Positions 1 to 43,767 of a DNA stretch of 43,767 nt are shown one piece after another; position 1 is the first letter of the stretch, and every line of letters starts with the position of its first letter. The notes under the pieces were generated by a model that was not told where the DNA came from, did no database searches, and saw only the letters and a program-made list of their open reading frames with translations. Origin of the DNA: Heterotrichella gracilis (lineage: Eukaryota > Sar > Xanthophyceae > Tribonematales > Xanthonemataceae); the NCBI GenBank assembly GCA_032358255.1, contig JAULBX010026774.1, forward strand, positions 1 through 43,767. Direction: 5' to 3'. The position numbers and the translations under genes are program-made.

Positions 1-315
1 GGTTATGGGGGGGGTTATTACCAAGAGTAGGAGTAGGTGGGGTGGGTGCATGGGATGTTTGAGTGGCGCATGGGGCGGTGAGTGGGTGGCGGTGGTGGTG
101 GGGATGGGTGGTGGATGATGTGGGGTGAGGGCGCTGGTGGTCAGTTGGAGATTGGTGCATAGGAATGGGGATAGGTTGCATCCCTGCGGTGTCATTCATG
201 CGCCACCTCCGCATCACGAAGGGTGGGTGTAGGTGGGGCCTTCTATCACAACACAGGCGACCCTCAGGTTCCACCCCTGGCCCCTCCTCAGCCCCACCCC
301 TTTCCTCCCCTCCAG
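1..315 (+). other. intron of the cohesin SCC3 gene (5' end outside window)
   Basis: GT-rich, G-run-rich sequence that ends in a pyrimidine tract and CAG at 313-315, directly before the first visible SCC3 exon. I see no coding sequence in it. The 5' half of the gene must lie upstream of the window. Confidence 0.7.
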
Positions 316-3300
316 GCCCTCCACCAGCGCTCCCCCTCGGCCGCTGTGAAGGACGCGGTGTTTGCCACACAGGCAGACCTCTTCCTGCTGTTCAGCGCTG
401 ACAAGCTGCAGGTAAGGGGCAAAGGAAGGGAAGATGTGGAGGAAATCCATGCAAATTATCACGTCTATATTTCCTGGCTTGTGCCGTGTGGGCGCTCCCT
501 CTCTTTATTTCTTTTCCCTTTCGCCAAATTGTCGCAAAAGGGAGATTCGTATGACCCTGCTTTTGATGCAAGGACACCTGCGCGCTCTGCATCTGGGTGC
601 ATGTCGACGTGCTTGAACGCTTTAAATGCTTTTACCTATTTGCATTGCCTCTGCTGGACATGAGAGGGCCTTCTGCAGCAACTGGGCAGGGCTGTTTTGG
701 TGGGGCACACAGGGTCCTCACCTTGCATAAATGAACTTGCAGGACCAGGGGTTTTTGAATCCCGTGTGAGAGTAGCTGCTTGCTCAACACCCCTGACAAC
801 CCCACCTTTCACCCTGCATCCCCCCACCCCCCACCTTCAGGGCACCCCCGCAGCGCGCATTGGCCTCCAGCTCAGCGACGACGCCCTGCGCAGCCTGTGG
901 GACCAGGCCAAGGAGATCCTCAAGCGCACACCAGAGGTGCGCACCCAGGCACAGTTGAACGTTCCAATAGATACTTATGCATGGTCAATCAGATATTCAA
1001 CTGCAACTGAGGTGCATGGTTGACACACTGGGTAGCACACTGGGTAGCACCCAGACACAGATGGTCAATTGGTGCATGCTTGCACGTCCTTTGAATGCGT
1101 AGCTGTAGTAGCATGCACGTCAGGTTTTGTGGGGACAAGCAGGCGACTTCCGCAGAGGGGTGCTGTAGGGTGGCAAATGCTGTAGGGTGGCAAATGCTGT
1201 AGGGTGGCAAACGCTGCGCGAGGGTTCCCGCCTTCCCAAACCCTTCGCCAGGGTTGCGGCAGGGTCACCTCCCCTCTTTAAACCCCTCTCCACACACCAA
1301 CACACCCCATCCCCACTCCCCACCCTCACACCAGGGTACAGGATACAGAAGATGATGCCAGATGGGCATCCACCATGCACCCGCTTTGCCATACGCAACT
1401 CACAGGGGTATGGTGACATGGTGTGCCAAGACACTCCCTTTAACAATTCATCCTTTTGCAGGACAATGAGGACGACGATAGCGACATGGAGCAGGACAAC
1501 CAGGAAGCCGCCGCGGAGGCGCTGCAGAAGCAAAAGTGCGCCACGGTGGGCGCGGCGGGGCGGCTGGCTGCCTTTGCGCCACCTGGCAGCCACACCTGGC
1601 TGGCAGCCGAGTTGGTGTCTCGCTTTGCTGCGCATGGGCGCCAGGTGGCGGATGCGGTCAAGGAGCTGTGCAGGTGGGTGGTGGCGGTGGTGGTGGTGGA
1701 AAAATTGCGGTGTGGGAACATGGCGGACCCCCCCCGCATGCCATCCAGGTGATTAGAAGGTCATCAGCAGCGAATGGCGACCACACTCCACCCTAACCAC
1801 CTTTAAACACCTACAGGGTGATAAATTAGACGCAAGGGGATTCCTGACATTTACCACACCCCATACCCAGCACTATTCCACAAACCCTACTTATCCTCCA
1901 CCTTAACCCTACAGGGTGATGAAAAAAACACGAGGGGAGGAGCTGCCCGATATCTACCTGCAGGCCCTGCAGCTGGCCTGGCGCCGCAAGGGGGCTGGCG
2001 AGGAGGAGGAGGAGGGGAGGGGGGGCGGCGGGGGCACCCTGGGGACCCGCATTGCGCAGATGTACGGGGGCTTTGGGGCCTCTGCCCCTGCGCTCAAGCG
2101 CATCTTGCTGGGGGGCATCAAGTTTGCCTTCTCCCAGAACCTCGCCAACCTGGACTTCCTGCAGGTGCGTGGGCAGGGGGGAAATCCTTCTTAAATCCTT
2201 TTGAAACCCCTTGCACACATTATTGCGGGTGATGAGACCCGGCAGGTGGCCACTGCAGATAAATTCTGAATCCCGCATACATGCCTTATGAGTATAGATG
2301 CAAATATTGACCCCCGTCAGGAACAGTTGTGAAGCATGATGACGAGTGATGAGTCCCTGGCCCCTTTCAAACCCCGCCTGCCCGCACGCCCGTCCGCCAC
2401 CGCTCTCAAAGAAGCTGCCAAACTCCATGTGGTGGTGGCCTCTGCACAAAGCCCTTGCCAAGCCCGATTGAAAACGGTCATGAAACCCTTGGAAACCCCA
2501 TCTGAAACAGTGAAGCCAAGCAACACTGACTCCCCCCCTACCCCCGCAGTCCTTGGGCCCCTTCACCGCCCGCCTGCCCGCCGAGCTCGCTAACCAGGTA
2601 GCCACTGCACTCAAAGATGCTGCAGAGCGCCATGTGGTGGTGGCTGACAGTGCCCAGTGGGGCCCATACACTGCCCTGCTGGCCCAGCTGGAGGACAGGG
2701 TGGGCAAGGGAGGGGGGGTGAAGAGCGCGATGGGGGGGGGGAAGGCGCAGGGGGTGCGGGGGCGCAAGATCTCGTTTGCCGCTGGGCCGGAGGAGGAAGA
2801 GGAGGAGGAGGAGGGGAGGGAAGGTGTGTGCTGGGGGCATGGGGGGTGGGTATGGGGGAGATTTGCTGCTCACAGGTTTGTGCATTTGTGACCCCATGCA
2901 GAAACCTGTGCCGCTCCTGTTGTTCGACACCGCATATTACAATAAAGAAGATAATTAAGAAAGTGATTGATTATTTGCATTATCTGACAACAGCTAAATA
3001 GAAACCATGCTTTAAAATGTATACACTACAAAGGCATGATGCCTAGACCCCCAGCCATCCCAGCCTAAATATCCCTACCTATCCTGCTGACCTCACCCCC
3101 CACATGTATTGCCCCTCCAGGGGATGACGAGATTGAGGTGGAAGAGGAGGTGGCGCTGCCCCCCCACGTGGACCCCATTGAGGACCCAGACGCACCCACA
3201 CAGCGGGGGGGGTCACGCGGGGGAGCAGGGCGGGGGTCAAGGAGTGCGCAGCGGGTGTCGTTGAGGGCAGACACAGATGACAGCGGCAGCGGGGGGCAGG

Positions 3301-4349
3301 TGCGGAATTAGGGTTTTGGGAGGGTTTTGCCGTTGCGGCGTTGCAGGGTCTTGGGTGTCGTTGAGGGCAGACACGAATGACTGCGGGAGCGGGGGGTTTA
3401 GGTGCAGGGTTAGGGTTTAAGGTGTAGGGTTGTAGGTTAAGGATGTACAAGGGTTTAGGCTGATGGGCTTTTATGAAACCTGCATGAGAGTTAAAGAATG
3501 TAGGGTTTTCATCGTAAGGTTTTAGGGTTTTGAGAGGCCAAGTGCACAAAGTTGTAACTTTCCAACTTTCCCACCAGGTTGAAGAAGAGGAGGAGGAAGA
3601 GGAGGAGGAATCGCGGGATTACGAAGAGGGGCACGGGGAGGAAGAAGAAGAGGAGGAGGAGGAGGGGGTTCTTGCCACCGAGGAGCAGCTGCCTGGGAGG
3701 GCGCCACCTGGCGAGGCAGCACAGCGCAGGGCTAGGTACGGGAATGGCGCACGCACGCACGCATGCACGCATTTGCTGAGGGCATCTGTTCCCATGTCGC
3801 ACGGTTGTGCAGCGCTGTGCTGTGCTGCCCGTTTACCCCCTGTTAGTATACGATGGCATATATCCCATTGCGGCCCTGTTTCCTGATGGCTGTTGGCCCC
3901 ACACTGGCCCATGTGGCAGATGAAGGAAAAAGGTCAAAACAGAAAGTGGTCCCTGGCATTGTACCCTCCTGCTTGCTGACTGGCGCTTGTCGCATTTGCC
4001 ATTTCTCGCAATAATGCACTAACGGTCATTATTATATATGCAAATATATCTAGTGTTTAATTAATCAAATTGATTCATGTGCAGGGCTGTGCGGCCCATT
4101 GCACCCCTCTTTGCTGATGATGCCTTCACCCAGCTGGAGGCGCACCCACATGAGGAGGAGGAGGACGAGGAAGAGGAGGAAGAAATGGAAGGAGGGGGGG
4201 AGGCAGTGGGGGCGTTTGCCAGTCATGCAGATGAGGAGGAAGAGGAAGAGGAAGTTGAGGAGGAGGAGGAAATGCAGGGGGGTGGGGATGCGGAGCAGGA
4301 AGAGGAGGATGCCATTGGCCATGCGCGCAGGAGGAGGCGCCTGCGATGA
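316..4349 (+). CDS. SCC3: cohesin subunit SCC3/STAG, C-terminal part (5' partial)
   Basis: Eight exons with consistent phases: 316-411, 841-936, 1462-1673, 1915-2164, 2550-2823, 3121-3299, 3578-3735, 4085-4349, giving the last 509 residues. SCC3/STAG is the HEAT-repeat cohesin subunit that binds the kleisin SCC1 and helps load and hold cohesin on chromatin in the nucleus. Recognition rests on ordered matches to the STAG C-terminal half: a DLFLLFS helix (exon 1), an acidic DNEDDDSD loop followed by EALQKQK (exon 3), then IAQMYGG, GGIKFAFSQ and NLDFLQ (exon 4), with SLGPFTARL opening exon 5. Exons 5-8 form a low-complexity tail with four long Glu runs and end in HARRRRRLR. That tail is poorly conserved in the family. 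Two introns hold decayed copies of adjacent exon sequence. The gene family is clear; the exact 3' ends of exons 5 and 7 are less certain. Confidence 0.9.
1161..1211. repeat. 17-bp tandem repeat, three copies, in SCC3 intron
   Basis: The unit TGCTGTAGGGTGGCAAA starts at 1161, 1178 and 1195, with one substitution in the third copy. It lies within the intron between exons 2 and 3 (937-1461). A second short repeat (GTAGCACACTGG-like) lies just upstream near 1022-1050. Confidence 0.9.
1808..1846 (+). repeat. decayed duplicate of the start of SCC3 exon 4
   Basis: The sequence CACCTACAGGGTGAT and the next ~25 bases copy the acceptor and first codons of the true exon at 1906-1944 (CCCTACAGGGTGAT). 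The shared order is acceptor CTACAG, GGTGAT, an A-rich stretch, then a purine/GGGGA stretch. Here the frame stops after a few codons, so it cannot replace the real exon. Confidence 0.6.
2354..2478 (+). pseudogene. intronic relic copy of SCC3 exon 5
   Basis: This stretch inside the 2165-2549 intron is preceded by AG at 2352-2353. It reads in frame as SLAPFKPRLP...ATALKEAAKLHVVVA. The functional exon at 2550 reads SLGPFTARLP...VATALKDAAERHVVVAD. The frame stays open to the next exon, but I find no good donor at the equivalent place and the middle is shortened. It is most likely a decayed tandem exon duplication; an alternative exon is possible. Confidence 0.7.
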
Positions 4350-5605
4350 GCGGGCGTAGTGGTTTGGGGGCTGGAGGGTGGCTGACGCCGGTGGGGGGGC
4401 AGTGATAAAGTAAACCATGTGAGGATGAGGAGAAGGGAGATGGAGGGGTGGGAAGGGAGAGGGGTGAAGGGCATCAAACGAGGATGACATTGGGGACGCC
4501 AGCAGGAGGGACCTGCAGTGCGCTGAGCGCTGTTGCTTTGCGGGCTGCACGGGAGCAGCGGCTGGTGGTGCAGTCTTCTGGATCTGCGTAGGTGCAGACC
4601 TCTGTGCTCCGGTGGAATTCCTTTCCGGTCTTTATGTGTACAATACTTTTGTGCTTACAATGCTGTGTTTTCATGCTTTGCTATATGGGTTTCGTAAAGT
4701 TACACTGCCCTGACACATTCAGGGTGTGTATCGACTAGACTGGTGCTACTTGGCTGTGCTTCCGCTATCATAATGCGATGCTGTTTTTTATGATGGCTAT
4801 TGGATTATTATGGAGCACCAGGCAACTGCTTTTGTGGCACACACTACGATTGTTGTCATTGCACTTCACTCGGAATTTGCTGGGACAGCTGCTGCATTGG
4901 GACTAAGAAAAAAACCAAATTCAATGCCAAGACTATGCGCATTACAGTAGCTGCTTCTTGCTGGGTGTAATAAATTCACTGTCATTGACAACTCTATCCG
5001 CAATAACCGTGTTCAAATACTATGTAACTCTACTTGGACTGTATGCTGGGACGCTGCATGGCCCCTTCAGGGCTAGCAATCTGTGCTGCTACTTGGGCCA
5101 TGCCGGGCCATTGGCCCATTGCCCACCAAGGTCCTGGCACATGCAAACACTGGGATACTGGGTGCTGCAAGATCGTGAGCCGTGCGGCCACCCTACATAC
5201 TATGGTGACCAGGCCCTGGCATGCTCTAGTGGCACTCAACAGGCAGGTCCTGGACTTGACAATTTAACCAAAACTCAGTTCTGTTGCCATATGGCACGTT
5301 GTGGCAGCAGCAACACCAAATCAGTGATTCAATCGCCGAAATTTGCTTTAGCTGCTGGAACATTTTTCACTATTCATCTGCACAAAATGAATGTCGCTGC
5401 TCAAGCCTGAGAATAACTGTGCCACTGGCTACTCTGAGAGCCAAAATATTACTAATTTCGGGAAGTTGCTTAAAAGTATTGCTAGAATCTGCACCACTGC
5501 CAAATCATGCCAAGATCTGTTGGTTATTGCACCCATTAATCACATGTACCAGCTCCCGACGGTTCATGCCATGGGCCTAGTAGGGCCTAGTAGCCTAAGG
5601 CCCAG
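4350..5605. other. 3' flank of SCC3 and 3' flank of gene A; no gene seen
   Basis: Lower-GC sequence without a convincing coding exon. The right part (about 5310-5605) is related to the downstream flank of gene C. The strings CACCAAATCAGT (5314, 13560) and CTGCACCACTGCCAAA (5489, 13670) occur in the same order, so the duplicated unit included its 3' flank. Confidence 0.6.
4966..4970 (+). terminator. candidate TGTAA poly(A) signal for SCC3
   Basis: TGTAA about 617 bases past the stop codon, followed by TAAATTC. It matches the green-algal poly(A) signal and gives a plausible 3' UTR length. The pentamer is common by chance. Confidence 0.4.
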
Positions 5606-6277
5606 CTAGCCAAAACGATTGCCGATCGAATTGATCGCAGCGGTTGCCGCATCTGCTATTGTACTGTCTGCTGAATTTATTGCAGAGCGGACTTGGGCCA
5701 TGTCCAGCACTTGGATGTCGAAGGGCCTTACCCCTTGCCCGGACAGTGAAGCATCAAGAGTGGTGAGTGCATTCCTGATGAAATCTGCGCCAGAGCGTCA
5801 GAAGGGGGGTGAATATCCCTGATTAAGGGTTTGTGTGGCCCCGTCAGATGTAGGGTGCCATTGTCTGCTTGGTCAGTAAAATGTTCCTGGCATTTAACTT
5901 GATCTACATTCAATGCCAAGGTTTGTAAGGGCAACCAGTGTGAAATGGACATTTCTTGTCTCCAATGGCAGCTGGCAGCTGGCATGGTTTTAACAGCAAA
6001 TAACCTCCCTTTCCTAGTAAGCTCCACACCCACCTGACACTGTCGCCATTGCCCCAGTATAAACGCCCACAGCAGCAGCCCTTGGCCCCGGAGGCAGGTT
6101 GGAAATGATGATCGCCCCCTTGTTGTAATACTATTCGTCGTTGAAGTTTGACACCACATCAGCCAACGACTGCTGGCAGGCCTTGCACAGCCCGTCTTGT
6201 GAGAGACCTGTCATCGCCAGCTGGTCATGGATATGGCTATTGGCCGTGTTCACGGTATCATCTGCCAGACCCTGCAG

Positions 6278-6300
6278 TAGGGTTTAGGGTTAGGGTTTTT
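6278..6300. repeat. short interstitial TTTAGGG tract
   Basis: TAGGGTTTAGGGTTAGGG-like sequence just upstream of the acceptor of gene A exon 3. Similar tracts occur near 8128, 8262, 12595, 15664 (reverse), 19465, 27005 (reverse) and 30441. Confidence 0.8.
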
Positions 6301-6493
6301 TCTTGCTGTCTATTGGGAGGATAGCAGCAGCATTGAAAGGTTCACAATCCTGATCTGGTCTGGCAAGCCCGGGCGTAAACTTGTGTGCGCACTGGTCTGC
6401 AGGTATGCATTCTGTGCTCTATGTGAGCCGTCCAGGGGCACACAAAGCAACGAGTCAATGACGGCTGGGAATGCATATTATTTGCTGGGTAAT

Positions 6494-6565
6494 ATAGCAC
6501 CCAGCATTCTACTGTTAACTAACTAACTAACTAACTATAGCACCCAGCATTCTACTGTTAACTAA
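6494..6565. repeat. 29-bp direct repeat around a (CTAA)n tract
   Basis: ATAGCACCCAGCATTCTACT plus GTTAACTAA occurs at 6494-6522 and again at 6537-6565. The copies are separated by CTAACTAACTAA. It lies in the intron between the second and third recognisable exons of gene A. Confidence 0.9.
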
Positions 6566-7838
6566 TTAATTGGAAGTCACCGTCAGGTATTGCATGGCAT
6601 GAGGCAGGAGATGCACCCACTAAAACCCTAACTTAACCTAGGCCCCCACCTTCAGGGATGACGCGGTATCAGCTGGGCAACCTGCAAGAGCCTGCGGTCC
6701 CCACTGCCAGGCTCTGTTATGGTGCTGGACATATCTGGGACCCTAGCCCTCTGCTTGGCTGTCTTGGGATCCCCGGTGAGGAAGGCGCAGGTGTGGTAGT
6801 AGAAGGAGCGGGCCAGGTACTGGTGCCACAGGTCTGAAGGCGAGGTGCGGGAGGTGGCGTTGGCTGCCCAATGGGTGGCGGGGAAGGGGACATCCTCAAA
6901 ATCAACCTGCAGGGGGAGGAAGGCATGTTATCACGTGTACCATGCCCACCTGGTGCAGTGAGATGCAGTGTGCCAACGCCAGCTGGACTCCTACTGTGAG
7001 AGCCTTGTGCGGCAAGGTATAGCACCCCTGGTGAGATTCAGGAAGGTTCAAATAACAACGCGGGTACCCCTTGGGCAATGGCATTGTGAATGCACATGCG
7101 CAGCTGCGTGCAGAATTGGCAACGCTGGTGCCGCAACACCATCATGGGTTTGCCAAAACTGCGTTGCCACTGGCCTGCACTGTAGCGCCATGTAGGCTAG
7201 CTAACTCAGTAGCAGTTTGGCAATAAGCAGCTCAAATTTCATTGAGCCCTGTATTGCATTGATGCCATCATGACTAAATAGAGCACTCTTTTACGAAAAG
7301 TGAACACCATGATTTCACTGCATCTCATGCTTGTTTGCAACTCCATGGTAAGGCTTGCATTGAAAGATTGCCAATCTCACCTCGCATGAAAGGAACATGA
7401 GGGGGTGGTCACCCCCCAGCGGACCCACAGCATCTTCAATCCAACTCAGGCGTCTCCCTGTGCCGCCACCACCACCAGTGGGACCCTCAGCAGGGGTTGG
7501 CGCCCCAGCAGTGAGACCCTGGGACGTTGTTGGGGCTGCTGCAGGAGTTGCCAACTGATCCAGCACTGCTGGTCGGGTGAGTGTCACGTACTGGGGAGCA
7601 GGGCACACTTTGCCGCATGCCTGGAAGGTGACCTGAGCCACTGCTGGGGAGGTGGAAAGCAGCAGCACCGCCACAAGCGGCAGGAGGAAGAAGGGTGGTG
7701 CACGAGACATCGTTCTTTGGGGGTGACCAAGCGGAATTAGCTCAAGACGGGGTGTCTACAAGTTGCAAGAGATGTGCATGCAAGGTGCACCAGATGTGCG
7801 CATTGCCTGTGCGTAAGCGTCGATAGTGGTTGGCTGAG

Positions 7839-8045
7839 GTGTACAAGTTTGGTGTTGGCAGGCCAAAGTTGCTGTATTCTACGCGCTGCAACTCTTGTTT
7901 AGCACAACAATCTTGCGGGAACGCTGGTGCACGGTGCCGTTGCGACACTGAATCGGGCAGGTAGTCAAATAGCAAAGCACATCATTTCGGACAAGAAATC
8001 CACAGGAGATCGGAAAACTTCTTGAGTGAGGGCAGTACAGCCAAC
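7839..8045 (-). promoter_or_regulatory. upstream block of gene A shared with B and C
   Basis: About 130-335 bases before the gene A ATG. GTGTACAAGTTTGGTGTTGG (7839) corresponds to 12242 (B) and 17235 (C). AGCAAAGCACATCATTTCGG (7970) corresponds to 12377 (B) and, in shorter form, 17350 (C). GAGGGCAGTACAGCCAAC (8028) has counterparts near 12467 and 17394. The order is the same in all three. Either the duplication included the promoter or the block is retained for regulation. I see no clear TATA box for A. Confidence 0.55.
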
Positions 8046-8601
8046 TATGCAGCTAAAAGGCCCGAATGCATGCACCTTCACAAGAGCGTTTGAGCACAAA
8101 AGGCGGGAAGCAAACGTGGGATGTTCAGGTTTAGGGTTTAGGGTTTACAGCTGCAGCTTAGGTCTTTTCCTGTTATGTGGCGGATGGCACACAAGATGTT
8201 CTAGGGTTTCATGGCCAACAACTGGTGGTAGCATAATTGCATGGGCTTGGCGCAGTCAAAGGGTTTAGGGTTGCATATGCGCCCGGCGCCCACAAGAACT
8301 CCTGTTATTTGGCAATGAAAATCTGCCACTCTGAGAGCGGGAATGCATGGATTTTTTCCTAGGGTTGACAATTTAGGGTTTTTCCTACTGTTCCGACCCT
8401 ACATAGCTAGCTGGAAAGCAGTGGGTCAGTCCAGGCAGGATGTGCGCACATGTGCGCATGTCGAGACTCCTAGACGAGTTGAGGGTTTTGGACCCTAAGG
8501 GTGACAATTGAATCAACTGTTTTCCCCAATTGATTTACTGCTTTTCAATTTGCCCTGGTTGTACGGTTCCATCTCATGTGGCCATTATGATGGCTGGGCC
8601 A

Positions 8602-8618
8602 TGTGTGTGTGTGTGTGC
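8602..8618. repeat. (TG)n microsatellite
   Basis: Uninterrupted TG dinucleotide run between genes A and B, in a TG-rich neighbourhood. Confidence 0.9.
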
Positions 8619-9062
8619 GAATGATCCATTTAATCTAATTTAGTTGTTGAGGAAATTTGTGTGCGCTGTTTGGGTGAAGGGCAATGCATGTGTGATTGTT
8701 CAGGGTTGTAGATGTGGGACCCATGTGGCAATGCGTGGGGCACATGCGGGTGCATGTATGGTAGTGCATGAACACATGTAGGCGCATGCAGCTGTAAAAA
8801 TGCGTGAACGCATGGGGGTATCCAGCAAAAATGGTTGCCAACATCCAGATGGTTGAGAACATGCATGCTCATTAAAAGTAGTTTTTAGTCAGTAGTTACT
8901 TGTCAGCAGCATCAAAGCGCACCAATTGGAACCCACAGCTAAGTATTGATCCTTTATTGCATGGCTACCTTGCATTAGCCGCCTGGGACAAGTGAGCTAG
9001 TAATAAAATGCAGGTCCTACTAGTTACAAGCATTTCAGTGCAAAGTGGTGGCCATTGGTCAG

Positions 9063-9067
9063 TTACA
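9063..9067 (-). terminator. candidate TGTAA poly(A) signal for gene B
   Basis: TTACA on the plus strand, so TGTAA on the minus strand, about 495 bases past the stop of B. Another candidate is at 9023-9027. Assigned by position and motif only. Confidence 0.3.
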
Positions 9068-9561
9068 TGCGTGCCAGCAGCACAGCAGGTAGCAGCCAAG
9101 CCACATGCTGCGCTTCCACATAAGACTTGCCCAAGGCTGCGCTAGGGTTGCAAATCCTGAATACCAAACCATGATCCAGGCAGCCACTGCACTGTACAAA
9201 ACAGGGCACGCCGGGCATAAACTGGTTTGGTAAGAAAAGAAAAGAAGGCAAACAGCAACGGCGTGAATATTGCATAACAACTATGCTTCACCCTCGTGAA
9301 GCCTTCCTTGGAGGGGGAAATGCGGTGGTAGAAGGTCTAGTGGCGCCAGAGGGGACCGTGGAGTGGTGCGGAAGGGGACAAAAATGAGAGGGTGGAGTGG
9401 CAAAAGGGGGAACAGGGGAATTGATGTCAATTATCCGATACAGGTGCACGGATGTGTGGATACCGACACAATGTGTATAATACAATTCCTGCCCCAGTGC
9501 CAACTTGCAAAGTGCCATCACACCAGAGTGGTCTCTTGTCTCGGCTGCCCAGTGCTTTAAA

Positions 9562-12128
9562 CTAGCCAAAAATGCCGGCAATCGACTTGAGTGCTTTTTC
9601 TGCCTCACCGTTGACGGGGGCTTCTGCTTCTTTCAGTGCCTGGGCTACTTTGTCCAGCATCTGGGCATTGCCAAAAACGTGGTAATGGGAGTCAGTATAG
9701 TGGGATTTATCAGTCAAATGATCATGTGGCTGTTGTTTATGTGCTATACTCATTTTTTGGGGTCAGCCATCAGGGTCAGCCAGTACCTAGGTCTAGGTTC
9801 CTGGCAGGAGAGGCACACCAACACTCTTGAGACTCAAGTGCACATGCCACAAGATCAATGATTATGGAAGAGAACAAACTGGATGAATGCCTTCCATCTA
9901 CCAGGTCCACTAGAACGCGGTAAGGGTTTTAGATTATAACCATTATGTCCTCTTCCAGAATCAATTACTGTTCATTTACTCATTATATTATATTTATTTT
10001 GTAGCTACTTTGTGCCTCTGATGCTGGTACACTATCCAGAGCAGCATCCATCCCCTGTACAACACCCTCCGCCTCCGCCCCTTTCCATCTTGCCACTGAC
10101 CTGGGTCTCCACGGCATTCAGGACCTTGCTCAATGCATCATCAACGGCACTGATTGCGTCAAGCATGAAGCCTGTGACAGGGAGGACACCTGGGGATTGC
10201 TCTTGGATCAAGGTCTACGTGGCTCATCAGATCTTGACAGCAATTGTACAAATTGTGTGCTTGGTCAGCACTGCCAAGACACCCTGTGAAATTCTGACAC
10301 CTGGCGCCCATGATGGTACATCCCCAGGACGGGTGAGGCTAGGCTAATCACTTAGCCCCCATGTGAGTTTGGGGTGCCTTAACCCCTCCCTCACTCTGCC
10401 TACATCTAGGTCTTGACCCTCAAAATTAAACACTTAATAAGGTGCCGCTCCAAGCAAGGGTCTGGAATGTGCACGTGACACTGCAGACTTGGCCCAAGGC
10501 TAGGCAGGGCCGCGCACACACTTTGTGTTTTCTTTTGGCACAGAGCCGCAGGAGGACTATGGTGACACAATTTTTGCGCATGTGCAGTAATAATACCAGC
10601 ATTAGATGGACATATCATCTTGTTTGACAAACCTACACGAGCGAACGTGCAAGCTACTACCATCTGATGAAGTCATTTTGTCAGAGGAAAAGACCAAATC
10701 TCAGCTTCCTGGCAAGATCAGCCACACCCACCTTCCACTGTCCTCATTGCATCAAAAAACACATCCCCTGCAGAAGTCTGTGCCGATGGAGACACCTTGT
10801 CAATGATCTCTCCCACCTTGCCGGTGGCCTCGAAGTAGGCTGTGAAAGCACGAACCCCCAGGCTATTGCAGGCAGAGCACAGATGCTGTGCTCCATCGCT
10901 AGTCAAGCCGTTGGGACCAGTGTCCTGTGCTTGAGCTAGGATGAAGGGTATGAGGTTGGTGATGTTGCCTACGGCTTGGTTCACTGCGGCAATTGTCAGG
11001 CCCTGCACATGAGGGAGCAGCAGCAGCAGTATTGCAAGCTTTGCACCCTGAAGTGTGTGATTTCTTCCGGCAAAGTTGCAGGCCTGGCAATGTTAGGGTA
11101 ACCCAAGTTGCAATTATTTTCAAGAGATTGCGTAAGATTTCTAATGTGGTCCATCCACCATGCTTCTCAAACCTAGTCCTGAACCCTCACCTGCAGGTTT
11201 ACCTGGGCATCAGCTGAGACCCCGACTCGAGTATGGAAGGGGGTAGAATTCAAAAGCTTGCGAATCGCATCCCCACCGCCAAATGTGGCCAATGCTGGGA
11301 TCCTGGCCCTGTGCTTTGCTGTCTTACGATCTACGGTGAGGAAGGAGCAGGTGTGGTAGTAGAAGGAGCGGGCCAGATACTGGTGCCATACGTCTGAGGG
11401 GGAGGTGCGGGAGGTGGCATTGGCTGCCCAGTGGGTGACGAGGAACGGCGCGTCCTCAAAGTCAACCTGCAGGGGGGAGGAGGTGTGTCAAAAAGGTCAC
11501 CAGGCTGGCATGCGCACTGCCGAGGTGAGTGTGGCAATTCTATTTGAGCTCCTGGTGTAGGAGCAAGGGGTAGCACCACAGGTGAGAGTCTCTGACATCT
11601 TCACTAGCCCTTGTGTAATGGCATTGTGAATGCACATGCGCAACTGCATGCGCATTGGGAACGGAATTATGGGGTATGCCAAAAGTGCATTGTCACTGGC
11701 CTGCACTGTGGCCTGCACTGTGGCCGCCAGTAATGTTAACTAGCTGTAGTAGCTTGGGAATAAGCAGATCAATTGAGAGCCCTGTATGGCATGCAATCAT
11801 GATAAGAAGTAGGAATTTTTGTGAGAAAGTGCACACCATCATTCCCTGCATCTCCTGCTTGTATGCAGCTTCAGGCAAGGCTTGGAATTTATACCTCGCA
11901 TGAAAGAAAGTTGAGGGGATGGCCACCCCCCAGTGGACCCACAGCATCCTCAATCCAACTCAGGCGTCGGCCTGTGCCGCCACCGCCGCCAGTGGGAGAT
12001 TGGGGAGCGGGGCACACTTTACCGCATGGAAAGGTGATCTGAGGTACAAACTGAGCCACCGCTGGGGAGGTGGCAAGCAGCAGCATCGCCGCAAGCGGCA
12101 AGAGAATGGAGGGTGGTGCACGAGACAT
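9562..12128 (-). CDS. secreted LCxxC-family protein B (unknown function)
   Basis: Five exons with matching phases: 12128-11895, 11466-11191, 11002-10732, 10171-10101, 9660-9562 (stop TAG), predicting 316 residues. I do not recognise the family. Visible order: signal peptide (LLPLAAMLLLATSPAVAQ, residues ~9-26); CGKVCP; a short Gly linker; TGRRLSWIEDAVG and FLSCE at the end of exon 1; HWAANATSR (N-glycosylation sequon) and SFYYHTC in exon 2; AQAQDTGPNGL and LCSAC (Cys 212 and 215) in exon 3; amphipathic helices in exons 4-5, ending IAGIFG. The start is chosen because it opens the signal peptide and aligns with A. It probably enters the secretory pathway and is extracellular or wall-associated. 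It is intact and lies between pseudogene A and intact C. The two last exons have the same lengths as in C (71 and 99 bases). Confidence 0.85.
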
Positions 12129-12211
12129 CGCTCCAAGGGCTTAACTGTAAACGGCAAGGCTCAGGACGGTGTCGACAAGTTTGCAAGTGATGTGCACTGC
12201 CTGTGCGTAAG

Positions 12212-12480
12212 CTTATAGGAGCTGTCGACAATTGGGCTGGGGTGTACAAGTTAAGCGTTGGCAAGCAAAAATTGCTCTCTTCTACGCGAGGATGCAACTC
12301 TTTTCCAGAACAACAGTCTTGCGAGAACGCTAGTGCACGGTGCTGCTGCGACGCTGAATCGGGCAGGAAGTCAAAAAGAAAAGCACATCATTTCGGACAT
12401 GAATCTACAGGAGATCGGAAACTTTCCTCGAATCTACAGGAAGTCGAAAACTTTCTGTGACGGCAATGAGGGCAGTCCAG
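12212..12480 (-). promoter_or_regulatory. upstream region of gene B with TATAAG and shared blocks
   Basis: A minus-strand TATAAG lies at 12217-12212, 84 bases before the ATG. Beyond it come the three blocks shared with A: GTGTACAAGTTAAGCGTTGG at 12242, AGCACATCATTTCGGACA near 12380, and GAGGGCAGTCCAGCCAAG near 12467. Inside it, a short unit (ATCTACAGGAGATCGGAAAC / ATCTACAGGAAGTCGAAAAC) is repeated at ~12403 and ~12431. Which segment is the core promoter cannot be settled from sequence. Confidence 0.5.
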
Positions 12481-13502
12481 CCAAGTAGTGCAGCCGAAAT
12501 GGATGGCATATGCATGCATGCAGAAATTGATAGCACGTTCACAGGGCGTTCAAGCACAGGATGCAAGAACCGTTCAGAATGTAGGGCTTAGAGCTTAGGG
12601 TTTAGAACTCAACCCTAAGGGTTTACCCTAGGGATGGCCTGTGGGAAGGGCTTGGCTGGAGTCCCTCATTCCCCCCACCCCCCATCCTACACCTTGGTTG
12701 CATTAGACTCCCCTTCACCCCCACACACCCAACCACCCACTCCTGAGAAAGTCCATCCCACACCCCATGTATCCACACCCACACCCGCAACAGCCAACAA
12801 CCAACGGCCTGTGGGGCATTGTGCAAATGGGCATGGCCATATGCAACGCCTGGACCCAGTGGGCAGGTAGTTCATTTTTGTAGTTCATTTTTGAACACAA
12901 TTTCATTTGAAATTTTTGCCCTTCTGGTGCTGGATACATACTGGGCACTTAGTGCACACGCATCGCAGGTCATTTTGAATCTGTAAATGGAACATGATTA
13001 TCATTGAAGGCAGATTATCAGGTGGGTATGCAACAGTCGCGCACTCGACGGGTTTGTATAATTTGCCCATTGCATGCATCAGATGAATCCTCAAAGTGTG
13101 CACGATATGCATCTTGGCGGGGATGATATTGGCTATTAGTTACAATGGTTGACAAGCGCTGAAGCTCTTGAACTGGTATGGCACATACTGTACCCACACA
13201 CTAACCTGGCTGTAAACCTGCGCCAGGCGGAAAATTCCATACAGAACTGGAAAACATAACTACAGAATGTACGCTAGGGTGCTGTATGCTCCCTCGCTAG
13301 TGAGTTGCAATGCTGTTTGAAACTAGACATCACGCGTGGGCAAAGGCACATTTTGTTTGAAACTCTGATATAATCAGCGCTGGCAAGCCTTGCAAGGCAG
13401 GCAATCACCATATTCACTACATGGTACATGACTGGACACTGTTGTATGCCACGCAAATACTGGCTTGATACCTACGCAAACATGGTACATACGCACACCC
13501 GG

Positions 13503-13507
13503 TTACA
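13503..13507 (-). terminator. candidate TGTAA poly(A) signal for gene C
   Basis: TTACA on the plus strand, giving TGTAA on the minus strand 242 bases past the stop of gene C. The distance is reasonable; the motif is short. Confidence 0.4.
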
Positions 13508-13748
13508 CAACTGTCTTGCAGTCCTCTAGTCATGGCGAGTACAGTGTGGCAGTTGCTTGCACCAAATCAGTAATTTTTGTAACATTTCATCATCACATGC
13601 ATAATGTCACCCTCACACGTTGCTCTTTGCTACTTGCTGTGCCAAAACGAGCATCCATTTGCTAACAGTCTGCACCACTGCCAAAACTTGAAAAATGTCA
13701 TCATATCATCGTGATCATGTGTATCAAAACTCTTGCCGGTGCTTCAAC

Positions 13749-16700
13749 CTAGCCGAAGAGGCCTCCAATTGAACCGAGTACGCTTTGTGCCCCATTGAGG
13801 ACAAAGTTCTTTGCATCATTCAGTACCGTTTCCACTTGATTCAGTATCTGGACACACACGTGGGGAGGGGAGTCAGCAGGTGGTCTTGGGATAGCAGACA
13901 GACCGCGCGGCTGTTAGTTCTGTGCAAATTTCATGTTTTAAGATGCCAGCCATCAGGGTCAACCAGTACCTTTGGCACACAAACCCATGTAAAGTGCACA
14001 CGCCACGACACTAATGGTAGAGGACATACTGGACAGGATCCTAGAGGATAATGCCTCCTTTGACAGACAGCGTGCAAAATTCTGTTTCCAAAGTAATGCA
14101 CATGTTCAATCTGGCAAGCACAGGCTGCATGGTTTGTTTATTTATTTCTTTCTATTTTAGCCAACACAAATTTTGAGCAGCATTTTACCCCCACCAGACA
14201 CCCGCCTCCGCCCCCTTCTTTCTAACCTGTTTTGCCACGTAGTCCAGGACCTTGGTCAATGCATCACCAAAAGCATTGATAGCATCTTTGATGAAGCCTG
14301 TGACAGGGGGGCAGTTCACATGGTAAGGGTATCCTTGAATCAGGGTTTACAAGGCCCATTAAATCCTTACTATAGCAGCAGTCGTGGCTTGGTTAGCACT
14401 CTCAAAATATCTGTGGTAATTCAACATCTGGCACCTAGGCCAGGATGACACATCCGCAGGCAGAGTGAGGGGGGGTCTGGCCTGGCTAATCACGCACCCT
14501 ACACCCATGCAGGGGCTGCACAACCATCCTTTTCTCTCCCTCACTCTGTCTCGTTACCAACCAACGCAACCCCAAGCAAAGACATGGATATGCACCTTTC
14601 ACAGCACTTCCAACTACACAGTGCACCCAAGATATTGCAAAGATTACGGCAGCCCCCACACTAAGTCAGCCCTGGCTGTGCTGCACTGGGCCAGAACCTC
14701 CCATCACTTGAACATTTGACACTAAGCTGCACTTTCTGCACATTAACAGGAAAGATTACATCAGCTTTTGAATTGATCATTGGCAGTGCATGATGGACAA
14801 AGTTACAAGAGCAAAACATGCAAGCTACTGCCACCTGATGACATGAGGAAACACGCAAAACAACGCTCAGCTTCCCAGCAGGCTCAGCCACACCCACCTG
14901 ACACTCCCCCCATTGCGCCACCAAAGGCACCCGCTGCAGCACTCTGTGCAGCAGGTGAAGGTATCTTGGCAATGACGGCTGCCCCCTTGCCGAAGCCGTC
15001 ATTGTAGGCACTTGCAGCATCAGTCACCGACTTGACGCAGGCATCGCACAGCTTCTTTGCTGCATCAACGCTCAAGCCCCTGGGACCAGTGTCCTGGGCT
15101 TGTGCTTTGATGACTTCGATCTGGCCAGTGACGTTGTCCTTGACGTGGCCCACAGTATCAGCTGCCAGGCCCTGCATATGCGATAGAACCAGCAGCATTA
15201 TCGTAAGCTTTGCGACCTGATAGTTTTTCATTAAGTGAAAAACCCCCAAGTGTATGTTCGTGCCCCATTAGTCAGCACTGACGCTTGCAACGCGGATGCA
15301 GTAACATGTGCATTGCATTGCATGGTTATCGATTTGACGCAACCTGTTGAGCTCAAGGCTCAGCCCTGAAAGCGCACTAGGCTATCATTAGATCCTGCTA
15401 GGGACCCGTGGTAGCAGTAATCCTTTTTTAGCCTAGTAGTGCGTTACCTTGCTTTGACTTTTATGCCACTGCTACCACAAGGCCCTTGGACCAAACATTT
15501 TTGCAAACTTGGAATAGTTGACACCTATACAGGCTGTGAAAGGCCAAATGTGTTTGGGCTGATTCAAAACTGCTAGGACACAAGTAACTCACCTTTAAGA
15601 AAGAACTTGCATGGAACTGATAAGAATATTGGGGAATTCCTAAAGTGCTGCATCCACAGGCACCCCTAAACCCTAGTCCTAAACCCTCACCTGCAGGGTT
15701 TGAGAGTCACCAGGTTGTACTCCTGCTTGGGCAAGCTGAGGGGCAACCTGCAGGAGCTTGCGGTCCCAAGTATTACCAAATGTGGGCAACGCTGGGATCT
15801 TGGACCTCTGCTTGGCTGTCTCAGCATCCCCGGTGAGGAAGGCGCAGGTGTGGTAGTAGAAGGAGCGGGCCAGGTACTGGTGCCAGAGGTCCGAGGGGGA
15901 GGTGCGGGAGGTGGCGTTGGCTGCCCAGTGGGTGGCGGGGAAGGGGACGTCCTCAAAGTCATCCTGCGGGGGGGAGGAGGCATGTCACAAAGGTCACCAG
16001 ACTGGCATGCACATCCGCCAGTCAATATGGCGCACTGCCAGGGCATGGTGCGGGGATCATGGACAGGAAGGGAATGCCCTCATCATCGCCTGTGGTTGCC
16101 CCTAAAACCATCATTGCAACTTGTCTGAAAGGTTGACATTGTACTCACACTGAGTCACTGTACATGGCATGAGACCGCCTGCACAGTGGTTTCTATATTC
16201 TAACATTTTCACACACGATAGGATGCTTGGTACAGCGTGGACAGTGGCCCATTGAATGTGGCATGGCATCCAAACCCCTGTGCCAAGGATCACATGGCAT
16301 GTAGGGGGCATTGACTGCTCACTGGAAACCCACATCGCCTAATGCATGGAGCATCTTCAAGAAGCAAGTTGCATGGCCTGCAGCTTGGCTAGGTACGCAT
16401 TGCATGGCAGGTTGCCTTGACCAGTCAAGGACATGAAGGTCATGGCTCAGTGGAGCTCAGGGTTGCATGCAGATCTAAGCAGGTTTGACAAGGCGCAAGG
16501 CTTCAAGATCAGGAGGCACGAGGTGATGTGCTTACCTGGCACGAAAGGAACATGAAGGGATGGTCAGGCTCCAGCTGCCCCACTTTCTCTACAACCCAAG
16601 TCAGGCGTCGCCCTGTGCTGCCCATGGGAGTCTCGGCTGGCGGTGCAGCTGCGGTTGGCGCTGCCGCAGTGGTTGGAGCAGCAGCCTGCTGGGTACCCTG

Positions 16701-17011
16701 CATGGTGGCAGTAAGGGCGCCTGAATGGTTTTTCCTGCTGTTCAGTTCCAGACAAGCTGCAGGTAGCAGGTGGGGCAGCTCAAGGAGGGAACCACACAAG
16801 TACTTACCCCTGGTCCCAGCCCAATCAGGGCCAAGTTGGTGAGCAACGTTGTAAACTCTGCCGGCTGAACCAGTGCCAATGTAGTGGGTTGCACCCCTGC
16901 CTGAGGGCAGACGCTGCCGCATGCAGGCACGCTGAACTGAGCAACCGCTGGTGAGAGTGCAACGAGCACCACCGCCACGAGGGGCAGGAGAACGTAGCGT
17001 GAAGGAGACAT
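13749..17011 (-). CDS. secreted LCxxC-family protein C (unknown function)
   Basis: Six exons: 17011-16808, 16697-16536, 15963-15691, 15171-14898, 14297-14227, 13847-13749 (stop TAG). All phases agree and 360 residues result. Order: signal peptide (LLPLVAVVLVALSPAVAQ); ACGSVCP; a Pro/Ala/Thr-rich linker of the kind often O-glycosylated in algal wall proteins; STGRRLTWVVEKVG and FLSCQ; DDFEDVPF, HWAANATSR (from residue ~134) and SFYYHTC; DRKLLQVAPQL; AQAQDTGPRGL and LCDAC (Cys 255, 258); an Ala/Gly-rich segment; and C-terminal amphipathic helices ending GSIGGLFG. Exon 1 of A and B is split in two here by an intron within the linker. Intact and the longest of the tandem copies. Transcribed away from D, from a shared 1.2-kb spacer. 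Function unknown; secretion is the only firm inference. Confidence 0.87.
15372..15478. repeat. two interleaved inverted repeats in an intron of gene C
   Basis: CGCACTAGGCTA (from ~15373) pairs with TAGCCTAGTAGTGCG (from ~15429, a 3-base insertion). GTGGTAGCAGT (15408-15418) pairs exactly with ACTGCTACCAC (15468-15478). The arms alternate, a pseudoknot-like arrangement rather than a simple hairpin. Located in the intron between exons 3 and 4 of gene C. Confidence 0.6.
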
Positions 17012-17116
17012 GGTGGACGAGTAGCTAGCTCAAGGACTGGCTAATGCTGTGCAGGTGTCTACTTGATTTGCAGTGACTGTGCCTTGCGGGTATACCCGTT
17101 CTGCTTGCAATGGCAG

Positions 17117-17162
17117 TGGATGGACTGGACTGGTTGCGCGAAGATGGACTGGACTGGACTGG
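17117..17162. repeat. TGGAC tandem repeat upstream of gene C
   Basis: GGATGGACTGGACTGGT, then after a short break GATGGACTGGACTGGACTGG. A 5-base unit repeated about seven times in two blocks, roughly 105-150 bases before the gene C start, probably in its 5' UTR. Confidence 0.85.
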
Positions 17163-17234
17163 TCGCCCTTGCAAAGAGCCTTTCAAATCCAGCAGTGGCA
17201 CAGAGGTGTGATGCAGTCGAGTGTCAACAGTGGG

Positions 17235-17410
17235 TGTGCAAGTTTGGCGTTGACAGTGGCGCCTGCTCTATTTATAGGCAAAGGATTGCAGCTTTTTCAC
17301 AGCACACAAATGTCGACAGGGTGCTGGGGAGAACCGGTCAGGAATTCGAACAGCAAAGCACATCAACTTGCCAGCAAAGCACGCCAGCCCGAGAGGGCAG
17401 TACGCCAACT
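17235..17410 (-). promoter_or_regulatory. gene C promoter region with TATA box
   Basis: A minus-strand TATAAATA lies at 17276-17269, 258 bases before the ATG. About 15-40 bases downstream of it is the block GTGTGCAAGTTTGGCGTTGA (17235, plus-strand view), also present upstream of A and B; this would place the transcription start near it. Further upstream, AGCAAAGCACATC (17350) and GAGGGCAGTACGCCAAC (17394) are likewise shared. Confidence 0.6.
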
Positions 17411-18174
17411 GTCGCGGCCCAAAAAAGCAAACCGCTTCCAAAGCTGTGCAAACAGGAATGCAATCTGGAAGTTGGCCCCGCTGGTGGGCGGTAGATGCAC
17501 TCTGCTGACAAGGGCGTTGCCAGCGTGCTGCATGCACCTCAATCAGGCACTACAGGGGTTGCCTGCTGCAGTACTGGGAGTTTACCAAAAATCTCAAACA
17601 TTTTGGAGACACTACACGGGGGGCTGTGTGCATCGCTGCTGGCAAGACGCACAGGATGGAAATACGACCCAAATGTTTGCGCGCATTGCGCGCATTTTTC
17701 CTAGGCCCCTCTAGGCTAGGTAGAATTGCCAACCTCTTCAATTAAAATGCAGCGGATGCACATGCATCTGAAGCTGACGCTGTTCCAACATGCAAAGACT
17801 CGTGCACCATGCACTGCCTGGTCACATGACAATCAAGTGGGGTGGCACCGATTACCCATGTGCCCGTGAATTGTCAGCAATGGTCTCGCTTTCAAACCCA
17901 GGTTGCTGGATGATAGATTCGAGGATCTCCCCACAAGTTGTCACCTTGTTTGAACATGCTTCCGAAGCTTCTGAGTCCTGATACCACCGCCCCTTGGGTG
18001 TTTCACTGAGGGACACTTGCAGCCTGAGAAGGGGTACTCCCAAACCCACCCTCACGCCTAGGCGAGCCTTTCACACTGCTCAACAGTTTGCGTTCATGTG
18101 GTCACAGCCCTGATCCCAGGACGTTTCTCAGCAAGTTTGCTGCACCCACCTGTGAACAGGCTCCGGGAGCCAAC

Positions 18175-20397
18175 ATGGCTCATCAAATCAAGCTCCAAAT
18201 GCTGTTCCTGGCACTTCTGTACACAGCCATTCCCTTTGGGTTGCACCTGGTGCTGGCTCAGGGGCCTGTGCCTCAGACGCCTGTGCCTCAGACTGCCCCC
18301 CCATCCATTCCTGAAGTGGAAGTTGTGTGTGCAAGTGTGTGCAGCAACATCACCATTGGGGATAACAGCACTAGTGGGGGCAACAGCACTGGTGGCGGCA
18401 ACAGCACCGGTGGGGGCAGTGCCACTGGTCGCCACCTGCTGCTCTGGGAGGTCTCCATTGATAAGCTGGGAGGTAACACCCTGCATCCAAGTTGTCTTGT
18501 TTCAGGTGGAATCAGGTGGAACTTATCATGCTCTTGATGTTTTCCTTTGATCCCCCTTCATAATGTGTGGAGGCTGAGCAGAAGGACCGACTAGTAGAGC
18601 TGCATTTGTGACTTCAAATGCTGTGTACAATTTGTGATATATAAAGTCCATGCATAGGCTATTAAAGCAATGTGCTGGGCAGCATTGTATTCTGGCAATA
18701 GCATGCAGACCTCTGAACTCAATTATTCTGTCCCGGGGAAACACACTGTATTGCAAACCTGTGCCCGGCGCGGGCGGCCCTGGCTGTCGAGTTGCCATTC
18801 ATGCTAGGCGTGCAAGGAAAATGAGGGTACAGCAGCAATGTATACCAACCTAGCTGAGCAGTCCACAATTGAGACACACTGGCAGCCCTCGGCTTGTTGT
18901 TTTTTCCTCACGCACTCATTTCCAACTACCCTGGTTTCCAAGACAAATGCGTATGGTGAATTACGCAGTGTTGAGTATTAACAGTCACTGTGAGTCCAGT
19001 GCTCATTCTTTTTTGTTGCTGCAGATGGATCCTCAGGCCACTTCAGCAGCGCAGGTGTTTTGGCAAATCCATCAGTGGGCCCCGAACATGCCTCCCGCAA
19101 GCTGCTGCAGGCGCCATCTCCACCAGCTGTACGTCAGGATATTGCAACGGATCTGCAGGTATGCCTATTGGTGGTAAAGTGTGGTTTTGACTGCTGGCAT
19201 GATTGTGGTTTGACTTGATTGGCATTGTGATAAAAATATGCATTTTGCCCAAGACTGTTGGAAACAGCAACAGCACCCCGCTGAGCGCCTCATGAATAAA
19301 CTTAAAAATTATAGGAATTGGGAATGTGTTACATACAGTATGTATGTGAGCAGGTACTGCGGTGACAATTCTGTATTGCGTGCCTGAACCTGGTGGCCTT
19401 TACTAGGGGCAGAACGACACTGACAATTTCAATGTGCCTAGTTAGGTGGAATTTCTACAGGCTTAGGGTTTAGTAACACGTTTCTAGGGTTTAGTAACTT
19501 CTGTGCCAGCCTTGTCTTCAAGAGCAAGTTGCAGGAAGGTGCATATGGTAGGGGGAATAATGGACAGGAGGGCAATGGATTCTCTTCCCTGAACACCAAT
19601 GCGCCTGGTCAAGGACAGGCTGTATAGTTTATTTTGAAAGGAAGGAATTCCATACTTTTGCAGGTGGGTGCGCGCAACACCGTGAACAACATCAAGGCCC
19701 TGTTTGATACCGAGCTCCAGTTGCTGGTGAACAAGGACCTGCTGACAAACGACTCCAAGGCAATACTGTGCGCAAGCTGCCAAGAACTGGTGAGTGAAGC
19801 GCATTGTGGCAGCTCGTGTGTTTGCCCCAGCAAGGCAGGAGAGATCTGTGATAGCCTCCAATGCAGTGGTCGGCGCCAATGCCATCTGCAGGCGGGAGGG
19901 GCAGGGGTCATACCACTACTTAACCTGCGTCAGGTGCTGTTGATTATCTCCTGAAAAGAGTGTGCTGTATCTTGATCCAGGTGGCTAAGGTAGAGCAGGA
20001 GTTTAACGACCAGTACAACAAAAGCAAGACAGCAATTGACAAGTTACCCGCGGACGAACAGCAGCCTGCAAAAGTCTTGTTGGATGACAGCATGGGCAAC
20101 AAAGTAGTGCAGTTCATGGACGCTGCACTGACCGAGGTCGGGGACTCGCTCAAGCAAGCTTCTGATAAGATTGCACAGCAGTTTTCACAAGGAGAGGTTG
20201 TGGCCGTTTTCAACAGCGCCAAGTCAGTCGTGGATAGCGCAGCTTCCTCTGCGGTGAACGATATCAAGGACCCTGCGGCAGGGTTTTTCAACGACGCAGG
20301 GGTGTGGATCACGGGTGCGGCGGGCACAGTTGCAGGCGGTTTTCAAACCGCAGGCGACACTATAGCGCATGGCTTCTGCAGTGTGTTTGGGTGTTAG
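18175..20397 (+). CDS. divergent secreted LCxxC-family protein D (unknown function)
   Basis: Four exons: 18175-18505, 19025-19158, 19664-19789, 19981-20397, phases consistent, 335 residues. Start chosen at the Met opening a signal peptide (MLFLALLYTAIPFGLHLVLAQ); an in-frame Met at 18088 would bury it. Order: PQTP repeats; VVCASVC; four N-glycosylation sequons in a Gly/Ser/Thr repeat (DNSTSGGNSTGGGNSTGGG); TGRHLLLWEVSIDKLGG (matching TGRRLSWIEDAVGPLGG of A/B); a short segment ending SRKLLQAPSPP (cf. DRKLLQVAPQL in C); LCASC (Cys 191, 194) followed by QEFNDQYNKSKTAIDKLPA (cf. SAYNDGFGKGAAVIAKIPS in C); then a longer amphipathic C-terminus ending in CSVFGC. It lacks the HWAANATSR/SFYYHTC segment. 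Membership in the family is inferred from the order of motifs and matching intron phases, not overall identity. Confidence 0.8.
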
Positions 20398-20499
20398 GTG
20401 TTTTGTGAGATTGCTTATGACGTTGACCTAGCTGGGTGCCTGCGTTGGCAATCCTGAAGCTATGAATGGTAGAGCCAGTCTGAGTAAATATAAGCTGTC

Positions 20500-20621
20500 G
20501 GCCGCACTCAGTGCATGTAACGAGTCCTGCCAGGCGCCAAATTTATACATGATTCACAACAGCATTACATGCGATTGGCTGCTTTGCTTGATATGCTTTA
20601 AAAATGTCACTGAGTGCGGCC
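20500..20621. repeat. 14-bp perfect inverted repeat, 94-base loop
   Basis: GGCCGCACTCAGTG (20500-20513) is the exact reverse complement of CACTGAGTGCGGCC (20608-20621). It could be the ends of a small MITE-like element. I see no clear flanking target-site duplication. Confidence 0.6.
20516..20520 (+). terminator. candidate TGTAA poly(A) signal for gene D
   Basis: TGTAA 119 bases past the stop of D. It overlaps the start of the loop of the 20500-20621 inverted repeat. Confidence 0.45.
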
Positions 20622-21961
20622 TGGCCCTGAGGTGGTTACAGACTCTTAATTCCTTATACATTTTCAAAGGCACATCAAGACCTGTCTTATTATAGTACCA
20701 GCTTTGGAAAACTACAATATCACTGATTGGGAAGCCTTCATAATATTCATGAAAGTAGGGCAAAACAGTACCAACACTTGTGGGCTGATTTTAGAGGTCA
20801 CATGCTGGCAGCCACGCCGTGCTTACCGCACTTCCTTTCTACCGTTGTCGCCTGCCGCACATTCAACGATAGTATATGACATATTGTGATATTTGTGCAA
20901 CCGGTTAATAGTTACGACCGTGATTGCAATATCATGATATTGTTAATGTGTAACTCACTGTGCAATTTTTTTGAAGATTTCAGTTTCCCATGTGACCTCA
21001 AAGCCTGAAAATTTGGCCCAAGATTGCTGAATGGCGCTGCTAAATGTTCAGCCTGCCTGATTGCATTTCCTGTTTGCAGCCATGAAATTGGATAATTCCT
21101 AACAATGTATAACAGGCGCCCATCGAGCTGCCGATCAATAACTACTGAATCCAGTACCAACAGCCAGGAGTGCTAGCAGGCTGCAAAAATGTGGCAACAT
21201 GGTATGATATATCTAACTGACCAGGGCCAACAGTCACCGCTGCATAGCCTCCCAGTCGGAAAATGGGACTAGAACGTGGTGTCCTGGCTGACAAAACAAA
21301 TAAATATAGCACAGTTGAACCCTTCCCACCCACGTTCATAACGTGAGCATGCATCCAACGCACCAATGGCGAGAAAATAAATCAACGAATGGACAGTGCT
21401 CAGAATACAGAACATCGATAAAAGCAGCATGCAAAATCACAGATGATTGTCTGAAATGATAAAATGCTCTGTACGTGCAGCGCACGTTTCAGTGCCTGAC
21501 TGCACTGCCACTCACCCACAGGATGAAGCAGCAGGGACGCTTTTGAGATCTGGAAGCCAACAAGGAGCCTACAACAGGTAGGGCATTCAACATGTAAAAT
21601 TGCGAATATGATAACGGATTACCTCACTATCAGGACAGTGTGGGCAAAATTCTCTACGAGGATGAGCTAAACAGAGCAGGTTATCGTTGTCACATGGCCG
21701 CATGTGCCCAAAATAGAGGCCGGCCGCATGCACACTGCCAGCCGCAGCCGCTGCCCCTCCCCCCCTCCCCCGCACGCGTGATCTTCAACAACCAATCCCT
21801 CTCGCCCTGCCCCTGCAGCATGGGGGCCACAGACCCCTCCCCGCCTGCCTGTTGAAGCAGGGACGCATGAAGAACGATTGCCAGGCTGGTGTTTCCTCCC
21901 GCTGCCTGTCCCCAAACCAGTGCCCTCCTACTTGAGCTGAAACGGTAGTTATCGAGCTTGT

Positions 21962-24398
21962 CTATTGCCTGTGGAAGTAGGCAAGCAGGCGATTGCCGAG
22001 CCCGGGCCTGGCCATTCGCATGGGGGAGCCACCACAGCTACTTGCAGGGGCACCACCACCACCACCCAGCGTGTGCATCCCGCCCCCCGCCCCCCCTTCC
22101 ACCGCCTCCAAGTGCACCACCGGGCTGTGCCCAGGCGATGGTAGCCCTGACAGTTGCTGCGGTGCGTGTGGGGGGGCCGTGGGCGCTAAGGCTAGCCCTG
22201 TGTCGGTGAAAGCTCTGATCTCGTGTGACCCCCGACGCGCTTGCCCCTGCTGGGAGTGGCGCGACGCCTTGACTGGCTGCGGTGATGGGTCCAACCCCTC
22301 ACCCTCAACCTTGGCCAGCTGCGGTGGGGGCTCCAGCCTCTCCCCACCCACCATTGTGTGCTGCACCACCCAGGGGTGTGCCAGCAGCTGCTGTGCGGTG
22401 GGGCGCTGGCAGGGGTCGCGGCGCAGGCACGCGGTGACATAATCGCGCCACAGCGGGTTGCACACCCTAGGGAAGGGTATGGTCTGGGTGAACACCACGG
22501 TCTCCTTGGTGTCGGCATTGACCAGCACCGCAAAGGGCGGCCGCCCCACCACCAGCTCGAAGGCGAGCACGCCCATGGACCACACGTCAATCTGCACAAG
22601 CGCGGCACTGTTAGGGTTGTAAGTTGAGAGTAGCTTCCTACATCACTTTGTTTACATTCACAATCGCTAACACTGATAGTGATGATCATTTATTCAATTT
22701 GGTTCTTTGTATTTTGTACAAAAAAATAAAAGTCTATTTATATTCAAATTTTCAACCACCCCACTTAGTCAGCACAAACGCGCCATGATTCAGGGCAATG
22801 ATAGTAGCAATGATGGTAGCATAATTGATGCTGCTTTTACTTTGCCAGGACACCCTAGACCACACACCCTCCTCACCTTTTCGTCATACGCCTGTATCCC
22901 CCGCCCCGCCAGCAGCGCGCAGTCCATCTGGTCCACCTCCCGCTCCACCAGGTCAGAGATCGTGTTGGCAAGCACCTCGGGCGCCATGTAGTCCAGCGTG
23001 CCTGACCGGTTGAACGCCACGTGGCGGCTGCACTGTATGGCCAGGCCAAAGTCGCCGAGCTTGACGGCGCCCGGGGCGGATAGGAAGATGTTTTCGGGCT
23101 TGATGTCCCTGGGGGTGTGGGTGGGAGGAGGTGGAGTGGGTGGTGGAAGTGCAGGGCAGTGGGTGGAGTGATGGGGTGGGTGGGTGGGGCCACGAGATGG
23201 AGGGTGGCGTGCAGCAGGTGGGGTGTTGTGGCGCAGGAAAGCAGGGGTTGCAGCAGCCATTGGGAGGCGCAGAGGTTTGCAGGGGGTGGGTATGGGGTTG
23301 GTGTGGCGTGTGAGCTGCTGCACCGTGGTGGGCAGATGGGATACCACCATGTGCATGTGGTGTGCGCACCAGGGGCAGAATGGGTGGTGGGACACTGTCT
23401 GGGGCGACCAGCTGTACGTGGAGGCGAAACCAGCTGGCAAGGTGGGACCAGTGCAGGGCTAGCGTCGTGGGGTAGTGCTAATGGTGGGCTGAAGCGACGG
23501 GGCCAGAACATACCTGTGGATGACATGCTGACTGTGTAACCCAACGAGGACTCGCAGGATGGGGGCTATCACGACGCTGCACGCCCACCGCTCCTCCACC
23601 TTCCCGCCACAGCGCGCCATCCGTTTGTACAGGTCTCCGCCCTGGATGCCACGCAGCCCTGTCAGCCTGGGGGCGCTGTGCTAGTGCAGGAACATACGCC
23701 AGTGCGTGTGCCCTGCTCAGTGTCTCAACTACCACTGGCCAGCAGTTTCACGGTTGGTGGGTGTGCAATGGCCTCAGAGTTGTAGAATACAATGACCGGG
23801 TACATGATGATTCACTGAAGTTCAGAATCTTGTGTTGGCTCAGAATGACACCTGTTCCCTATACCTGTCCTGTTTCACACCTTACAGTGCTCCAAGACAA
23901 GGTATATGGTGGCGTCATCCTCAAAACTGCCGATAAGGTGCACGATCCCCTCCCCTGCAAACCGCTGCTGCAGCTCTATCCCACGATGGACATTCAGCAG
24001 CGTTCGGGACCTGAGCTTGGCCTTGGTGTACGCCTTCACGACGAGTTTGCAGCCGGTTGTGCGGCAAGTCGCTGTGTACACGGTTGACATACTGCATGGA
24101 GGGGCCCGGAAGCTGCTTGAGCAAGAGTGGTGGCACGGCATGGGGTGGGTGCAGGGTGGGTGCCAGGTTAGTCAGTGAGATGGCGGCAAACTGTGGCAAA
24201 AAAGATGGAAGCTTTGCAACTGCACTGCCTACTATGAGGTTAGCATGGCGCTGGATCGAGCAAATATGTCTTGTGGGATGCCCAAAAACAGTGCTCACGT
24301 GGAGTCACAACACTCCGAGATCACCACCCACCCAATTCTTACCTGCCCGTGTAAATCTTCGTCTTAGACTTGAACTGCCCGATATCCGTGTACACCAT
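21962..24398 (-). CDS. serine/threonine protein kinase
   Basis: Five exons: 24398-24343, 24091-23881, 23641-23514, 23108-22877, 22591-21962, phases consistent, 418 residues from the Met at 24398. It transfers phosphate from ATP to Ser/Thr; substrate unknown. Kinase landmarks are present in order: a reduced glycine loop (YTGSMSTVY), VVK with catalytic Lys 38, Glu 58, hinge LEHCKGGDLYKRM, HRDIKPEN (Asp 133), DFG at 151-153, SGTLDYMAPE at 167-176, and DVWSMGVLAFELVVGRPPF. Between APE and DVW lies an insert of about 30 residues (ISDLVEREVDQMD...). This layout resembles the large green-algal group of Aurora-like kinases, a resemblance from memory only. The region after residue ~275 is Pro/Gly/His-rich and probably disordered. 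The true start may lie in an upstream exon (see 24954-25072). Confidence 0.9.
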
Positions 24399-24953
24399 TC
24401 CTTCTGGCGCCGGCTTTGCAGTTTGCAAAGGCAGTTGCGGGCTGTCGCAATTGTGTATCAGAGCACCAGTGTGCTTACTAAGCGGCTGCACGGAGGCCGC
24501 AGCGATTGCTTCACACCTGCGTACACCCGAGAAAATGTTCAGGTATTGTAGCCACCAACAGAACTTGCGGTGCTCTTGTGCAGCAGGCGGCGGATGATCA
24601 ACGCCCAGCTAGAACGCCCAGCACTGGCATGCTCTCAGCCACAGACCGAAAAGGCACATCTTGTGCGTCCCAAGAACGTAGGCTGCGGTCAAGTAAGGAT
24701 GCCATTGTGGCTACAGAGGGTGTTAAAAACACAAGAACATAGACACGCACGGATGAGAACCGGCTGGGACAGTTCATGTCCATTGTAGTATGATCTGTTG
24801 GCAAGTAGCCCCACAAGCCAACCACTCTGCGGCCAGACGTACCACACTCGCTAACGGAACGGGATTGCAGGGACGAAGAACGGTCGACAACTAGGCTTTG
24901 AAACGCTCAGGATAAGCAAAAGTTGTGCGCGAACTGAATAACTCAGGTCTCAC

Positions 24954-25072
24954 CCGCTGCTGGTGGCCCCCAGGCCTCCAAGGCCAGTGTCGACATCAGT
25001 TCTGACTGCTGCTCCGCCGTTGTCACCCGTATGCTCCCGCTGCAGGAGCTTTCTAAACAGCTTGATAGTCAT
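24954..25072 (-). CDS. possible upstream exon (kinase 5' exon or separate small gene)
   Basis: ATG at 25072 opens MTIKLFRKLLQREHTGDNGG and continues through a Gly/Thr-rich stretch to a good donor GTGAGACC after 24954 (phase 2). It reads toward the kinase gene on the same strand. No acceptor directly before the kinase Met fits phase 2, so a further exon would be needed. One candidate open stretch lies at about 24710-24598 (MASLLDRSLRSWDAQDVPF). Coding status is uncertain. Confidence 0.3.
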
Positions 25073-26088
25073 GTCGTGGCAAAAGGTGTGTACAGGTTAC
25101 GTTACGGTGGCTAGGTTGGTGTTGGTTTAGGTTCACATGCCATGCGGGCAAGGTCTTATTCCCTCAGCAAGAGGTGTGCTTGTGCTGCAACCCCACACGT
25201 CTGGAATACACCCAGTAGACGTATACGTCTACTCGATAGGCGTTTTAAGGCACGGTATCAGTGGGTTTGCAGCACTTTATAAACCTGTTAGCTAACAGCA
25301 AAAAAAGGCCCATTTAAAAGGGACCAAACCTCCAATGCCTGCGAGCACTCGAGATATATATCACGTGCAAAGCCTGGCCACATGTCCGGCCCACATGGAC
25401 TTCAGGGGGCAGTCCCGGAACCACAATGTACGAGTGTGGAATCATCCACCCAGCTAGCAGCTGCTGCCACCATGTTGAGAGCTTGCCCTATTGATGTCAA
25501 CAAGTTTATAAATGGATTTTAGGGAGGCACACAGCGCTCATGGACAGCAAAAACACCCACATGTGCAAACCGCCCTGGTGGGAGGTGCAGGTTCTTGAAA
25601 CACCATATTTGGGGCTTGCAAATGGGCGTTTCATTTAGAGCCAACATCGGTACCTGCCGCCCACTGTGTTTCTTTCTACTGTCATACAGACACCATTGCC
25701 TGAAGAGTAGCAGGTCATTCCATAGTGCATGACAAGGTCACATATTTGCCCTACGAGCCGCTGTGCACAATGGTGGCGGTGTTGCGGTAGGTTCTTGATC
25801 CACCATAGACCTCTGAAGGGTGATAAGTATAACAGTAGATGGGCTACAGAACGCAAGGATAAGGATATTTTATATTTCAGCTCAGCAATTTAGGTGTAAG
25901 CATATTTGCCAAGCATGCCACAGCATAAGGATACGCATAAGGAAAAACACAGGATTAACGATATATATATCCAGGAACATTTATAATGACAAGGGCACTC
26001 AAAAAAACTGGATAGTAGTAAAGGACAGCTCCCAATATTAACCTTAATAGGTCAACTACCAGCATGCACACAAGCGCAACACCAACCC
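25073..26088. other. spacer upstream of the kinase and 3' flank of the membrane-protein gene; no gene seen
   Basis: No spliced or conserved coding frame. From about 25651 rightwards it is the left part of the 3-kb duplicated unit and aligns with 28687 onward: CCGCCCACTGTGT, then GTGCACAATGGTGG, then ATTTGCCAAG and GCATAAGGAT in the same order. Confidence 0.6.
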
Positions 26089-27753
26089 TCATGGCATTGT
26101 CCCACCCGATACAGCAGCAGGCAGCGCCAACACATACTCACACATCCAACCCCAGCTAGCCGAGGCAACCAGCAGAGCTGCCCAGCCCCCTCCAGTCAAC
26201 ATGGCCACCACAGCCAGCAACCTCAGCTCATCCTCCTCCATCTGCATGCGCATCAGCGCCTCGATGCTTGACCGCCACATCACGCTCCCCTTGCTCGCAA
26301 AAGTCATCCAAAGGTGTTCAAGCCAGCCCACCTTGACCAACATTTCGGCTCCCTGGATGCCCCGCAGCCGCAGGAAGGTCATTCGGCTGGACCGCTCCGC
26401 ACACAGCAACAGCACCACCCCCATCAGCTTGCCAACGGTCCACAGAAACCCCCTGGTTACCGCACACTGCTGCACCGTGGTCAGGGTCAGGCTGCACCCG
26501 CTTGGCTGAGACACACCGCACAAAGGCTGCTGCAACGACCAATACGCCGCCTGCATGTCCTTCCCGGCGCACGGGAACTCAATCAATATGGTGGCACACT
26601 GGTCAGTGAAGGTGCCCCGCCAGTTCGCCTCTGTGAAGAAAGGCAGGGAGGACACCGCGCCAAAAAGCGCCACAAAGTGCCAGAAAGACATGCTGGTTGC
26701 TGCTCCCATGAAGGTCCGGAATAGGGGCGTGAATGCATAGAGGGACAGGACGACCTTGCTGCAACTGGTGCCGTTTAGGCGGCCGGTGTGCGCATGGAAG
26801 CGCGTGGCATAGTATGGGAGGGCCGCATGGTGCAGTACCTGGTGGCTGAAATAGGCCCAGTCCCGGGAAAAGGCCCAGGTGTCGGGGCGGTGAACCTGCA
26901 GCAGCAAGAGCAGGGTGGACAGGTCAGCAGTAGTGACGCCACCCCTGGAGGCGGGTGGTGGACAAGGCGGTCGGGCACGATTGCACACAGCGTTTGGGGG
27001 ACAAAGGCCAACCCTAAACCCTAAATCTAAACCTAATTTTGGAACAATGTGGTGGGTGACGACGAGCACGTGGTGCGCAACTTGACGCAGCGACTGGGGT
27101 CAATGGCCAATGCGGTGGCATGCGGCAGTGACTGAGCCTGATTAGTGGTCACATCCTGAATGCACTTTGGGTATCGCAGCACTGATCTCCAAGCACAGGG
27201 TTGACATTGTGCAGCGCAGGTCACACAACATGCAGCAGCCACCCCTCACCTGGAACCACAGCCCCACCGCACTCACGCCCATCAGCCCCACGGCCATCAA
27301 ACCTGCACCCACACGCGCTGCCGGTCACGTGCTGCAACCACACGCGCTGACAGTCAAATGCTGCATCCACACACCATGAATGGACGGCTGGAGCTGTGTG
27401 ACTATCCACTGGGTTAGGGTTTATTCCCTGGAGGTGTTGCTTCAAACAGTAGCCGTGCACACACCCGCCTCACAACCATAGCTCATATGCACACCGGATA
27501 AGTACAAGGAGGGTTTGCGCCACACATCAGGCGCACCTGCAGCCGCCGTGGTGCCAATGTCACTGTTGCTGCGCGCCGCAACCCGCAGCACCAAGCTCGG
27601 GCTTCCGATCCAAAACAGCAGGCCAAAGAGCACCTCCCCCACCCTGGTCGGGATGCTTGCATTGCGGTACAGCAGGTAGTCTGTCTCGAGCTGTGCATCT
27701 CTGAAGGCCAGGGGCTGCACCCGGTGCCACCAGCGCAGGGGTCCACGCACCAT
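26089..27753 (-). CDS. multi-pass membrane protein, tandem copy 1 (unknown function)
   Basis: Three exons: 27753-27537, 27302-27250, 26895-26089 (stop TGA), phases 1 and 0, 358 residues. The start is the Met of MVRGPLRWWHRVQPLAFRD, because similarity to copy 2 runs through it and fades a few codons upstream. I do not recognise the family. Hydrophobic stretches lie at about 35-55 (EVLFGLLFWIGSPSLVL), 73-90 (LMAVGLMGVSAVGLWF, exactly exon 2), 137-177 (probably two, including SFWHFVALFGAVSSLPFF), 237-256 (FLWTVGKLMGVVLLLCA) and 315-349 (two). Together these suggest roughly six or seven membrane passes. Loops contain conserved Cys and a Trp/Tyr/His-rich segment (RDWAYFSHQVLHH). Not a transposon protein. 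Which membrane it sits in is unknown. Confidence 0.75.
27303..27371. repeat. ~30-bp minisatellite in intron of membrane-protein copy 1
   Basis: About two diverged copies of a unit containing CCACACGCGCTG, then GTCA, then TGCTGCAACC, just upstream of exon 2. The matching intron of copy 2 has about three copies. Confidence 0.7.
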
Positions 27754-29167
27754 GCCAACAGGTCGGAGAGTGCGCACGTGCCCAGGAGGTGTCACTGAAT
27801 GTCACTGTGCCTCATGGGAGCCAGGTGAGTGCAAAGGCACAGACACTGGTGTTGCCGGTGGGTTTGCTCCTTGCGCTGAGGTGTCTGGTGCTGGGCTGCA
27901 AAGGGGTGAGGGGACCAGGTTGCGGGCAGTGTCTGTGGCGCCAGTCACCCTGACTTTGACACTGCGGAGTGACGTGGAGCTGGTGGGTGGGGATGGGTAA
28001 AGGGTCTGAGCGTGAGGTGTACGCAGGCGAATCCCTGTGGAAGTGTGGTTGGAAGTGGGGTGGGTGGAACTGTGGGCGGTGTTGACAGGTTACCAGGAAC
28101 TATGAGCATAAACGGAACTGATAACGCACATAAACCGGTAAGCGTGCTTCCACCTCGGCACATCACTTTACCTAAGTCAAAGCGTGGGAGCATAAGACAC
28201 ACTGCCGATAAAAGTCTGCGACATCAAGGTCCGCATGCATGCATGCATTACCTCCAAACCAAACTGGGCTGCGAAAGCCTTTACGTCGAGGATATACTTC
28301 CTTGAACTCGTTTTTCGTTTCACCACCACTCCGAACTAGAAATTGCTGTTGAGGGGAGAAGGGTTGTCGAGGGGCCTACCTTCGGGCTGGCTGGCAAACC
28401 TGGGTCCATTGCGAGGTCTCGTCAAGTTTCAAACGCCTCACGAAGGGATGCACCGTGCAAGGTAGCTGCTGGCTGCGCACGTACTTTGCAAGGTCACTTC
28501 AGGTTCTTGCTGCGTTACGTCTAGCTGCAGCATGGTGTCCGTGTGCACGTGCGCTGTACAGCAAGATACGTTTGCGTCCCTGAACCCTAATAGGGCAGGT
28601 ATGCCAGTTTCACTGGAGCTCACCCCAAGAAAAAAGTAAAAGACAACCCCCACACACGGTGGCACACCATAACTCAACATTGATGCCGCCCACTGTGTGA
28701 AGGCATAAGTGTTTCAGTCTACTGCCATGGAAAATACTGTCATATGAACAAAAAATGCCGTTGGTGTGCATGGACAGGTCACTTCATAGTGCATGAAAAT
28801 GTTATATATTGACCTAGGAGCTGCTGTGCACAATGGTGGTGGTGGTGCCGTGGGTTTTTGATCCACTTATGACATATGAAGAGTGATAAGCATAAAAATA
28901 AATGGCTATAAATCGCTAGGATAAGGATATCTGAGCTCAGAGGTTTAGATATAAGAATATTTGCCAAGTCCAGCCGTGGCATGCTACAGCATAAGGATAA
29001 GCATAAGGATAAGCATAAGAATAAGCATATATCCAGAAACCATAAGGACGAGTATTAACGGGCCCCAAAAAATTAGGATAATAACAAATGACAGGTCCTT
29101 GGAAATAGTAACAATCATATGTCGACCACTAGCAAGCGCTGCCTAGCATACAACCCACCGCCAGCCC
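27754..29167. other. 5' flank of membrane-protein copy 1 and 3' flank of copy 2
   Basis: The first part (to about 28500) is related to 30774-31500 and includes a conserved stretch around 28240-28400 (GCATGCATGC, then AAAGCCTTTACGTCGAGGAT, then GGTTGTCGA), a plausible promoter/5' UTR. From 28687 it repeats the downstream flank of copy 1. No other coding exon seen. Confidence 0.55.
28989..29024. repeat. 12-bp tandem repeat GCATAAGGATAA
   Basis: Three adjacent copies at 28989, 29001 and 29013 (one substitution in the last) in the 3' flank of membrane-protein copy 2. The corresponding place in unit 1 (about 25923) has fewer, diverged copies. Confidence 0.9.
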
Positions 29168-30773
29168 TCAAGGCATTGTCCCACCCGATGCAGCAGCAGG
29201 CAGCGCCAACACATATTCACACATCCAACCCCAGCTAGCCGAGGCACACAGCAAAGCCGCCCAGCCCCCTCCAGTCAACATCGCCACCACAGCAAGCAGC
29301 ATCAGCTCATCCTCCTCCATCTGCATGCGCATCAGCGCCTCGATGCTTGACCGCCACATCACATTCCCCTTGCTCGCAAAAGTCATCCAAAGGTGTTCAA
29401 GCCAGCCCACCTTGGCCAGCATTTCGGCTGCGTGGATGCCCCGCAGCCGCAGGAAGGCCATTCGACTGGACCGCTCCGCACACAGCAACAGCACCACCCC
29501 CATCAGCTTGCCCACGGTCCACAGAAACCCCCTTGTCACCGTACACTGCTGCACCGTGGTCAGGGTCACGCTGCAACCGCTTGGCTGAAACACACCGCAC
29601 AAAGGCTGCTGCAACGACCAATACGCCGCCTGCATGTCCTTCCCGGCGCACGGGAACTCAATCAAAATGGTTGCACACTGCTCATTGAAGGTGCTGCCCC
29701 AGTCCGCCTCTTTGAAGAAAGGCAGGGAGGAAATTGCGCCAAAAAGCGTCACAAAGTGCCAGAAAGACATGCTGGTGGCCGCCCCCGTGAGGGTGCGGAA
29801 CAAGGGGGTGAATGCGTAGAGGGACAAGACGACCCTGCTGCAGTCAAGCCCGCGCGGGCGGCCGGTGTGCCCATGGAAGCGCGTGGCATAGTATGGGAGG
29901 GCCAGATGGTGCAGCACCTGTTGGCTGAAGTAGGCCCAGTCCCGGGAAAAGGCCCAGGTGTCGGGGCGGTGAAGCTGCAGCAAGAGCGGGGTGCACAGGT
30001 CAGCAGTAGTGGCACCACCCTAGGAGCAGGGTTGCGGGTGGTGGACAAGGCGGTGGGGCGCGACTGGACACAGCGATTGAGGACAATGGCCACTCCAGCG
30101 CCATGCGCCAATGAAGTCTGGTTGGCGCACGTCCAAAGCGCACTCTGGATATCGCAGCACAGGTTTCACATGGTGCAGCACACGTCACAGGCTCATCCAA
30201 TGCAGCTTGGGTATTGCAGCCCAGGTCTCACATTGTGAACCCCTCACCTGGAACCACAGCGCCACTGCACTCACGCCCATCAGTCCCAGGGACACCAAAC
30301 CTGCAACCACACGCGCTGAAAGTCACAAGCTGCAACCGCACGCACTGACAGTCACAAGGTGCAACCACACGCGCTGACAGTCGCGATGCTGCACCCACAC
30401 ACCATGAATGGACCGCTGGAGCCGTGTGACTACCCACCCGGTTTTAGGGTTTAGCTTTGCTGTGATCTGTACCCGTGCACACACCCGCCTCACAACCATA
30501 GCTCCTAGGCACACCGCGTGGGAACCAGGGGAATTGCACCCACACACCAGGCGCACCTACAGCCGCCATGGCGCCGAGGTCACTGTTGCTGCGCGCCGCA
30601 ACCCGCAGCACCAGGCTCGGGCATCCGATCCAAAACAGCAGCCCAAAGAGCACCTCGCCCACCCTGGTTGGGATGCTTGCGTTGCGGTGCAGCAGGTATT
30701 CTGTCTCGAGCTGCGCATCTCTGAAGGCCAGGGGCTGTACCCTGTGCCACCAGCGCTGCGGTCCACGCACCAT
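29168..30773 (-). CDS. multi-pass membrane protein, tandem copy 2 (unknown function)
   Basis: Three exons: 30773-30557, 30300-30248, 29974-29168. Exon lengths (217, 53, 807) and phases are identical to copy 1, so it also has 358 residues. Most residues are the same. Differences are scattered and mostly conservative, for example LETEYLLHR for LETDYLLYR and LVSLGLMGVSAVALWF for the exon-2 membrane segment. All membrane segments and Cys are kept. Equal length with no frame break, while introns and flanks have drifted, argues that both copies are under selection. A longer open frame continues upstream of the chosen Met, but its similarity to copy 1 fades within a few codons, so the Met at 30773 is preferred. 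Confidence 0.75.
30300..30403. repeat. ~30-bp minisatellite in intron of membrane-protein copy 2
   Basis: About three units of the form CTGCAACCACACGCGCTG followed by AAAGTCACAAG, next to exon 2. One unit more than in copy 1, so the array changed length after the duplication. Confidence 0.7.
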
Positions 30774-33388
30774 GCCAACAGTTTGGAGAGTGAGCACTGG
30801 GGTGTCCAGGAGTAGCTCTCTACCTCTTGGGATCCGGGTGTGTGCAAGGCATAGACACTGGTACTGGTGTTGCAATTGACGGTGGGTTTGAGCTGAGGCG
30901 TTGCTGCTGGGCGGCAGGGGGGTGGCGGGACCAGCTTGCGGGCAGTGTCTGTGGCGCCAGTCACCCTGACTTTGACACTGCGGAGTGACATGGAGCTGGT
31001 GGGTGGGGACGGGCAAAGGGTCTGAGCGTGAAGTGTACGCAGGCGAAGTCTTGTGTGGGTGGAGCGTGGGCGGTCAGTTGACAGTGTGGCCACATGACAT
31101 TGACATCGACGGCAGCTGCGGTGGTACCGGACACCAGTCGATTCGCATACACATCGGCACATCAGAGTAACTCTAGTCAGAGCATGGGAGCATACGGAAC
31201 TCTGGGACGCTGCGAACCGTTTACGCATGCATGCATGACGTGCAGGGCATCAACAATACCAAAGTGGGTGCGAAGGCCCTTACGCCGAGGATCTACTTCC
31301 ATGCACTCGCTTTTCTGTTTCTTCCTCACTTCCAACCAGAAACTGCTGTTGAAAGCAGGAGGGTTGTCGACATTCTAGGGGCCTACCTTTGGGCAGGCCT
31401 GGGGCAGGCTGGCACACCTGGTCTCGGTCAAGTTACAAACGGCCTCGCGAAGAGATGCACCGTACACGGTAGCTGCTGGTTGCGAACATACTCTGCACGG
31501 TTAGCCGAGGCTCATGACTGGTGCGATTTCAAAGAGGGACTGCCGTTGGGCCTACCCGCATATGGCATTCAAGGCTGGAGTTGGCCTGTACGCAACCCAA
31601 CGATGCTGCCCACAAAACCGGCTGTGCCAATATCTCCTGTATTATCTGCGAGGCTTACTGCGTAGACGACGAGCAGTCCTTTCCAAGCGTGCTGATCGTC
31701 GCGACCGACGAGTAGTCACCGTGGCGGGCCACACTCCACTAGGGTTACAACGGGTTAATTCCGCTGGACCCTCCAGAGGGAGGGACATGTCCTAGGGTCT
31801 TTTCCGTCACAGGATGCACGCTGCACCATGGTTACGGAACGATCCCGACTGGCTATCTCAGCATTGCAACGGTAGTTAAGTTGTCTGCGCTGGGTCCTTA
31901 CAAATACCGTACCAGTGTACCACAGCCCCGCGGGAAGCCTCAACCCTGATGAAAAAACAGAGGGTTGCTGCACCAGCGTTGAAGGGCAAACTCCAGTGAA
32001 AGTCTAGTTCTATCCTGCTTTCTCCACAGCTCTTCTTTGATACCGTGTATTGAACAACCTAATGCACATGCCAAGGCTAAGCCAAGGCAGTGCATGTCTG
32101 CCAACACTGTCTGCCACTGAAGTCACAGGGGCCATAGCTGTTCAGTGGGCCCGTCAGTGACAGCTAGTAAGTAATATGCAAGTAACGATGCCAGGCAGTG
32201 CAGACGTCCTCCCCACGTCTACCTGTCGAGTATCACCATGTGCATGCCAGGCTGGTTTCAGAGGGCTGACACGACCCCTCTAATCCCACCTTTCAATCCA
32301 GCGAGGTCAGCTTTGGTCACACTACTTTCTAATCTCAATCCCGACTTTGGTTTCATCCCTCATCCTCCTATCCTGCTAATCCTGTGCGTCCATTGATCCC
32401 AAGCAGTGTATGATCCTCCATGATCCCCTTAACCAGCAATCCGATCCTTGGCGTTTTCATCTCATCCAGTAGGGCAAGCTATTATCCCATTCCTGGCAAT
32501 CCTGACAATCCCTGGGCACGTGGGCCCTATTGTGGTGTACCACTGGCACTGGACGTTTGCTACCATAGTCAAGGTTGAGAAAATGGGTATCGCTTCCCAC
32601 TCAACTGTTTGCCCGACTCGAGTGGCTGGCAACACTGCCCAAGTGCTGCAACCTTTAAAGCTTTGCAGCAAATGGCGTCACGCCCACATAGCGTTACCTC
32701 ACCCTGCCCACTGCCACTGTGAAAGACTTTACCCACCTTTTTCCGAACCTGTGCATACCACTTTCTTGCATCAACCCCCCCAGTACCCAATGCCACCTGT
32801 GTTCCCTTTCTGTTCTGCTAAGAGCTGGGTAGCCCCCTGGAACATGTACCCATTGAGCTGGCAGCCAAGAGTGTGAAACATAATCAAGTGCCCCTAGCCA
32901 GGTATTTCGTAGATATGTCCAAGCCGCAGCCTGCATGCACGTAAACGCCGCAGCTCCGGAGCTTCGCAGGCGGCTACGGACAAAGGCGAACCATGGTTCA
33001 CCTTTGTCCGAGGGTTCTTTATGACACGCATTTTTTTCCTGACGTTGTTGTGAGAGCAGGGGATATTTCTCATGAAAACCCTGTAAGTTCAGTTATATAT
33101 CCCGCAACTCACTGTGCACGTTCGAAGGTTGGGTTTGCTTGCAATTGAGAACGTCGCGAATGCATGCATGCATATGCAGAGCCGCCACAGAGCTCAACGC
33201 AGAAAGAGGATGCCATCAAGACGGCCGGGTTTGGCTATTGGGTTGCACGCGAAGCGCTTTCAAGTGTGAGCTTGGACAGCAAACCAGCAAGGCCTACTCT
33301 GAGAGGGCGCAATATTGGCCAAGTGTGAGTGGCGCTCACAGGAGACATTGCACCCTCGTTCGCTAGTGTGGCATATGCACCTGTCGGC

Positions 33389-33424
33389 GGACAACGCGAC
33401 AGACAACGCGACGGACAACGCGAC
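33389..33424. repeat. 12-bp tandem repeat GGACAACGCGAC
   Basis: Three copies at 33389, 33401 and 33413, one substitution in the middle copy. One frame would read a DNAT repeat, but the surrounding frame shows no other protein-like feature. Confidence 0.9.
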
Positions 33425-34110
33425 GGGGTTTGTGAGCCAAATGAGGCAAAGGGCGGCAGAGCGGCGGGCGACTTGTTCACCTGATTGCTTTAAGCTGTAT
33501 ACTTACACAAAAAGCTACACAGAATTTGCAAATACGGTTCACCTTGCGCCAACAGTATAGAAGCCGCACCCGTCTAGCCCTGACAAACCACTGCTTAAGT
33601 ACTCGGGGAAGAACTGCTAGCACTAGGGTCTGCTCTGGGGTTCTAGGGTGTAGTCAGTACCCTGGAGATTTCCAGCTGGGCAGGAGCATATCGTTGTCAG
33701 TCTATTGTACACGGTATAACCCAGCACATTATACATATGTCCTGGACAGAAGATGCGTTGCCAATGGGTGCCCCCACCTAGTCCAGCCACACAGTTGAGT
33801 GCCAAACCAATCAATCCAGGCCAAGCCATCCAATCCTCCAGCGTGTCTAGCTGTTCCATCCTGACCCCTAATCCCTCATCCAAGCCTTCAATGATCCCCT
33901 ATCCCTGTCATCCCCACCAGTACATCCAATCATTCACCTTAAATCCTAATCATGTAATCCAATTGAGTCGACCATGCGGTTAATCCTTTCAATGGGTGTC
34001 ACCCCTCTGCTGGTTTGCAGCAGCAGCGGAGAGTTGGGGTAGCTCCCATTTGGGGTACAGTTGGCCAGTAGGGGTTGCACGCAGTTGGACAACCACTGCA
34101 ATTGCATCTG

Positions 34111-34115
34111 TTACA
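34111..34115 (-). terminator. candidate TGTAA poly(A) signal for the mTERF gene
   Basis: TTACA on the plus strand (TGTAA on the minus strand), about 466 bases past the mTERF stop. Motif and position only. Confidence 0.3.
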
Positions 34116-34580
34116 CTCTTCTCTGGTAATATGCAGCGCTGTGTAATAACATCCTAGTCCGCCACCTGTAACTGTGCTGCACAATCAACAGGACATCAAC
34201 CTGTATACAAGTACCGGTCTAATTGCGCAACTGAGCACTACTTTTTGGTCCGCAATGCTCTCCACAAACATCCACTTTTGCTTTACCTTTACTATCTATC
34301 AAAAAAACCATCTACACGGCAATTGTATGCACATCAACTGATTTGATATGTTGGGTGGCAAACCCATTTGTTCGGAACGCCAGCATTCAAATTCGGCTAT
34401 TGTACAACCCAGAGGAATATGCATGGGCACGCAGCCTGTCTGACTTAGCCCTCTTGCTACGTCATAAAGGGCTGCAGGGTTTGCTAGCAGGTTTTTTTCT
34501 CTACAGCTATCTACCGCCGCCGGCAGCTACCAACAGAAAATATCAATGCTGGCGGCATCCATCTCAACGCCAGACCGTCT

Positions 34581-36241
34581 TCAGGCCACCCTCTCCGAGC
34601 TCTCAAGGTACTCCACAGTGTAGCTCAGGAGCTTGGGGTGGGCAGTCAGCACAGCACTGAGGGTCTCGCCTGCAAATTGGGGCACACCACTGATATCCGA
34701 CTGATTTGATCTTCAGGAGCAATACAGACATGAAAGACGAGCCTGCCAACATGAGCACGGATAAATACGAGCTAAATATGGCTTCCAAATGAGTAAGTTG
34801 TCATGCAGCTCCATCAGCACCAGCTGCAGGGGGGAGGGGTGCCCTTGCTGTGTATTAAATTCCTCAACGCGTTGTTGAGGATGTGCGACAGGACACGGGA
34901 GATTGGGGGGGCGCTACTGGCGGCGAGTTTTTGGATTATGGGATTAATAATGAGGCCATTACTGGGGGCCTGTCTTGAACGCAGACTTGACCAACACACT
35001 AACGAGCACCAGTCCCAGTGCCATCTGCAAGGGCTTGTAGATTGCAACGGATGCACAGCCTGCAACTACTTTAATTTCACCAAAATACACAGCCTACCTT
35101 CTACGCCACGGTTCTCCAAGTACTTGACAATTGGCTTCATCTGAGTGTCCACATTCAGGCTGAGGATGGGTGGGCACAGGCTGGCCATGCTGCTGATGCT
35201 CTGGTGCGACAAGCCCAGGGTCTCAAGGTATTCAACCACGTTGAGTGCTGACTGGGCTGTGGCATCAACCTCCTTCTTGCCGATGCGGTCGACGATGCCC
35301 TCCACGTACATAGGCTCCCACCCTGTACAGCAGGATGAACCATGAGACACGAACCTTTGTGTGAACAGTTCCCGACTGCTTGGCGTGTACTTGTGAATAT
35401 GTACAGAAAAGCTGTAATTTGTGAGGACTCTTATTGGAACTTCTGCAGCACAGGACAGGATATGTTGCGTTGGCGCATTTGCTGGCAGGCACTGATCAAC
35501 TGACATGGGTGCCATGTCACACTGTGCTGTGGGCCCCAACAACAACAAAACGGGGGACAATATCCCTAGAGGAGAAAAAATACATACCACACGAGCCATG
35601 CACCATGCACTCCTGTCCTTCAACAGGCCTCTCTTAAGGGTCAGCGCCAAATATACATGGGTCTGATATTGGGGGTATCAAACTGGATCATGGTATCAGA
35701 TTGGGCAAAATGCATGTGTGGGCCTGTTGGTCGACTCACCCAGGCTTGTCAGGGTCCTCCTCACAGCACCAGCCTCCCCCGCAACCACCCGCAGTGGCGC
35801 GCGCCCACCAACACGCCTGCACAGGAGCGATGGGTCACCAACCGCCACCCACAAGAGTAAACTGCGTCCTGACGATTGGACATCGGCTGCCAGGCTATCG
35901 GCTGGCAGCTGTGCCTAGCAACACTACACCCTTGTGGTTGATCGGCCGTGGTTGTGTCTAGCTAATACAAGACAGCCAACTGCGCACAGGACACGCAGGA
36001 TCGGGATACACCTGCTTCATGACACCAATTCAAACTTGTGAGCAGTACCACAAACTGTTGGACAGTACCACTAACTGTTGGCAAAAGCACTTGTTAGGCA
36101 GCAGTGAGCCCCAGCCTGCCTCCCTTACCTTGCACCGGCGTTCCTGATGGCCAGTCTTGCGCCTGGCACGCTGCTCTTCAATCGCAACGAAGAGGACAGC
36201 ACATAGCTGCACGAAGCGGCGTGGCTCAGAGAGGTGGCCAT
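34581..36241 (-). CDS. short mTERF-domain protein, probably organelle-targeted
   Basis: Four exons: 36241-36129, 35816-35740, 35322-35098, 34669-34581, phases 2, 1, 1, giving 167 residues. mTERF proteins bind nucleic acid in mitochondria or chloroplasts and control organellar transcription, splicing or ribosome assembly. The first exon (MATSLSHAASCSYVLSSS, then basic and Ser-rich) looks like a chloroplast, less likely mitochondrial, transit peptide. mTERF repeats follow: VVEYLETLGLSHQSISSMA, then CPPILSLNVDTQMKPIVKYL, then ENRGVEGETLSAVLTAHPKL and LLSYTVEYLES. Only about two to three repeats are present, against five or more in typical members. Either this is a short member or a further 3' exon has been missed. 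The splice joining VEG to ETLSAV restores the canonical repeat spacing. Confidence 0.8.
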
Positions 36242-36428
36242 GGTTAATCTCTCCTGCAATGGGTGGCTGGGCTGGTTCAGCCTCCATCTCACTGAATAAG
36301 TTTTTATGATCAGACAAATGGATGGCAGTTAGAAGCGACCGATAGCAAAACGATAATTTGAATCCATGATATGAAGTGGGTAACGCAGAGTGCATCGATT
36401 GGTGGCCAGCATATTGGTAGCCCTCCAC

Positions 36429-36873
36429 CAGAGACACGAAAACGAGCATGCCGGCCCAGAGCATGCCGTGGCTCGAAACAAAATCCTCCACTTTTTTCAC
36501 GACCTTGGCAAGCTTTGGCAATAGGCACTACTGCCTGTTGGACCACCTAATCGGATGCATAGGGAGCAGAGCTGGGTGGAAGCCTCTGTGAGCCCAACTG
36601 CTTGGGGCACCGGCTTGGGCATCAGCATGGACCATCGACACTCACCGTTTGCGTGGCGTCTTGCAGGAAGATGGTGTCGATCGGTTGCCGAGCGTTGGTT
36701 GCGGAGATGCCTGTTGTATGACGTGCTGCGGAACCTTCGGCTATAACAGCAAGGCAGTTGTAGAACTTCTGGTGAGAGTGGACCAGGTTTGAACAGTTCG
36801 CCCGCCGACAGGTCGCCGCCGTCGCCGTCGCCGTCGCTGTGCCGCCGCAAGACTGGATCGCATGCCAAAACAT
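36429..36873 (-). CDS. possible small gene or upstream exons between mTERF and CFIm68
   Basis: ATG at 36873 opens a 76-codon frame ending at a strong donor (ACG, then GTGAGTG) after 36646. Its Ala/Thr- and Arg-containing N-terminus could be an organellar presequence. A phase-0 acceptor before 36527 leads to KLAKVVKKVEDFVSSHG followed by a membrane-like stretch (MLWAGMLVFVSL). The 3' end is unresolved. It could be a small membrane protein gene or 5' exons of a longer mTERF transcript. Coding status is weakly supported. Confidence 0.28.
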
Positions 36874-37075
36874 CCACCTCAGAAGTCGCCAGAAGTTCTC
36901 TGTGGCACTTCGCTAGTTGCTTACAGCTCGTCAGAATTGATACCAGCTCAAAACAGCCCGCCTTGACATGGGACTCGCCCTTGCCACCTAGGACCAATAC
37001 GGCATCCACTCTGCACCTCACCACCACGTTGTGTCTGCTAGTTGCGGTCTTTCAAGTGGCACACACCAAGCCAGT

Positions 37076-40000
37076 ATGGCGTCGTTTGGGGACGAATTTG
37101 GGGATGACGAAGATTTTGGGCTGAATAGCCACCAAGGTAGGACATCAGCATATGCATGCAGCCACTAGCCACATGCATGCACCACTAGCCTAGCCATATG
37201 CATGCATATTCTAACGAGGGTTTCCTGCAGCAGAGAACGCCCCAAGCAGTCACGCCCTTCAACCCGAAGCACAAGCGCACGACGTCGATGCAGATTTCGA
37301 CATCTATGGCGATGTTGCTGGTATGTGCAGCCACAAACAAGTTAACTGGTACCATCAAGCCTGGAAAAGCACCCAACTTGTGTGCGAGAAGGGCTATTCG
37401 CATAATGGCAGTACCCACCAGCCTCTCACTCCATGTACCGAACATCACTCATTCTGAGCACAATCATAATGCCCTTGATTGCCCAATCCTGATCACAATG
37501 CCCTGCTCGCCATGCGCTGCATGTCTCACTATGGGGGTGCTGCCCTTGTTTCTCAGAGGGGTGCTGACCCTAGGGTCCGTAAGAACCGCGGGTGCCCCCC
37601 ATCATCACCATCACTCACACGCCTATGCGCACCCACAGGACCTCTGGACGACTCCTTCCAAGCGGGACCCCCCGAGCCCCACCGGCCGCCACCCCCACAC
37701 ACCCAAGACGCCCACCAGCCGCCCGGCCCCTCCCACCCCCCACAGCACATGCAGCAGCAGCTGCGGCCGGGACCGCGGCCACCTGCGCCATCCCAGAATG
37801 GCAGCGCCATGCACCCGGGGCCACGTGATGGTACGCGGGGATCCCCTTTTCGCCTTTTAGTTGATGGGCATCCACGCTGTAGCGCGCTACCCCCATTATA
37901 TGGCACTATGGCATAACCATCGAGTTATACCCAACCGCCATTTCCCGCGTGCAGGCCCCCATGACCCCGATGCGCCACCTGGCGTCTCCTCAGTGCACAT
38001 AGCCAACCTCACCTGGTGGACCACCGACGCTGAGGTGGAACAGGTTGCGGGGGAGTATGGGCGCGTGGTGGCGGTGCGCTTTTTCGAGGAGCGCTCCAAC
38101 TGCAAGAGCAAGGGCTCCTGCATCGTGGACTTTGCGGACCCCGGGGCGGCTGCCAGGTGTCGAGAGGGACTGAACGGGTGCGTGGTGGTGGTGGTGGTGG
38201 TGGTGGTGGTGTCATGTGCAGAAGGGTGCACGGGCGGGGTTGGAAGGGGTGCATGGCGATGCCGTTGGCATGGCGGGTGGTTGCATTGGCTGTGTTGGTG
38301 ACGGGGTGACATTGTTTATCGCTCGTGAGTGGAAGGGATGGCTTTGCCTTGATCACCAAGGTGGCGGCACACGCTCAATGGCCAGCTGCCTCATGGGGTG
38401 TGCCAGCTGGGTGCTGCAATCAGGGTGTGTGCATAGCCCAAGGTGGTACATTGACCAATATGGCATGCAGTTCCCGTGGGTGTTTGCACTGCTTAGGCCA
38501 CCTGGCAAGTGCATACGGCATGCGTCGCTTGGTTCTGCCATAAGGCGCCTGCATGTAGGCTTAATTGCGACATGTAGCAGGTGCATGTGGGCCTGGCGTG
38601 CATTCGCCATGGCATGTGGTGTCTGCGTGGCGCTACGCTGGTTCACAAACACGGGGTTAGGTCCCGACGGCCACTATGGCCGTGGGACAACGCCGCGGAA
38701 TGGTTGTTCAAAGTGCAGGGCGGGTGTCATATTTTTATCTTGAGCATATAAGAAATAATTCCCGCCACAAGATCCTGTCCCAAAATGTTCATGCCGAGGA
38801 ATACCCCATCTGATGTAGCTGTGTGTGTTGAATTTTTGTGCCACTTGGCGTGCAGGCGGACCATCAGCGGGCGCACATGGGTGGTCTCATTCCCAGGGAA
38901 GGAGGGAGGACCAAAGGTGAGGAGGGGGGACAGCCACGGGGCATCCCAGCAGCTGCCTGCTTGTATGCCTATTCCAGCAATACCTCCAGATCAACACTGT
39001 GCCCTACGTGCCTTGCGCTTGCCCGCCCTGCGCTGACACACCTCAAACCATCTATGCTAATCGGTGGTTTCAACGTAGCCAAGTCGCCCATGGCATGGTA
39101 GAACAACCACGCTACTCTATTTATTGCATCCCTAATAGATGCGGAAACCCTAATCCATGCTCCCTCCCTCCCTCCCTTCAGCAGGTCCCCCAGCCGCCCC
39201 CCAGCCGAGGTGGCCAAGGCCTCCGCCGGCCACAAGGGCCCATGCCCCCACACGGGCCCCCAATGGGTCAGGTGAGCTCAACACATGTGCATGTGCTAAA
39301 GTGCATGCAGGGTGGCGCAAGTGCATTTCATTGTGCGTTTTAGGAGGTTTTTAGTCAGGGCTGATGTGAAGTGCTGAGTTTGCTAGTGCACAGATGTGTG
39401 CGTGGATGGCAAAACGCTGGATCTAGTTGCAGGGGTATTGGCCCCAGTGGCAGTACCCTACTGTGGGGTTGACGTATGCAGTGCGTGGCGCCACTTGCCG
39501 GCAATGTACCACCTGTGTGCACGGCAGTTTCGTTAGCTGCCCATCGTATACTGCGGAAAGCTTATCGTTGTACTTCGATGTAAACAGTGCTACAATAGGA
39601 TTGCTCACCGCAGCATGCGCAAAATAGAATGCTGATCAGTCTGTGTTGCTGGAATGCTCCAAAAAGTAACATGGGTTAATCTTGTTGATAACTCTGTGCT
39701 TTACGTAACCGCAGTGGCCTGAGCATGAGCCTTTCTTGTATTATATTCAACTTATTCTGTGTGTGTGTGTGCGTTGCAGGGGGGTGAGCGTGGCGGGCGA
39801 GGGGGCCGGGGAGGTCGAGGCCCTCGGCCACCCCCCGGCCATGGCCCTGACGGGCCCATGGAGGGTATGGGTGGCATGCCGATGCCTTTTCCAAACCCTA
39901 TGGGCATGCCGCCTGTCCCCGGGATGGGCATGGGCATGCCGGGGATGGGGATGCCAGGGATGGGGATGCCGAACCCCATGATGGGCATGCGGGGAATGAT

Positions 40001-40929
40001 GCCGGGCATGATGCCGCACCCGATGATGGGTAGGTTGCGGATGGAGCTTGGGAAGAGCGATGGGGGGTTGGGGAAGAGGTTGCATTTGCACGCACAATGG
40101 TCCACTGGTGGCCAAACATGGGGCGATGGTTGCCCACTGATGGTTGAGCACGTGGCGGTGGTGGTCCAGTGGTTGAATGTGGTTCACCTGGTGGCCGCCC
40201 AGCCACATGCACCTACCCGCTACCTGCTTTTGTTGCGGTCCATGCCATGCCAGTTGCAATGCCAGCACGTATCATGGTGCTCCCTAGTGCGCTGCCTTGC
40301 CGCTCCAGTTGCTGCACTGCTCCGCTGGTGGTTGGGGCTACCCTGCCTTGCTGCTTGCCGCATTGATGCATTACTGGGTAGCCCTGGCCGGCCATTGCAC
40401 TTCCAACTGGGTGTGCATCATGCAGCATGATTCATGCTAATCGACTGTCTCACAGCATGTGCAAGCACCTTGCTGGCTGTCCGCCTCCAGCATGCCTCAT
40501 GCCATGGCCCATCTGCAGCGCTAGTGGCCAGCGCTTGGCGAGCAGGTCACGGCCTTGGCCCCAGCACAAGAGTGTGTGACAGTGGTACCCTGTTGTGAGC
40601 CATTTGGCTTGCGCTTGCGCGCCCGCTAACTCCGCGCTGTGCAGTGCTTTACTTCTTCACATGTCTGTCTAGTGCCAGGACAGGTGTAGCCGGCGCTGTA
40701 AGAATATGATAATTTTTGCATTGTATGTAGGACAGACAGACTGCTGATCTGGTTGTATCTGCTGGAACGCATGCAACTAACTCACCCTCCCATACCCCCG
40801 CTTCCAGGTATGCCGCCTCCCTTTGGCCCCGGCCCCAGCATGCCAGGGGACCACATGGATGACGATGACAGGGGGGACAAGCGGAGGCGCAGAGAGTTTG
40901 AGGAGGATTTCAACAGGCGCAGGCGCTGA
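37076..40929 (+). CDS. cleavage factor Im large subunit, CPSF6/CFIm68 type
   Basis: Eight exons: 37076-37136, 37231-37320, 37639-37830, 37955-38177, 38856-38916, 39182-39271, 39780-40029, 40808-40929; phases agree and 362 residues result. CFIm pairs this subunit with CFIm25, which reads UGUA in pre-mRNA, to set poly(A) site choice in the nucleus. Evidence: an acidic N-terminus with FDIYGDV, as in CPSF6 (DLYDDV); a Pro/Gln/His-rich stretch (exon 3); an RRM across exons 4-5 with the family hallmark NLTWWTTD, then VAVRFFEERSNCKSKGSCIV (RNP1 region) and ISGRTWVVSF; a Gly/Arg stretch (RGGRGGRGG); a Met/Gly/Pro repeat (PGMGMPGMGMPNPMMGMRG); and a short charged end (RRRREFEEDFNRRRR) in place of the long RS domain of animals. 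The EFEEDFN motif resembles EFEEIMN of CPSF6. Divergent from the mTERF gene. Confidence 0.92.
38182..38210. repeat. (GGT)n run at the start of a CFIm68 intron
   Basis: About nine GTG/GGT units immediately after the exon 4 donor (GTGCGTGG). A GT run also lies just before the exon 7 acceptor (about 39759-39771). Confidence 0.85.
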
Positions 40930-41526
40930 CCTCAATCTGATCCGGCCCTGGTGCAGGGCCGAGGGGCCAAAATGGCATCCACAGGAGAGGCTCCAGATTC
41001 GCACATGCGCAGGAAACGCAGGGGTACCATTCGACTTCGCTTAAGCAAGTACCTCACTTGTACTGTTATACATGCAATGGTGCGCCAGTGCTGCAATACA
41101 CGTCGACGTCGTGCGCTGCTACTTGTAGTGCCCGCAAAATTTGCCGTGAGGCTTCCTGCGAAATCAGTATCACTAAGGTATCACAGAGTTGGTATCAAGG
41201 ATTGATTGTTGTAACTACTGGGAGTTTTGCACCCATCAGTATCGCTGGGGGTCCTTCAAGCTGAGAGAAATTGCATGCTTGTCAAGCAAAGCCTGCTGCA
41301 GCAGAATAAACGCTATTTTAAATTATATGTATTTTGCATATATATTTAAATAACAAAACCAAAATACCGTTTGCAAACGATTGCTTCTGATACGCACATA
41401 TATGCACCTGCATCAACAACAAACCAACAAGCCAAGCTAGTCGTTCCACGAAACACAGAGCCCCGCCGCAGCACTCTTCGTTCAGTACACCCTTATTGTT
41501 GGGCGACATATGCATGCATTGTTGCA
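40930..41526. other. CFIm68 3' UTR and spacer before the F-box pair
   Basis: No coding exon seen. Contains the TGTAA at 41210 and an AT-rich patch at 41310-41360 (ATATGTATTTTGCATATATA-like). The patch may belong to the upstream region of the first F-box copy. Confidence 0.6.
41210..41214 (+). terminator. candidate TGTAA poly(A) signal for the CFIm68 gene
   Basis: TGTAA about 280 bases past the stop codon, in the TTGTTGTAACTACTG context. Plausible green-algal poly(A) signal at a typical distance. Confidence 0.5.
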
Positions 41527-42320
41527 ATGTCCATCACCGCTCTGCCTCTCGAGCTGCTGCAGCAAGTGTTCCAAAGGGCAGACCTCATCACCAAAGCACG
41601 TGCACAGGCCGTGTGCAAGACCTGGAGGGACGCCCTCGACGGGCCCAGCGTGGCGTGGGAGGTGCTGCTCCTTGACAGCCCCACCTCCCACGTGGGCATA
41701 CCTCATGCCCTGGCTGGCTCGCAAGCTCGCAGCCACCACCTGGGTGCGGGTGGTGCTCCCTGCGGCAGGCACCGTCACCAACCAGCAGCGGCTAGTGTGC
41801 AACTGGGCTGTGGTGGCTGCTGGCAAGCCTGCCTCGCAACCTGCAGCACTTCCACTGCAACCTGATCAGCGTGGCGGAGGTCCAGTACCTGTCCAACTTC
41901 ACCAGCTTGAGGAGTCTTACCTTGCACGCGCAAGGCGTGCCGGCTGGCCAAACCGGGCAGGTGCACGCCTGCGTCGCCGCCCTCACCACCCTCACCACCT
42001 TGGCCTTGGCCATGCACTACGAGGGCAGGGTGCCGCTGCTGCCAGTGGGCCTGGTCAGCCTCAACTTGCTGGGGCCCGCTGGCAGACCATCAGTGCAGTG
42101 GGACAGCCACCAGCAGCCGCTGAGGAGCCTCAGCAGTTTGAAGCTCACGCACGTTTTGATTGGTTCACGCGCTGGGGGCACGCTTGACCTGGCCACCCGC
42201 AACCTGCTGCCAGGGCTCCAGGCACTGACCCTTATTGGGGCAGGGGTCACCACCATTGCAAACCACAGCTTGCCACCTTCTCTGGTCCGCCTGGAGTGTA
42301 GGGGACACTTCCCTGCTTAA
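41527..42320 (+). pseudogene. F-box/leucine-rich protein, copy 1, frame-disrupted
   Basis: ATG at 41527 opens a clear F-box (MSITALPLELLQQVFQRADL, then AQAVCKTWRDAL), the domain that docks substrate receptors to SKP1 in SCF ubiquitin ligases. Coding similarity to the neighbour then continues in the +1 frame (TWAYLMPWLARKLAATTWVR) from about 41680. It shifts +1 again near 41806, where copy 2 has two more bases. In the third frame it runs through leucine-rich text (LSNFTSLRSLTLHAQ, LPVGLVSLNLLGPAG, LLPGLQALTLIGAG) to a stop at 42320. The leucine-rich part is well kept, so inactivation may be recent. Alternatively unusual short introns hide the shifts. No GT-AG pair of reasonable length that I can see repairs them. 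Confidence 0.65.
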
Positions 42321-42677
42321 TCACTGTCTTTGCAAGCACTCAAGACTTTGCAAAGACTGTGCCGACATTAACAAGGGAACCCGAGGTGTGAGCAAGCACC
42401 TTGGCAGCCTTGGGCAGACCCTGCTGCGAAACCCACAGGTGGCACTGAAAGCGCTGACCTGAAGGTAAGCAACCCTATTGCACTGTTTTAGGGTTTTGCA
42501 GGTATCCATGTTTCACTCAAGGTTTTATCACCTTCATCGCACCCCATCCCAGCCCCCACACACCCCACCCCCACCCCACCACATACACACACCCATATAC
42601 GCCCTCACGCCCTTTACATCTGACTATATATGACAGTGTAACATCGTGTGCAATATTCTGTAGGTCAAACGTTGACG
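42321..42677. other. spacer between F-box copies
   Basis: Contains an open stretch ending LGQTLLRNPQVALKALT at 42462 that could be a further leucine-rich remnant of copy 1, and a C/A-rich tract (42540-42600). No clear splice connects the remnant to copy 1. Confidence 0.4.
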
Positions 42678-43260
42678 ATGTCCATCAACGCTCTTTCCCT
42701 CGAGCTGCTGCAGCAAGTGTTCCAAAGGGCAGACCTCATCACCAAAGCACGTGCGCAGGCTGTGTGCCAGGCCTGGAGGGACGCCCTGGATGGACCCAGC
42801 GTGGCGTGGGAGATCCTGCGCCTAGACAGCTCTCCACCCAATGTATGGGCGAGCCTCACCGGACACCTGGGACGTCTTGACGCCCTGGCTGGGGCGCAAG
42901 CTTGCAGCCACCACCAGGGTGCAGGTTTTGCTGCCTGACCAAGCCAGCGTCACCAAGGAGCAGTGGCTGGTTTGCAAGCGAGGGCTGGGGTGGCTGTTGA
43001 GGTCGCTTCCTGGCCACCTGGAGGAGTTCCGCTGCGTGAAAGCTACGCCAGGTGCTGTTATTGGGAGAGTGAGCCTGTCCACATCCACATCGCAGCAGGG
43101 GGGAGCATCAGCTACAGCAACGGGAAGGGAGGGGGGAAATGCAGGTGGCGGAAGAGCACAACCGGGGGGCACTTGTTTTCCATTAAAAACAATGCGTAGG
43201 TTGCGCGTACAGCAGTTTGCTTCGTTAACACAAAGTGCTGTTTCAGCTGTTCCCCACTAG
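42678..43260 (+). pseudogene. F-box protein, copy 2, with one frame displacement
   Basis: ATG at 42678 opens an F-box almost identical to copy 1 (MSINALSLELLQQVFQRADL, then AQAVCQAWRDALDGPSVAWE). That frame stops at 42938. The conserved continuation (DTWDVLTPWLGRKLAATTRV, then LLPDQASVTKEQWLVCKRGL, GWLLRSLPGHLEEFRC) is in the +1 frame and runs to a stop at 43260. After EFRC it no longer resembles copy 1 and becomes Ser/Gly-rich, so the leucine-rich part is missing. Either a truncated pseudogene, or a gene whose two frames are joined by a feature I cannot see. The displacement lies just after the LD that ends the F-box region, the same place as in copy 1. Confidence 0.6.
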
Positions 43261-43767
43261 TGTTGGATTCTGTTTGTACAGGACCCATTTCCCGCAGCTG
43301 TTTGCTGGCATTGAATATCAAAGTAGATGGGTTGTTGCCATAGTATGCGCAGCATAGGCTAGACATATTATGAACTCACTGTACTTGACTCGGCATTGCA
43401 ATGCCTACTAGGGCCAAATAGTGATTTACATCCGCCAGTGGTGCACATAACTGAACATCTGGCACTTCTCTAGAGGTTCTTGTTGAGCACAACAGTCATC
43501 ACGTATTGCAGGAATGACCGTGTGCACAATCTTTTCAAACTCATTCCAAGCAGTCATTGGCAATGTTGATGTCTGCCATTCAGCATTTTTGGCGTGCAGT
43601 ATTACGCGAGCGGGCGGCGGGCACCGGCGGCCGCTAGCCTGAAAGGCTACGGCACAGCAATAGGCAAAAAGAACCGCGATTTTTCTGAGTATTAGAATTA
43701 GAATTAGAATAATAATGTACCCGTCGCGGCTCAGAAAGCCATAGACTACACGCTGGGACAGGGGCAG
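43261..43767. other. window end; no gene seen
   Basis: No supported coding frame. A small hairpin (TAGCCT/AGGCTA around 43635-43651) and a TTAGAA repeat (43693-43713) are visible. Confidence 0.5.

Follow-up and report, generated by a model that had tools for sequence, protein, structure and literature searches.

What kind of protein is encoded by four neighbouring loci in which a secretory-type N terminus, paired cysteines and a helical tail recur in the same order, and does it belong to any family already described? The loci lie at positions 5606-20397 of the window, the whole stretch of 43,767 nucleotides that was analysed (C426:1-43767, in a genome of 68.5 Mb and 903 contigs). With E limited to 0.001, a search of the genome for chlorophyll a/b-binding proteins gave 43 matches (the positive control responded in Synechococcus only) which, together with the introns, indicate a phototrophic eukaryote. 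Our analysis confirmed that the secreted-looking protein family at this locus is real. The original prediction had described four loci with a common modular order, one of them a dead copy, and both points held: B, C and D were modelled from sequence alone as spliced genes with open frames and GT..AG introns, and A as their broken counterpart with a stop codon in its LCxxC exon. The features of the cluster are as follows.

5606-7710, minus strand: gene A, C-type, broken; exon 1 7381-7710, exon 2 6682-6906 (3' end uncertain), exon 3 6034-6271, fused exons 4 and 5 5606-5784.
9562-12128, minus strand: gene B, C-type, 312 amino acids; exons 11895-12128, 11203-11466, 10732-11002, 10101-10171 and 9562-9660.
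13749-17011, minus strand: gene C, C-type, 360 amino acids; exons 16808-17011, 16536-16697, 15691-15963, 14898-15171, 14227-14297 and 13749-13847.
15691-15963, minus strand: exon of C that encodes the larger part of the middle domain conserved in the C type (THWAANATSRTSPSDLWHQYLARSFYYHTCAFLTGD), with counterparts at 11203-11466 (B) and 6682-6906 (A).
14898-15171, minus strand: LCxxC exon of C; counterparts at 10732-11002 (B), 6034-6271 (A) and 19664-19789 plus the start of 19981-20397 (D).
17012-18174, no strand: C/D intergenic region, 1,163 bases between the diverging genes.
18175-20397, plus strand: gene D, D-type, 324 amino acids, lacking the middle domain; exons 18175-18472, 19025-19158, 19664-19789 and 19981-20397.

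The stop codon in A is an in-frame TAG inside exon 3 (6034-6271), which is shorter than the LCxxC exons of B and C, and A has no intron between exons 4 and 5. The introns of B resemble those of C, and exons 4 and 5 are separated by an intron at 9661-10100 in B and 13848-14226 in C, a site that is uninterrupted in A and in two copies elsewhere in the genome, E and F; this intron was either gained in the B/C line or lost in the others. The window contains 13 telomere-type words (TTTAGGG/CCCTAAA), for example near 8130, 12600, 15670 and 19470; some of them lie upstream of A and B, others within introns of C and D.

Relatives were found on two other contigs, the copy counts being lower bounds, as single-protein genome searches score the best candidates only. 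A second pair lies at C82:69.6-75.6 kb, where the C-type gene E on the plus strand and the D-type gene D2 on the minus strand diverge, and a degraded C-type relative, F, lies at C203:67.5-69.6 kb, its frame broken in exon 2 and with no recognisable exon 3 within the 15 kb examined. Splice candidates are only weak where exon 2 of E meets exon 3 and where exon 1 of D2 meets exon 2, and both genes may be intact or partly decayed. C and D start head to head across 1,163 bases, and E and D2 across 1,104, an arrangement whose geometry suggests shared regulation within each pair on positional grounds. Comparison of the two intergenic regions gave no significant similarity (best E 0.53), the upstream regions of A and B align weakly to that of C (E 2.7e-05 and 1.9e-07), and no duplication beyond the gene pair was detected at E 1e-4, all frames common to 20 kb of C82 falling inside the cluster. 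In a tree of the cores, D and D2 are sisters at 100/98, consistent with a pairing that predates the separation of the two clusters. The tree sets B, C and E apart from A, D and D2 at 80/85, with B flagged as a long branch; because the broken A groups with D and D2 instead of B, C and E, any history of the types drawn from it is provisional.

Protein features were read from the translations, with signal peptides judged by eye. A, B, C and D follow a common order of secretory-type N terminus, CxxVC, linker, GR(R/H)L, dibasic L-L segment, LCxxC and helical tail. The signal-peptide-like N terminus ends in AVAQ in A, B, C and E, TVAQ in F and LVLAQ in D, and is followed by CxxVC in seven of seven copies. 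The linker is rich in G, P, A or T or, in D, consists of N-S-T-G repeats carrying four N-glycosylation sequons. The C-type middle domain, around FLSC and WHQYLARSFYYHTC, is conserved in A, B and C and missing from D, and an N-A-(S/T) sequon lies within it in all five C-type copies (A, B, C, E and F). The dibasic motif reads RKLLN in B, RKLLQ in C, D, D2 and E, and RRLLQ in A; the turn after LCxxC (KLPADEQ in D, KIPSPAAQ in C, KVSPSAQ in B) has a Q that does not vary, and the helical tail terminates in or near F-G. Each of B, C and D contains six cysteines, arranged as pairs. The cores of the D-type and C-type proteins are homologous (hhalign E 2.8e-17).

GR(R/H)L, proposed originally as a motif shared by the loci, is indeed present in the copies (its position reads S-R-L in E), but it is probably no family signature, since R(K/R)LLQ occurs in other frames of the genome that look secreted by eye. 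The word CGCMRSCTGCTGCAG has 71 genome occurrences, compared with 62 for a permuted word and none for the word read backwards; for the word and the permuted word, respectively, the second place is K or R in 30 and 24 cases and K alone in 12 and 6. Among the 30 of the 71 matches listed as loci, 15 have K, R or H in second position, and about five of these besides D2 look secreted by eye. The idea of a dibasic LLQ motif as a genome-wide secretion tag was dropped, given that 71 against 62 is no overall enrichment and that secreted-looking frames were too few. The literature match for RRLLQ with a signal peptide appears to concern Giardia. A tandem pair from a different small secreted-looking family, with RRLLQ and N-C-(S/N)-K-V-C, was observed at C9:121.0-124.4 kb; the latter motif resembles CxxVC of A and B, and the C-terminal half differs.

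The absence of a recognised domain was borne out in searches of Pfam, NCBIfam, PDB, viral and prokaryote sequences, the eukaryotic sequence searched being the window's own genome. None of the matches listed reached a curated cut-off in Pfam-A (B, C, D and two exons of A), in NCBIfam (B, C and D) or with pieces of B, C, D, E and D2, and hence no whole-chain profile match to a characterised family was found at cut-off. When the five cores (B, C, D, D2 and E) were compared with Pfam, the lowest E value among the 25 of 31 families with values listed belonged to WXG100 (0.00058), followed among others by ApoO (0.0014), Perilipin (0.019) and Senescence (0.075). These families resemble the cores in the helical composition typical of amphipathic or hairpin helical proteins. 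However, each matches only one of the five cores and the bit scores shown lie below cut-off (16.9 against 27.3 for WXG100 with a piece of E; 16 against 31.4 for apolipoprotein O with a piece of D2), and all four were judged to reflect shared helical composition and rejected as homologues. Searches of PDB with phmmer gave no match for C at E up to 10 and six for D (best E 2.5). A core-profile search of PDB gave 19 matches, of which the best four are designed helical proteins (3.1e-06, 0.0096, 0.11 and 0.16), again read by judgement as shared composition, and the best natural chain has an E value of 0.18. Phage tape-measure proteins match the cores with a best E of 1.4e-10, one family being matched by four of the five cores; homology was rejected here on the same judgement. 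When viral contigs and prokaryote genomes were scanned by pattern for exon 2 of C and exon 4 of D, 12, 197, 9 and 186 pattern matches came up, none confirmed as a relative, and the literature titles and abstracts listed yielded nothing on LCxxC secreted proteins or the present family. As far as these searches reach, the family appears to be without a recognised relative. The original interpretation, a putatively lineage-specific and fast-evolving family that would act outside the cell, is supported in part.

The helical tail was examined by its hydrophobic moment. For B, C, D, D2, E and F, the helical-band moment of the last 50 residues is higher than in every one of 500 shuffles and the best angle of periodicity is 96-102 degrees; over any angle the same test gives p <=0.002 for five copies and 0.014 for F; in A the helical-band moment is not above shuffles (p=0.60). 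Of the C-terminal amphipathic helices first described, one helix in the last 50 residues thus stands for B, C and D, with no such signal in A. Loss of the signal in the broken A is only suggestive of a helix that matters, a contrast weakened because F, also broken, retains it. The net charge of the five cores runs from -1 to -9 and so speaks against a cationic peptide active on membranes.

Evolutionary rates differ along the chain. Between B and C, the 158 codons of exons 1-2 have a dN/dS of 0.45 and the 146 codons of exons 3-5 one of 1.15, a significant difference between front and back halves (Fisher p=0.0035), although a comparison of exons 3-5 with exon 2 by itself gives p=0.12. Exon 3 gives 1.42 and 1.54 in two calculations, and an excess over 1 is not significant for exon 3 (p=0.31) or exons 3-5 (p=0.56), so that relaxed constraint fits the back half as well as the fast evolution first proposed. 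Between C and E, dN/dS is 0.37, 0.32 and 0.35 in exons 1, 2 and 3, and the exon 2 values (dN 0.20, dS 0.61) indicate that amino-acid constraint also acts on the middle domain. For B and C, exon 2 as a whole has a dS of 0.43 and exons 3-5 one of 0.41. Within exon 2, dS is 0.22 for the opening 49 codons, which form the centre of the middle domain, and rises to 0.67-0.76 in the windows that follow directly; for A and C, exon 1 has a dS of 0.74 and exon 2 one of 0.26. Given the low dS in those 49 codons, gene conversion may add to the conservation of the middle domain. Relaxed constraint and diversifying selection would each fit the back half of B.

We tentatively favour a reading in which the genes encode secreted, acidic, cysteine-paired amphipathic-helix proteins of two homologous types that work at the cell surface. 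It is supported by the open frames of B, C and D, the paired cysteines, the homology of the two types, the second pair, the helical-band moment of the tail in six copies, the negative net charge of the cores, the sequons and the low dN/dS values (B with C in exons 1-2, C with E in exons 1, 2 and 3). The signal peptide would be removed from the secreted chain to leave an N-terminal CxxVC knot, from which a flexible linker, with N-glycosylation sequons in D, would lead to a C-terminal module that starts at LCxxC and finishes with some 50 residues of amphipathic helix. The middle domain, with its one N-A-(S/T) sequon and two further cysteines, is an insertion found in the C-type proteins (A, B, C, E and F) and lacking in the D-type proteins (D and D2). 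The cysteine motifs most likely lock the N terminus onto the helical module, and the acidic amphipathic helix probably packs on a hydrophobic surface, in the matrix or on the outside of the cell, which may be a membrane, extracellular lipid or a helix of a partner; it could equally belong to an ordinary soluble bundle. Action outside the cell is plausible from the N termini, paired cysteines and N-glycosylation sequons, and the head-to-head arrangement of C with D and of E with D2 suggests that both types are made together and may act together. The sequences themselves show the gene models, the homology, the duplications, the rate pattern and the helical periodicity, whereas secretion, disulfides, surface binding and joint action are what we infer.

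Of the alternatives, a possible though rather unlikely one is that these are ordinary species-limited secreted proteins, for instance wall or matrix filler, that have no special mechanism and of which most copies are drifting to loss. The near-neutral back half of B and the decay of A and F fit such a fate, and uncharacterised secreted proteins are common in green algae: in one study, 53 of 103 predicted secreted proteins of a strain of the lichen alga Trebouxia are without assignment, and some fall in orthogroups unique to one strain (PMC12712428). The likeness of those proteins to the present family, compared by description only, lies in secretory type and lack of annotation. However, drift sits poorly with the conserved cysteines and sequon, the C vs E ratios of 0.32-0.37 across exons 1 to 3, the occurrence of two-type pairs at two loci and the helical signal in six of seven copies.

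It is unlikely, though still worth weighing, that the family consists of diversifying recognition or defence proteins, in which the LCxxC half would be variable and partner-facing, the middle domain constant, and copies gained and lost. The contrast in dN/dS between the halves of B and C points in this direction, as do the broken state of two of the five C-type copies (A and F) and a simulation in which random substitution of the same size left the frame of exons 3-5 open in just 6% of 20,000 trials. Against it, neither exon 3 nor exons 3-5 rises significantly above 1 and exon 2 does not differ significantly from exons 3-5, the value of 0.35 for exon 3 of C and E means that relaxation after duplication would explain B too, and the apparent constancy of the middle domain could owe something to gene conversion.

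Distant membership of the saposin-like (SapB) lipid-binding proteins, with LCxxC as the first cysteine pair, FCSVFGC of D as the last and helices opening onto lipid, is improbable. Saposin type B has six cysteines forming three disulfides in about 80 residues, and an LCxxC followed by a helix, with a closing cysteine pair as in D, does recall it. SapB_1 (PF05184) aligns to D from the L of LCxxC (E 0.1, 13.1 bits) and to one of the five cores (E 0.12), and the two share the amphipathic helices of the C-terminal module, paired cysteines and a probable secretory route. However, D alone scores, its 13.1 bits lying below the cut-off of 25.2 with no SapB match listed for B, C, E or D2, and the number and spacing of cysteines differ: the module has two (B, C, E, D2) or four (D), the middle pair is missing and the closing pair occurs in D only. 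A genome-wide SapB_1 search returned genes on C316 and C683, none from the present family, and no saposin is among the 19 PDB profile matches; membership was rejected after these searches of whole proteins, cores and genome. The SapB_1 matches at C316:47.4-49.2 kb, two above the Pfam cut-off and one below, are placed outside the family by sequence search.

The most conjectural extension, and the least probable reading considered here, is a two-component extracellular system in which co-made C-type and D-type proteins would assemble through LCxxC-anchored amphipathic helices, the middle domain staying constant and the fast-changing helical half recognising another cell or a microbe.

The family is unusual in its two-type head-to-head pairing and its contrast between front and back halves; otherwise it is an ordinary orphan secreted family, and the cluster adds one more such family, not a new kind of system. 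Annotation of green-alga secretomes is poor, and the cluster supplies a defined family with two homologous types and a repeated pairing, whose border between more and less constrained halves, together with naturally broken copies, makes function directly testable.

GC in the window is 47-61% per kb, which does not discriminate for or against the 49.6-51.1% of Trebouxia genomes (PMC11523091). Elsewhere in the window, 25711-28494 and 28775-31501 form a tandem duplication (84% DNA identity in the longest piece) that includes a long minus-strand frame with no Pfam match at E 0.01. A smaller direct duplication joins 41521-41819 and 42671-42996, in pieces 89% and 79% identical. At 21965-23455, two or more exons on the minus strand encode a protein kinase domain, and an mTERF-like frame lies on the same strand at 35069-35677.
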